Of a DNA stretch of 64,000 bases, positions 1-64,000 are shown piece by piece. The DNA is from Astropecten irregularis (Eukaryota > Echinodermata > Asteroidea > Paxillosida > Astropectinidae). Under the pieces are notes generated by a model that was not told the origin of the DNA, ran no database searches, and was given only the letters and a program-made list of their open reading frames with translations. The translations under genes were made by a program, and so were the position numbers. The stretch covers positions 21,249,217 to 21,313,216 of the forward strand of contig OZ020246.1 in NCBI GenBank assembly GCA_963971285.1, read 5' to 3'. Every line of letters begins with the position of its first letter. The first letter of the stretch is position 1.

Positions 1-2750
1 CGTTCATCGAGAATTTCCAATACTCTTGTGCAATCGGACAGACAGTGGGGCGACTGTCTGGTATGAACAAGAAGTCAAGTGTACGTAAATACGGTGCCTC
101 GATTCACTTGTGGCGTGGCAGCATCACCGTCAGAAACGGCAATGAAGTCGCCAGGTTTCATCAACCGGTAAATAGGTCTTCAATCAAAGCTTCTTTCCGG
201 TCGTTTTATCCCCTTAAATTACAACCAAAAACGTCCGAGGTGTGAACAAAGCGACATTTACCGCTGGAAAGGTCTTTTCTCCAAGCGCGCATTCCTACAC
301 CTTAAAATCGCTCAAAATAGCTCTAGTATCAGAGGATCTTCGATCTTATAGCTACTTTCATGGTGACATGTCAAATTTGACACGACACGACCTTTTTTCC
401 AAAACCGTTCAATCGTTTGTAAGCACTATTAATTATGTCAGCAACAAACGCGTGGGTATTGTAGAATCGAGCTCAGCGACCCTAAAAACGAAGCCATAAC
501 GGTCTTGTCCAACTTCAGAACGGCTCAGAAATGTTCACAGATTTACGTATAAATTACAGATAGCAATGATAGAAACTTCCTGTTCAAGTATATACGACTT
601 GAAATGCTATACATAATTGAAACACTACCTATATTGGTAGATAACTCAAAATGGTTTGAGTTTCAGGAAATTGGGTTCAAATTTATTCCTTTGGAGCTAA
701 AGAATAAACGAATCAAAATAAACCAAACTTTTCGTTTAGCTCAATAAGATGGTGCTATATAGGATTATATCTCTTTTCCGAAAACATCTTTTTATAAATT
801 TGCTTCAATATTATTACAAACAAAATGGCCGTCCAATTATGAAATTTCTTTCAGAGAGCGAACAAATTTGTACAAATAGTTCTCATCACAACGAAGAAGT
901 TGAACATAATAATATCGGAATATTATATAGCAAATATAATACTATTTTTTTTAATAAGCTCCTAAAAATATGATATAATGTGGTAAACACTCCTCTATAG
1001 AGTTCACAGCAAACTACACGCCAGCCGCCATTTCTCTGGGCAAATCCAGCTTGGTACTTATATACACGTATAATTACATGAGAAATCAGTTGCATATCGA
1101 CTTTAAATCCCTTTGTCGTTATTAGTTTTAAATACAAGTCATAAACTGCTGCAAACTGCTCCTCGAGCAACCAAAAGAAAAAAGAAGCCTTGAAAATTAT
1201 GTCAAATGTTCAGAGTTAGGAGGGTAGTAAGATAGCAATCTAATATCTTAAGCATTTGAGAAAGCTCCTACTCGGATAGAAACGTCAAGACTTCCTATTT
1301 CTGAGCATTAAATTAATTTAGGCCTATTTACCTCCCTTAAAACATCAACAAAAATAAACAAAAGTGCAATTTTTATTTTATCATGATGAATGACAAAATG
1401 TGTCATCTTCACCAATGACATTTCCCGGTATATCATACAGGAACGTCAAGAAAATACAACTTCTCAAAAAATTATCATGCAGACAAAACAAAACAGTCTT
1501 CCAAAAAGGAGAAACGAAATAGAACGTCTATACACCGTGCCATTCTTACGCACAGTTACAGTTAGTGCACGGCAGTATACTGCCAAATATTGAAAGTGAA
1601 AATTGAAAACAAAAAAACATAAAAGTTGGGAGAAGATTGAAATAGCTCGATGAAATAGAATGTTATTTTCCTGTCTGTACACACTATAACGGTACGTGTG
1701 TAACAGGTTGAAATAAAAACCAGTATGCTAATTAATTTGTGAATCTTTTCATTCAAAAACCAGAGTGACGGATTAGGCAATAAACCTCTTCACATCCATA
1801 ATCGCAGACATCCCATTACCCACCAAAAGTGGAATGAAATAAACAAACTGTTTACTTCTAATATCGCCCTAAATTGAGCGAGTACCGAAAACAAAGAACA
1901 GATATCAATGATGTCATTGATGACTCTCTACGATTTCCCAAGCTACAAATAAAAATAAAGAGAATTGGAGGAGCCTTCACGGTGATTTCTCGTGGGAATA
2001 ACAGAACTACCGTCATTTCAAACTTCATAATTTCCCACCTTGGGAAAATAACCCAGTATTCAATTACTCGATCGTCACTTCCAAAGGGTATCTCTTTTTC
2101 TTTAAAAAAAAAAAAAAGGTGAACGGATTGAATCAGAATTAACTATCCGCATCTATCCGTATCCGTGTGCTGCCTAAATTTATATATCTCTATTATAATT
2201 CAGTTTTAAAAAGTACAGTTATTTTTGGCAGTATCATTTTTCACGACAAGGTGAATGTATAAGTGCATCCGACATAAGATAACCCAACTTGCTTGAATTT
2301 TTGTCTTTCTCAGCGATTCAATTTTGTTCCTTTTAAAGACAACAACTGAATAAACAGCCCGACTACTGTTGCATGTCAATATCTTCTTTGGCATAGTTAA
2401 GCACCAGTGACTTTGGTTTAAGGTAACCCGAATGTTAAGACCTCAAACAGCCGCTTGGGATCAGCATAACAAGGTACAGTATACAAAATGCTTTGAGGGC
2501 TTTATACTGTTACAAAATGGAATGAAATAGGCCCCAAAATATGTAATGTCATACATACAAATTTATGGTGACCGAACAGATTTGTATGTTATAACTGATA
2601 GTTCGCAAATATTCTCCAGCTGATGAAGGGACACATCTTCCTATTACATGTCCATAAGGAAAGGCTATTAATGCGACCATTCATCTAGGTGCTATCAGTA
2701 TGTCATGTGGTAACACTTCGAGGTAATAAACAGAAACATAATTTGGTGTG
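1..2750. other. No gene recognised
   Basis: Mostly AT-rich sequence. The first 500 bases have a more balanced composition. They carry two plus-strand open stretches (45-245 and 242-499) and a short minus-strand open stretch containing MKPGDFIAVSDGDAA. None has a recognisable domain, and I cannot tell a terminal exon from chance. Confidence 0.5.
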
Positions 2751-2758
2751 ATGAGAAG

Positions 2759-2960
2759 CAGTGGCGTCACCAGACTTTTGAGTCTTGGGGGGCACAAGGG
2801 GGGGCACTAGCAATTGTTGGGGGGCACCGCTACAATATATATTATATTTTTTTTCACCAACCCAAATCTCAAATGGGGGGGCACGCGGGGGGGCACGAGG
2901 TTTTCCAGGGGGGGCACGTGCCCCCCCCCCCCCCCTGGCCCCCCCTTGGCGACGCCACTG
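2759..2960. mobile_element. hAT-like MITE, G/C-homopolymer rich
   Basis: The inverted ends are CAGTGGCGTCACC at the left and GGCGACGCCACTG at the right. The flanking 8-mers ATGAGAAG (2751-2758) and ACGAGAAG (2961-2968) differ at one base and read as an 8-bp target duplication, the hAT length. The inside is dominated by G-runs and C-runs, with no transposase frame. Confidence 0.75.
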
Positions 2961-3188
2961 ACGAGAAGTCACCTTTAACAACAGAAACCATCTGCCTATG
3001 CAAGCATCCCCACATCCTGCCCCTCCCAACTTCTCACCTACTGATGCCATCATTTTTTTTTCCCAATACATGTAGTAACATTTTTGAGTGTCACCTCCTC
3101 CCTTCAAAATCAATTGCCATAATCAAAAGAAGAAAATGTGTGCGGTACAATGCGGTATGAGCAAATGCCAAAACTTGTGTTGCTTTTT

Positions 3189-3230
3189 GTTGTTTGTTTG
3201 TTTGTTTGTTTATTTGATTGTCTGTCTGTT
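3189..3230. repeat. TTTG/TCTG microsatellite
   Basis: A run of TTTG units grading into TTTGATTGTCTG-type variants, next to the hAT-like element that starts at 3244. Confidence 0.8.
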
Positions 3231-3243
3231 TAATTGTCTGTTT

Positions 3244-3542
3244 CAGGCGCGGTTCTACGGGGGGGCTAGGGGGGGCTGTAGCCCCCCAAAAATTTTGTCT
3301 AGCCCCCCCAAAAAAATGCAAGTGAAAAAAAAATTCTTGAAAATACTAGATTTTTTCAGTTATTAAGCACCAAATACGTAAAAAACGCGTTGTGTGGGCT
3401 ATAATGTGCATGTTTTTCGACCCCTAATAAGACATAGCAGAAGCGAGTGTTAGAAGAACCCAAAATATTGGGTCTTCTAGCCCCCCAAAAAAAATAATGG
3501 CTCTTCTAGCCCCCCAAAATTTTGACTCTAGAACCGCGCCTG
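3244..3542. mobile_element. hAT-like MITE with exact 8-bp duplication
   Basis: The inverted ends are CAGGCGCGGTTCTA and TAGAACCGCGCCTG. GTCTGTTT occurs directly on both sides (3236-3243 and 3543-3550), an exact 8-bp target duplication. The interior repeats TAGCCCCCCAAAA in several places. There is no coding capacity, so it is a non-autonomous element. The perfect duplication suggests a fairly recent insertion. Confidence 0.85.
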
Positions 3543-3608
3543 GTCTGTTTGTTAAACAAAAATATGGTAGATTTGGCTGTCCCTAACCATCAACATCGGC
3601 CACGGCAT

Positions 3609-3791
3609 TTTAACCCTCAGGATAAATCTCTACACTTTATACCACATAAGACATGGGGAACTGGCTTATAAACCACACATGTTACAACTAAAACCACACT
3701 GTGGTGTGTAGTGGTACTATTCAGGATACATGTATCACACAGGAAAAGCCATGTGTGGTAAACTGTGGTATATGCAGGTGGGTTAGGGTTA
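3609..3791. repeat. Imperfect foldback, MITE-like
   Basis: The left side (TTAACCCTCAGG... TATACCACATAAGACATG) is roughly the reverse complement of the right side (CATGTGTGG... GTGGTATA... GGGTTAGGGTTAA). No clear target duplication was seen. Confidence 0.5.
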
Positions 3792-4586
3792 AGAAACATT
3801 CAGTTGCTCAGATGACTTCCAAGAACTCTAAAGGGTTCAGGTAGCATGGTAGCATGAACTGAGACAATTATACTACCCTCCTCCATCACGGTGGGGCAGG
3901 ATACAAGACCTATACAAACAAGTTACAAGGGGTCACAACTGAATCAGTTAAACTGATGCCATCAGGGTCGGGGTTACTGGGGTAAGTCAAAGGTCTCCAA
4001 ACACAAAAACTTAAACAACAGAAAAAAAGAATTGCATCAACATTTCACTTGTGTCCAAGTTATAAGAAGAAAAAATGAAAATGATTTAAAAGATTTTGTC
4101 ACTGATGACCTAAAACATCTTGTGTTTCTAGTCATTCTGCAGTACCTGCCTAATAATAGCACAATAACATGTTACCCTCAAGTGTACAACAATAATGATA
4201 CAACTGCTTATAATATACGGCGTTCTTTCTGTTCTCCATAAACAAAATTGTGACCACAGACTGACCCTCCCAATCCGAATAATTATGTCCAATATTGTGG
4301 ATACTGACCAAAAAATACAAAACTCATCAACGGATGATTATAAATTAAAATAAAAGTTACACTGAAACAAATTCCCTTCAGGCTCACTTATGATATCATA
4401 TAAAAAAACAGTATCCTCTTTGGTTTGTCCCTGATATACTGTTCCTCAGGTTGCAGCATTGCTAATGAAGCGCGTATCTTAAAAAGGATCCTTGGGATAT
4501 AGCGATATGTGAGTGGTTTCAAGGCTTCTTACTACCAACAGAACAAAGCATGCTTTGACAATGTGGGACCCCAGCCACCAACATGT
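3792..4586. other. No gene or clear repeat seen
   Basis: AT-rich sequence downstream of the transporter gene, with no recognisable exon or element. Confidence 0.4.
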
Positions 4587-4795
4587 GGCTGGATAGCTCA
4601 GTTGTTAGAGCCCTGGGTCAATTTCACAAAGCCCTACGATCGATCATAACTCGAAATACAAAGGTTAACCCATCGTACCCTATGTAGGGCTGCAATGCAT
4701 CATAAGTCCTAATAGTAAATTACAATGAGTTTGGTGAAATAAAACCCTTGGTATGGTAACAAACAGGTCGCGGGTTCGAATCCCACTTCTGTTAT
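4587..4795 (+). mobile_element. tRNA-like SINE head split by a family D MITE
   Basis: GGCTGGATAGCTCAGTTGTTAG (an A-box-like D arm) is at 4587-4609, and GGTCGCGGGTTCGAATCCCA (a B-box T arm) near 4765-4788. In unbroken copies these lie about 40 bases apart. Here the GGGTCAATTTCAC... GTGAAAT element (4615-4747) lies between them. Confidence 0.7.
4615..4747. mobile_element. Family D palindromic MITE (~140 bp)
   Basis: The ends are GGGTCAATTTCAC and GTGAAATAAAACCC. The interior is AAGCCCTACGATCGATC, then CCTATGTAGGGCTGCAATGC, then CATAAGTCCTA. It interrupts a tRNA-like repeat. It belongs to the same family as the elements at 13966, 14858, 16952, 21683, 30665, 39063 and 53230. Confidence 0.8.
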
Positions 4796-5505
4796 TTATC
4801 TATGTTCTCCTTTATAAGGACTTCAGTTATTAATCTAGTCAGTTTCTCTTGTGGCTACATCTTTGTCAGTAACCCAATACTGGATTGTTGTAATTCTATT
4901 AATAAGTAATACCTTGCAGAAATCTCTGAATTTTGGAGAAACCTTGCAACGCATTCAATTCTAAATTGTTTTTTCTTTCAACTTCCGGAAAGTGACAGTG
5001 AATCTTTTACAATATAATACAAAAACATATCAAGAAAATAACTTCCACCACAACAAATTGCAGTTTGATGATAATTCACATTAAACTTGTAATGTTCTTT
5101 CCCTCCAAATAAAGCAAAACAAATCAAATTACTCTCTGAAACCAATAATTTGCATATTTACACAAAAATTTACTTTTGAGAAAAGAAAATACAAATAAAC
5201 ATAGGAAAATAAGACTACAGCAAGGGGAGATATAGCCTTGCATGCATCAAATTCAACCTTTGAACTTTGAGCTTTGAGCTTTGAGTGCATATACCATGTT
5301 TTGCTATCGGGACCAACTGGTGAAGGGAACGTGGTATATCCTATAAGCAACCAGGAAGTGTGTTGCATTCAGCCAGTCCAAACAACAGTTTGTGGTGAGT
5401 CTTTGGCAAAAACGTGCTACGGCCATCGCTGACCGTTCCTCGGCTGATGAGCCCCCTAGTGGCGAAGGCTCCGGTGCAGAGGACGCTACTGGACAGATGG
5501 GATGA
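4796..5505 (-). other. Probable 3' UTR / downstream flank of the transporter
   Basis: It lies directly after the stop codon on the minus strand. GAGCTTTGA is repeated near 5268-5284. No unambiguous poly(A) signal was seen, so the transcript end is not placed. Confidence 0.4.
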
Positions 5506-5591
5506 TTACGCGCTCTGCTCGGTCTCATCGGTATCAAAGTAGCTGGTCGGTGCAACCTCCAATAACAGCTGAAAAAACACGGTGATGTGCT
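5506..5591 (-). CDS. SLC7A9-like: Exon 12: C-terminal tail and stop
   Basis: It has 27 codons and TAA. After a split lysine it codes [16 protein letters not shown] and then an acidic tail [11 protein letters not shown]. Human b0,+AT ends [21 protein letters not shown], so both alignment and phase support this exon. The acceptor chosen is ATCCTTGCAG (ending at 5592). A second AG 21 bases further in would put the tail out of phase with exon 11. The family's VVPP is VAPT here. The 3' UTR runs toward lower coordinates; its end is not determined. Confidence 0.9.
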
Positions 5592-8500
5592 CTGCAAGGA
5601 TTGCAATTTAACAAAGAAGTCAATTAGTGTAAGTCTTTAACGATGCAAGTAATAAACGATGCAAGTAATAAACTGCTGCAAGTATTAAACTGCTGCAAAC
5701 TGCCCATCAACCAAAATATTGGCTAAATCATCAAATAACCACACGGGAAACTGACTAAATTTTAAGTCATTGAAAAGTGAACAAAGAAAATTGACTCAGT
5801 AGAGCGGGATTCAAACCAGCAGTCGCTGGAATACCGTACTGGCATTCCACCAACTGAGCTATCCAGGCCTATGTTGGTGGTGCCCTAATAGTCAATCATT
5901 GTTATCTTTGTTCGTTTGGCAGTCAGAAGCCACGAACTATGCACATACCACTAGCGGGAATCACTGATTCGAATCCCACTCCAGTCAATTTTGCTTCGTT
6001 CACTTTTCAATGACTAGTAATAAAGTGAAGTAATAAACGATGCAAGTAATAAACGGCTGCAAACTGCCCATCACCCAAAATATTGACCTGAAATTTATCA
6101 AATGCTTGGAGTAAAAAGGGCCTGATGTTTCAATCCTAGCAGGATTTAGTCTTTGAGAAATGATCGAAACGTTAAGCCCACCGCACATTATACGATCCGA
6201 CATTCCGACTAGGACCCGACTGGTTTTTTGGAAGGATCGCAAAGCATTCTGGGAGTCTTAACGGTGATTGTTCCCAGTCGCAGACCCACTCTGATTGCCA
6301 GTCAGCAAGATTCGACTGTCGAATCACGGTTAAGACTCCCAGAATGCTTTGCGATCCATCCAAAAACCAGTCGGGTCGTAGTCGGATCGTATAGTGTGCG
6401 GTGGGCTTTAGGCCCTCCTTACTCCAAAGAAGTGAATTCGAACAGAAATTGGGTGTTTGGGTGCTTACATATCAAGATAACCATCAATACAACATCCTTT
6501 CAATACTTCATTAGACAAATTTGTAGACATATTTTGTTTGTAAGTTTGACTCACGGTTCACCTAAAACAAAAGAAACTGAAAATGGCCAGAACTTACTCA
6601 TGAAAGGTGGTTCGTACTTGTAGTGGACAAACGGAACGTAGAAGAGGAGACCAGCCAAGATGAAGAGGAACGCAAAGAGGTACTCTAGAGCAGGCTGGTC
6701 AATGATTGGGGCCACAACCAGATAAACCGATGCCAACAGGACAATAATGGGGATCACAATGGGTACCTGAGGAGGGGAGTCAAGACACCAGACCATAAAA
6801 ATGATGTCACATAGGTCTAATTAAAAACCACAGCAATTACTGTATTTGCTAATACACTGTAGACAAGAATCAATGGGAGACTTGTGAGAACTGGTCTTCA
6901 AGTCAACAGCGCATACACACGCACAACAGCGCAGGCGCAAAACAATGAGCGCATGCTCACAATTGCGTGCACTTGCGCTGTTGACTTGAAGACCGGTTCT
7001 CAAAAGTCTCCCATTACCCACAAAATATTGGTGCAATCACCGACCCATGCTTGGGACAATTTCCTGAGATTTACATTACAAGTTTGGTTACTACCAATCA
7101 GATATAGCCTACTCTTTCAAAATCACGCACAACCAGAGGAAGTACGCACAAGTGGCCATTTTAGTAAGCAAAATGTACTGTATTCATTTGGTGTGTGATT
7201 CTGGCCAAATAAATAACAATAATAAGCCTTAATCATGATAATAATTGTTCGGGTGAAATATTCGTCCTACAACAATTGAATCCGATGTTAAATAACACCC
7301 GAAACAGCTCCGTTGCTTACTAAAATGGCGGCCAAATTATACATCACTTTTTGGGCTGAGTAGAATATCTTGCATCACAATCGGCGTTATACTATCTTCG
7401 CTACCAACCTTAATAGGACGATGCCACTCTGGGTGCTTGTAACGCAGTACAAGCAGGGCTGTCACTGTGCCGCCGTAGAACAACCAGGCGGCGAAACTGA
7501 AGTAGTTGACCAGGGTCTCAAAGTCACCAGGCAGCAACATCAGGATGGCAATGAAGGACTGTGACAAGAGAGCAAACAAAGGGGAAACAAATCAAGAAAG
7601 ATTTGAGGCTTTGTATGGTGACAATTGGTATGTGCCGATCGGTTTGCAGAAACACCATGTAAGAATCGTTCGTACTTTCGCACTTCTATATCATTTGCAC
7701 TTCTCGTAAGGTCTCAACGTTTCGACTAGCCTGCTCTAGTCCTCATCAGGGAAAGAAATCATCAAGATAAACTAGTGGGTAATACATCGGCCATCTGAAC
7801 TAGTAACATTTTGGTGTCCCCATCATTCCATTAAGATTTATGTTTTACTATCACAGGCAAAATGTAAGAGCTGGTTCTGAGTGTAAAAAGCAACAGAGTG
7901 ACACAACTTTAAAGCCCACAACTTGCATAAACAGAGCGTCTCAAAAAAATTTCACACTCTTGAAATGGCTGCCAAATAAAAAAATATGATTCTGGGGGGG
8001 GGGAAGTTTATATGTCTCATACTCTCATCTTTCATACAACACCAAAATGTCCAGAAATAATTCATGTCTGGGTGAGCACGGCTCACTTTTTTAAAGGTTT
8101 AGAAATTAGGTTGCTACACACTGTAGAGCCGTTGCCAAGCAGCCATCAGGATGCACTGTTTTCTAAAAAGTGGGCACCAGATGGGACTGAAATTTTTGAT
8201 ATCTTTGATATCTTGATATCTGTACTTCTTTGACAAGTATGAGGTTACCTATAATGAAGGGGAGACCTGTGAGTGGTAACGGAATGAGCTAAATATGGCT
8301 ATCTATAAATACCTGGAAAACCAGCGCAGGGAAGGGCGTGTACCGCTTGACGTGTACCATCGACAGGATCTCCACCATGTGACCCTCACGGGCAGCTACA
8401 AACGTCAGTCTGAACATCCAAGAGATCGCCAGACAAACGCAGAAAGTGTGAGAGAGGATTAGACAAGGAGTTGGAAAACAGCAATCGGCAGAGCAGCTTA

Positions 8501-11500
8501 CGATTGCTCACCAACCCAACGTGAGGTTCATGAAGACAAAGTCCAAAGCCATATGAACCAGTGAATCAAATCCTGCACCCCAAGCTTAAAAGCACAAAAT
8601 GCACACAGAACGAGGCAAACAACTGTAACCCTCGACGAAATAGCCAATTTGGGTGCCCATTAAAAAACCCACATTTGTGTTCATGATGACTATCTCACAA
8701 CATCATGATAGCCACAAATGGAAAAACCCACCAAAATGAACAATAAAAAAATCGTGATTCCCCGGATATTACATTCCTTCTGATAATAAATAAATAAATA
8801 AACATCTCCAAACTAGGTTTAATTAGGGAATATCCTCCCTCCAGACAAATTCAAATATTAGTGTTTGGGCAGATTGATCTCCGATATCCTTAACATCACC
8901 ACTTGAAATTTTGAAACATCAGTTGTTGGGATCATTGGAGCTAAACTAATATTCACCCCAGACCACCCAGGTCGTATTCGTACATCCTTACACCTGCTCC
9001 TCTTTTAAAGTATATCAATGATAGGACAGAGGGCAGGTTTTGGGATGGAGTCCTTGACCTAGGCACTGTCTACCCCAGACCAATTATCTGACCAGTGAGG
9101 ACGGATGGATGCAAAGAGCCGCACTTGAAATCATCCGCAGCAATATGACTTTATTGATAGCATCACTGACATTCCATTAGTGCTGACCAGGCAGTGCATT
9201 ATTCTAATGGGCAACATGTCTCCGTGCTGAAACGTGGTCAGCATACCCAGACTATTAAGACTGTCCAGAAATTCTCTGGCACACTTGAATACAAGATCAC
9301 AACAGCAGGGCTATAGCTGGGTTGCTCCATTCTAGCTATCATGCCAAATTGAACTCGCTGGTAAATTTTGGAGACTGCTGAATGTCTATTAAAAACCTCT
9401 AATTCTCCTTAATCTTTCAAAATCCCTTTGTTTTTTGTGACCAACAACCCCAGCAACCTACCCCCTCCAAACAATACTCTACTTCAGTTCTAACTGGGAT
9501 AAGTGACAAAAGATCACAGCAGTTTGATTTTAATTAATAGCCAAATTTTAAAAATCTGTACTAACTCTTTGATGGTGTTAAAGATCTATTAATCTGTTTG
9601 ATATTTGAAGAAATATCCCAAGCCAACTTCAATATAATCTCTTTTTTGAATGCTGTTCATCTTCATCTTTGTTTTCTCTTTGTTGGGGAGAGGGGGCACT
9701 GGTCAGGATTTAAGAGCCTGAATATTGACCTCTTGGTAAGTGAAGGAGAAAATTTGCATTTCGTAACGGCGAAAAAAAAACAATATTTTGGGGTCGCTCT
9801 CCGAGGGAAGGACAGAACTTGAGAAGCTGTTATTCAATTCAATCAATTTTGTGCACTGGGAGTGGAAAATGGGATTGTGCACGGCATATGAATCTCACAT
9901 CAAACGCCTCTTAGAGGTCATTTTGACGGATCAAATTTGTGATTGTGCATTTGAGCATTACCCTCATGAGCCTTCATTTTATATATTGCAAAAATAATGC
10001 AGTGATCACTAACACCTCTTCATTGATAGATGCACTTGCTAATAGTTTAACAATTAATTATTCCATATTTTTTAATATGAAAATGTGTTGTACTCTGTGC
10101 GTAAAGGTATTGGTGATGCATACAGGGCCCAGCGACAAAAAAAGGTTTTCGCATCTTTGACATTTCTTCAGAAAAACATGGCGTATGCATCGGTAACATC
10201 CCCCCATCCATGCGTACGTACTTTATGGACGGCCCCTAATAGGGCACAACCCGATGCCTAAAAAGCCAAACAGCTTCTCATCAACGCGCTGTTGGCACAA
10301 GCAAAGCAGCACCCATCAAGAAGGCCACTCATCTCCTTAAGCCTATATGCCTATCAGATTCTGTTTTTCAGACAGCAGATTCTAATCAGTCCATTCCACA
10401 GGGAGTGGGAATCTGATAGGGCACCTGATTACAGCACCAAATTAGCATGACTGATCGAGCGGCGTGCAGTTTGGACGTCGTTACTATTAGATGGATGTAA
10501 CTTTGCAATGAAGCTGCATTGTAAAGTGCACAAGCAAAGCCGATTTATTCATCATATCAAGGTTATATAATTATTATGGCAGCTGTCTTAAATGGATTTT
10601 ATTATTGGGCTTTGGCGGATGATCATGGTCCTAACACCCCCCCCCCCTTCCCAACCAGCCATAAAATTACCAGCTTAAAGTGCATTCAATGGTGGCTATA
10701 ACAAAATAATAAATAAAGGATCAATTGACTTTTAATACGCAGACGGCTTCACAAATTGCCTTGCACACTACAGAAAGCGTTAGGTGTTAATGGGCCCCAA
10801 GCGTTTTCACTATAAACCTATGTCATGCGGTAGGCTCAGCATATCTGTATCTGGTAAGGAGTTGGGAAAATATTGCTCATTTCTGTTTGTCGGTAAACTA
10901 CGGTTGCTTTTACTAAAAATTTCACCAATGTATCAATCTTCTGAAGTAAATAATGGGGACAATGATGACACAAAATAAAACCACCTGAGCTGCACCTTTC
11001 TTATAATAAAAATGTTCAGAGGTAAAATTCCTTTATAAAAAAACCTCAAATATCACCCCCCAAATAATCAAAAGAAATAAAACAAATTAAATAAATAAAT
11101 AAAAATAAATAATAATGAATAAAAAAAAAGAAAAACAAATAAATAAATGTAAAAAACAAAACATTCCACATACAAATAAGCGTACAAATAGGTATAAATA
11201 AAGCAAAACTGTGCTGCAAATTAAGGCCAGACAAATATCAATATTGGTTGACAAAACATGACAACAATGGCACCCAGGATGTGTGAGGGGGACGGGATGG
11301 GATGGGCTGTCATGGAGGATGGTCATTTGGTCTGAGGACTAGCAATGGGTAGCGGTAATTTGGTCTGAGGGCTTGCTGTGGATATAGGGGTCATTTGGTC
11401 TGAGGGTTTGTTGTGGATAGTGGTCATTTGGTCTGAGGGTTGGCCTGGATAGTGGTCAGCTAGTCTGAGAGCTGGTCATGGGTAGTGGTCATTTAGTCTG

Positions 11501-14500
11501 AAGCCCGGCGTGGACAGTGGCCTGTTGCACTGAAGGCTGCTGGTCCGGCCTGCAAGTGAGTGAGTCCACAGAGCAGCTTCTTTCGATAACATCACCATCG
11601 TCCATCGCAAGATCTCACTAGAATCAATTCCACCAACTTACTACCACATACTTCCCTCGGCCAACACTTTGTTTAATTTTGCAGAGGGGAGGGGAGAGAG
11701 GGAAAAGACCAAAAGCGAGTTTGATTACCTTCCGGCAGTGAAGAGGGATCCGTTGGCTGCGCCAAATGTGGAACAGCAAACAAAAAGTGGAATGAGCCAT
11801 GCCATGGGTCCCAGGGTACGCTCAGCGAGGGTCTACAAGACAAGACAGGTGTGTTGGACGCGACACCGTGACATTCAGACAAGGGCAATTTATGCACACA
11901 GAGCTTCTTTCGTCTATTTGCTCTTTTGTTTCCCGAAACGGGAAGAACATTGGCAACAAATATTTACTTCCTTGATAAATTGCACTGGATCTCTGAGTCT
12001 CAATTTTTTTAACGTCAATTCAGAATTCTTTTCCAATACCCAGGAGTGTGTATGTAACAATGGTGAGGATAGGGGGTGTAGGACTGCGAGGATGGTTCTG
12101 GGTGGTTTACACCGGCAAGTACATTGTCCTGTACTCAAATTAGGACCGCCTGAGAACAATCTGAAAACTCCTTGGGGAAATGTGCATGTTTTCTTTTCTA
12201 ATCAGCATTCACATTTTGGAAGTTTGTTTTTGTTGGGGGGGGGGGGGGGGTGGAAGGAGTCCTTTTCATGAACAAGTTCCTTAATTGTAACATTCCAACT
12301 TAAAAAAATATTTTTTGGACTTTTTCACATCCCAATTGATGTCCTTTGTGATTAATAGGCATGATGGTCAAAAAGGCCAAACAGTGGTTTAAAACGGACT
12401 AAAGATTTTTCTTGATTAACAGAAATCCGTATGGGAATAAAATTCAATGGGTGAAAAAAGCACACTCAGGATCATAGTTTAACTGCAAGAATGCCCCATC
12501 ATTAAAAAAAAACACCTACTCTACAAAATGATTACTTCCTGAGTCTATAGTTAGGTCGTCATTTATTTCAGATCCAGTGCAATTTATCAAAGCCAAGCAA
12601 ACAGGAAGGAAAAACCATGAAACAGACGACAAAGTCAATGTCCCGGAAACCCAAAAAGTTAGTTGAGCATGAGCGAACAGAAACCACACTTCATAAACAT
12701 GAAAGCAAGCAAAACATGAAAGACCATGTTAATACAAATCATAATGATACACACAGTGAACTGATGCGAGCAAAACACACAATGAAAGCGCTGCAAACAT
12801 CAATGATGAAAAATTGCAAAATGAAAAAAAAATGGAGACAAAAAAATAACCACCACACCAAAAAGACACCATGGTCTGACTCTATAGTCGGTTTTGGGAG
12901 AGTTTTGAAAAAAAATTCTTGTTTTGAGTTACGGGTGCCCAAATATCAAAAGATCAACTAGATCATCTGTTTTCTATAACGATGAATACAATCAAAACAG
13001 CATGATAAAATTAAGAATGATCCCAAAAGGAATTGGTTGAGTTAATCCAGACAAGGCAAGAGTAATGCCAGATCAGATCCTCAGTTGCCTCAGATCATTT
13101 CAGTCCATGGTGACCCTTAGGTGTGCTGATTTCGTTTTTTGTCAAGGGTAGGTAGGGAGGTTGTCCTGTCAAGACTCGGAGCGAGCACAGAGAGGGAAAG
13201 AGAGAGAGAGGGAGTGCACTGATACCTTCCGGCAGTGAAACAGGTGCCGTTGGCGGCACCGAACGTGGAGCAGGCGACTGCGACCGGCATGAGCCACGAC
13301 ATAACACCTAGGGTACGGTCAGCAAAGGTCTGCTCGTTGGAAGAGGATGAGATTAAGACCCCACCCACCGAGAGACGTCATGCAAGAAGAGAGAGAGTCC
13401 GATAGGAGGAGATAAGACAGAAGAAGGAAAGGAAATAGGGGGAGGTATAAAGAAAAGGAGGGAAAACGATGAAAAACGAAAAGAAAAACAGTTTTTAAGG
13501 GAAATTCCGTGGTGACTGGCATGACAAGTGATCCTTCGTTGATGGTGAGCGGAAAGCTTGCCCTGACCTGGCTCTGGTTTAGGGGTTGTACAATGTATAG
13601 CCTTGTTATTAGGGGCACACAAGTATTCCCACTTCGAATTTGCAATTGCATTTTACACAGCAGGAAATAACATATTTTAACTGCATTTTTGTGTGCCATC
13701 ATGTGCAATGCACGCTATTGGTGCAAAAACTCAATATTAAGTATGGCTGAAGCTCAGGCCCTTCAATGGCCTCGGTATAGAACTTGTGCAAAGACACACT
13801 GTAGCAGTATTCCATAATGACAATGTCAAAATACAGCAACTGACTGCATTAAGTGGCAAGAACTGCGACAACGACTCGTTGGGCAAGAAGCATGGTGCAA
13901 CAAAGCACTTCTGCTGGAGCTCTCTAGTCTCTACACCAGTTTTGGGCAGGGCTTAGGGGAGCAAGAGTTGATTTGACGAAGCCCTACGATCGATCTGAAC
14001 TCAAGTTACGAAGGATAACCCATCATATCCTATGTAGGGCTGAAATGCCTCATACATCCTATGATTGATAGAAAGTTACGATGGGTTAGGTGAAATCAAC
14101 GCCAGGACTACTAGTGAATGGGGTCAAAGGTTGAGTCAGAATTAGGCTTCCCTCCCAGAGGATCACATGTCATACCAGTCTTTGTGGAATTACCTGGGAA
14201 GAAAAATGATCAAATGTTAATAATCAGTCATGACCTACTGTCTTGTGACCTGCGACACAAGTATTATCTAGATGGAACTATTCAATCTGTGGTATTGTAG
14301 CTATATGCCATGATCCCGGAGGTCAATCAACTGAATAGTGCAACAGCAATGGGAGATGTTTCAAGCTCTAGTTGGCAGTAAATGCTTATCTCCGTTACTA
14401 CGGAATCTCGATGGAGAAAAGAGAAGTTCATCATTTGGCAGCCAAAGATTTTCACAATATCAGGGGCTTCGGTTCACAGCCCTAATAACCAACATTTGTT

Positions 14501-17500
14501 TGCCGTAAATAACACGTGGTAACATGCTGTTCTAAACTGCCTCTATTGTGTCAAACATCTCCGACCTCTGTAAGGCAAACTCAAAGTATGCGTAAAGTTG
14601 CAGCAGTTAATTTCATCATCTTCTACCATCAAGTCCTCATTCAACTCCTGAATGGTTTTAAAAGGAAACCACCCTATATATAGCCTTGAGAGTTTTACAT
14701 CACTCAAGGAAATATCAACAGAAGATTGAAGATGGCCTGTCTGTAAGTTTATCAAATTTGGGCCGGGTGAAAATCATAATCCGTTCATTAGCTATTAAAC
14801 TTTATACTGAGATTCTGAAAGTTTGTAAACTTCAAGTTCTCAACTTTTCAAAGACCAGGGGTCGATTTCACGAAGCCCTACAATCGATCGTATCTCGAGT
14901 TACGAAGGATAACCCATCGTATCCTACGCCTATTGCAATGCTTCATATGTCATATACAATTGATAGTAAGTTACGATAAGTTTGGTGAAATCGACCCTAG
15001 GAAAGTAAGCAAAAGCATGATTTAACCCCAAATCCAACAAAAATACAGACAGTATGTATACAAGTTCTTAAATCATGTCAGAGCATTGTTGATTTCAGCA
15101 TAAAATATTAATGTTAAAAAACAAAATCGAAATGACAAATTTAAAACTTTGAAAAACAATATACAAATCAAAGGTGCGCAAATGTGCAGATCTACTCTTT
15201 GGAACGGAAATTACTGAGTGATTATCGTGCCGTGAAAGTTTTGCATTCGAACTGTGATTAAGAAATGAAACTAAAAATGTGTACAAGAAAACACAGCACA
15301 AATGATGTGATGTGAGTTTCAGGGCCATAGCACACTCGATCAAAGTCATTTAAAAAATAATTTCAAAAATAGGAAATAATGACAAGAAGGAAAAAAGAAA
15401 GTTCACCCAAGAAATGGAGAAAAACAAATAATACAGTATTATTTTCAGATGTACTGAGTTCCATCTTCTAAATTCTGAGAAAAAAATCAGAAAACCACAC
15501 GGAATACAGACACAAAAACAGACAAAGACAGATAATAAGTAATAAAACTCGCACAACAATGAGGAACCCAACGTAAATATTTGAGCATGATATTTGTCAG
15601 GAGTTGTGCTTGGTAGTTCCCATCCACCAACCAGAACATGATCCCAAAACCTCTACCCTTGTAGAAAATTAAACTATGGATTATTTCCCCCAAAGTCCCT
15701 GTTTCTGTTAGAATTCCGACACCCTTTAAATTAACTGGAATCCCCAAAATTACAAGCTTTTCAAACATGAACAGGATTTGTCCGTGGACAGTAGCACCCA
15801 CATTAATTAACCTTTAAATCCCAAATCTGCATATAATTGTAGGTTTTTGGAGAATGAAGCCCTGGCCTGTTTGTTTCAGGCAAGTGTGATTAGTGATCCT
15901 GCTGATCCGGATCCCATTTAGCATATCCTGCATGGGATGGGGAGCAGCGTTTGGGAGCAGGATCACTGATGATCACATTCCTGAAACAAACAGGCCCCTA
16001 GTATGACCCTGGCACAGTATGAATGTTATTTGCAATTAAACCCAAATTGTCCAAGGTCTAAGGAATAAGCCACAATGAAGGGTGTTGGATTTTGGTGGAT
16101 ACAGGACATCTCTTTATCCCAAATGTCTTATGGGGTTAGGTTTAAATACCACCGACCAATCCATTAAGCTCCGCCCCCTCCCACTATGTTCCCGTCCTTT
16201 CACAGCCGTATAGCTCATATCCAATTAACAGACTGAAGTCTGATATGCCAGCATGGAATGCGTGACACAAATATTCGGTACGGTATGGTATTGGTGAGAA
16301 ACAGCTAGTATTCATTACCCACGCGTGCAGTGAGTAGCCCGAGTATATCACCCGTTCTACTCTGTGCCACACTATGTACGAACGTCTGATACATGCACGC
16401 ATGCCAATTTTATGCAATGCGGCACATCAGCCAATCAGATCTGTTTTGAGAACATTTCTGTCAGGATCGTGGCAGAATTGGTAAAAACCAAGAGGTCAGT
16501 GCTGGGTTGGCTTGCATAATTAATCAGGAAATCTGCACACATGTGATAGACGCTCGCTCGCTGTATGGTGAGTGCGGGGCTCACCGGATCAGTCTATGCG
16601 ATTATTCAGAGAAAGACATACATGTACACACACAGACAAGAAGAAACCGGATACCGACAGTGATAGAAAAGGAAGAGGGTTCAAGACCAAAGTGCCAATG
16701 CCATACCACTGCAACGGCGCCAGACTGTAGCAACTCCTCCGGCGACATGACGGTGAAATATGCGATGTTGACCAGCAGATACAGAACGGTTACCAGCGGG
16801 ATACCGATGATAATGGCCAAGGGTAAATTTCTATACGAATAGAGAAATGAAACCAGAAGTGAACAAAGATAAGAAAAAAAACCACCATTTTATTTTGTGC
16901 TGTCACCATTGACCACAATTTCTCCAATATCAAAATTGAAGAATCTGGGCCGGGTCGCTTTCACGAAGCCCTACGACTGATCGTAACTTGAGTTGCGAAG
17001 GATAACCAATCGTATCCTACGTAGGGCTGCAATGTATCATCCTGAGACTGATAGTATTAAAGTTACGATGAGTTTGTGAAATCGATCCCTGATCTGGCAA
17101 CTCACTGTCAGCGTTCATAGCCAGGGCGGGGGCCATCCCGCACGCACGCTTTGGCTGCTCATATGATATCTAACAACAGGGGCCCATTTCACGGCCCTGC
17201 TAAGCACAAAAATTCACTAAGCATGACATTTCTGTCTTAATAAAAACAGGGTTAACAACCAAATTTTCATGTGTTGCGTATCGCAATTGTGATTGTTCTT
17301 TGTCTGTTGTTTGGGGAAAGATTCGCTGACCATGAATATGTATAAAATGAAATTTTCAACGATGGTTTGTTTTATTGGGCAAGACATTTTTGTGCTAAGC
17401 AAATTTTTGTGCTTAGCAGCTCCATGAAATTGGCCCCAGGTAACTTGAATGTTGATCTGAGTCTATGTGACGGCCCCCTAGTATGGCAGCCCCTACTAGT

Positions 17501-20500
17501 ACAAGTCAATAACTGGAGACCAGTGCCTACAGACTTTGTCATTCATCACAAGAGGGCGCTGTACAGATTGTCTGGGGGTTGCAGCAAAACATTGCACAAA
17601 TCTCACAATCAATGTACATGTACTTTAATACTGATAATGAAATGTATCTACAAATAGATTTTATTAAAATCCATTCAAAGAATACCGAGAAATTTTGATA
17701 TTTTGGACATAAAGCTTTAATGCTGTGTGAAAATGATATCAAAACAGCGCCCTCATCGGTTTAAAAACTTTAAAAGCCTATCAGGTAATGATCTGTGAGG
17801 TATTTTAGGGCCAATTTCACGGCGCTGCTTAGCACAAAAAATTGCTAAGCATGACATTTCTGTCTTAATAAAAACAGGGTTAACAACCAAATTTCCATGT
17901 GTTGCGTATCGCTTGTGATTGTTCTTTTGCTGTTGTTCACTGATCATGGATATGAAATGGAATTTGTAATGGTGGTTTGTTTTATTTAGCAAGACATTTT
18001 TGTGCTAAGCAAAATGTTGTGCTTAGCAGCCCCATGAAATTGGCACCTGCTATATTTTATCTTGTACATAGTGGTATTTCTGCTTCAGGAGTGTTTTACA
18101 ATACTGACCTGTACGGATTGATCAATTCCTCTGTGATGTAGTTCAGCTGATTCCTGTTATTCAAGTAAAATAAAAATTAAATTTTAATTTAGTAATAATA
18201 GGTTCATTTTGCAATTTCTGCCATAAATGCCTTACATTGGCAGACCAAAGAGCTCATTTAGTGCAGACCCCTGAACAGGCTGGTAGCCCCTTGGAATCAA
18301 GTTGGAAGCCCATGAGACTCAGCTTAGCCACACCTGGGACTCAGGATGGAAGCCCCAGATCTCAAGTTGGTGGACGCTGCAACTAAAATTCTAGACCCAA
18401 GCCAACTACAATTAGGAGATATAGGCCCTAACTCACCAGCCATCGTAAGCCCACAGACCCTGGTAGAATGCAATGCCATAGGCAAAGACATTGACGGTGG
18501 AGCCCTCAAATGAAACAGAAGGTGATAAGTAGCGGGTATTGCCTGCAAAGAAAGACAGAGGAAAAACACAGAGAGATAATAACCACTCAAATCATTAGCC
18601 CAAGACTAACCTTTCCGGCTTTGCTCTGAACATAAGCCCCGTTGGCGTGTGTGTTTTACATACTGCATGTAACCAAGCTTCATCAAGGCTTTCATGGTCG
18701 CCTGATTTAAACGCGTCTTCCAATTGGTCAATGTGCACAGTTTGATTGACAGGTCGGAAGGGTCCATTCATCGGGAGATAAGCTCTAGGGTGGAACCTCC
18801 ATCATGTCCTCATCGTTGACCCTGGGTACTTCTCCAGAGCCTGCCAAATTGGCAACAAACTGAAACCAGCTCTGCCATTTCAGGAAGTGTTCTTTTCAAA
18901 GTACTCACCTTGGAACAGCTTGACAAAACCGATTATGATGATGATGACCAAAGCTATCAGCTTGGCCGCCGTGAAGAAATTCTGCACCGCGGTAGCCCAC
19001 TTCACACTAGCACAGTTGATGAACACAATGAGTACTGTAGAAACAGAGCAAAGAAATATTAGGGAAAGACAGTGGGGATAGAACAAGACAAGAATGCAAG
19101 ATAATGAGTCAGACCTGGAATTTCACTAGAGGCCACAAGAGGCTTTGGCCTTAAAGGCCATGGCCTTAGTGGCCGATTGATCCCTCTTAAAACATCTGCT
19201 TTGGCTTCTACTCCAGAACAATTTTACACATCCATTTTAAAGTCAAAGGTAACAGAGGCTCCAAACGAATGGAGCCCCGCCTTTAGCCATTAGCAAATAA
19301 TATGACCATTCATTACAGCTTTTGGATAATGGAGATTAGGCTGAAGCCAGAGCCAACATTTGAAAAAAGTCCCACAGACACTTTGTTTGTTTGTTTCACA
19401 CGGATCTGGATGTCAGCAACTAAATTCCTTGAACCAATGAAGTAAGTTTTCTTTTGTGGGTTTATTAGATGATTTCATAACCTTGCCAAGCCTAAGCAAT
19501 CCACATTTTCTTCAACTTAAAATCTGAAAAGCATGGATGAAAGACATCTTTCCATAAAATTCTGACAAAAACAAAGTGCTAAGTTTCAGACAAGAGCTTT
19601 TTCTCTTTGTAAATCCCCCACATTAGTGAGGTCAATCCATAACTGTCAACGGGGTTTCAGAACGTACACCTGTAGTTGTGTTATTATGCCGAGGGGTTTA
19701 CATATTTATAAGCATTGACAGATTTGCAGATTGTGTGAAAAGTCAGCCGTCTGCCAACAAACAAAATTCAGCCCAATCTTGAGAATGCCAACGAAGCACT
19801 TGAGTATTTTTTCTCCTTTCTTTTCATCTCATGATTTTTCTTTTGTTTGACTTAGAGGAAGTTGGACGGATAAATTTATACACATTCAAGTGGGTACTTG
19901 TCAGATCTGAGTTTTATATAGCAAACGTTTTTACAATTTTTTATTTTACTTCTGCTGTGGTCACTTCAGAAAAACAAACTCCTTGGCATATGTTTCAAGC
20001 TGTTAAGTGTAGTGGCGTGCATGAATGGATTCATAAGAATATCACCCCTCAACTGTGTGTTGGACAATTTTTTTGCACTGCTGACTTTTTCAGTTTAAAA
20101 AAAAATTGCGATTTCACAAGACAGAAAATATATATATGTCTGTGAGTCCTTTGCATTCTATACTTGAATTTTGAATTTGCTTCTTTGGGCAAAGAAAAAA
20201 TATCAGGTCGAACCGGGACTTGAAGTTAAGTACATATTTTGCTTGGAGAAAGGAAGGCCTGACATTTCGATCTTTTTAGCAGGACATTTTTCAAAGGCCA
20301 AAAATAGCCTTTGGGAAAAGTCCTGCTAGGATCAAAATGTCAGGCCCTCCTAACTCCAAGCATTTCATATATTTCAGGTTATTATTTTGGCTGATGAGCA
20401 GTGTGCAGCAGTTTATTTCTTGCATTAAATAAATATTTGTTTACTGTTTTTTTTTGTGAATGCAAGAGGGTTCTTTAATTCAAAAGGCAGATGCAGACAA

Positions 20501-23500
20501 GAATGGATATTTTTGTAGTATTAAAACTGAAAATATGACGTGACTACCATGAAACATGAGTCACAGACAACAGCAACACAGAGATAATGAACGCTGATCA
20601 TGAACAAAAATTAGTATGGTCATTTGAAATGATATAGACAAGTGAGACAAGGAATGAATATGGAATAAAGTCAGCCTGAGGACTTGTGTGATTTCACAGA
20701 CAAAATATTGTCCAATTTGTCCAATTTCCAGTGAAATAAGAGCATGAAAAAGTTAGGATTTTTCTTCTATTTTGGGAAGTTTTTTGGGGGACCCCACTTG
20801 TGAAATTTTCATCCAATTTGGTGCTTTGACGAGCGAAATCAACATAAATTATTGGGCCAATTTCAAAGAGCTGCTTAAGCACACCTTTATCAAACAGGAT
20901 TACCAACAAAATTTTCATGTGAGGTTTCCTGCTTTTGACTTGTATTCAGCCATTGTTTGCTGAGCATACCATTCACAAGGAGCTTTGGATGGAATAATGT
21001 TTTTATTTACCAAGCTCTTTGGTGCTTTAGCAAATTTTGGTGCTTAAGCAGCACAATGAAATTGGCACCAGATCACACGCCAAGTAAGACAAGTTATTGG
21101 TAACACACAAAAAAAGTTTCCTTAAGGAGAGGGCATTACTTACAGATGGCCAGAGTCGCGAACATCTTGACAGCGATTGTCGGCGGACCGCAGTCATTGC
21201 TAAAGAACGGCTCGGCCACGTAGGCCCCAAAGCTGAGTGCGATGATGGACAGACTGGATGGTTTGATGACCAGGGTGGATGTCCAGGAAAAGAGGTAGGC
21301 GGGAACGGGACCCAGGGCGAAGAGGTAGGCGTACTCTGCACCAGACTTGGGTATGACCGTGCCAAGTTCGGCATAGCATAACGCACCTGGTGGAGATGGA
21401 TGAAATGGACCGGATGGACGTGATTGGTGATGAGAGTGATATGTGTCAGAGTGAGAGTATGGGGTAATGAGGACTGATGCTCAACAAGGTATCAGTGCCA
21501 TGAAGATATTCCAGCATTATACTGTGTTGACTTGCGAGCTCAACCTTTAGAAATTGGTTCTCAAGTTCCAAGACGGGACTTTCATCTACCATTCCTCCTC
21601 GGAAGATGAGGAAGTTAAGGAAATTTGGATATGACAGGAGTCTGATCACTGACTCAATAGTGACATTCTCCATAGCTGATCAGGGGTCGATTTCAGGAGT
21701 AACTCGAGTTACGAAGGATAAACCATCGTATAGGCCCTAGGGGACCAATCTTACGTAGGACTGCAATGCATCATAAGTCCTACGATTGATAGTCAGTTAC
21801 AACGAGTTTAATGAAATCTACCCCAGAGCCTACAGATAAAAACTTCTAACAATGGGCCTGTTTGTTTTGCAGCGGAATTTGATCGTTATTATTTGATCTT
21901 GCCAATCCACATCGCAGGCAGGATATGCTAAAATGGGATCCGGAGCAGCTTTTGCGCGAAGGATCACTGATTGCGTGCCTGAAACAAACAGGCCCAATTT
22001 TCCGAAGACCCCCCCCACCCCCACTTCACAAATACATATACTGGGCACTGTAAACCTGAATACAGTACTCATGTTGAGCTCCGTAAATCTGCTGAATTTC
22101 ACAGACTTGGTCAGTGGAATTCTCCAAGCGGCACTGATTTCTTTAATGCATTGAAATATCCACCATAACATAACGAAGGATCATGTCCTTGACACAAATG
22201 TTGTCAAATATGTATACCGGTACAATGGGTTTAATAGTGATACCGACCAAACAGAAAATCTCCTTCAGAAAAAAAAAGAAAGAGAAAATCTGCAGAGTCA
22301 TCGGCTGAGAATCAAGTCTCTGAAAAATATGAGTCAAATGTCGCACAGTGTGTTTCTGAGACATGACCAAACAAACATGGAGGGAACTCATAGTAATACC
22401 AAAGATTCCAATTTTTGAAGTGGTACATATCGCCACAATTAATGCAGCATACTAAAGAAAACATATGCCACATTCACATTTCTTATAAAATAAGCTCTTT
22501 CTGTTTATAAAGAAAACTCATGTTTGTCACTTGTGGGACATGACTCATTTTGACAGAGCAGATCATGTACGTATACATATGAGCAAGTTCCTAAAGTGAC
22601 TATCTCTCAACCACTGGTCTTGTGCCTGGTACCCGTGGAACATTTGGTATACAGGTTACCAAGCAAAATCCATCAGTGATTGACAGATAGTCGCTGATCG
22701 AACTTGCTCAATGATACTAACCTGTGGATGGAAGGACAAAGAAAAACATATAATGAAAAGGGAGAAAGTTTGGTCTTGTTTGTGATTGACAGGCAGCCCT
22801 GGAAAGATGAGTGGCACCTCTGTCGCGTCGGATGATGATGATGGTGATGATGATGATGTCATACTGAATGACCAATGGCAGCCCCTCTAGGTCACCGTGG
22901 CACTGACCAACCACTCCTCGTCCATTTTCTACTCACGGATGCAGATGGCCGCAAACATCTTGGTGATCGCGGCGGGCTGTTCGCAGTCGTTGCCGAAGAA
23001 GGGCGTGACCACGTACTGGGCGAAGCTCAAGGCGATGATGGAGAGGGAAGAGGTCTTGATCATGAGGGTAGACACCCAGGCAAAGAGGAACCCCACCGGG
23101 TTACCCAGGGTATCCTTCAGGTAATAGTACTCCCCGCCCGATTTGGGTATCAGACAGCCGAGCTCAGCGTAGCATAGAGCGCCTTAGCAACAACCACAAT
23201 GACAACAACAACAACAAACAAAAGTGTGAAAATCAAAAATGCAAACAATTAATTGAGACAGATGTTACCCGACTTACATGTAAAACTACCGGTAATATAC
23301 AAATTCCTGAAGTGACATGACTGTGAACATACCAATACCAATGAGGTACGGCATATTACGATGACAATTTGATGCTGAGAACACGCCCTCGACCACCCAC
23401 GAGGTTAAGCGTACGCCGCCCGCCAGAGTGACCCGTTCCACATCCGCAGTGCACGGTACGGTGAGCACGAGGGACGCGGACCAACAGGATATAACAGGCA

Positions 23501-26500
23501 TCACAGCATCCAGTTCATCAGTAGCCTGATGAAGGCTTGCCGTTTCAGCAGCTGAAACGTCGCTTCCAGCAACACGACATCACGTGACATCGATCACCTC
23601 TTCCTTAATACTTGATGCTGTTGTACTCCACCTGGGAAAAGGCTGTGGTACACCACCCTGTCTGGCAGTCTCTCGTGAGTTGTGTCTTACTTCAAAGAGA
23701 GGGGCATCAGGGACAAGGAAAAGAGATGCCAGAAAAGGAAAAATGTTTAAAGCTCCATGTCCCAGTCTGGTCTAGCATCCCATATCACCCACTCACTCAG
23801 AGACGTTTCCTAGTGAAAATTGGACCATGGAGGCTATACCTCCATGATTGGACTGATCAGCCATCTCCACACTCACCACATCACCCAGTGACATGAATCA
23901 TGGTCATCTTCTCCCGCAAAGGACGAACAACACTGTACTACTTCCAAGGCTCCATCAAGCTCTCCACGTGTAATGTTCCTAACATTCCTTTTTGTTATAG
24001 AAGCATGGCATCAACTTGTGATGGCCTGATCATGACCACCGCACAGACACTTCATACATTTCAGGAGATCGAGACAGGCAAACAATCAACTTCATGTTAA
24101 CTCAGGGAAATCCTCTGAATCTCAGCACATTTGTTTAAATTCATCAAAAGCACAAGTTGCCGATTCCACGGCTCTGTTCGCTATAACTGATACATCTATG
24201 CTTACAGTACGACCACTAGAACAGACAATCTCTGTGCATCCCAGCGTATTCATTATAGTGAATTTACACTGTACTAATGGGTGCATTCGTTTGGCTCACA
24301 CGGGTCAGCCCTTACTGGGAAAGGTCAAGTTTTACTGCACAAAACAAGCGAGAGAATGGGGACGAGGTTGACTGGTGTCGACCCGGGGGAGCTAAACGAA
24401 TGCGCCCACTAAGAAAAATCTGGCCCTTTTGCTCTTGTTTCCAAGGAGTTGGGACCACAAAGACAACACAGGAAATTGGTGGTAGCTAGCGCAAGTGGTG
24501 GGTTTTAGCCCTGTATACCAAAGTTCTCCATTATTGCATTGCTTTATTACCTAGCAGGAGCAGATCAAGAATGTTCCCAAAAGGGGAGGCGGGGGAATAA
24601 AATGCTCCGATTCAATAGTGACGGATGCATTTCGGGGCGATCAAAGCTATACTAATTTTGTCTACTCCCACTTTTCTTCTCTTTCTGAGTCTTTCTCCCT
24701 GCCTTTATACTGTTTTTTTCCTCTTTCTTTTTTTCCTTTCCTTTTCTTTCCGGGGGCGGGTGAGCGCCCCTCGCACCCCCTGGATCTGCCCCTGCTTAGG
24801 CTGTAAAATCCATATGCGCCCATTTAACTAATGTATTTTGAATTGTTATGATAAAGAAGTACAGACAAGAGAGGGCACTGATGATGAATAAAACCAGTTC
24901 AAACCAGTTCAGACCTCATTTCACCCTCTGATCTTTCAACAACCCCAGTACACCCACACACAGTTGACCATTAGAAGAACTGACACCACAAAGAATGGAT
25001 TAATACTGATGCAGATCAGCGATGACGGACAATGGGATTCTTGGCAGGAAAATCAATGATGGCCACTTGACACACTCTATGCCTATAATAGAAAGGTACC
25101 ACTGTGGAAGTATATTCAACTTCTACAGACTACGGAACAGCTAGGCCTATCAGATATAGGCACATTTCTCAGAAAACAAGAACTTGACAAATTTGACATT
25201 TATGTAATATATCCAATCTGTAACCTACAGACTAGTATGTTATTCCCAATTTTCAAACAATTTTTCGTGGGATGGTTATAATTTGTATGTTATGGATGCA
25301 CTAATGCATCAGATACAGATCAAAATACATATTCCAATATGAGTACATGTACACTGACATAGAATAGATGAAAGTGTTACATTGTAAGCATGTACAGTTT
25401 TAAGGCTATGTGAAATCACAGGGCAGGATAGCATTTATAAACTACCATTGAAATCATACAACTTTAAAACAAAGTTATAGACTTCAGGCTATCTTCAGTA
25501 GTACAACAGAGTCCTTGAAGGTTGTCAGACCAATTTTGTCGACTGAAAGATACGAGCGGTCAAGAAATGAAAGAAATCACCAACTTATCTCTTGAATTCT
25601 TCCTTTTTGGTGCTAAAAATGACCATGCCTTTCGTACACATCCACTAATTATAGAGTTTATCCACACGCCCTGATTTCCACACAACAGCAGACGTCTTTG
25701 AAGCATAACCTTAGGACCCCCTGGGAAAACCTGTGAGACTGGCTCTCCACTTGACAGGAACATCACGTATCTTTGCCAGAGTGGCAAGGAAACTGGAAAG
25801 AGGGAAGAGGAAGTCAAGTGAAGGGAGAGAGGGTTGGGAGTTGGCAGCAGGAGATTTCCTCTCTGATCCAGTACTCCATCAACCTGAAACTCTTGCATTT
25901 GTCTTCCATTTTTCGAGATAGAGCGTCAGTATCAGGCACAGACATTCAAAGGTGCTGACTGACAAACAGTTGATGGCAGCCAATTTCATTCTGGTATTAG
26001 GAATGCTGGAGCAGAACCCCGTACTCTTTGTGACAATCATCACGGATTCAACTGCTTCATCAAGCCCAGTGCACTTCATCCACAAGCCATAACTCTCAGA
26101 GATGGTGCACAGGGCCATCTGTTGTAACCCAAGTCTCAGTCAGCCTTCTAACTGCTCTGAAGCCTGAAAGGTCTCCAGATGAAGTACTGGCCATGATCCA
26201 ACGTGGATTGACTTTGACAAAACATGCCACTGGCTCTTACTTTCAGCAACTCGACGGGCATCGTCTCCAGCGTACCTGACCTCACAAACTCTGGAAGGGT
26301 GAAACATCCTCTGCTTGAGTGAAGGGTCTGACACGCTGGGTGTGATGACTCGGGAGGCAAGACAAACGTCTGGTTGGGCCCCGGGGCGCCCGAAAGATTA
26401 AGGCAACTCACAGGTGTAGGAAGCTGCTCATTATAACCTCACAATGGAACACATTCTGGTGTTGTCTGTCTGAGTCAGGGACTCCCTCTGAGGAAGGCTA

Positions 26501-29500
26501 TCGTCCGAGCAATGTCATCGCCATCCCTGATACCCCTGCTCTCAACCCTCACTAAATCGTGCAGACTCATTTCCCATTTTCACCTTTCGTATCTTGCTGG
26601 TGCTCTTCTGGTGTTTTTTCAGCAAATGCTCCCCAAATTCCCTGTCATCTGCAGCCAAGAATCTTGATTTCCCAGTCTTTGTTCTGTTTCCGTTTCTTGT
26701 TCTTTGTTTATGATGAGATTAGGGGTATGACACAGAGGTTCAGGTGGACTGACTTGATTTATCCTACTTCCTAAGACTTTGAAAGCTCATAAACCATTCT
26801 CCAAACCTAAAAAGCAGATACCTATTTAATAACATGAAAGGGATGGTTTTGGTGACACCAAATATAACTCTTAAATAAATGCAATACAAGTAATAAACTG
26901 CTGCAAACTGCTCATCAGCCAAAATAATGACCTGAAATTTATAAAATACTTAGAGTTGGGAGGGCCTGAAGTGTTTTGATCCTAGCAGGATTTTTATAGC
27001 CTTCGATAAAGATTCTGCTAAGATTGAAACGTGTCAGGCCCTCCTAATCCCAAACATTTTAAAATAAATTGTGAGTATATGCTCTCCTGACTATGGACAG
27101 AGTATGCTGTTTCGAAACTTTGAGTCTAATCGGTTCTCTTCAGAACCACACATACTCACAAAAGAGTTATATACATTATGTCACCATAAACCATCCCTGT
27201 CATGCACCTTCACCACGAACAGCCTGAAATCTCACTAGGTAACTCTTGATGTCTGCTCTACCTTCCTTCCAACGCAAACCCCAACTTTGAAATTTCAGCA
27301 ATAGATGAAAAAGCCGAAGCCTGAGCTCTAGCCTGAGCCGATGTTTCGAAAAAAAAAACACAGCCACAGCCCAAGAAACTGATGTCATCAAACTATCCAA
27401 TGTCGTCCACTGGCCTCCAAGCCACTCCAACCGGCATTCACCCTTCCCCTGCACCCGCAAGTGAACTCCAAATTCCCCAATCTCTAGTCACTACACATAA
27501 TGGATTATGCAAACACTGTCGACATGCCAAACGACATACAAGGCTCATTCAATATCGTACGCCCTCGGGGTCGGCCCAAGAGGGAGAGAGTCTGCATGCG
27601 CAGGATCCAATCAAAGTATCCGATGTCAAGTTCACCAGATCTATTTACCGGCTCTCCCCCCATCCCCATCCAAATCCAACGTCCCCCCTCCCTTCACATC
27701 ATAGATTATGACCCCTAGTCTTACCCATAGTGGACAGGACGCCGCACAGCACCCATACGATCAGGCTCATTCCGACGCTCTCCGTCTGGGTCAGGACGCC
27801 CTTGGGCGAGACGAAGATGCCAGATCCGATCATGGTGCCGACGATCAATGCGATGCCGCTTAACAGCCCTACCTGATAAACCCAGGAAAGAACCAGAGAG
27901 AACACGTGTAGAATTAGAATGGCAAAGCGATTCGATATGCGATCTCATTCCGTCAGGCATACATTTCCCTTTGAGATACAGAAAATTAGGGTAGCACTTT
28001 AAGACTAACTAGGAGAAAATCTACATTTATAAGGCTTCGTAGTAACAACTACTTCATCAGATGTAATGAAGTGGAGCATCATCAACATGAGTAGGTATAA
28101 AGCAATGAAGCATGTCACTTTGAGATACAGTAATATGTGGGTCGGAATCTTGAAAATGTTCTGATGAAATATGATTCGAATTCACTTTAATTGTTGTGAC
28201 ACACTTCATCGTTGATCACAGGGTGTTTACGAAACGGAGGTTTGGGCTCAGACTCAGGCTCCAGCTCTGACATCCATATGCAGAAAATATAGGTTGTGGT
28301 TTTTCACTGAAGCTGAAACTCTGTTTTCCTTTTCAAACCAGAAAAATCTACTTCAGAACCGCAGCCAAAAGCCTCTATTTTCATACCAGTTATTTCAGAA
28401 TGGATTCACGAAATGGAGATGGAGCCTGAGATGGATGGAGCCTGAGCCTCCGTTTCGTAAATGCCCATAGTCTACCGAAGGCTACTTTTGATCTTTTAAA
28501 AGATCAAACAGATTTTTGGTCGTTGTTTTTAATACTAATTTCTGGATAAATACACCATTTCCGGCTGAACAATTTTACAGGAAAGGTTTCTACCACCACC
28601 ATCTTCATACCCTGTAAGTTATAGGTAAATTTGTGAACATTTCTGTTTTTGCTTCTTACCAAAGTATGATACTACCTTTAAAGCAGCATTGAACGGCTTA
28701 GTAACATAGATTCTCAGCTGGATGTTTTGCTCATGAAACTCTTGCCGTATTTCATGAGGCGCCCCATTAAAATTGAATCTAGACTTGTATATACAATGTT
28801 TGCCATCCAAAGGTCTAGTGAATATGGATTCTTTCTCCTAGCCCCCAGCAAATGTACCACAAGGTTTTTCTGTTTTGTTTTTTTACCTGAGCTGGAATCT
28901 TGGCCAAAATTGGTTTTCCTCTCTCCGTGAGCGAATGGATAGGCGCCAGTAAGGGGAGAATTGCTAATTGCAAGAGCTTGACAAAGGTTTGCAAGGTTTT
29001 TCATGGACTATGGTTGTTGGCAAGGTATACGCATTTCCCCAAACCATTGCCAACTTAAACAAAGATTGCCCTGTAGGCCAGGGACGTAGTATTCCGAACA
29101 CTTGGTTACAAGATTATTATTGGTCGAGTCTTGAAGCGAACAAGATAAGAAAAATCCAAACCTACAGGTATTTCAGGCCAAATACTGGGGCATTTGGGCT
29201 ATTATTGAACAGGGAAATGTTTGAGTTATTTTGGTGTTTGAAGGGGCTTCTTTTAAAGATGTACTGCAACAGCCTTGTTTTCAAATTACTGGCAAATTTG
29301 AAAGCTCATATTCAAATAACCACAAGGGAAACTGACTGAATTTTAAGTAATTGAAAAGTGAACAAAGACAACTTGACTGGAGTGGGACTCGAACCAGCGA
29401 CATCCGAAATAGTGCTGGTACGGTATTCCAGAGGTCACTGGATCGAATCCCACTCCAGTCAATCTTTCTTTGTTCACTTTTCAATTAATTTAAAAGCTAT

Positions 29501-29950
29501 GAATATTTGAAATGTGATAATTCCCCATACCATCAAATGTTTAAAGAGAACTTGAGAAAAAACAACATCTAGTTTTCTAGAGGATATCTTTTTGAGGTAA
29601 TTTAGTGAAGCATTAGATTGTGTTTAATGGATAGCTGACCTATGGGATTCTTGAGCGTAAACTTTCCCACAATACATTTCTCATATACATGTACCTTCAT
29701 CACACACTTCCTGTCTATCGGCAAAACGCTCCTATGTACATGCGCTCACACGCAAAGAGCAATCCCTCTGCAATCGTTCCGAGACACACATCCTTACCTG
29801 TCTCTTCAACTGGACCCCTTTACCATCTCCCACTGAGATTCCGTCCCCTTCCAGAGGTACCTTCCTCTCCAGGGCCTCGGCACCGCCATTCCTGGTGGGC
29901 TCCGTCGTGTAGGAGCCCTTCTTACCGTCTCTCTCCCGTAATTCCGCCAT
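5506..29950 (-). CDS. SLC7A9-like: SLC7A9-like b0,+ amino-acid transporter, whole gene
   Basis: This is the light chain of a heteromeric amino-acid transporter. In vertebrates b0,+AT pairs with rBAT (SLC3A1) and exchanges cystine and dibasic amino acids for neutral ones at apical membranes. Twelve exon positions join with matching phases to about 516 residues; human b0,+AT has 487. Visible marks are GTMIGSGIF in TM1, [15 protein letters not shown] in TM6, [14 protein letters not shown] in TM7, NGTCFTAGR in TM8, [13 protein letters not shown] in TM10, and [15 protein letters not shown] then FVHYK in TM12. These fit b0,+AT better than LAT1/2, y+LAT or xCT. The aspartate of WAYDGW, which contacts cationic substrates in human b0,+AT, is kept. 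The extra length lies in the N-terminal tail. Exons 3 and 8 each exist as two alternative copies. No obvious poly(A) signal was found close below the stop codon. Confidence 0.93.
5640..5729. repeat. Family B foldback, partial
   Basis: Repeats of GATGCAAGTAATAAAC and CTGCTGCAAACTGCCCATCA, the end sequence of family B. It is cut by the tRNA-like element that starts at 5730. A second copy of the same end starts at 6017. Confidence 0.65.
5730..6016 (-). mobile_element. Family A tRNA-like foldback element
   Basis: It begins TCAAATAACCACACGGGAAA. An antisense tRNA-like unit (about 5794-5868) follows, then TGTTCGTTTGGCAGTCAGAAGC, and it ends with a second B-box-like GATTCGAATCCCACTCCAGTC and ACTTTTCAATGACT, the reverse complement of the left TCATTGAAAAGT. 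Diverged copy. Confidence 0.7.
6017..6430. mobile_element. Family B foldback hosting a nested MITE
   Basis: The left part has AAACGGCTGCAAACTGCCC and GGGCCTGATGTTTCAATCC. The right part resumes at 6408 with TTAGGCCCTCCTTACTCC. The element at 6175-6407 is inserted between the two parts. Confidence 0.65.
6175..6407. mobile_element. PIF/Harbinger-like palindromic MITE
   Basis: It has arms of about 100 bp. The left begins AGCCCACCGCACATTATACG and the right ends in its near reverse complement, CGTATAGTGTGCGGTGGGCT. The flanking TTA on both sides (6172-6174 and 6408-6410) fits the 3-bp target of PIF/Harbinger elements. GATCGCAAAGCATTCTGGGA recurs inverted in the core. Non-coding. Confidence 0.75.
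6598..6766 (-). CDS. SLC7A9-like: Exon 11: TM11 and TM12
   Basis: It is 169 nt (56 codons + 1). It codes [20 protein letters not shown] (TM11), then [20 protein letters not shown] (TM12) and [11 protein letters not shown]. Human b0,+AT has LAPII..P.WEYLY..LFILSGLLFY..FVHYK here. The acceptor is CCTCCTCAG and the donor ATGA|GTAAGT. Confidence 0.95.
6872..7015. mobile_element. Near-perfect foldback MITE in intron 10
   Basis: The 42-base arms start AATGGGAGACTTGTGAGAAC and return as GTTCTCAAAAGTCTCCCATT, with few mismatches. The centre is rich in GCGCA/TGCGC. It lies in the intron between exons 10 and 11 and would fold into a strong hairpin in the pre-mRNA. Confidence 0.8.
7409..7558 (-). CDS. 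SLC7A9-like: Exon 10: TM9 and TM10
   Basis: It is 150 nt, phase 0 at both ends. It codes [20 protein letters not shown], then [12 protein letters not shown] and [19 protein letters not shown]10 has the b0,+AT signature [13 protein letters not shown], and RPIK before the donor is the family end of TM10. The acceptor is CTTGTCACAG and the donor ATTAAG|GTTGGT. Confidence 0.95.
7719..7749 (-). other. Hammerhead-like core motif
   Basis: On the minus strand: CTGATGA, a 6-bp stem GACTAG/CTAGTC around a short loop, then GAAAC. These are the conserved core elements of a hammerhead ribozyme. Activity is not shown: the helix is offset by one base and I did not resolve helices I and III. Confidence 0.4.
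8313..8409 (-). CDS. SLC7A9-like: Exon 9: TM8-TM9 loop and start of TM9
   Basis: It is 97 nt (1 + 32 codons). It codes [20 protein letters not shown], then [18 protein letters not shown] and TP.PA are family motifs of the cytoplasmic TM8-TM9 loop. The acceptor is GATGTTCAG and the donor TTCCAG|GTATTT. The first base completes the arginine left by either copy of exon 8. Confidence 0.94.
8410..11321. other. Intron 9 side of the exon 8 pair
   Basis: Mostly unique AT-rich sequence. It contains a poly-C run near 10629 and an AATAAATAAATAAA-type low-complexity stretch near 11085-11160. An imperfect inverted repeat, CCTATCAGATTC/GAATCTGATAGG, spans about 10350-10420. No further exon was recognised. 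Confidence 0.5.
11322..11530. repeat. Minisatellite with ~38-40 bp unit
   Basis: Degenerate tandem copies of a unit reading GTCATTTGGTCTGAGGGTT and then GTGGATAGTG. About five units are visible, in the intron 200 bp downstream of exon 8-II. Confidence 0.75.
11729..11832 (-). CDS. SLC7A9-like: Exon 8-II: alternative TM8 exon, downstream copy
   Basis: It is 104 nt (34 codons + 2). The peptide opens [20 protein letters not shown] and ends [14 protein letters not shown]. The ending NGSLFT resembles LAT1/LAT2 light chains, whereas copy 8-I reads NGTCFT as in b0,+AT. The acceptor is TGTCTTGTCTTGTAG, a better pyrimidine tract than that of 8-I; the donor is GGAAG|GTAATC. It is open with good sites, so it is likely a functional alternative to 8-I. 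Confidence 0.92.
13226..13329 (-). CDS. SLC7A9-like: Exon 8-I: alternative TM8 exon, upstream copy
   Basis: It is 104 nt (34 codons + 2). The peptide opens [20 protein letters not shown] and ends [14 protein letters not shown], with an arginine completed by exon 9. The ending NGTCFTAGR is that of human b0,+AT. The acceptor is CAACGAGCAG and the donor GGAAG|GTATCA. The downstream copy at 11729-11832 has the same length and phase and about 71% identity by eye. Because 104 is not a multiple of three, using both or neither shifts the frame of the last four exons. Confidence 0.93.
13966..14103. mobile_element. Family D palindromic MITE
   Basis: From GTTGATTTGACGAAGCC to GGTGAAATCAACGCC, with the interior ACGATCGATC and CCTATGTAGGGCTG. 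It lies in the intron between exons 7 and 8-I. Confidence 0.75.
14858..14998. mobile_element. Family D palindromic MITE
   Basis: The ends are GGGGTCGATTTCACGAAGCC and GGTGAAATCGACCC, close to the family consensus. It lies in the same intron as the copy at 13966. Confidence 0.82.
15864..15996. mobile_element. Family I MITE (GGCCTGTTTGTTTCAGG ends)
   Basis: GGCCTGTTTGTTTCAGGCA returns as TCCTGAAACAAACAGGCC. The interior contains GGATCCCATTTAGCATATCC. A second copy is at 21854-21995. Confidence 0.78.
16707..16830 (-). CDS. SLC7A9-like: Exon 7: TM7
   Basis: It is 124 nt (1 + 41 codons). It codes [20 protein letters not shown], then [21 protein letters not shown]. The first half is almost identical to human b0,+AT TM7. 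The acceptor is TTCGTATAG. The donor is GCAGTG|GTATGG, a weaker match to consensus than most donors here; it sits directly before the alternative exon pair 8-I/8-II. Phase 0 out fits both copies. Confidence 0.94.
16952..17089. mobile_element. Family D palindromic MITE
   Basis: It begins GGGTCGCTTTCACGAAGCC and ends TTTGTGAAATCGATCC, with CCTACGTAGGGCTGCAATG inside. It lies in the intron between exons 6 and 7. Confidence 0.78.
17179..17437. mobile_element. Family C MITE (TGCTTAGCA type)
   Basis: The ends are GGGGCCCATTTCACGGCCC and GCAGCTCCATGAAATTGGCC. Sub-terminal TGCTAAGCACAAAAATT pairs with AAATTTTTGTGCTTAGCA. The interior has CAGGGTTAACAACCAAATTT. About 259 bp. Confidence 0.85.
17808..18047. 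mobile_element. Family C MITE, second copy in the same intron
   Basis: It has the same order and orientation as the copy at 17179, with the ends GGGCCAATTTCACGGCGC and GCCCCATGAAATTGGCACC. It sits only 60 bp below the exon 6 donor. Confidence 0.83.
18109..18153 (-). CDS. SLC7A9-like: Exon 6: 45-nt micro-exon, TM6-TM7 link
   Basis: It has 14 full codons ([14 protein letters not shown]) between split tryptophan and arginine codons. It is too short to stand out as an open frame, but it is fixed by phase on both sides and by the near-exact match to the family's [15 protein letters not shown]. The acceptor is AATAACAG and the donor TACAG|GTCAGT. Confidence 0.94.
18437..18542 (-). CDS. SLC7A9-like: Exon 5: TM5-TM6 loop and TM6
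   Basis: It is 106 nt (2 + 34 codons + 2). It codes [19 protein letters not shown], then TM6 with [13 protein letters not shown], ending inside the tryptophan codon of WAYDGW. TM6 is the second broken substrate helix; its aspartate (position 233 in human b0,+AT) and the flanking tryptophans are present. The acceptor is TTCTTTGCAG and the donor GGCTG|GTGAGT. Confidence 0.95.
18909..19034 (-). CDS. SLC7A9-like: Exon 4: TM4 end and TM5
   Basis: It is 126 nt (2 bases + 41 codons + 1 base). The peptide [17 protein letters not shown] followed by [19 protein letters not shown] and VKLFQ matches the TM4-TM5 part of light chains; human b0,+AT has VQNIFTAAKL at this place. The acceptor is TTTCTACAG and the donor CCAAG|GTGAGT. 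The run of isoleucine codons overlaps a short ATC/ATT-rich stretch. Confidence 0.95.
20241..20427. mobile_element. Family B foldback
   Basis: AGGCCTGACATTTCGATC and GGATCAAAATGTCAGGCCCT face each other. The right end has ATTATTTTGGCTGATGAGCA and GCAGCAGTTTATT. It lies in the intron between exons 3-II and 4. Confidence 0.7.
20854..21069. mobile_element. Family C MITE, TGCTTAAGCA subtype
   Basis: GGGCCAATTTCAAAGAGC at the left and GCAGCACAATGAAATTGGC at the right, with GCTTAAGCAC/GTGCTTAAGC inside. It ends 74 bp from the donor of exon 3-II. Confidence 0.8.
21144..21386 (-). CDS. SLC7A9-like: Exon 3-II: alternative TM3 exon, downstream copy
   Basis: It is 243 nt, phase 1 in and phase 1 out, 80 full codons. 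The peptide begins [20 protein letters not shown], then gives [20 protein letters not shown] (TM3) and FFSNDCGPP with the heavy-chain disulfide cysteine. It is the closer copy to human b0,+AT, which has GPIPAYLFSW and VIKPTS at the same places. The acceptor is CCACCAG and the donor CCATCT|GTAAGT. Copy 3-I lies 1,550 bp upstream in the direction of transcription. Both copies join exon 4 as I-L-LIVFINC. Including both would keep the frame but would add an extra helix. Confidence 0.93.
21683..21824. mobile_element. Family D MITE between the exon 3 copies
   Basis: GGGGTCGATTTCAGGAGTAA to TTTAATGAAATCTACCCC, with GTAGGACTGCAATGCATCA inside. It lies in the 1.55-kb intron that separates exons 3-I and 3-II. 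Confidence 0.78.
21854..21995. mobile_element. Family I MITE between the exon 3 copies
   Basis: GGGCCTGTTTGTTTTGCAG returns as GTGCCTGAAACAAACAGGCC. The interior GCAGGATATGCTAAAATGGG is roughly the reverse complement of that of the copy at 15864. Confidence 0.75.
22580..22710. mobile_element. Foldback remnant near exon 3-I
   Basis: TGAGCAAGTTCCTAAAGTGA and GACTATCTCTCAA are mirrored by TTGACAGATAGTCGC and TCGAACTTGCTCA. It lies about 230 bp below the donor of exon 3-I. Confidence 0.6.
22831..22858. repeat. GAT trinucleotide microsatellite
   Basis: GATGATGATGATGGTGATGA-type run just below exon 3-I in the intron. Confidence 0.85.
22937..23182 (-). CDS. SLC7A9-like: Exon 3-I: alternative TM3 exon, upstream copy
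   Basis: It is 246 nt, phase 1 in and phase 1 out, 81 full codons. The peptide begins [20 protein letters not shown], continues through TM3 ([18 protein letters not shown]), and holds the extracellular cysteine (FFGNDCEQP) that matches the heavy-chain disulfide cysteine of human b0,+AT. It is about 64% identical by eye to the downstream copy at 21144-21386. Oddities are one extra residue (LKDTLGNP), the family's IKP/IRP motif changed to IKT, and an AAG acceptor behind a G-interrupted pyrimidine tract, which suggests a weak, regulated site. The donor is CATCC|GTGAGT. It is fully open, so a pseudo-exon is unlikely. Confidence 0.9.
23526..23558 (+). other. Hammerhead-like core motif
   Basis: CTGATGA and GAAAC lie 21 bases apart, followed by GTCGC. 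The intervening sequence includes a GTTTCAG/CTGAAAC palindrome and not a clean helix II, so this may be only a relic. Confidence 0.25.
24279..24407. mobile_element. MITE with GGGTGCATTCGTTTGGCT ends
   Basis: The left end GGGTGCATTCGTTTGGCTCA mirrors the right end GAGCTAAACGAATGCGCCC; ACTAA occurs at or beside both borders. It lies in intron 2. Confidence 0.72.
24555..24794. mobile_element. hAT-like MITE (CAGGAGCAGATC ends)
   Basis: CAGGAGCAGATC at the left and GATCTGCCCCTG at the right, the CAGGGGCGGATC-type terminus common in hAT elements. The flanking 8-mers do not match convincingly. The interior has a pyrimidine-rich tract. Confidence 0.6.
24795..26885. other. Intron 2 sequence, no element named
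   Basis: Relatively GC-balanced sequence with many short open stretches on both strands. No domain or exon was recognised. It may contain old repeats too decayed to place. Confidence 0.4.
26886..27064. mobile_element. Family B foldback
   Basis: It begins CAAGTAATAAACTGCTGCAA, then GGGAGGGCCTGAAGTG, then GATCCTAGCAGGATT, and returns with ACGTGTCAGGCCCTCC. Confidence 0.75.
27725..27872 (-). CDS. SLC7A9-like: Exon 2: TM1 and most of TM2
   Basis: It is 148 nt, 49 codons plus one base (phase 0 in, phase 1 out). The peptide opens [20 protein letters not shown], the unwound TM1 segment that binds the substrate amino and carboxyl groups in this family. It then gives VSPKGVL and TM2, ending CGVLSTM plus the first base of a glycine codon. 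The acceptor is TTTATCAG and the donor ATGG|GTAAGA. It joins either copy of exon 3 to give [12 protein letters not shown], the conserved family junction. Confidence 0.95.
28034..28060 (-). other. Hammerhead-like core motif, variant
   Basis: On the minus strand: CTGATGA, then a stem GTAGT/ACTAC around TGTT, then GAAGC in place of GAAAC. One core base differs, so activity is doubtful. Confidence 0.3.
28221..28466. mobile_element. Family G MITE (GTTTACGAAACGGAG ends)
   Basis: GGGTGTTTACGAAACGGAGG returns as CCTCCGTTTCGTAAATGCCC. The interior has ATATAGGTTGTGGTTTTTCA and CCAAAAGCCTCTATTTTC. A sister copy is at 36276-36491. Confidence 0.82.
28490..28681. mobile_element. Family H element, one half
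   Basis: It shares CTGGATAAATACACCATTTC, then TCTACCACCACCATCTTCAT and the CTACCTTTAA end with the full copy at 55910-56272. Confidence 0.65.
29302..29511. mobile_element. Family A tRNA-like foldback element
   Basis: ATTCAAATAACCACAAGGGA, then AAAAGTGAACAAAGACAA, with two facing B-box-like sites (GACTCGAACC antisense near 29387 and GATCGAATCCC near 29442). It closes with CTTTGTTCACTTTTCAATTA. It lies in intron 1. Confidence 0.75.
29798..29950 (-). CDS. SLC7A9-like: Exon 1: start codon and cytoplasmic N-terminus
   Basis: It codes 51 residues from [14 protein letters not shown] to GVQLKRQ, hydrophilic and charged, as expected for the cytosolic tail before TM1. The start is chosen because a stop (TAA) lies in frame nine bases upstream and the context is GCCATGG, a strong Kozak match. 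The exon ends at CAG|GTAAGG in phase 0, and joining to exon 2 gives LKRQ-VGLLSG, like the human tail-to-TM1 junction. A possible splice acceptor (TTTTCTTGATGCAG) ends at 29983, so the 5' UTR may be split and the promoter may lie further upstream. Confidence 0.9.
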
Positions 29951-30070
29951 GGCTGTTTAAATCAACTTATCCGCTGCACAATCTGCATCAAGAAAATGCA
30001 TGTGTGTGTAAAGAGGAAAATTATGTAGGACAGAAATAAATAAACTGGATGAGATAAAGACAAAAAAAAA

Positions 30071-30350
30071 TCATCAAATAACCACAAGGGAAACTGACTG
30101 AATTTTTAAGTTGTTGAAAAGTGAACAAAGACAAGTTTACTGGAGCGGGATTCGAACCGGCGACTTCCTCAATACCGTACAGGGGCTCTACCAACTGAGC
30201 CATCCAGCCCTATGTTGTTGGATAATTGACTATTAGGGACACCACTAACGTAGGGCTGGATAGCTCAGTTGGTAGAGTGGCTGTATGGTATTCAGGAGGT
30301 TGCCGGTTCGAATTTCGCTCCAGTAAATTTTTCTTTGTTTACTTTTTAGT
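30071..30350. mobile_element. Family A foldback with two facing tRNA-like heads
   Basis: The left half, from TCATCAAATAACCACAAGGG, holds an antisense tRNA-like unit (30137-30209). The right half holds a sense unit (30254-30326) and ends TTTCTTTGTTTACTTTTTAG. The halves are near reverse complements around a short centre (GTTGGATAATTGACTATTAG). Confidence 0.82.
30254..30326 (+). repeat. tRNA-like sequence (pseudo)
   Basis: It folds as an acceptor stem (GGCTGGA with a TCCAGT-type 3' side), a D arm (GCTCAGTTGGTAGAG) and a T arm (GGTTCGAATTTC). The anticodon arm has no normal 7-base loop with T33. The unit recurs with the same flanks elsewhere, so it is a repeat head and not a working tRNA gene. 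Confidence 0.7.
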
Positions 30351-30664
30351 GAAAAAAAATGGCTGGTGATGAAAAGAAAAAAGAACGACAGAAAAAAAAT
30401 AGAATGAGATCATGAAAAAAAGGCTATTGAATTTGTTACTCAACTTTACGTGCCAATTTAACCAAGCCCCCTACTCAACCCCACCCTTACTCCCCAAAAA
30501 GCGAAAAATTTAAAACAATTGCAGAAATGGCAGACATATGACATATGCACCATCATGAACTAGTTCCATGAGTGGCTCTCATTACTGGTCCAAGCTACTG
30601 CTAGTTTATTTCGTCAGAACCAGGACTTAGTGGGACAATTTAAATTGTGCCCGTCCTGGCCCCT

Positions 30665-30806
30665 GGGGTCGGTTTCTCCAAACTCATTGTAACTAAAGTC
30701 AATCATAGAACTTTTATATGGTGCATTGCAGCCCTACATAGGATATGATGGATATCCTTCGTAAGTTGAGTTAAGATTGATCGAAGGGCTTTGTGAAATC
30801 GCCTCC
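30665..30806. mobile_element. Family D MITE, reverse orientation
   Basis: GGGGTCGGTTTCTCCAAACTC to GGCTTTGTGAAATCGCCTCC, with TGCAGCCCTACATAGGATAT inside. It abuts the family C element that starts at 30808. Confidence 0.78.
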
Positions 30807-30807
30807 A

Positions 30808-31033
30808 GGGTCAAATTTCATAGAGCTGCTTAAGCACCAACATTTGCTTAAGCACCAAAACCCATGGTTAATAAAATCAGTATGCCAGCCAAAACTCTTT
30901 CTTAATATTATGCTCAGCAAACAATGGCTGAATACAAGTCAAAAACAGTAAACATCACATGAAAATTTTGTTGGTAATCCTGTTTGACCAAGGAAGACTT
31001 TTCATGCTTTAAGCAGCTCTATGAAATTGGCCC
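30808..31033. mobile_element. Family C MITE, TGCTTAAGCA subtype
   Basis: GGGTCAAATTTCATAGAGCTG to CAGCTCTATGAAATTGGCCC, with GCTTAAGCACC and TTTAAGCAGC inside. It is back-to-back with the family D copy. Confidence 0.8.
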
Positions 31034-31287
31034 GAGGTCTTTAGCTTTCTAATGATACGCATGTTTGATCTTCAGCTGCTCAGTCCCGATAATTCATCTA
31101 GATGGACAACAAGTCCTTATCGAAAATAGCCCAAAACGGGTTGTGCGCAAAGCACTGGGCAAAAATGTTGCTGTATACATTTATACGTATGTATTGTTGC
31201 TGTATACAACGTACAGACACTAGATTTAACTAAGAATAAGTATCCAACTCGACACCGCTGGAACAAGTGACTTTTTAAAAAACCTAA

Positions 31288-31550
31288 TCATCAAATAACC
31301 ACAGGGGAAACTGACTGAAATTTAAAGTCATTGAAAAGTGAACAAAGAAAAATTGACTGGAGCGGGATTTGAACCGGCGACCTGCTGAATACTGTACAGG
31401 CGCTCTACCAACTGAGCTCTCCAGCCCTACGTTGGTGGTGACCCCAATAGTCAATTATCTTTGTTCGCTTGGCAGTCAGAAGCCATGAAACCACGCACAC
31501 ACTGCCATACCCCAGGGATCGTTTCATTGATACACGCAGCAATGCTGCAA
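31288..31550 (-). mobile_element. Family A tRNA-like element, long tail type
   Basis: TCATCAAATAACCACAGGGG, an antisense tRNA-like unit (31354-31425), then TGTTCGCTTGGCAGTCAGAAG and CCCCAGGGATCGTTTCATTG. The same tail follows the tRNA-like unit at 52704 and, diverged, at 53624. Confidence 0.8.
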
Positions 31551-34500
31551 ACTTTTTCAAACCTGATATAACGACTGGTGCCACTTACAAGAAGTAAAGT
31601 TTGTAAAGGATGGAACAAATATATGTTGAGTAACTGATGGTGAATTGAGCAGAATTATATAATATGCACAACAATTTGAAATAATGATGAACAACTATAT
31701 TTCCATGACAACAAACAATTTGGCAGCCAGTGGACTTTACACATTCTACCTTTTTTTAAGCCTTCACCGAGAAAGCAAACAGCGATCAGTTTAACTGGTA
31801 ATTTGAGGAGAATAAACAGTCATGTTGAACCTTGAAGCCATCTAACTACAATTACCACTGACCGAGTAATAAAATGATTGCATTTGCTTTAGATACATGT
31901 ATTTACATCCTTTTCAATAATCCACAAATTGAGGACTATTAGTATTACACACAGCGACTGACAATGATCAAACATGGTGAAGTTATTCCTACGAAGTAAG
32001 TAGGAATATTATTCTATTGCTGGACATGCACAAAGTTGTGAAGTGCCATGTGCACACTGCCAATTAAGAATGCACTAAAATGTACTAAATTTATTTACAA
32101 TAATGGTGAAGTTAATCAGATGTACTGTAACAAGGTTTGTGGTTACAGCATGTGAATGGCTGCTCTAGGACAAGTTGGTGCCTCTGCACAAACCCGTCAC
32201 TTTAACTCTGTATTCCCGCCAGTATACATTAAATAAACTGGTTCCCTCCATTATTAACCAGCTCTCTTTTCAGGAAAGTTCATTCACCCGATGCAGCGTG
32301 AGACCATAGACCTGGTCCTTATTGAGTTTCTGCCAAGCAAAGCCTCAAAACACTGAGAAATACAAGGAAACCAACAATCAAAGATGCATTCATCCGTGCA
32401 GCCACTTTCATCCAAAGCCTGCCTCAAACTTACAAGGTTCCGGTGAAAATCCTCAGATAGGTCCCAGGCATGCATTAGTTTGTATCCACAGGTTCCCTTA
32501 TTTAACACCGCGACACGACAGGTGAATCGCAACTCATGGCCAGTTTGAGAAGTGCTGCTAACTCCACCAGAGCACAAGGGCAAGACTGATTCTACAAGCC
32601 AGGTACGGCTAGCTCAGTCTACAGGTGTATAAATGATAATAACAGCATGTACGCTGCTTAAGTACACCTGACCAAAAAAAAAAATATATAGACCAGTGGT
32701 TCGATTCTGCCAACAATAGAACTAACTGGGAACAGGTCCAATACACACACAGGCATACAGGTTGTTGTGGCATGTTTTAGGGTACGTCACCTATATATCT
32801 AGACTGCGCACAATGGAAAGAACACAATGGACAATTGATTTTTCTTCAGGGAGGAAGGGGGGCTGTCTGGAGGTGTGTTCTTACTCTGGCCAGACAGAAC
32901 TGCTGTTGCCTTGATGTATATACATATGTATGATGGAGGAAAACAAAAGAAGAAAAAACTTTTCGGAGGTTGAATCCACTGACGTGACAGGGGGGAGGGG
33001 GCAGGGTTACTAATAATAATCCCCAGGGTAAAGAAGTTTCCCAAAACAGTCCAGGAAATCTTATAGGCACACATTATGGATGAATACACCTCGAAGCCGA
33101 CACTGGGAACTTGGGAAGCAGAATTTACAATGCACACAAACACATCCCGCCATTTTCATCCATATACACCAGCAGGTGTGCACACCAGTCCTCCGCCACC
33201 TGTCCGAGGGAAACCGTCAAATTTCTCAAAGCATTTTTTCTTTTTTATTTGCGATCATGTTTCCCTTTATAATACATGCACAGGTATAATAAGTCCCCCT
33301 CCCCCTTGTCCGGACTACAGACAAAACCTTACCCAGCACTGAAATAACATGATGCTGTCATCAGCCGTTAAGCTTCTAACATGCTGTGAGCTCACTTTAA
33401 CCGAGTACTCAAAGCACTTGTACATGCTAAGGAATAATATCGCAAGTGTCAAACTTTTGTTCAGGGCACAACATTGTCTGGCAACACATTATGTGACAAA
33501 TCTTGGCGCGCTTAACAGCCTGACCTTGAAGGCAGACTAATATGAGAGGAGGTGTGAATGCTATAAAAACATGACGAGAGACTCCTAGTTTCGATGTCTG
33601 AGTTAAGTTTGGGCTGCATGGACCCTTTTGCGAATACGGTGTAATGAAGGTATATGAGAAAAGCATCGTGGGACAATTTGCAATAAAAGTTTTGAGCACA
33701 AAAACTAATAGGGGACTATCTATGAAAGGTTTAATAGGTGGATAGACCGGAGGTGTCAGTGAAGGTATATACAGAGGAACAAACACCGCTATACCGAACA
33801 TTTGGCTATATACCAAACATCATCCTTTACTCCCAATTGTTTTATGTACAAAGTATAGGCATGCTGAACATTGTTCACAATAACGAACAACCACAACGAC
33901 CAATTTCTGTGTATGAAAAATGCATTTTGGGACAGTACCCTTAAAGTATTGTGCACAAAAATCCTATAAGTATCCGCAAAAAGGCCGGTCCACGAACACA
34001 ATCATTACTCCTGATGATGCCAGCACCATTGGAAGTGTTTATTCTTGGTTTAAGGTCTAATTTTAAGGCCCAACTCCTCCACCTGACAAGCAATCCGACC
34101 TGCCTCCCCCCTCCCTATCTCCTACCTACTCCCCCTCTTGGGTAAAATTCAAATTTTATAGAGTTCAAGAAACTTCAGGATGGGTTAGATTCAATGGGTT
34201 AGGCAATTTTACTCCTCCAACTGACAAGCGTTCCGATAGCTGCCTCCCCCTCTCCTACCTCCTCCCCCTCCCACTCACCTTCCCCCTCGACCCAACTATA
34301 GACTTTTAAATTCCCATTAGACAGCTAAACACCCTGTAACCCGATTCAACAGCACACGATGGCTAAAAAGACCGACAACTTAAAGCCCTGGCCGCACCAA
34401 GCCACACTGTTGATTTTTTCGCCAATGGGTTTACGGTAAGAAAAACCAACAATGACAAGCCACCACAGATTGTGCCCTGAAGGGTAATGTGCACGTGGCA

Positions 34501-36275
34501 GAAAAGCGGGAAAAAACCACAAAAAAGGTGATCCCATTAGCTGCGCTTCTTGATCAAACTAAAAACCGGTCCCACACCATAGCAACGACAGTGAGGAAGA
34601 CAAACAGGGCATATTGAACGAGCCACATGATGCAGAGGCCCTATGTGAATATCAAGAGACTGAAAAAAAAAAGTGAAGTGCTCGACTTGGACCCTGTTGC
34701 GCCGAGGTGAACTTTTCATGAGTAGCAGGTGTATTGCAGGGATCTCTCCTGCCGTTCTTTACTTTCTCAGTGCCCCTCCACATACATTATGTGGAGGCCC
34801 TCCCTCCCCAGCGCGGACATCCGGGTACTTTCACTCTCATGATGAAAACCAACATGTAGATAGCGCAAGCTACGGACAAATCATGCACAAACCGTCCGTC
34901 GCCGAGAATTGTTTTTTCGAATATTTTTGTCAAGAAGCAGAAATCGTGATCTGTATGACTTTCATTGTCGAGTAATAGTTTTTCCTCAGACAATAATCCT
35001 GCTTTGAAGTACCGTATACTAAGATTAAACAATTCTGGCAGCTTTTTGTCTTAAAACCTGTACAACTTATTGCTTTGTTTTCATCGGCTCCAAGGTCGGT
35101 GAGTTGGAATGACGTCACTCCGCGCTGATCTATACGTCTGTGGCATAGACAGGTCCTCAGACCTGGGGATCCTCTAGCTGGGTTGTACTTTCATAAATGT
35201 ATAATGCACGTATATAACATTAAATCCCTCCCTTATCTATGCCCTGCTCCACATACCCTAAATACGGGTGTGTTCACACGACCTGCTAACTTCGCAGCTA
35301 AGTTAGCAGTGAAAATTTGTGGCCTTTGGAAGGCAATTTTAGCTAACTTTGCCATCAACTTCGCAACTAACCTCGCTGTCAGAAAGTTAACAGTGCAGAA
35401 ATTTGTGCCTGAGGATTGAGTGTAGGCAGAGAGATCAAACCAATGCTCTTTCTTTATTAGCTTTCCCATTCAGATAAATGTACATTGTTGGGGTTTTCTT
35501 ACCCATTCATTTTCTATACTCGTTGGCTTCAAGGTTGTCTTGCTTTCTTGTATCAATTATTAGAAAGTGTATATTTTGCCAGCAGAATCATTCTCCTGAT
35601 TGGCCAATACTTGATACGTCATGCCGTCATATTGCAAATTGGCCAATCAGAGTAACTAATAGGGAATGACAAAAAAGCATTTGCAGGAAGAATGCATGTG
35701 CCCGAAATATATACACTGCCTATATATTATGAGCAATATCACATGCATCATCCTACGAGTGAAAATTACTGCCTGCACGAAATTACATTCAGTGCTCTTG
35801 CAAATCTGTGCGACTGCCGACAGAATGTGAAACAATGACACATAGCACGGACTGGAACCGAGCCAATTAACACCAAAGTTGAGTTCCCTTCTCGGAACTC
35901 AAGAGGAAGAGCAGTTGGCAACGAAGAGATCAGATTGTAATCTGACTAAGTCCAGTCTGCCAGTAGCAATCGTTAATGCGCGTTTCTCAACCTCAGATGT
36001 CAGCATTCAATCATGTACGTACGTACATGACACATAAAATGATAATATGCCAATCACATGAAGGCTCATCCATCATTCCATTATGCGTGACCATAACTGA
36101 CATTTCACGATTTATCCTATTAAAGGTTGTACACTACGGTTAATTCCAAACAGCTGTAAGAATGATTGTAAAATGTGAATCATCTATTCCTACTTGCTAA
36201 AGGAAAGTGTGATATCACAATACTAATCACTATGGTGATATTGACAACATAAAAGTCAACAAAAGGTGAACTTAG
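31551..36275. other. No gene recognised upstream of the transporter
   Basis: Unique-looking sequence. It contains a cysteine-rich minus-strand open stretch at 32284-32583 and a partial duplication around a CTCCTCCACCTGACAAGC-like segment (34072 and 34211). Palindrome-rich AACTTCGC/GCTAA words lie near 35280-35400. None is assignable. Confidence 0.45.
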
Positions 36276-36491
36276 GGGGTTTACAAAACGGAAGCTCAGG
36301 CTCCAGCTCTGTCATGCATATGCTGAAAATATAGGTTGTGGTTTTTCATTGAAGCTGAAGCTCTGTTTTGCTTTTCAAATCAGAGAATCGACTTCCGAAC
36401 CACAGCCAAAAGCCTCTATTTTGATACCAGTTTTTTCAGAATGGATTCATGAAATGGAGCCGAAGCCTGAGTCTCCGTTTCGTAAATGCCC
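36276..36491. mobile_element. Family G MITE
   Basis: GGGGTTTACAAAACGGAAGC to CTCCGTTTCGTAAATGCCC. The interior is collinear with the copy at 28221. It is followed at 36495 by a fragment of a tRNA-like unit (TTGACTGGAGTGGGGTTTGA). Confidence 0.8.
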
Positions 36492-37118
36492 ATAGAAAAA
36501 TTGACTGGAGTGGGGTTTGAACCAGTGACCCCCTGACAATAACAGGAATCTTTAAAAGAAAAGCTTGCATCACGACCAGATTTTAGTATAACTAATCTAG
36601 ACCGAGGCGAATTACCATGGAAACGTAATAAAATTCAAAAGAATGCCAAACCTATTGAATATTCTAATATGATGTAGAAGAAATTAACCTTTTAGACTGA
36701 GTTTGAGAGAATAAAGAAGTCCTTTTTCCTTTCGAGGAGTGAGGACCGAACAAATTATGCGCAAACAGGCACTCATGTAAAACAAGTAAGACCAACTGAA
36801 TATTAGAAAAGGATTTTACGCATATTGAGCATTTTGTCGGTCTGACAGAGAGACGAAAAGGATAGCTTTTGGGAAAGGAGCTAAAAATCACACAATACAT
36901 GGCACTGTTTGCATGCGCCTCGTGTTATAAATATTCTCCACTTTAAATCCTTACTACAAAAGAGGTGTGATTATGTTACGGGTATCCGGTGAGCATGTAA
37001 GATGCAAGGAGAATGTGAGATGGCCACCTTGGACTGTTTGAGGCACTAGACCGAAAGATCTATTTATAAATTGACTCCTCCGTATATTTGTAACATGTTT
37101 ACTCCTCTTACACAATCA

Positions 37119-37345
37119 AATTATTCTTCACAACACCACAACACCACATGGGCAACCTACAACGCTTCCAAAATGCCAGTGCTCGGCTCATCACCTTATC
37201 CAGATGCACCACCACCACCCCCACCTTGATTTCCCTCCACTGGCTTCCCAACAATGATCGCATTGCTTTCAAGATTCTGCTTCTCGTTTATCATCCATTG
37301 CAAGGAACATCGCCTGACTACATAAATGACATCATCACCGGTGCA
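37119..37345 (+). mobile_element. LINE reverse-transcriptase fragment
   Basis: The plus-strand frame reads NLQRFQNASARLITLSRC, then LISLHWLPNNDRIAFKILLL and VYHPLQGTSPDYINDII. This matches the C-terminal end of non-LTR retrotransposon reverse transcriptases (QR.QNA.AR..., LHWLP...RI.FKILLL, P.YI.D). Only this end is present, so it is a short dead fragment, probably CR1/L2-like. A family H half follows at 37391. Confidence 0.85.
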
Positions 37346-37390
37346 ATCAATACACCAAATTTTGTTGGAATAGCTCTCTCCGTTTTTATC

Positions 37391-37578
37391 TTTCAAAGAT
37401 CAAAAATGTCTTGCGACAGTGTTTTGTCCGTTTTACTCTTTTCTGGATAAATACAGCATTTCAGGCAGAAGCATTTTTACAACATGTTTCTACCATTACC
37501 ATCTTTATACCCTGTAAGTTATGCGTAAATCTGTGAACATTTCTGCTTTGGTTTGTTACCAATGTATATGCACTTTAA
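37391..37578. mobile_element. Family H element, one half
   Basis: TTTTCTGGATAAATACAGCA, TTTCTACCATTACCATCTTT, TGCGTAAATCTGTGAACATT in the same order as in the full copy at 55910. Confidence 0.65.
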
Positions 37579-38310
37579 TATCGTTTTCCCAAATCCCGGG
37601 TGCTTGAAATTTAACACTTAACTTCCCAGCAGAGACTTCCAACTGCTTGCACAATTACTAAAGAGTGGCTATAGGCAGGTAGAATTTGAAAAGATCACCT
37701 GTTGCTAATGACAAAAGGTTCTAGGTGGCAGGGTGGTAATTTTGTGTTTTATTCACTAGACAGTTTTCACGCTGGGGCCATTCTTACGAAGCTGAGACTT
37801 ACACAGTGAAATTTTTTCTTCAAGCAGAGAAAGTTTGCTATAAAATCAAAAGCCTGTAGCCAGCCAAGGCATGTGGTAACCCTGAGCAAACAACAGGCAA
37901 CTGCACGACATGAGAAATGCACATGAACATTTGATTGGCAATCCAGTTTTTCTTATCAGGCCTATGGGTTTTTGTGTACAAAAGTTTTTGCACAAACTGT
38001 CCAACAATACATTTCTCACATACTGCGCACTTCTGGCCTACAAACAACATGGTTTATGCTAAGTTATTTCCAGTGCTTAAGCAGCTTCGTTTTAATAACT
38101 CCAATCACTTATAAGTAAATATAAAGCAGTGAGTAGCCGCTGAAGAAATCATTAATTTGTTTAACTCTAGACATTGCTTAAAAAAAATGTACAATTTGGG
38201 CGAAAATAATTTTGTCAACAGACTGCAAATGTTGAAAGATGCTGCAGTTTGTCAACAAAATTTATTACGTGAATTGCGATCGGCCAATGCATCACAAACT
38301 CATGGTGGCG

Positions 38311-38452
38311 CACAATAGCACTGCGCACTTGCGCTAAAAATAGCACCGAACCTCAGACAAACATTGCAACCGGCCATGCACAAAGTGGTGAGTGGGGGAA
38401 TGTGTGCGCATGCATGCATGGTGTGACGTCATTAGTGCGGAACGCTATTGTG
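38311..38452. mobile_element. CACAATAGC-ended MITE
   Basis: CACAATAGCACTGCGCAC at the left and GTGCGGAACGCTATTGTG at the right, with GACGTCATTAG near the right end. A related, more decayed copy lies at about 41731-41895. Confidence 0.68.
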
Positions 38453-39062
38453 AATCGCCCTAATTAGCCACACTTATTTCTTGAAATGGAATAAAACCAG
38501 ATGAAACCTTGATCAATCCTATATTTAACAATATGCTCGCATGGAAGTACTAAGCTATTAGTTCACACCCCAAGTCAGGTACTAGACATTTACTAAGTAC
38601 TGACCCCTTCCTCCGAGAGCGATCGCTGCCTACAAGTGGCCAGGCCCTGTGATGAGTTCAGAAAGAGAGTCCCAACGTCCATTTATAAATCAAGAATCGT
38701 CTGCAGAGCATGTCAGCAAGCTAAGGTGGTACTGCGTAAATCCCAGCCTCCCAACAAATATCCATGCATTTTCAATGACAGAAATCAAATTTACACACCG
38801 TGGCATGTTTGTTCTCCCAGCCTAAAGCCACACGGAGTATTTCTGTTGTTAATCTGTTTATCCGATGAATTTTTAGAAGTAAATCTTCACACTACACTGG
38901 AGTCAGGAGAGACAATTTGCTTAGTGTTACACATGAAGGAACTACCCAAACACATTCAAATTTGCAGTGACTTGCTTTCCAGAATTCTTTCCTCATAATT
39001 CTGTCAGAAATGCAAGCACTTTTTTTTAAGACAATTTCTTCTGAATAAAGGATAAGACATCA

Positions 39063-39217
39063 GGGGTCGATTTCACGAAGCCCTACGTAATTGACAGTCG
39101 TAACTCCAGTTACAAAGGATAACCCATCGTAGGTGGCCTATTCCATCGTAGGACTACAATGCATCATAAGTCCTACAATTGATAGTAAGTTACAATGAGT
39201 TTGGTGAAATCGACACC
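39063..39217. mobile_element. Family D palindromic MITE
   Basis: GGGGTCGATTTCACGAAGCC to TTTGGTGAAATCGACACC, slightly longer than other copies because of a short internal duplication (CATCGTAGG... CATCGTAGG). Confidence 0.8.
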
Positions 39218-39224
39218 ATGTCTC

Positions 39225-39255
39225 CTGATGATGACTAGAGCAGGCTAGTCAAAAC
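39225..39255 (+). other. Hammerhead-like core motif
   Basis: CTGATGA, a 7-bp stem TGACTAG/CTAGTCA with a 6-base loop, then AAAAC. The core GAAAC has become AAAAC, so it is probably inactive. It is the same word order as at 7719-7749 (minus) and, more decayed, near 59538. Confidence 0.35.
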
Positions 39256-41730
39256 ATTGAGCCCAAACGAGAAGTACAAGGAAATACAAATTGTGAAAAG
39301 TACGAACCGAATATTACATGGTGTTTTACCGCAAACCGATCCACAAAGATAAACCAAACTCACAAACCCAGTCAATGTCTATTGTCAATTCACCATTCCA
39401 GGTCAAAAATGTCCGCTTTACAAGAAATTTGACGTACAGGGGCTTCAAGCTGCAAGTCTAGCTTTTGAAAAAATTGGTACTTACAATGAAGTTCTATGCA
39501 GACATTAAATAAAAACCAATCCGAGATCAGTCAGAGAAGTATCAGACACCAAGTATGCATTCCCAGATCAAGGCGAGTAAGTATCCATCAAAAAGTTTCC
39601 TACGCTTGCTTGTGATGATGAGCTTGCTATATGTGATGTGTCGATCATCTCCGTCAGCCACTAGAGCATTCAGCACATCAACTGAACAGTATCTGTATTG
39701 GGACACCGTATGCCGCACAGGTTTTGACCAGTCAAGACCTATGATCCTCTTGAGCCTGAGTGGGCAAAAATAAATTCTTCCCCTTCTTCCTCTCCTAAAC
39801 TAAAAAAAACCACAACACCCAAACTTGAGAGCGAGCACACACCGCGCTCGTGTTGCAGCTACTGAACCAATCCCCGTGCCACCCTCTAGACTTGGAACCT
39901 CTCCTGAATAATTCATAACGTCCTGTAACTGACGGACTTGATATTATAAAGCGAAGCACGTATGTCGTGTACCTTCCTTCCCTCCCCCCCAATAGTCCCC
40001 GCCCACCTTCCCCTCCCACTTCTCCTCTTCACCTGCACAAGTGTGCGACCCCCGGAATGAGAAGACCCGCAGACCTGACCCATGGAAAATCAATGGAGGC
40101 TGGAACGATGTATGCACACCCTAACTGCTGGTGCATGTGCACGCATCCACTTGCTGATTGAGTGGGCGGGGACAGGGTCTCCTGTGGGAGTAAGGACAAA
40201 GGAAATGTCCTCCTCCCCCCCCCCCCCCCCCCCCCTCTTTCCAAAACCCAGCGTCGTCGGAACAGGAATCGTGTTATTTTAGCGGATGCAGGAAATACAG
40301 GTACAAGCCTCTTTGTCACCCGACACTGTTTCTCCCAGCATTTTATAAGAGCATGTCAAACTCGTTCCTGAGACTACTTTAACAAGCTCGACTAGCTTTG
40401 GAAACACGAAAGTTCAAATTCTGCAAATAATTGTCACCTGAAAATTTTGTACCCGGCCGATATAAATGATTGCATTTGAAAGAGCATTATTCTCATCTGG
40501 AAGTTAATCGTTGACAAATCTGGACAAAATCGTACTTTTTTGGCCATCAAATTTGCACAATAAGTATTGTAAAGCTATGCACAGCAGCACCAACATCAAC
40601 TCCTATAGTAGAACATTACAAAGCATAAAGGAAGTACCGGGTATAAGCCATATTTACTAATGACTGGAACTCAAAACATGGACACCATCTCTCTAGGAGT
40701 ACACTTAGCACAAATATCACATGGACAGAAGTGCTCCACATAATTATGCAAAACAAGACCAGTGAGTGAATTTTGCCAATGCAAACACCTCCTAGGCTCT
40801 AATATTTAGCCATGTAACCAGAATGCCCAATAATGATGAACAAAAATAGTGGTGTTTTGCACCGAACAAGCACAGTTATGCATAATGTCTGTGGATGGCC
40901 TCAGGCTGAAACTTAGGAAGCGACAAGAGACAGTTTTGATGAGTGCTTTCAACAAGAAAAGGCTAAAAGTCTGGTTTCCAGACCTCAGTCTACCCCGATA
41001 AGCAATCATCTCTTGCACCGGGGAAACCTCTTCGATGACAACAACATTTTTGAAACATGGATTGGAATATAGACTCGAAGATGCAGAATTAACATGCAGA
41101 CCAATGATAACGTCTAATGCAATATATTAATTATCTTCCCAACAAAAACCCACTAAGGACACATAGATGATATATGCCCAGCGAGCAACCAAATTGAGGT
41201 TTCTCATTTGAAAAGTCCTTCAAATTCATACTTCTAATCATAAACCTAGATTAGAGAGCCGTAATGTTCATGATATGAACCAATTACCACAATTATCAAG
41301 GCTAAAAACACTGCACTTTGAGCTACTGTGGTCAAGTGAACAAGTTAAGATAAGAATGCTTGACAGAACAACTTGGCGACACTCTGTCATCAGTGATCGT
41401 AATGCACCAAGATGGATCAAGAAAACCAACATTGACTGCTCCGTGGGGACTTCAGCCTGGTACTAACAACTTCCACCCAGTCATTTCCCTGCCAACCCAT
41501 TCCCACCTTCCCCTTCCCCTTTCCCCCTCCATTAGCCCCTAACCTCCCCTCTGGCTGCATATTTATCCTGCAAAAATGACCCATGCACATAATCCATACA
41601 AATTACAGATAAGAGCACTTGAGGAAACAGCAAATCTTATCAAAGAAGAATAAGTAGAGAGGTTTGACAGCGGACTTGCAACAACCCGCCTCAAACAAGC
41701 ACACTACAATGAACTTCAATTCAAACACTT

Positions 41731-41895
41731 CGCACTTGCCCTAAAAATAGCACACCGGATCTCAGACAAATTACATTGCAACCATGCAAACGTGTGGTAT
41801 GTGCGCGTCCATGCATGGTGTACCCTACGTGTGTGAGTCAATGTTTGTCTGACATCCGGGGACTCATGTGACGTCATTAGTGCAGAGCACTATTC
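41731..41895. mobile_element. Decayed copy of the 38311 MITE
   Basis: CGCACTTGCCCTAAAAATAG, AGACAAATTACATTGCAACC and TGTGACGTCATTAGTGCAGA are shared with 38320-38445 in the same order. Confidence 0.6.
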
Positions 41896-44654
41896 AATTC
41901 AATAGTGGTACATGTATATCAAAGCCAAGCAAATCTGACTTCAAATTAACAGAAACATTGACCAGTGTTCCTGACTGACTCAAGAGCAAAACATACGTAC
42001 CCATGTACCATCAAGGCATCAACTGGGATTTGTTTTGTGTACTCAGTTATCCGTATCAAATAACAAATAAAGTCTCCAAACTCGGCAGTGGGGACAAAAC
42101 CCCCAAAGATCACCAGCTACTGGACACTTCCCCAGCAGACTGTGAAGGACTGAAGGGACTTTGGAATATTGAAAAACCACCGTAGTGTCCGACACCTCAA
42201 CAGCTGACTCACGTATTACGCACAATCCCTCTTAAAAATGGAGAGAAACAAAATTTGTCCCCAAAAAAGCCCCTCCAGCTCTGGGCTAGGGATTTATAAA
42301 GTAAGCTAAATCCAATTAGCCTGACACTTTCTGGTGAAGTGTCCTTTTTTGAGAAGGGGGGGGGGACAGGATTGTCTATGGTTGCTGGTCGTTGCCAAAA
42401 TTTTGCTCAGTCATATCAGTTTAGGCAGCATGTTAACATGGTACAATGTATATTTCTTAGAGCATCTCTTTTGTTTGTTTGCCATCAAAACTCTTGACAT
42501 CAATGATCTGCACAAGTATAAATCAGGGATGTGAGTGGCCACACACAAAAGAATCTGGAAAAAACCTGAAATTCTGAGTTAACATTTTAACAAAAACAAT
42601 CAGAGTTCAGAAAATATGAAGTCTACCATCTTTGATAAATGGACCAAAGAGGACCAAGAAAACTAACATTGACAGGTCTTTGGGTACAGCTTTCCTTCTT
42701 TTTTTATATTTAAATAATTTACGGACAGATATTTGTTAGGATATAATGTTGGAATATTAAGTTACGTTCAAGCTTATTACAGCACAAAATACTTCCCATG
42801 AATTCATGATACATTAATTACATTCTTACTGGTTCATGAATACATTGTTCTCATTTCTCAACAACATACATATACCTCCGGGTACCGCCCCGTCACTATT
42901 GCCTGAAATAAAATGGCGAGCACAAAAGACCTTAATATCACAGATGCCAATGTACACAACTCCTTTCATGTTTTGACACATAAAACATTCCAGAATGACA
43001 TTAAGAGGGTTCAACAAGCTCAACAGTGCAACTGAGAACATCCATGTTTTATAAATCACAATCAGCTCACTCCCTTCCTCCTCAAATCTGTCATCACTGG
43101 TATATCTACCTCCCCCATTGCCTAACACTTCATAACATCTTAGTGTTTAACTAAGGGCCAGTGTGGGGCATTGGCCCCCCAGGCAAGGCAAGCTCCTACT
43201 GCTAGCACATGCTCACAGCATGACAGACATCAAGATGAACAGTTCTAGGCCAATGTCATCCATACTATGCACCGTGTACTGTACTACCGGCCGCCCTTTC
43301 TGGCCTTAGGCCAGGACCACAAATAAATCTTTATTTCACTAGCCACAATACAACTCTTCCGTTTTTTCGCAGGGCCATATTTCTTCAGCCAATCCAAAAC
43401 TTTCTGAGTTATATATTTTTGTTTTCAAATTTATTTTCTAATTCATTCATTGCATATTTTAACCCAGGGTGTGCCCAAATATGGTTTGCATGCAGTTGCG
43501 TGTGATACATCCATCACTCTCTGTCAGTAAGTGTTCACTTCCTGTTCCATTCATGCAGGGACACATTGGATGTGACCGAGACTAGAGTGCACTGACGGTA
43601 TCCACTGACAGACAATGTCTGGCCCCCAATGCACTTTAAGCAATTATACTATTGAGCTAATGAGGACATAGCAAGTTGAGTCGCACATAAAATGAGTCTC
43701 GGATCCAAACCAGCAAGCACCATGCTGCTAAAGAATGCCTCTCCAAAACCTTCTTCCACCAAATTCAATACGAAAAAATGTTTCTTGTGAACGAAAAAAA
43801 ATAGTAGCGATACAAGATGTAGCTGGTGTTATTCTGTAATTCTGGTTATAAATGTCTTGCCCCAGATACCAATCCGGCAGAGCTGAAAGCCAAGATGTTG
43901 ATTCTGGTGGAGTTAAGACGTGTGAATGGCAAGCTAGCTGATTGACTGACAAGGTGCAATGATTCTTCATGGGACCTGCATCCGAGGCTGTATTTATAAG
44001 GGAGACGCAGCAAATTCTTGCCATATCTCTGGGTATCGGCGTACTGTCATCGGGTCAGGCGTGACATCCAGACAACAGATACTCAAACCTGGACTGGAGA
44101 GACCTCGGCATATGGTATCTTTCATTTAGACATCGCATTCACACAGTCACATACTTGGACTCTGTCCAAGTCTCGCGTTGTCAAGAGTGTACAGGGTTGA
44201 ATGACCACGGTTTCACGCGACAAAATCATGAACTTTGTGAGGATGATCTGTATCTTTCCCCATGTTGCCTTGTGTTGCTGCTAAGTACTCTCATTGCCCG
44301 GGGAACATTTGCATAGTCTCATTGAAACTGTCATTCATTTCTGTTGATCAATTGCAGAATAATATTACCAGTTCTTTTTTTAATATAATATTCTGGGACT
44401 CTCACAATCTTCCAAAATTTGAAAAAAAAAAAAAAAGTCCCTGTCATAAAAATAGCAAAATGTTGCTGAAAGGTACAATGTTTCTTTCAAATGCATTCTC
44501 ACTACTACCCAGCTTTAACAAGTAATAAGTCATGTTGGATCAAAATGAAATAATTTAAGCCTTTTACGTTATTTTCTCACTTTGGTTTTTGTCAAGGAAA
44601 GGCAGATTAATGTGCAAAAATATCGAGACAGATACAGTAGCAGTCATCCTTTTC

Positions 44655-44860
44655 ACAGGATTTTTGATCTTCTGAAGACCAAAATTGTTTTTGGTCAATT
44701 GGTTTTACTCTTTTCTGGATAAATACAGCATTTCAGGCAGACAAATTTTAACGGTACATGTTTCTACCATCACCATCAGCTATCCCGTTAGTTATGGGTA
44801 AATCTGTGAAGATTTCTGTTTGTTTCGGTATGCTACCAGAGTATGATAGCGTACCTTTAA
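44655..44860. mobile_element. Family H element, one half
   Basis: TTTTCTGGATAAATACAGCA, TTTCTACCATCACCATC, GGGTAAATCTGTGAAGATTT and the GTACCTTTAA end are all present. Confidence 0.65.
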
Positions 44861-45117
44861 AGATGCCACTGATTTATATTTCATTGCCCACAGAATATAA
44901 TGGGACATAAAAGAATATAAAACAAGATTCCGCCTCATAAACACGAATCCAGATTATTGATGAATCAGAATATAGCCTATGGTGGTAAAGTGTGTACACA
45001 GGCTGCCATAAGTACTGTGTTATATTTGGCCTGTAAAAAAGATTTCAGGGCTCTTCAAAAAGGTCCCATAAAAAATGCAGAGATTGTAAATCCAGCAGAG
45101 ATTTGGCTATAAAACCA

Positions 45118-45266
45118 GGGGCCGATTTCACTAACACTTTGCGAACATCGTAAAGCCCAAATCCATCGCTAAAATGAAAATTGCTACACAAAGAAGCGAT
45201 CGATTCTCAATTTAGCGAAGGATTTGGGCTTTACGATGATCGCAAAGCGTTAGTGAAATCGGCCCC
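45118..45266. mobile_element. Family E palindromic MITE
   Basis: GGGGCCGATTTCACTAACAC to GCGTTAGTGAAATCGGCCCC, almost a perfect 150-bp palindrome with AAGCCCAAATCCATCGCTAA facing TTAGCGAAGGATTTGGGCTT. A sister copy is at 61378. Confidence 0.88.
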
Positions 45267-45882
45267 AGATATCCCCACGAACATCTGCTGAAAAAAGCTG
45301 ACAGCTGGAAGCATCTTTTGGGCACATCACTGTTTTCTTGCAGGGCATTTTTCATAGCAAAAGATACAGCAATCCAATGTTAGGAAATGCATTCTTATTG
45401 TCAGCGCAAGCAACATTAGGATGCGATATTTTTACATTCTACTCAAAAACCTTGGATTACACCGAGGAGTAATTTCCAGAAATCCTATAAATGGGAATTA
45501 ACAGACGGTGATTCATTGTTAAATCCCAAAGTACCTTTCAGAATGATTCAAATTTGTTTCCCCTTTATCTCCTGGCTTCTTTTCTTCTCTCACAATTCAA
45601 CTGTAATTTACTGAATTAAGTTTCCAAATGCGGAATGTCCTTGCGAGATAATGTAATTAGCACATATGATATCCAGCCAGCGTCACTCTATGATTATGTG
45701 TGTATATTACATACGGTAGCTACCTTGGGGCTCATGCAAAATCTTTCCAATGACAGATTCCAGTACTTTTTCCTCACATTACAACATTTGTTTTTCTCTA
45801 ACAAATGTCTTCTCTTGTGGCTATTGATTTACTGAATAAACCAATCTCAATTTTTCACATTCATATTTCACACAAAAAGAAT

Positions 45883-46058
45883 TCATTGAAAGGTGAACAA
45901 AGAAAAATTGAGTGAAGCGGGATTCGAACCGGCGACCTCCAGAATACCGTACAGGTGCTCTACCAACTGCGCTATCCAGCCCTACTCCAGCCAATTTTTC
46001 TTTGTTCACCTTTCAATGACTTAAAATTCAGTTAGTTTCCTTTTTAGTTATTTAATGA
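45883..46058. mobile_element. Family A tRNA-like foldback element
   Basis: TCATTGAAAGGTGAACAAAG, an antisense tRNA-like unit (45910-45981), and then directly the mirrored CTTTGTTCACCTTTCAATGA. A short-centre version of the element at 30071. Confidence 0.78.
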
Positions 46059-46091
46059 TAACAAAAAGAATTCAGTTGCTGCTAACCTTTA

Positions 46092-46240
46092 ATTGACAAA
46101 AACAACAACAACAGCAACAACAACAGCAGCAGCAACAAAAACAACAACATCAACAGCAACAACAGCAGCAGCAGCAGCAACAACAATGCAAACAACAACT
46201 TAAACAATTAATACCACAACAACAACAACAGCAGCAAACA
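46092..46240. repeat. CAA/CAG compound microsatellite
   Basis: AACAACAACAGCAACAACAA-type run with CAGCAGCAG islands, followed by a short CA run. It could be read as poly-Gln or poly-Asn but has no gene context. Confidence 0.92.
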
Positions 46241-47103
46241 CACACACAGAATATGTTTGATAAAATAAGCAAACCTTAGATAAGACAACCAAACATGCTT
46301 ATACCCAGCTATTTTAGAAACAACTCGAGTTTTAATTTCTCTCTGAATTTTTTTCTTTCAAATTATGTAATAATGACAGGAAGGGTTGAATGACAGATCC
46401 AAACTGTGCCAAATCCAAGATATACGGTAACTGCATCCATCTATTACCTGTCCATCAAGTCCAGGGATTTACTGGATATTTTTTTATCAAGTTGAGGTGG
46501 AGTAATTCATACAGATATTGAACAACAATCACATGATGACTATTAGTGAGGACAATGCTCCATGTACCAGTGTCAGTATGCGTTAATTATTCCTAGTTAT
46601 CTGATAGTAGCAATGTGTATCTGGTACATCCTTTGTATAAATACGGCTGGCCCATTATCAGGATATTAGACTATCAATCATTCATTTGATATTAAAACAG
46701 TTGCATCACTGTTACAAAAAAAAATAGTGAACAAAAAAGAAAAAGAAAACAGCTGCCCCATATACTAGGATCTAGGATTTATGTTCATTTCCAAAGGGTT
46801 TTTGTGCATAGCGGAAACCTGATCTTAAATATTACATGTTACAGATAAAGTACAGATCAACAGTGACTAAATGTTGCTAAAATATGTTTTAGATGTTTAA
46901 CTTTTTGTTTTTAATAGTTTGCATGAAAGCATGGAACAAATTGATTTTCAGTGCATTTTTAAATTTCACATGTTTAGGAAATGGAATATATAGACCTATA
47001 ATAATTCTAATGTCAGGAACTTTATATACTTCATTCTGATTAAAAAATGCTAAAACAGTTTGTTTTTTTCATCAGTTTTCAAATTTACTGTAATAATCCT
47101 TAC

Positions 47104-47279
47104 AAGTAATAGACTGCCGCAAACTGCTCATCAACCAAACTAATGACCTGAAATGTATCAAAGGCTTAGAGTTTACATAGGAGGGCCTGACATTTTGATC
47201 CTAGCAGGATCTTTCTGAAATGTTTAGCCTTCGAGAAAGATCCTGCTTATAGGACCAAAACATCAGGCCCTCCTAACTC
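47104..47279. mobile_element. Family B foldback
   Basis: GTAATAGACTGCCGCAAACT, GGGCCTGACATTTTGATCC, then CATCAGGCCCTCCTAACTCC. It runs straight into the tandem array that starts at 47280. Confidence 0.75.
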
Positions 47280-47465
47280 CTTTGAGAAAGATCCAGCTAG
47301 GATTGAAATGTCAGGCCCTCCCAACTCCTTTGAGAATGTTTCCTGGCAGGATCGAAACGTCAGGCCCTCCTAACTCCTTTGAGAAAGATTCTGCTCGGAT
47401 CGAAACATCAGGCCCTCCTAACTCCTTCGAGAAAGATCCTGCTAGGATGGAAACGTCAGGCCCTA
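47280..47465. repeat. Minisatellite made from a family B end
   Basis: Four near-identical units of about 46-48 bp: AACTCCTTTGAGAAAGATCC, then GCTAGGATCGAAACGTCAGG, then CCCTCCT. The unit is the last part of the preceding foldback, so the array arose by tandem amplification of a transposon end. Confidence 0.85.
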
Positions 47466-48043
47466 CTGCATTAAGTAATTAATGTTTTTTCCCAAGGTAC
47501 ATGTATCAAACAGGGCTGTGACTGTACTAACTTTAAAAATAAATCCTGAAAACATAGCCAAAAACTGAATCCTGAAATCATAGAAAAAAAACCTTGACAA
47601 ACCACAACCCTGATCAAATGAAAACTTGAAACAATCCCTACCTTGTACAATCTGCAGCTGAAAATTCAAAATCAATCTTTTACGATTCCTAACGACCTAT
47701 TCACGGGAAATACATTTTTGTTTCTCGGCAGAGCAACAACCAGTTAACTATCCTTGGCATATATGACATGTGCCGCCAATTTGATACATCCCAGTGTTTC
47801 AGCGCAACGGGCCTCTGGACATGCAACGGTATTGACATTACCACTGGCCGGAGAATTTTAGCCCTGAGGTCAGTAAGTGGTCATTTCCTTATGGCCGCTA
47901 AACCAATTACAAATTTTCTGCACCCTCTTCATATGCTACATTACACATATGAACTTCAAGCTATATTGAAATCCTGCATCAAGTCCTTCAAATCTGGATA
48001 TGAAGGCTTTGTAATCATCTACTTTGTCTGACGTTTTTCCATC

Positions 48044-48342
48044 TTTAAAGGTACAATACATTATTGGTAAACGTCACAGGACAGCACTCATACTTTGTCT
48101 GACCTATCATGTACATTAAATAATAAACCTGTGAAAATTTGAGCTCAATCGGACATCTGAGTCACCGTGACAATTAAGGAAATAGCGAAAACCCGACTAA
48201 ATTTTTCTTATCATGTAAAACATTAAGAATGGCTTTGATCTTACCCCGAGATCAAAACTGTTTTCGGTCTATGTTTTACTAATTTCTGGATAAATACAGA
48301 ATTTCAGAATATGTTTCTACCAGCACCATATCTTCATACCTG
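48044..48342. mobile_element. Family H element, partial
   Basis: It starts TTAAAGGTACAATACATTAT, then CAATCGGACATCTGAGTCAC, TTACCCCGAGATCAAAACTG and TCTACCAGCACCATATCTTC. Most of the family is present; the right end is missing. Confidence 0.7.
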
Positions 48343-48710
48343 AGTGAAAGGGGATAACTAAAACAAACTCAAGTGAGTGTGGCCTTTATGTTTGTGAAAA
48401 AACGTTCGGACGAACGATCTTTGGAAAAGAACACTAAATCTTAATTTCCTTGAAAAACCCAGCATCTGATGAAACAAGATTTCCCATGGTGACTGTTTGC
48501 ACTGTTTACGAACTGTTGAGTCCATTTTCTCAAACTCAATAAAAAAGTTTTGGGGGCCTTGCAATTCCTATATGCTTCCTTTAACTTACACCATAAATGC
48601 AGGGAATGCAAACAAGGTTTATTTTGCCCACGGGAGAGATTGGAGCTTCCCAAGTCTATAACGCTGTGCAATAAACATTCTATACATCCACATATAGCGA
48701 CCACTAGTCT

Positions 48711-48962
48711 GGGGCCAATTTCGTGGAGCTGCTAAGCACGGAAATAATTTGCTTAGCACAAAAATATCTTGCCCAATAAAACAGACCAACATTGAAAATT
48801 TAATTTGATATTCATGGTCAGTGAACAACAGCCAAAGAACAATCACAAGTGATACACAACGCATGAACATTTTGTTGTTAACCCTGTTTTGAGTAATTAA
48901 GACAGAAATGTCATGCTTAGCAAATTTTTTGTGCTATAAAGCAGCGCAGTGAAATTGGCCCC
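48711..48962. mobile_element. Family C MITE (TGCTTAGCA type), reverse
   Basis: GGGGCCAATTTCGTGGAGCT to GCGCAGTGAAATTGGCCCCT. The interior reads CAACATTGAAAATT, TTCATGGTCAGTGAACAACA, TGTTAACCCTGTTTTGA, opposite to the copies at 17179 and 17808. Confidence 0.83.
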
Positions 48963-50717
48963 TGATTTGGTATTAGAGCTGAATAGTTTCACACTTTTCA
49001 TAAATGGTTTGATTATTGCCGTCATCTTCATGTCCACAAGAATCACAACAGACTAGAATTTTTGTGAAGGATGATTAATATCAGCCCCTGAGAATAACAA
49101 GCCGTCCAAAGCATTTCAGCTTGACAGTCATGGCTATTGTACATAAGGCGGCCTTTCCCCTTGTGTACAGACAGGGAACCAGTTAGCATTAAGTGCGGTT
49201 AATGGAGCTGAAATCCCTAGGCGTTACCGGTGAGCCTACTACTCGACGAACCCTCATCACACAAAATGAACCTACGAGCTCCTTACTTGGTATGTACGGC
49301 AGCACACCATGGAGGTAGGATTTCAAACTGGTATTTCTGTCCGGGTGAGGAGGTAGGGCAGGGAAGAAGAGAGCTAGGGGGGGTCGTGCTAGTACAGACT
49401 GGCTGTTTGGCACGTCCTCCCCATTCAGGGCAAGAGATGGGAACTGCAGGTGAGTATGCTACGGATGGCATCTTTGGCAAATCTCTTAGCCGGAACCTGT
49501 CAGGTGTGTGAGGTGAATATACCAAGGGAGATACTAGACACGTCAACATGCAACCCCGGCCTACCACTTGCCAATTCATTAAAGCATCAATTGTTCATGA
49601 GATGAATGTCATGATAAATGCAACACATCTGAGTAGTCTAGGCTTTGGGGTCATAATTGTTAAAAAGTACACATGCACCCATGTTGGCTGTACATCCTAA
49701 AATTCCTTGAAAATAGGTTTTCTTGGGATTGGGGCACTCAATGTTATTTTTCATTACCTTGACTTTTGCAAATCTTCGATATAAAGTCTTTGATATTTCA
49801 TCTATCTATACCTGGATAAAAGCTGTATCATTTACACAGATGATTAAAGAGTTAATTTTTTGTCTGTTTTCATAACGTCTCATAATGTCACATAAAAACG
49901 GTTGAGGGCAAGGGGGCCCAGATTGCAGAACTTCTTACAACTTGACGTAACATTGACAAAATTTTCAGGAAAAAGGGGAAAGAGTTGGTAAAAACTGAAG
50001 GAATCTTGCAAATCCTAGCTCAATCCATAACTAGGGTAGGAAGCTAACGGACGGTCGTCTGCTTTATACATTTGCCATTATGTCATCCAAGACTGAAATA
50101 GAATGTCAAATTCCAAGTTTCAATAAATGTGCTTAAGTGAGCCATTCATGCATGGATGTCCTAAAAATGGCCGAAATTTAACACGCACTTCACAACTCCC
50201 TCCCCCTACCCCTTCCCTTCTCGGTCCATCCCCAGATGATAAATAACGAGCTGATAAACCTCATGCATGTCCCAATGAGCACAACACCGTGACAGGATTG
50301 AATGCAGTTTAATATCAAGGCAAGGCAACTCGGGAATGTTGCTGCAGTTCAGTTTCATTGATGCCAGCACGGCAGGTATCCAGTCCACCACGCCACGATG
50401 CATGTCGGTATGCCACAGACAAGACATGCCCGCGTTTCTGCACCGAGGAGGGAGGGGCAAATCAGACATGAATGTCCCATGCATCAGAGCCCCTCAACGT
50501 GACCGTCTTAAGTTCTTAACAGCTGTTGTCTGGAATCCTGTACAAATCATGCATGTTCACACGTACACATACAATGTTTAATAACCGGGAGATGTGAGAT
50601 GGAACATGTTTGTTACCGGACTGAGAGCAGATGGCATCCAAGTGGAAAGACAACTGCAGTTCATAGCCTTCAAATTTTCAATCCTTTTTCAAGAGCCATT
50701 ATAATTATAGAGTCTGA
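48963..50717. other. No confirmed gene; one exon-like segment
   Basis: At 49266-49448 a plus-strand frame (MNLRAPYLVCTAAHHGGR...) ends at CTGCAG|GTGAGT, a near-consensus donor. The rest has no recognised content. Confidence 0.3.
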
Positions 50718-50920
50718 TTTAAAGGTACAGTACAGGATTGGTAACATACCCAAAAAGAAATTTTTAGATTTGTGTATAACTTACATCTACAGGGTATGAA
50801 GATGGTGTTGGTAGAAACTTTCATTTGAAATATTTCTACCTGAAATGGTGCATTTATCCAGAAATTAGTAAAACAGCGACCGAAAAACAGTTTTGATCTC
50901 GGGGTGAGATAAAAACTCCT
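50718..50920. mobile_element. Family H element, inverted half
   Basis: TTTAAAGGTACAGTACAGGA, then AGGGTATGAAGATGGTG and GCATTTATCCAGAAATTAG. These are reverse complements of the right half of the full copy. Confidence 0.65.
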
Positions 50921-51927
50921 GTGAAAAGCAATTTCAGATGCAAATTAATGTATTCATTCACATTCAGAGTGTGCATTTATGCATTGCAACACCCATACTA
51001 GTCATCGCAGTATGACAAGATTAAAAAAAAAAAAAAGTAAGTAAGAAAAGAAATTGAATGCGTGGGTGTTAGTTGCGCAAATTCAATGATGCGACATGAG
51101 TGACGAAGCAGGCGACTGAAGAGGGTAGACAAGCAGAACAACATCTCACCTTCCTTTCCGAGTCAAATTGACGAATTTAAATATTGTCTCTATAGACCCG
51201 TAAGCAACACCCTAAACTCAATTTGAACGTGAATGTATTAAACTATTCAAGTGAAATCTAAAATGTCCCCCATCCAATAATTGTTTTGCTAGCTGTGTCA
51301 CATGCTAAAGTTGCAACATTCATAAAGCAACATCCAGCTCTGATAATCGCTATGTTGCTTTGGAGTTTTTAATTATTAAAAACCAATGGTAAAACTGTGT
51401 ACTTGAGCTCGGCATCTAACTTCAGGCCAGTCTGCTCTGGTTTTTAATTCACCATCAGAAAACTGAAAATCCAGGCTACTGTTTTGGGGGTTATTGAAGA
51501 TGAAACTTGGTTTATTTGGTCAAAAGCAGACTGAGCATCTACTGGTGGCCAAATGGAGCTATATTTTCATGCCTGTAACTTTATAATCACAGCATAGAAT
51601 GTACCAAAAGTCTAAAGTCAGAGCCTATGGGCCTACATGTATGCAAGAGTTACCCATTCAAATCACATGGACAGGCAACAATGTCATAATCTATAAGTCG
51701 ATGAACGCAGTTTGGACCAAAAATGTAGTAAAGCGTAACAGTCCAATTCAATCTGCAAAAGACTTGGTGGAGTTGTGTATTATTTGTTTGCCCGTTCTGT
51801 GGCAATTATTTCAATAATCTATGCAGAAAGTTCTCATAGGTTTGTGATAAAAATTATTCAAATTGAAAATTCAATTTGCAGTCCACACAGGGAACTGAGC
51901 GTTTAAAAATAAACTGTATACAGGCCA
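50921..51927. other. No gene or clear repeat seen
   Basis: AT-rich sequence with an A-run near 51027. No exon was recognised. Confidence 0.4.
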
Positions 51928-52170
51928 GGGGCCAATTTCATGGAGCTGCTTAAGCACAAAACTTGCTTAAGCATGAAAAGTCTTCCTTGATCAAACAGGA
52001 TTACCAACCAAATTTTCATAAGATGTCTACTGCTTTTGATTTGTATTCGGCTATTGTTTGCTGAGCATAACATTCACAAGGAGATTTGGCTGGCATACTG
52101 ATTTTATTTACCAGGGTTTTTGGTGCTTAAGCAAATTTTGGTGCTTAAGCAGCTCTATGAAATTGGCCCC
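51928..52170. mobile_element. Family C MITE, TGCTTAAGCA subtype
   Basis: GGGGCCAATTTCATGGAGCT to AGCTCTATGAAATTGGCCCC, the most intact copy of this subtype, with GCTTAAGCAC/GTGCTTAAGC arms. Confidence 0.88.
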
Positions 52171-52662
52171 TGATAACTTCAGGTATGCACTTTAGGCAGA
52201 TGTACACAAACACGCTTCATACAAATTCACCACCACCAAAACCCATCACCGACAGTATACAACATTACCTTCCACTCCTTGTCAAGGAATCAAGTTAACT
52301 AAACAAAGATCAGCGCTATTATTAACATTATACAAGGATGCATTTTACACATGGGTCATTGGTCGACACGTAGTCACAAAGTCGGCTGCGTTCAAATTTC
52401 TCAAATTTCATATGCAAAACTTGATCAACTGTTAATTACCGAAGGCATGTTAATTCTGCAGCTGGATTTGGCATCAGAAGGAAATTGATCCACGGCTTAA
52501 ATAGGAAAATGGACCGAGGCATATTGGGAGACACGGTAACTTTATATACAGGTTACCGTCACAAAATAAGACCCTAGCTTGGTAGAACGACATGCAAAGT
52601 CAGAAAATACCACCAAACCCACTTTTTGCAACTGTCCAGCACCTGCGAAAAATGGCCGTCAC

Positions 52663-52959
52663 TAATAAATTTTAAGTCATTGAAAAGTGAATAAAGAAAA
52701 ATTGACTGGAGCGGGATTCGAACCGGCGACCTCCTGAATACTGTACAGGCGCTCTACCAACTGAGCCATCCAGCCCTATGTTGGTGGTGACCCCAATAGT
52801 CAACTATCTTTGTTCGTTTGGCAGTCAGAAGCCATGAAACCACGCACACACCGCCACACCCCAGGGATCGTTTCAATGATACACGCAACAATGCTGCAAC
52901 CTGGGAACGGCACATGGGGGATCACTCAAAGAGGATACGGCTTTTTAATTAATATATTC
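52663..52959 (-). mobile_element. Family A tRNA-like element, long tail type
   Basis: AATTTTAAGTCATTGAAAAG, an antisense tRNA-like unit (52704-52775), TTCGTTTGGCAGTCAGAAGC, then CACATGGGGGATCACTCAAA. The usual head is missing and CACTAATAAATTTT stands in its place. The same word follows the next element at 53206. Confidence 0.78.
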
Positions 52960-53208
52960 GTGAAATAACCACAAGGGAAACTGACTGAGTTATTTTAAGT
53001 CATTGAAAAGTGAACAAAGAAAAATTGACTGGAGCGGGATTCGAACCGGCGACCTCCTGAATACCGTACAGGCGCTCTACCAACTGAGCCATCCAGCCCT
53101 ATGTTGGTGGTGACCCCAATAGTCAACTATCTTTGTTCGTTTGGCAGTCAGAAGCCATGAAACCACGCACACACCGCCACACCCCAGTTTCCCTTGTGGT
53201 TATTTCAC
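52960..53208 (-). mobile_element. Family A element with clear terminal inverted repeats
   Basis: GTGAAATAACCACAAGGGAA (from 52960) returns exactly as TTCCCTTGTGGTTATTTCAC (to 53208). Between them are an antisense tRNA-like unit (53027-53098) and the start of the long tail (CACACACCGCCACACCCCAG). A tRNA-like unit inside DNA-transposon-style ends is unusual. Confidence 0.8.
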
Positions 53209-53229
53209 TAATAAATTTTGACAGACCAT

Positions 53230-53365
53230 GGGTCAATTTCACCATTTCGTGAAACCCTATGATCGATCGTAACTCGAGTTACCAAGGATATCCTATGTTG
53301 GGCTGCAATGCATAATAAGTCCTACAATTGTTAGCAAGTGACGATGAGTTTGGTGAAATTGACCC
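53230..53365. mobile_element. Family D palindromic MITE
   Basis: GGGTCAATTTCACCATTTCG to GTTTGGTGAAATTGACCC, with GTAACTCGAGTTACCAAGGA inside. Just outside the family A cluster. Confidence 0.78.
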
Positions 53366-53586
53366 TATATCTCAAATATGACATGGAATTTGACATTAAT
53401 TTTTTGCATGTGTTCGATCTGGACCCATTACAACATTCTGATGAAATTTCATCAAAATCTGAGAGGGTCACCTGGGAACTTTTCAAAAAATTGAACATAA
53501 TTGGACACGGAATGACCCAGTGACAAGACCAGTACAATTGCAACTATGCACAGTCTATCATACAGCCCACAAACATGCTAAATATA

Positions 53587-53925
53587 TTTAAAGTCATTGA
53601 AAGGTGAACAACAAAGAAAAATTGACTGGAGTGGGATTTGACAAGGAGACCTCCTGAATACCGTACACTCGTACAGGCGCTCTACCAACTGAGCTATCCA
53701 GCCCTATGTTGGTGGTGACCCCAATAGTCAAATATCTTATCGTTCGGTAGTCAGAAGCCATGAAACCACGCACATACTGCTCTATCCCAGGGATCATTTC
53801 ATCGATACGCACAGCATTAGCAATGCTGCAACCTGAGAAACGGTACATGGGGGATCACTCAAAGAGGATGCAGCTTTTTAATTAATATAATCATCAAATA
53901 ACCACAAGGGAAACTGACTGCATTT
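53587..53925 (-). mobile_element. Family A tRNA-like element, long tail type
   Basis: AAGTCATTGAAAGGTGAACA, an antisense tRNA-like unit (53624-53703) enlarged by a short tandem duplication (CCGTACA/TCGTACA), and the long tail. Then a second head (TCATCAAATAACCACAAGGG) at 53891, which suggests tandem or nested copies. Confidence 0.75.
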
Positions 53926-55061
53926 GTTTTAAGGTAGTGATATAATCAGCATTCACATCAATTGCACAAAAGTACCCCATGCATTGAAATCGTTCACACT
54001 AAAAAATCCACATTTTTATATGTTTAAACTGTTTGAACTCTATGAGACGGCATGATTCATGTCATGCCAGTATGCCATGTGCGTGTCATGCTTATTTTTC
54101 TTGGCACAGTTCACTCGAGGTAAAAAAGAGAAAGAAAAACCCAGAAAAGACGACGAAAAGCACCTCCCGGTCTATCACAAATTTGCCCGTTAAACAAGGG
54201 AAGGAAATGCTTCTGGCGTCAAAGCAAGAAGAATGTACTCACCGGTCCACCAAACGTGTTTACCCCTCGGCACCAGGGGGGTGAGGAGAAGGAACTTCGC
54301 CGAAGAATGGAGCCGGTGCGACAGTCAGTCAGGCTGGATATGCAGTAATGCCCTATCTCTGCCAAAAACCACCAGAAATCCTTCGGTAATCAGATTTATT
54401 AATAAAAAACACCAAAGAACACACAATCAATCAAAGAAATCATGCACACACTTAAAAAAACGGGATGGTAGGGAAACAAAGCAGTCTATAGCTTTGAACG
54501 TACCCCCAAGAAAAAAAAAATTACGTAAAGATGTTAAACTTACAGCCATGGAACCGGCATTTACTGAAGTTATGAAAACTCAAATGTGCACTGGCATGCC
54601 ATGATATGACGCAGAAAATACATCACACACACACACACCGAGAACAAACCGAGTATTATCGGAGATGTTAGTGTTTATTTTTCTGATAGGAGGGGCTCAT
54701 TTAAATTTTTGTTATCCCCCGACTGGGCAGTGGCATGCCAAAGTCCTACTCTTTATCTATTATCCTGGTTCAGGCAAGGTACACGAGGAAAAAAAAAAAG
54801 ATTTGAGCCTGCATTGTGCATATGTCATGATGACTATTCCTCCCCTCCCGCCTCCTACAATAGTTGGTGTCCCCGCCCCTTTATCTACCACCGGCACAAC
54901 CATGATTGGTACGAAGCATTCCCGATGACAAACATCATGGAAAAGTGACACTACTGTGGACAGGCCAAACAAAACCAAAATCCGTACAATTTATACACAG
55001 AACCCTCCTAAAAGTACACATCATGGATCTGCAGAATGTATGAATGCACACGTAGCCCACT
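53926..55061. other. No gene recognised
   Basis: It contains a CA run near 54626-54638 and lysine-rich open stretches from A-rich DNA. No domain or splice-supported exon. Confidence 0.4.
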
Positions 55062-55304
55062 GGGGCCAATTTCATGGAGCTGCTAAGCACACAAAACTTG
55101 CTAAGCACAGAAATGTCCTGCCCAATATTAACAAACCACCTTTAAAAAATCCATTTGATATTCATGGTCAACGAACATTCAGTCACAGAACAATCGCAAG
55201 CGATACACAACACATGGACATTTGGTTGTCCGAATCCTGTTTTTATTAAGACAGAAATTTCATGGTTAGCAAATTTTTGTGCTAAGCAGGGCCGTGAAAT
55301 TGGC
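55062..55304. mobile_element. Family C MITE (TGCTTAGCA type), reverse
   Basis: GGGGCCAATTTCATGGAGCT to GGGCCGTGAAATTGGC, with TTCATGGTCAACGAACATTC inside. Same orientation as the copy at 48711. Confidence 0.82.
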
Positions 55305-55772
55305 AATACCATGGTATGTATAAGGACACACTTTATGCATCCAACAAAGTTATCTATGTTTGAACATCAGCAAATGTCAACAGTACAAAACCAGTATTGC
55401 CTTTTAATATGCGAATGTGAAATTACCCAACTGGCACATTGTGTGCACACTGTATAGCTACCTCGGATTTGGATTATACGTGTACAAACTGTACATACTA
55501 CCAAAAGAATTTGTGTATGTTTATGGAGAAATAGGGCTGAGATAACTTGAGCATATATGCTTATTTTTATGTGCAAAGCCCAGTAAACATCCATGAAAGT
55601 AGTCATGAAGAATCGGTAAACATCAGCAGACCTCGATCAAACAGCCCATAAATAGTTGCTCAGTATGTTAAATAATCCTTGAGATATATAGCTTTATAAT
55701 GTGAGTAGTTTCATAACTTCTGGCATGCAAAAAGAACAAATATGATTGAGAATTTGGAACACCGCCTTCATA

Positions 55773-55836
55773 GGGCTGGGTAGACCGGTACGGTATTAGG
55801 AGGGTCGCAGGTTCAAATCCCACCAGGTTTTCCATC
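55773..55836 (+). repeat. Decayed tRNA-like unit
   Basis: TAGGGCTGGGTAGACCGGTA and GGTCGCAGGTTCAAATCCCA, a shortened relative of the family A head with part of the D arm lost. Confidence 0.55.
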
Positions 55837-55909
55837 CTGGAGCCCCGCCTGCCTGCCCATACCTCTACTCATTGCAAACCCCCTCCATCTATACAAAATT
55901 GATGATTTG

Positions 55910-56272
55910 AAAGGTATAATACATGATTGGTAAAGGTCATAGAACAGCACTCACACTTTGTCTGATCCAGCATGCAAATGAAATGATAAACCTATGAAAA
56001 TTTGACCTCAATCGGACATCTGAGTCACGAGAAAACAACGAAAACCCGACTCAATATTTTATATGAAACATATAAAGAATGGTTTTGATCTTACCCCGAG
56101 ATCAAAACTGTTTTTGGTCTTTGTTTGCCTAATTTCTTGATAAATACACCATTTCAGGTGGAAATATTTGAACTGTTTGTCTCTACCAGCACCATCTTTA
56201 TAGCCTGTATTTATGCGTAAATCTGTGAAGATTTCTGTTTGGGTATGTTAGCAATCATGTACTGTACCTTTA
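55910..56272. mobile_element. Family H element, full-length copy
   Basis: The ends are AAAGGTATAATACATGATTG and CAATCATGTACTGTACCTTT, inverted with a few mismatches. About 363 bp with no coding frame: a non-autonomous element with five partial copies in this window. Confidence 0.8.
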
Positions 56273-56599
56273 AGCAATTGTGAAACACACACACACATAG
56301 ATGGCAAATACTAAAAACTGATGACATTCAAAAGACAGTCCACAGCAAAATGTGACGATGGGGGAAGGTTAACAAACGCATGCAATGAAGAGGTGGAGTC
56401 AATAACTGATAACGACATGACAGGGTTAATGACACATCAGGACTGATCCTTACGCAAGGGCATCAGCGAGAACAAGCCACACCCCCACAAAACTTTATAG
56501 TCTAATGTTTATATTAGGTGGAAGGAGGATTATCAAGATATGACTCCTGGAAAACCTGTTCAATCCCTCTCAAGCGTCGACCTTGAGATGTTACCTATG

Positions 56600-56772
56600 C
56601 AATAGGGCTTCGCGCTTGTGACGTCACATTCACAAGTTCGGACAAACAAGTCGCACGTGGTCCCATTAACTTACACGCAAACGTTGTGATGTTTGTCCGA
56701 ACATCCGGGTAACTATAGCTGTCGATAACAAATGGCGTATTCTATAAATAGCTTGAGCGCGGAGCCCTATTG
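56600..56772. mobile_element. MITE with CAATAGGGCTTCGCGC ends
   Basis: CAATAGGGCTTCGCGCTTG and GAGCGCGGAGCCCTATTG are mirrored. GTTCGGACAAAC/GTTTGTCCGAAC forms an inner inverted pair. Confidence 0.8.
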
Positions 56773-56970
56773 AAGACTATCATGGACTTGAAAAACCCCA
56801 GCAATGGGGGATCTTGGCACTTGTGTCTTTGAGCAAGACGCTTTATTAAGATCGCTACCCTGGATTGGAATTGCAGCTGGGGCTGTATTTACTCCACTTA
56901 TTAGCTAGTGGGATGGTTTTACAAACTATAATTTGGCAGTTGAGACCAGGGATAATATCATCAAACAACG

Positions 56971-57150
56971 CCTGACACGTTTCGATCCTAGCAGGATCTT
57001 TCTCAAAGGCTAAAGAGATAAGAGAAAACCCTTTGATAAAGATCCTGCTAGGATCGAAACGCATCAGGCCCTCCTTACTCCAAGCATCTTATCATTTTCA
57101 GGTAATTTTTTGGCTGATGAGCAGTTTGCAGCAGTTTACTACTTGTATGA
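56971..57150. mobile_element. Family B foldback
   Basis: CCTGACACGTTTCGATCCTA and AGGATCGAAACGCATCAGGC face each other. The right end is GGCTGATGAGCAGTTTGCAG. Confidence 0.75.
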
Positions 57151-58013
57151 ACACAGATTTTCTTTAAGTACAAAAGATTCTTAAGGAAGCCAACCAAATA
57201 TCAACAAAGTACCAAGTATCACTGTCCATGATATCTTTTTATATACAACAAAATAAATGGTCCGTTTACTGACATAACAAGGGGCACCAGGCCAATAGCT
57301 CAACCTGGTGGTTTGGTATCACCCATGTATAATCTTAGATTTTACTTTTCTCCACATTATTAAGACAAACTGCATTTTCGCTAGAAGGTATAATCCTGAA
57401 GCATGAGCCAGGATGAAGGATTTTAAAAGAACTTGATCCCAGAATTAAAAAGAAAAAAAGGAAACAAAAATCTTGAGTGGATGATGCAAAAGGTGATTCT
57501 GCCATGTCTGAGGCTCATGCTGAGAGCTCTCAAGATTTCACACCCTTAAGACTTTGCCTCGAATCAGAACAACCTCAACTACTCTCTCTCTCTGGCTGCA
57601 TCCGAATCTGTTGTCTAGAGCTAGGTCTAGGTCTTTGCTCTATTGGAAACATGCAGAGACACTTAGACAATAAACCTATCTGTAGCTCTGGAAAACTGTT
57701 TCGTACACAGCCTCAGTCAGCAAAATGTGGATGAATTCTGTGGGGAGGAATGCCTGCTTGCCCTGGAGGGTCTGATGCAGATGATGCAGTGGTCCCCTTC
57801 ACTAACAGGGAACCGGGAATAATGTACTGAAAATCATTTTGAGAGAAGTGTGATCATGCATCAATTTCAAAATTAAAAACATGAAAGAGGATTTATTAGT
57901 AACTGAGAGGTTAACTGAATTGTGTTTTGGTTTTATACCACATAAGATGTAAATTATGCGTAGGAACCTCTCTGAAGTTAAGCACTTTTACAAATGTTGA
58001 GCACAGTGTCATG

Positions 58014-58142
58014 AGCCCTTTCGAAGTATGGCGGACACAATAGGATGGCGCTGTTTGGTTTGGGTAAAATCCTTTGTGTTTGACTCAAATTACCCACTTC
58101 AAACAAAGCTCTCCTATTGTGTCCCCCATACTTCGAAAGGGC
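58014..58142. mobile_element. MITE with AGCCCTTTCGAAGTATGG ends
   Basis: AGCCCTTTCGAAGTATGGCG and CCATACTTCGAAAGGGCT are mirrored, continuing into GACACAATAGGA/TCCTATTGTGTC. Arms of about 33 bp. Confidence 0.82.
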
Positions 58143-58462
58143 TAATTCAGGCAGGCCCTTTCAAATCATTTGAGCTCTTGTGGCCGTGTGCCAACCTCTG
58201 TATCCAAGGGAATGTACCAGCATCCAAGTTACAATCTCAGCCAATTAGGCCATGGCAATCTCTCTGAGCGGATCAAGTCAAACCTCTGGGGCACAAAAGC
58301 CACTACAAAGTTTCCTTGTTGAGGGTAGGGAGACCCACCCACGTAATTGATGCAATCTCTAGGTTCCCAGTGGATGCTCTTTGATGATGCTTTAGGACAT
58401 AAACGACCAAGGAAGTTGCTTGGAGCATGGAGGAAAGAAGGACTTCCTCCACGCTTGGAGTT

Positions 58463-58608
58463 TATAGGAGGGCCTATCCTAGCAGGATCTTTCTCAAATC
58501 CTGCTAGGATCAAAATGTCATCAGGTCCTCCTAACTCCAAGCATGTTATAAATTTCAGGTCATTATTTTGGTTGATAAGAAGTTTGAAGCAGTTTATTAC
58601 TTGTATTG
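58463..58608. mobile_element. Family B foldback, shortened
   Basis: TAGGAGGGCCTATCCTAGCA, GGATCTTTCTCAAATCC, GGATCAAAATGTCATCAGG, then the CAGTTTATTACTTGTAT end. Confidence 0.7.
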
Positions 58609-60981
58609 ACCAAGGAAGTTGGACAGTGGGGTGAAGGGTTCAGCATTTGGATTCTTTCTGCTGCCCAAGTGCAGGTTAACTTCTGTTAACTTCTGCTGTT
58701 TTGTCAGGTTCATACAGACATCCATGCAAAGTTATGATAAGATTATTAACAGGGCATAAATTTAGCAACAAACGTCATCTTGCCATGCACAATTAAAAAA
58801 AGTGGATCCCTCAGCTTTTCAAAGTAACCGATATTCCCATATTCTTTAAATTTTTTCAAGCTGAAGTGAACTCACAGGCCTTTACCCTTCGTTTCCAGGA
58901 ATCAAATAATGAAACTTTCTTTGCCAAGTTGAGTGAGTTCGGGATGACTGACGATCAAATGATCAAATCTCATTCACAATTTTGTTGATGGGTGCATATT
59001 CGGTCCATTGATTATGACTAGGGTCTTTTTATTTCTCTATAAAGAGCCTTCATCCTTATTCTTCTGGAGGATTGGGGCAAATTTGTAAAAGGTTGAGGTG
59101 ACTAAAGCAATTTTGGTTCAGTGATACAGACATCAGGCCATGAAGGAACTATAGGTCAGTTCTCCAGTCATTCACACTTCATCTCCCCCCAAAAAACAAA
59201 ATTCAAATGCTGTTCCAATTTTCCTTTCAACTGGTCACCAACGTGAATTTTGACACTGACAAATTTTCACGACTTTCAATAAATATTCAACGAAAACACT
59301 GAAAAGCAGTATGCATGTAACTTGCTATAGTGGCCTGGTATGCACATGTACTTTGTACAGTGCTTGTGTTATACATTCATACTGGAATTTGCAACCATGT
59401 GGGAGCATGGCTTTGTTCTTATGTACTAATGAACATTCTCCGAAGAGCAGAATTGAAATCACTAAAAATAACTGGGTTGGAATTTCTAGGGAAAGTCCCT
59501 TATATAAAATACGGTACTTCCCTTTGCGATGTATCTCCTGATAATGACTAGAGTCAAAACGTTGAGACCACATACCAATTATCAACATGCAAAGTCTCAA
59601 ATCTTTCTTAGATCCAAAGTATACCTTGCAAATTCCTCCTTTTTGAGTTAAATCCAAATATCAGTTGAGACCTACATATTTATATACACCTTAAGACACC
59701 TTAAGAATTTTCTCTGTGGAGACATATTCAACCTGCTGTGCTCGGTATCCACAAGGCACCATGTATGCGTCTATACAGAACATGAGCATTGTACATGATG
59801 CACATATGTACATGGTGTACGGGAATACGGTTGTATTTCCGTAACAATGAACGAGGACAAGGCATTGTCTTTTCTATTGTTTCTTATCCTGCCACTCCCT
59901 TTGTGTAGACTATGTACTGTATGTGTATTCAAGGTCCATTTTCAACAAAAGAGGTTGGGGTTTTTTTTACGACAGTGATGAAAGTCCACTGGTGAATGGT
60001 GTACATGGATGACATAAAGGTGTCACTTTAACTTTCAATATTAAATATGGTTTCCATTTCATTTGACACAAGTCTGCTTTCATTGTTATTACAAAAATGT
60101 CTAGCAGTCATGCTGTTCAATCTTGAGGCCAGGAAACCCATTTTCATCAATATCTGGCCTTGCATGTGTATTTTTGTAAAGCAACGTGACAAAATATTCA
60201 ATTCATTCACTGCATGCGTCTTGATTTAGTTTTACACTTATAAAAAAAACTTCATCAAAATAAAATACACACAAACCAATTTTTTTAAGCATAATTCCTT
60301 AATGAAAAAATGATAAATAAATATTAAAGTAAATAAATACATGCGCATGTCCCCAAGTTTCCCGTTTTCCATCTTTCTCTTGAAAATATATGTTTGTTTG
60401 TTTGTTTTTATAACAGACTTAAATCCATGATAATAATTAATTCCACCTTCACAATAACGAGTAAAAGGAAATATTAGTAACTGTAAGAAAAAGTCATATT
60501 TCAATAAGGATTCGCCCTTCACTGGTAGTAGATTAGTACTCTATGTATGAAATTACTTTGTGTCGCAGCCCATTGACAAAAAACAAATCATGAGCTGGCT
60601 CGGGTGGGATTCAAACTACAAATGACTTCCTGCTCACCCTTTGTTAAATATTAGATCACCAAGACAGCTAATCCCAACAATTATGAGATTAAAGATCCGT
60701 AAACAAAAAAAACACAAAAAGGGAATGAAACGTTAGTTAAAAAGAAAGAATATTCAATAAAAAAATACTAAACAAATTGTCAGTACAATTAATAGAAAGA
60801 ATGTATCATCACACCAAACAAATTAAAAATCAAAACATACAGAAGTGGTCTGATTTGACAACATTTGAAATTTTTATTTTGCACTTCAAGTTGTCTGAAA
60901 CACCAGGATCACATGCAAAACCATTAGATGAAATGCAATGCATTCAGAAAAAAAAATACGACAAGATTTGTTAGTGGATTT
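58609..60981. other. No gene recognised
   Basis: It includes a degenerate hammerhead-like word near 59538 and a minus-strand tRNA-like repeat head at about 60596-60675 (TAGCTGTCTTGG, then GTTTGAATCCCACCC). The rest is AT-rich without recognisable exons. Confidence 0.45.
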
Positions 60982-61376
60982 GGGGACGATTTCACAAAGC
61001 ACTAAGGTTGATCTTAGAATATGAATCAATCCTAATCGCTTAAGCAAATAAATAGTGGTGCTAAAAATACAATATGATATTCATAATAATAATGATTTGG
61101 AAGGATAATCATCCTTACTCGAAGCTGGGGTGCTGAATTGTGAAGGATGCAGCTACAAAGTGATCGAGTTGCAAGCATTCACAGGCGCCCTTTGGCTGCC
61201 AGTCACATCAACCAAAATATGATCACGGAGCACAGCCTGAGATCAAAGTATTTGATTTTTGTGGAGGGAGGAAAATTAGAGAACCCGGAGAAAAACCCTT
61301 GCCTAACGCACTTGCCACCTATGCCCCCATATGGTGAGACTCAAGATTAATCTTAGTGCTTTGTGAAATCCAGTCC
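60982..61376. mobile_element. Family F element (395 bp)
   Basis: GGGGACGATTTCACAAAGCA, then AAGGTTGATCTTA, returns as TTAATCTTAGTGCTTTGTGA, then AATCCAGTCC. Shares the ATTTCAC-type terminus of families C-E, but has a longer, non-palindromic interior. Confidence 0.72.
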
Positions 61377-61377
61377 A

Positions 61378-61528
61378 GGGGCCGATTTCACAAATGCTTT
61401 GCGATCATCACTAAAGCCCAAATCCAACACTAAATGGAAAATCGATTGCTACTTTGCATAGCAATTTCCCGTTTAGCGATGGATTTGGGCTTTAGTGATG
61501 ATCGCAAAGCGTTAGTGAAATCGGCCCC
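61378..61528. mobile_element. Family E palindromic MITE
   Basis: GGGGCCGATTTCACAAATGC to GCGTTAGTGAAATCGGCCCC, with AAGCCCAAATCCAACACTAA facing TTTAGCGATGGATTTGGGCT. It directly abuts the family F element. Confidence 0.88.
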
Positions 61529-62199
61529 TGATCTCACTGTACCGAGCCACACAAGGCGATTCCCACAGGCAACTTGGAGGCAAATAACGGCATAACATAC
61601 AGTCGCCAGTTTCGTCTTATTCCCAGGAAAATTCTATTATGATTAAAAGATAAAATGTTTTGTTTTTTTCCTATTTTGAAGATAAGCCTTGAGTCAGTAA
61701 TTGCCTGTAAATTGCCTCATGTAGCAAGGGCCTTGAATTCACCATCCGTATCAAACCATGCAGGACTAAAGGTTAATATTGACATCGATGGTACCTCACA
61801 GCAAAGCCGTAGGATTTTACTTAAAGCTCATAATGCTCTCCCCCCAATGCCATTCCCTCCTACCCCCCATCTCCTTCCCACAAAACAAAATGTCAAGTGC
61901 AATGAAATGAAAATTTTAATAACAAAAACATCTAGATTACGGATGAGTTAAATTTGCATGCAAAGAACAAAACAAAAAACAAATAAATAAAATGGTGGAG
62001 GGCCAGCATGATGATGTTGTTATTCAAAAATGCAAGGTGTTTTTCCGGCTTCGGTTCAAAATGAGGTGAAGATGGATGGATGTAGAAGCAGTGCCTCTTA
62101 CCTAGACACTGATGGATGGTCAAGCATGATGCATTCAGGAAAGAAAACTTACATGTGGGTCTGCACCGAGGCTTTAAGAGTTTTCAGGCAGTGGAAACG

Positions 62200-62560
62200 G
62201 AAGCTTCCCAACCACGGAGCGAGTTTGGACGATGGTGGCGCAACACCCGAATTTTGAAGGATGAGTCTTGGGGGGGAAATAACCGACGATGGTCCACAGT
62301 TTGGGTTTCGCAAATCGTTGCTGCTGCGGGCGTTGTTGTTTGTGTTTTTTAAAGCCCCGCACGTTGAGTGTTCTCTCTCGTCTCAAGACCAACAGTCTCT
62401 GGGTCAACAGCTTGTGAGGAGGCCGAGGAGTTCAAAGTCAGACCTCGGTGTGGCTCGACGGTCCAGGCTTCCAGCCGAGGTAAATGCCCTCGTCAATTCC
62501 AGTAAGATCTCGCCGTTTGCTCATTCTACAGTTGACAACGGGCATGGAGTAGGCACCAAA
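62200..62560. other. CpG-richer segment, possible promoter or first exon
   Basis: CpG density is visibly higher than in the surrounding AT-rich DNA. A plus-strand donor-like CCGAG|GTAAAT lies near 62480. The plus frame (DQQSLGQQLVRRPRSSKS...) has no recognisable domain. It could be a 5' UTR or chance. Confidence 0.25.
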
Positions 62561-62697
62561 GGTATCCGATGGGTACCTATAGTCTACATAATACCAGTTA
62601 TAAAGAGACACAGTGCCATTTTTAAAAAAATCATTACCAAAATACTTAAAAAAAGATCAAGTTGACGATTTCTAATTCCACAGAGATTGGCCCTTAC

Positions 62698-62812
62698 CTG
62701 ATCACTGCTGGTGATTTCTGCAGCAACTCCTTCGGACTCTGCCAGAAAAGTTCGGGGGCTGAAGATGCCGATCGAAAAACACAGCAAGAGCAAAATTCAA
62801 TTCTGAGGACAA
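62698..62812 (-). other. Candidate noncoding or signal-type exon
   Basis: On the minus strand, a TCCTCAG acceptor-like site precedes an open stretch that ends at GATCAG|GTAAGG, a strong donor. There is no in-frame ATG. It might be a 5' noncoding exon of the transporter 33 kb away or belong to an unknown gene. Confidence 0.2.
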
Positions 62813-63196
62813 TAACAAAAACGGAGAAACAGTCGGAATCAATGGACTAAATCTAAATTGGTGTTTTCATCCACAGAGTTACGTCTCCAATGCGTCATCA
62901 AAACAACACGTACATGAAAGCAGCCGCACATGCAAAACAATTTGATTACGGCGCTATTTTTCTGTGCAAATCTGTAGTTTTAAGCTCGGGCCCGGCTTTG
63001 AATCACTGCAACGCATTTATACACGGCACTGCTTTGTGATTTGGGTCGAACAGCGATCAAATCCGCGATAGTGAAGTGGGGGGTCGTTCATCGTCCTTTC
63101 CAGCAACACACACTGGAGGTTAATAATCTGCACGTACACCATGCCTTATGGACACTTGATTCCACAAACCCACACACACACACGAGTGTGGCAATG

Positions 63197-63396
63197 NNNN
63201 NNNNNNNNNNNNNNNNNNNNNNNNNNNNNNNNNNNNNNNNNNNNNNNNNNNNNNNNNNNNNNNNNNNNNNNNNNNNNNNNNNNNNNNNNNNNNNNNNNNN
63301 NNNNNNNNNNNNNNNNNNNNNNNNNNNNNNNNNNNNNNNNNNNNNNNNNNNNNNNNNNNNNNNNNNNNNNNNNNNNNNNNNNNNNNNNNNNNNNNN
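63197..63396. other. Assembly gap (200 N)
   Basis: Exactly 200 Ns, probably a placeholder length. The left edge is a short CA repeat. Confidence 0.99.
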
Positions 63397-64000
63397 ATGT
63401 GCAAATTGAACATGTAATTCAAGCCCAACATGCACATGGTTGCTAACTCCAGCCGTCAAAACAGCCTACTGAAGGAGAGGGGGGTGTGCTTAAACTAAAG
63501 CCCTCCACAAATACCCTGGTGATTCTAAAAAAAAAAAAATTAAAAAGCAAAAAAACACACAACAAATTGGGTATCACGCCACCGTTACAAACACAAAAGA
63601 CGGACTTGGCCAATTCAATGCTTAGGTAGTGAGGCTGAATAATTTGCAGAGCTGGAAACTGGGCCGAGGCGAGTTCCTTTGTGAGGCTGGCTGGGTGGTG
63701 AGCCTAAAATGTAATCTTAGACAAGAGATCAAGTGCTGTGTGTGTCGTGACTGACCAGGGGGGACCTTTAGTTTTTCATCGAGGTGGCAGAGGTTGGGGG
63801 GGGGGGGGGGGTTCATATTATTAATTCTCTTTTAGTCCCTTAAATGTGCATTTTCTTGGCTGCATGAAATTCCATCACTAGGCTTGCAAGAGCTGCATCA
63901 TTCATACAAGTGCTGATACACTTTAAAAAAATTATGTCAACATATTGTCAGATCCGGGGAATAAAAATCAATCCTTTTCAAGATTCAATACACCCGAAGT
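63397..64000. other. No gene recognised
   Basis: Poly-A near 63527 and a G-run near 63796-63811. No exon or named repeat. Confidence 0.4.

Follow-up and report, generated by a model that had tools for sequence, protein, structure and literature searches.

An SLC7A9-type gene with two duplicated exons

A b0,+AT (SLC7A9)-type light-chain gene of Astropecten irregularis probably contains tandem duplicates of two of its exons, each forming an independent, mutually exclusive pair. The copies in each pair are homologous, adjacent, phase-matched and AG/GT-ended, and they are placed between the correct flanking exons. It is possible that exon choice yields four transporters from the one gene.

The window, the whole 64-kb stretch of contig OZ020246.1 that was analyzed, contains a complete b0,+AT/SLC7A9-type gene on the minus strand (29950 to 5506) with 12 exon positions and GT-AG introns throughout (Table 1). 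Conceptual splicing of the four exon 3/exon 8 combinations gives an open, full-length transporter of 516/517 residues in each case. The top solved relative of the 3II_8I protein is human b0,+AT (E 1e-181), and among solved structures this protein scores 608 bits against 6li9_B versus 520 for the xCT consensus construct and 465 for LAT2. TM6 Asp233 and Asn236 are present in an AYDGWNQ segment that aligns with b0,+AT, and EVAPT at the C-terminus stands opposite human EVVPP. The roles of Asp233 and Asn236 in b0,+AT and its C-terminal Val-Pro-Pro motif are treated in the consulted part of PMC9110406. The full-length best relative, the EL2 cysteine and the TM6 Asp/Asn pair bear out the SLC7A9 identity proposed by the sequence-only reading and support assignment of the gene as a b0,+AT/SLC7A9-type light chain. 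A Pfam scan of 10 of the 216 filtered ORFs outside this gene gave no match at E 0.1. The sole N run in the window (200 bases, 63197-63396) also lies outside the gene.

Table 1. Exons and exon-flanking tracts of the SLC7A9-type gene, in window positions. The tract comparison was chosen post hoc, after the sequences had been seen, and its background windows overlap.
Feature	Position	Strand	Description
Exon 1	29798..29950	-	ATG, cytoplasmic N-terminus, 51 aa; ORF end ...VQLKRQ, strong donor
Exon 2	27725..27872	-	TM1-TM2, single copy
80 nt before 3I	23183..23262	-	10 TGT triplets; matched by 0/1886 intron windows
Exon 3I	22937..23182	-	246 nt; alternative TM3 / EL2 cysteine / TM4 start
Exon 3II	21144..21386	-	243 nt; alternative TM3 / EL2 cysteine / TM4 start
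Exon 4	18909..19034	-	TM4-TM5
Exon 5	18437..18542	-	TM6, AYDGW retained, single copy
Exon 6	18109..18153	-	NQLNYITEE
Exon 7	16707..16830	-	TM7
80 nt before 8I	13330..13409	-	CU-rich motif count of 13, exceeding each of 1886 intron background windows
Exon 8I	13226..13329	-	104 nt; alternative TM8
80 nt after 8I	13146..13225	-	CU-rich motif count of 12, exceeding each of 1886 intron background windows
80 nt before 8II	11833..11912	-	8 TGT triplets; matched by 6/1886 intron windows
Exon 8II	11729..11832	-	104 nt; alternative TM8
Exon 9	8313..8409	-	Coding exon
Exon 10	7409..7558	-	TM9-TM10 region
Exon 11	6598..6766	-	TM11-TM12
Exon 12	5506..5591	-	C-terminus, stop TAA; 16 residues align to human KPITMHLQMLMEVVPP

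Exons 3 and 8 are each present in two intact copies

The sequence-only reading had placed exons 3 and 8 twice each, and all four of its coordinates are exact; its description of the four copies as open, AG/GT-flanked and phase-matched within each pair was confirmed. Both exon 3 copies enter in phase 2 and leave in phase 1, and the codon split with exon 4 is a Leu completed by the first two bases of that exon (C plus TA in 3I, T plus TA in 3II). In tblastn against the window, the copies find each other at E about 1e-28 for exon 3 and about 3e-14 for exon 8. Amino-acid identity between copies is 64% for 3I versus 3II (30 differences) and 71% for 8I versus 8II (10 differences). The same search gave no convincing second copy of the remaining ten coding exons. 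The exons encoding TM1 and TM6 are single-copy in the window, in line with the earlier claim that these helices stay constant. The best second match among the ten, to exon 11 (E 0.013, 35% over 48 residues, 33780-33643, outside the gene), was not counted as a copy.

Inclusion or skipping of both exon 8 copies shifts the frame, and translation then ends early within exon 9. Decay of these frameshifted transcripts would aid exclusivity at exon 8. The frame is kept when both exon 3 copies are included, which repeats the TM3 stretch, or skipped; one membrane helix would be gained or lost, respectively. Because joint inclusion stays in frame, exclusivity at exon 3 would have to come from splicing control.

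Both copies of each exon are under purifying selection

Purifying selection has acted on both copies of exon 3 and of exon 8. The exon 3 copies differ by dS 1.42 and dN 0.34 (dN/dS about 0.24), and the exon 8 copies by dS 1.08 and dN 0.22 (dN/dS about 0.20). Differences at codon positions 1/2/3 number 25/21/42 in exon 3 and 8/4/18 in exon 8. Divergence was simulated with one copy neutral since duplication (3000 runs per setting). The observed pN was 0.27 for exon 3 versus a neutral-copy median of 0.48-0.50, and 0.19 for exon 8 versus 0.39-0.41; these values were reached in 0-2 of the 3000 neutral-copy runs per setting. When constraint was placed on both copies (w 0.1-0.2), the observed pN was reached in 66-100% of runs. 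A neutral copy was still stop-free in 7-11% of exon 3 runs and 46-51% of exon 8 runs. Stop-free reading alone is therefore weak evidence. Disuse, if recent, would show little sequence trace.

Isoform 3I_8I scores 237 bits against the Pfam AA_permease_2 profile versus 215 for 3II_8II. Breakage of TM3 in 3I by P122T was considered and set aside: at the position of Pro122, T is the commonest residue among 43 prokaryotic relatives (T in 26, P in 11). The scan for relatives in prokaryotic genomes yielded 46 loci, all bacterial or archaeal by title, with 26-50% identity in the best segment, and no relatives were found in viral contigs. The frequency of T and the higher profile score make the I copies unlike decaying exons.

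Ancestry of the copies

Identity to human b0,+AT is 63% for 3II and 49% for 3I, and 68% for 8I and 59% for 8II. Relative to four relatives, eight columns in exon 3 and four in exon 8 are private to the two copies; those in exon 3 include an inserted N preceding the EL2 Cys in both 3I and 3II. These shared private residues, including the one-residue insertion, favor duplication within the lineage. In the exon 3 tree, support for 3I with 3II is only 74/77, and a tree that joins 3II to mammalian b0,+AT without 3I is not rejected (p-AU 0.194). The branch leading to 3I is far faster than that to 3II (0.94 versus 0.03). Flanking intron DNA of the paired copies is by now poorly alignable.

Splice sites and predicted regulation

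The 3I acceptor scores -0.4 (84th percentile of intronic AG) and is the second-weakest in the gene, with exon 9 lower. The 8I donor, at 3.8 bits (89th percentile), is the weakest of the gene, and the 8II donor and acceptor both score above those of 8I. Given their better splice sites, 3II and 8II may be the default exons. The picture is mixed, in that 8I is nearer to human b0,+AT than 8II. Human mutually exclusive exons often comprise one dominant and one regulated exon, according to the consulted part of PMC5740500. U12-type splicing at 8I was weighed only by eye, and the idea was dropped.

CU-rich DNA like that on either side of 8I is found upstream of exons 2, 4, 5, 7, 9 and 10 (98-99.8th percentile) and downstream of exon 7 (98th percentile). 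The DNA upstream of 3I is partly a TTG microsatellite. Exon 3I, with its weak, UGU-rich acceptor, could be regulated by UGU-binding CELF/Bruno-like factors, and 8I, with a weak donor and CU tracts on either side, by PTB-like factors. UGU-rich DNA upstream of both 3I and 8II suggests that a single factor could couple the two choices. The inverted repeats inspected (25 of 35 pairs in the exon 3 region, 19 of 19 in the exon 8 region) showed no clear docking/selector RNA structure and no competing pairing. Several inverted repeats near the exon pairs resemble mobile-element palindromes. Between 8I and 8II there is a perfect inverted repeat of 21 nt, whose 15-nt core has no exact match in the window other than its own two arms.

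Location of the differences in the transporter

TM3 and TM8 were taken to be inverted-repeat equivalents in the scaffold, and the consulted parts of PMC8399266 and PMC6472337 agree, placing both in the hash domain. The claim that scaffold helices are swapped holds as far as exon pairs are found at TM3 and TM8; the exon 3 unit also includes the EL2 cysteine and the TM4 start. The symmetry-mate relation of the two duplicated exons may be coincidence. By a rough count, about 1/9 of random exon pairs would be symmetry mates.

Differences along the substrate path, also proposed earlier, are limited to a few candidate pocket positions (I/II copies: V119 M/V, P122 T/P, T320 T/S); at pocket positions T123 and I128, 3I and 3II carry the same residue. 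The T/S difference at 320 also distinguishes human from ovine b0,+AT. Most copy differences fall elsewhere in TM3, in loops and in the TM4 start, and 10 of the 30 in exon 3 lie within 142-158, from EL2 to the TM4 start. The EL2 cysteine aligned to C144 is kept in both exon 3 copies. In the consulted part of PMC9110406, which includes a C144S mutant, EL2 of b0,+AT is disulfide-bonded to rBAT and TM4 packs on an rBAT helix. With few pocket changes and most differences elsewhere, the choice at exon 3 may adjust heavy-chain contact and kinetics no less than substrate preference.

Discussion

Merged alleles or paralogues in the assembly could in principle duplicate exons. Nothing specific points to such an artefact, the only N run being outside the gene, and it is extremely improbable: a dS above 1 is too divergent for alleles, the copies are ordered between the right exons with poorly aligning intron flanks, and the other exons have no convincing second copy. 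A further source would be an SLC7A8-type paralogue, from which 3I and 8I could have come as LAT2-like modules by exon shuffling or gene conversion, giving a switch between b0,+AT and LAT2 character. This idea was raised by the ranking of solved structures, where LAT2 comes first for 3I (71.7 versus 66.9 bits for b0,+AT) and 8I (37.2 versus 36.4) and b0,+AT comes first for the II copies (3II 87.7 versus 60.3, 8II 36.4 versus 30.8). Among the six sequences compared, 3I shares five residues and 8I two with LAT2 alone. However, diagnostic columns divide 11 to 11 between LAT2 and b0,+AT in 3I and 5 to 9 in 8I, and the private residues common to the copies do not uphold the idea. A tree constrained to join 3I to LAT2 is worse by 8.4 log units but is not rejected (p-AU 0.105). 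We consider the LAT2 origin very unlikely.

Use of the exons raises two other readings. One copy per pair may be a dying exon, formerly constrained and now rarely or never spliced, so that the gene makes essentially one protein; the weak 3I acceptor, the weak 8I donor and the fast evolution of 3I are consistent with this. It is nevertheless improbable, since neither copy has a stop, frame or splice-site defect, pN is well under the neutral expectation, the family profile fits 3I_8I better than 3II_8II, and the acceptor of exon 9, an exon that no isoform can lack, scores just as poorly. As a variant of mutually exclusive exon use, the switch might act chiefly on assembly or on which heavy chain is bound (rBAT-like versus CD98hc-like) and not on substrate handling. 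The rBAT contacts of EL2 and TM4 described in PMC9110406, the clustering of exon 3 differences in 142-158 and the agreement of the copies at T123 and I128 favor this variant. Against it, the cysteine is retained in both exon 3 copies and the C-terminal tail is common to all isoforms. We know of no role for TM8 in heavy-chain contact, and we regard a switch that is chiefly one of partner as rather doubtful.

If the two pairs are used as mutually exclusive exons, the swap would spare TM6 charge recognition and TM1/TM6 backbone binding, and would tune affinity, turnover and cystine versus cationic preference; at exon 3 it would also tune the heavy-chain interface. This tuning is modelled on the CAT2A/CAT2B and NKCC2 variants. 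A combinatorial carrier, in which two coordinated switches exchange symmetry-related hash-domain helices around a constant moving bundle and tissue isoforms differ in affinity, turnover or heavy-chain partner, is a tentative proposal that we think somewhat unlikely.

Splicing variants of SLC7A2 (CAT2A/CAT2B) are a precedent within the SLC7 family. The SLC7A2 alternative exons are mutually exclusive, but they form a single exon pair in the CAT branch, whose members are not known to have a heavy chain, and we know of no alternative SLC7A2 exons at TM3. The exon 4 variants of SLC12A1 (NKCC2), which has an APC-superfamily fold, are another precedent, differing in that they are one cluster, affect TM2 and not TM3/TM8, and belong to an ion cotransporter. 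Mammalian SLC7A9 (b0,+AT) is the same gene by sequence, with the EL2 cysteine and TM6 Asp/Asn; our search of the open-access literature found no alternative TM3 or TM8 exons of SLC7A9. In the consulted part of PMC13022406, TM8c is critical for affinity in CAT1/CAT2 chimeras. Many human genes have multiple clusters of mutually exclusive exons according to PMC5740500, and no LeuT-fold carrier with exon pairs at two symmetry-related helices appears in the consulted part of that paper.

Cystinuria positions, T123 in TM3 among them, could be set beside the 30 + 10 naturally tolerated differences. With both switches in use, the gene would provide a natural 2 x 2 series of carriers with the LeuT fold that differ only in their TM3 and TM8 exons, and comparing them would test directly how the scaffold half contributes to a rocking-bundle transporter. 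Together with SLC7A2 it would, if true, give the SLC7 family two independent cases in which the TM8 region is retuned by splicing.

Gene structure and the two exon pairs

A complete gene for a light chain of the heteromeric amino-acid transporters lies on the minus strand of the window, with 12 exon positions running from an ATG at 29950 to a stop at 5506 and every intron bounded by GT-AG. Exons 3 and 8 are each present in two copies (3I and 3II, 8I and 8II), at exactly the coordinates proposed in a sequence-only reading. That reading had called the copies phase-matched, and the phases are equal within each pair. Exon 4 completes a leucine codon after either 3I or 3II, and all four exon combinations are stop-free and encode 516 or 517 residues. 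The best solved-structure match of the isoform using 3II and 8I (3II_8I) is human b0,+AT (SLC7A9; E 1e-181), with an xCT consensus construct, LAT2, LAT1, y+LAT, xCT and Asc-1 all ranking below it.

Searches of the window with exon translations (tblastn) returned the partner copy at E ~1e-28 for exon 3 and ~3e-14 for exon 8. The other ten coding exons have no convincing second copy in the window by the same search; the best second match (E 0.013) is to exon 11, at 35% identity and outside the gene. A collapsed second gene is therefore ruled out. In alignments of the flanks, coherent similarity between copies fades beyond the exon limits, as would be expected of old duplications given dS values of 1.42 (exon 3) and 1.08 (exon 8).

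Coordinates of the duplicated exons and of other features in the window
Feature	Position	Strand	Remarks
Exon 3I	23182-22937	minus	
Exon 3II	21386-21144	minus	
Exon 8I	13329-13226	minus	
Exon 8II	11832-11729	minus	
Histone 3'-UTR stem-loop (Rfam)	27127-27172	plus	inside intron 2; 38.8 bits, gathering score 34
87-nt inverted repeat	26883-26969 and 20340-20426		90% complementary; arms 6.5 kb apart, enclosing the exon 3 pair
21-nt inverted repeat	12570-12590 and 11972-11992		perfect; in the 8I-8II intron
Minisatellite	11283-11513		units of ~33-35 nt, GGTCATTTGGTCTGAGG-like core; ~200 nt downstream of 8II
Six tRNA matches	30137-30209, 31354-31426, 30254-30326, 45909-45981, 52703-52775, 53026-53098		above Rfam gathering score
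ORF	37094-37447	plus	by eye like the end of a reverse transcriptase of the non-LTR retrotransposon type

Smaller inverted repeats overlap each arm of the 87-nt repeat, so the arms look like a palindromic element present twice; pairing of the arms would loop out 3I and 3II together. Four human histone queries gave no tblastn match in the window better than E 0.12, and the ORF has no Pfam match at E 0.1. The tRNA matches at 30-31 kb fall within dispersed repeats, so some of the six are probably tRNA-derived SINEs.

Constraint on both copies

The dN/dS ratio is ~0.24 for the exon 3 pair and ~0.20 for the exon 8 pair, and differences are most numerous at third codon positions (25/21/42 at positions 1/2/3 in exon 3, 8/4/18 in exon 8). 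Simulations in which one copy drifted neutrally since duplication (3000 runs per setting) gave median pN values of 0.48-0.50 (exon 3) and 0.39-0.41 (exon 8), versus 0.27 and 0.19 observed. The observed pN was attained in 0-2 of 3000 neutral-copy runs per setting and in 66-100% of runs in which both copies evolved under constraint (w 0.1-0.2). Absence of stops alone says less than pN, because 7-11% of exon 3 runs and 46-51% of exon 8 runs left the neutral copy free of stops. These comparisons indicate that both copies of each pair are under constraint. The simulations rule out long-dead copies, and those only; recent loss of a copy is compatible with the data.

Origin of the copies

The copies were compared with human and ovine b0,+AT, LAT2 and the xCT consensus. 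Eight columns in exon 3, including an Asn inserted ahead of the EL2 cysteine, and four in exon 8 are shared by the two copies and by none of these relatives, which favors duplication in the lineage of this gene itself. 3II has evolved slowly and resembles b0 (63% identical to human b0,+AT), and 3I has evolved fast (49%); 3I keeps the length of its relatives where 3II is one codon short. The pattern is reversed in exon 8 (8I 68%, 8II 59%). LAT2 ranks nearest to both 3I and 8I in the structure database, and five residues of 3I are shared with LAT2 alone, but descent of 3I and 8I from LAT2 is not borne out by the columns diagnostic for LAT2 versus b0, which divide 11 to 11 in 3I and 5 to 9 in 8I. 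The exon 3 tree is weak (3I+3II support 74/77) and does not reject a grouping of 3I with LAT2 (p-AU 0.105) or one that joins 3II to mammalian b0,+AT and leaves 3I outside (p-AU 0.194).

Probable splicing control

Inclusion of both or neither exon 8 produces a frameshift and a stop in exon 9, and the resulting mRNAs are predicted to be degraded. Two or zero copies of exon 3 keep the frame, yet would add or remove a membrane helix and thereby invert everything downstream, so exclusivity at exon 3 would have to come from regulation. The same inversion argument has been applied to helix-coding exon pairs (PMC5740500). Splice-site scores are better for 3II and 8II within their pairs. In a post hoc comparison of sequences already seen with overlapping background windows, TGT occurs 10 times in the 80 nt upstream of 3I and 8 times upstream of 8II (attained by 0 and 6 of 1886 intron windows), and CU tracts on either side of 8I exceed every background window (n = 1886). 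CU-rich acceptors are ordinary in this gene (exons 2, 4, 5, 7, 9 and 10 lie at the 98-99.8th percentile), making the tract 3' of 8I the more telling. These tracts fit a scheme in which exon choice would be controlled by UGU-binding and PTB-like proteins, which we take to be the candidate factors.

Discussion

Retuning of carrier helices by alternative exons is already known from CAT2A/CAT2B, likewise SLC7 members, where it affects the region of TM8 and TM9 (PMC7764698), and from NKCC2, where exon 4 in TM2 is alternative (PMC6873903). Human plasma-membrane proteins are reported to be enriched for tandem exon substitution, and ion-transport terms lose significance there when gene duplicates are removed (PMC9741552). 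An open-access literature search found neither alternative TM3 or TM8 exons of SLC7A9 nor a LeuT-fold carrier with two such exon pairs. The symmetry of TM3 and TM8 emphasized in the sequence-only reading is real (PMC6472337). By a rough count, 1 of the 45 internal exon pairs is exactly (3,8) and ~5 are symmetry mates, so hitting both related helices may be a coincidence.

On presumed helix limits, exon 3 takes in the last part of TM2, TM3, EL2 (whose cysteine aligns to C144) and the first part of TM4. The copies differ at 30 alignment columns in exon 3, a third of them (10) within residues 142-158 (human numbering), and at 10 columns in exon 8. The disulfide to the heavy chain rBAT sits on EL2, and TM4 packs against an rBAT helix (PMC9110406). 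The hash domain includes TM3 and TM8, and substrate side chains face TM3, TM6, TM8 and TM10 (PMC8399266). Cationic recognition in b0,+AT is set by the TM6 Asp and Asn (PMC9110406); both are encoded here by unduplicated exons, which upholds the earlier view that TM6 stays constant.

At pocket positions T123 and I128 the copies 3I and 3II agree, both having Ser at 123. Pocket positions that differ (copy I/copy II) are V119 (M/V), P122 (T/P) and T320 (T/S), the last presumably equivalent to LAT1 S342 and AdiC W293. Among 43 prokaryotic relatives, T is the commonest residue at 122 (T 26, P 11) and dominant at 320 (T 31, S 2), and M is absent at 119 (V 35, F 4, I 2, A 2). The T/S difference at 320 also separates human from ovine b0,+AT. 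Pfam AA_permease_2 scores the isoform with both I copies (3I_8I, 237 bits) above 3II_8II (215 bits). Judged from these pocket comparisons and scores, the I copies resemble functional variants of the scaffold, and the swap is unlikely to re-specify the pocket grossly.
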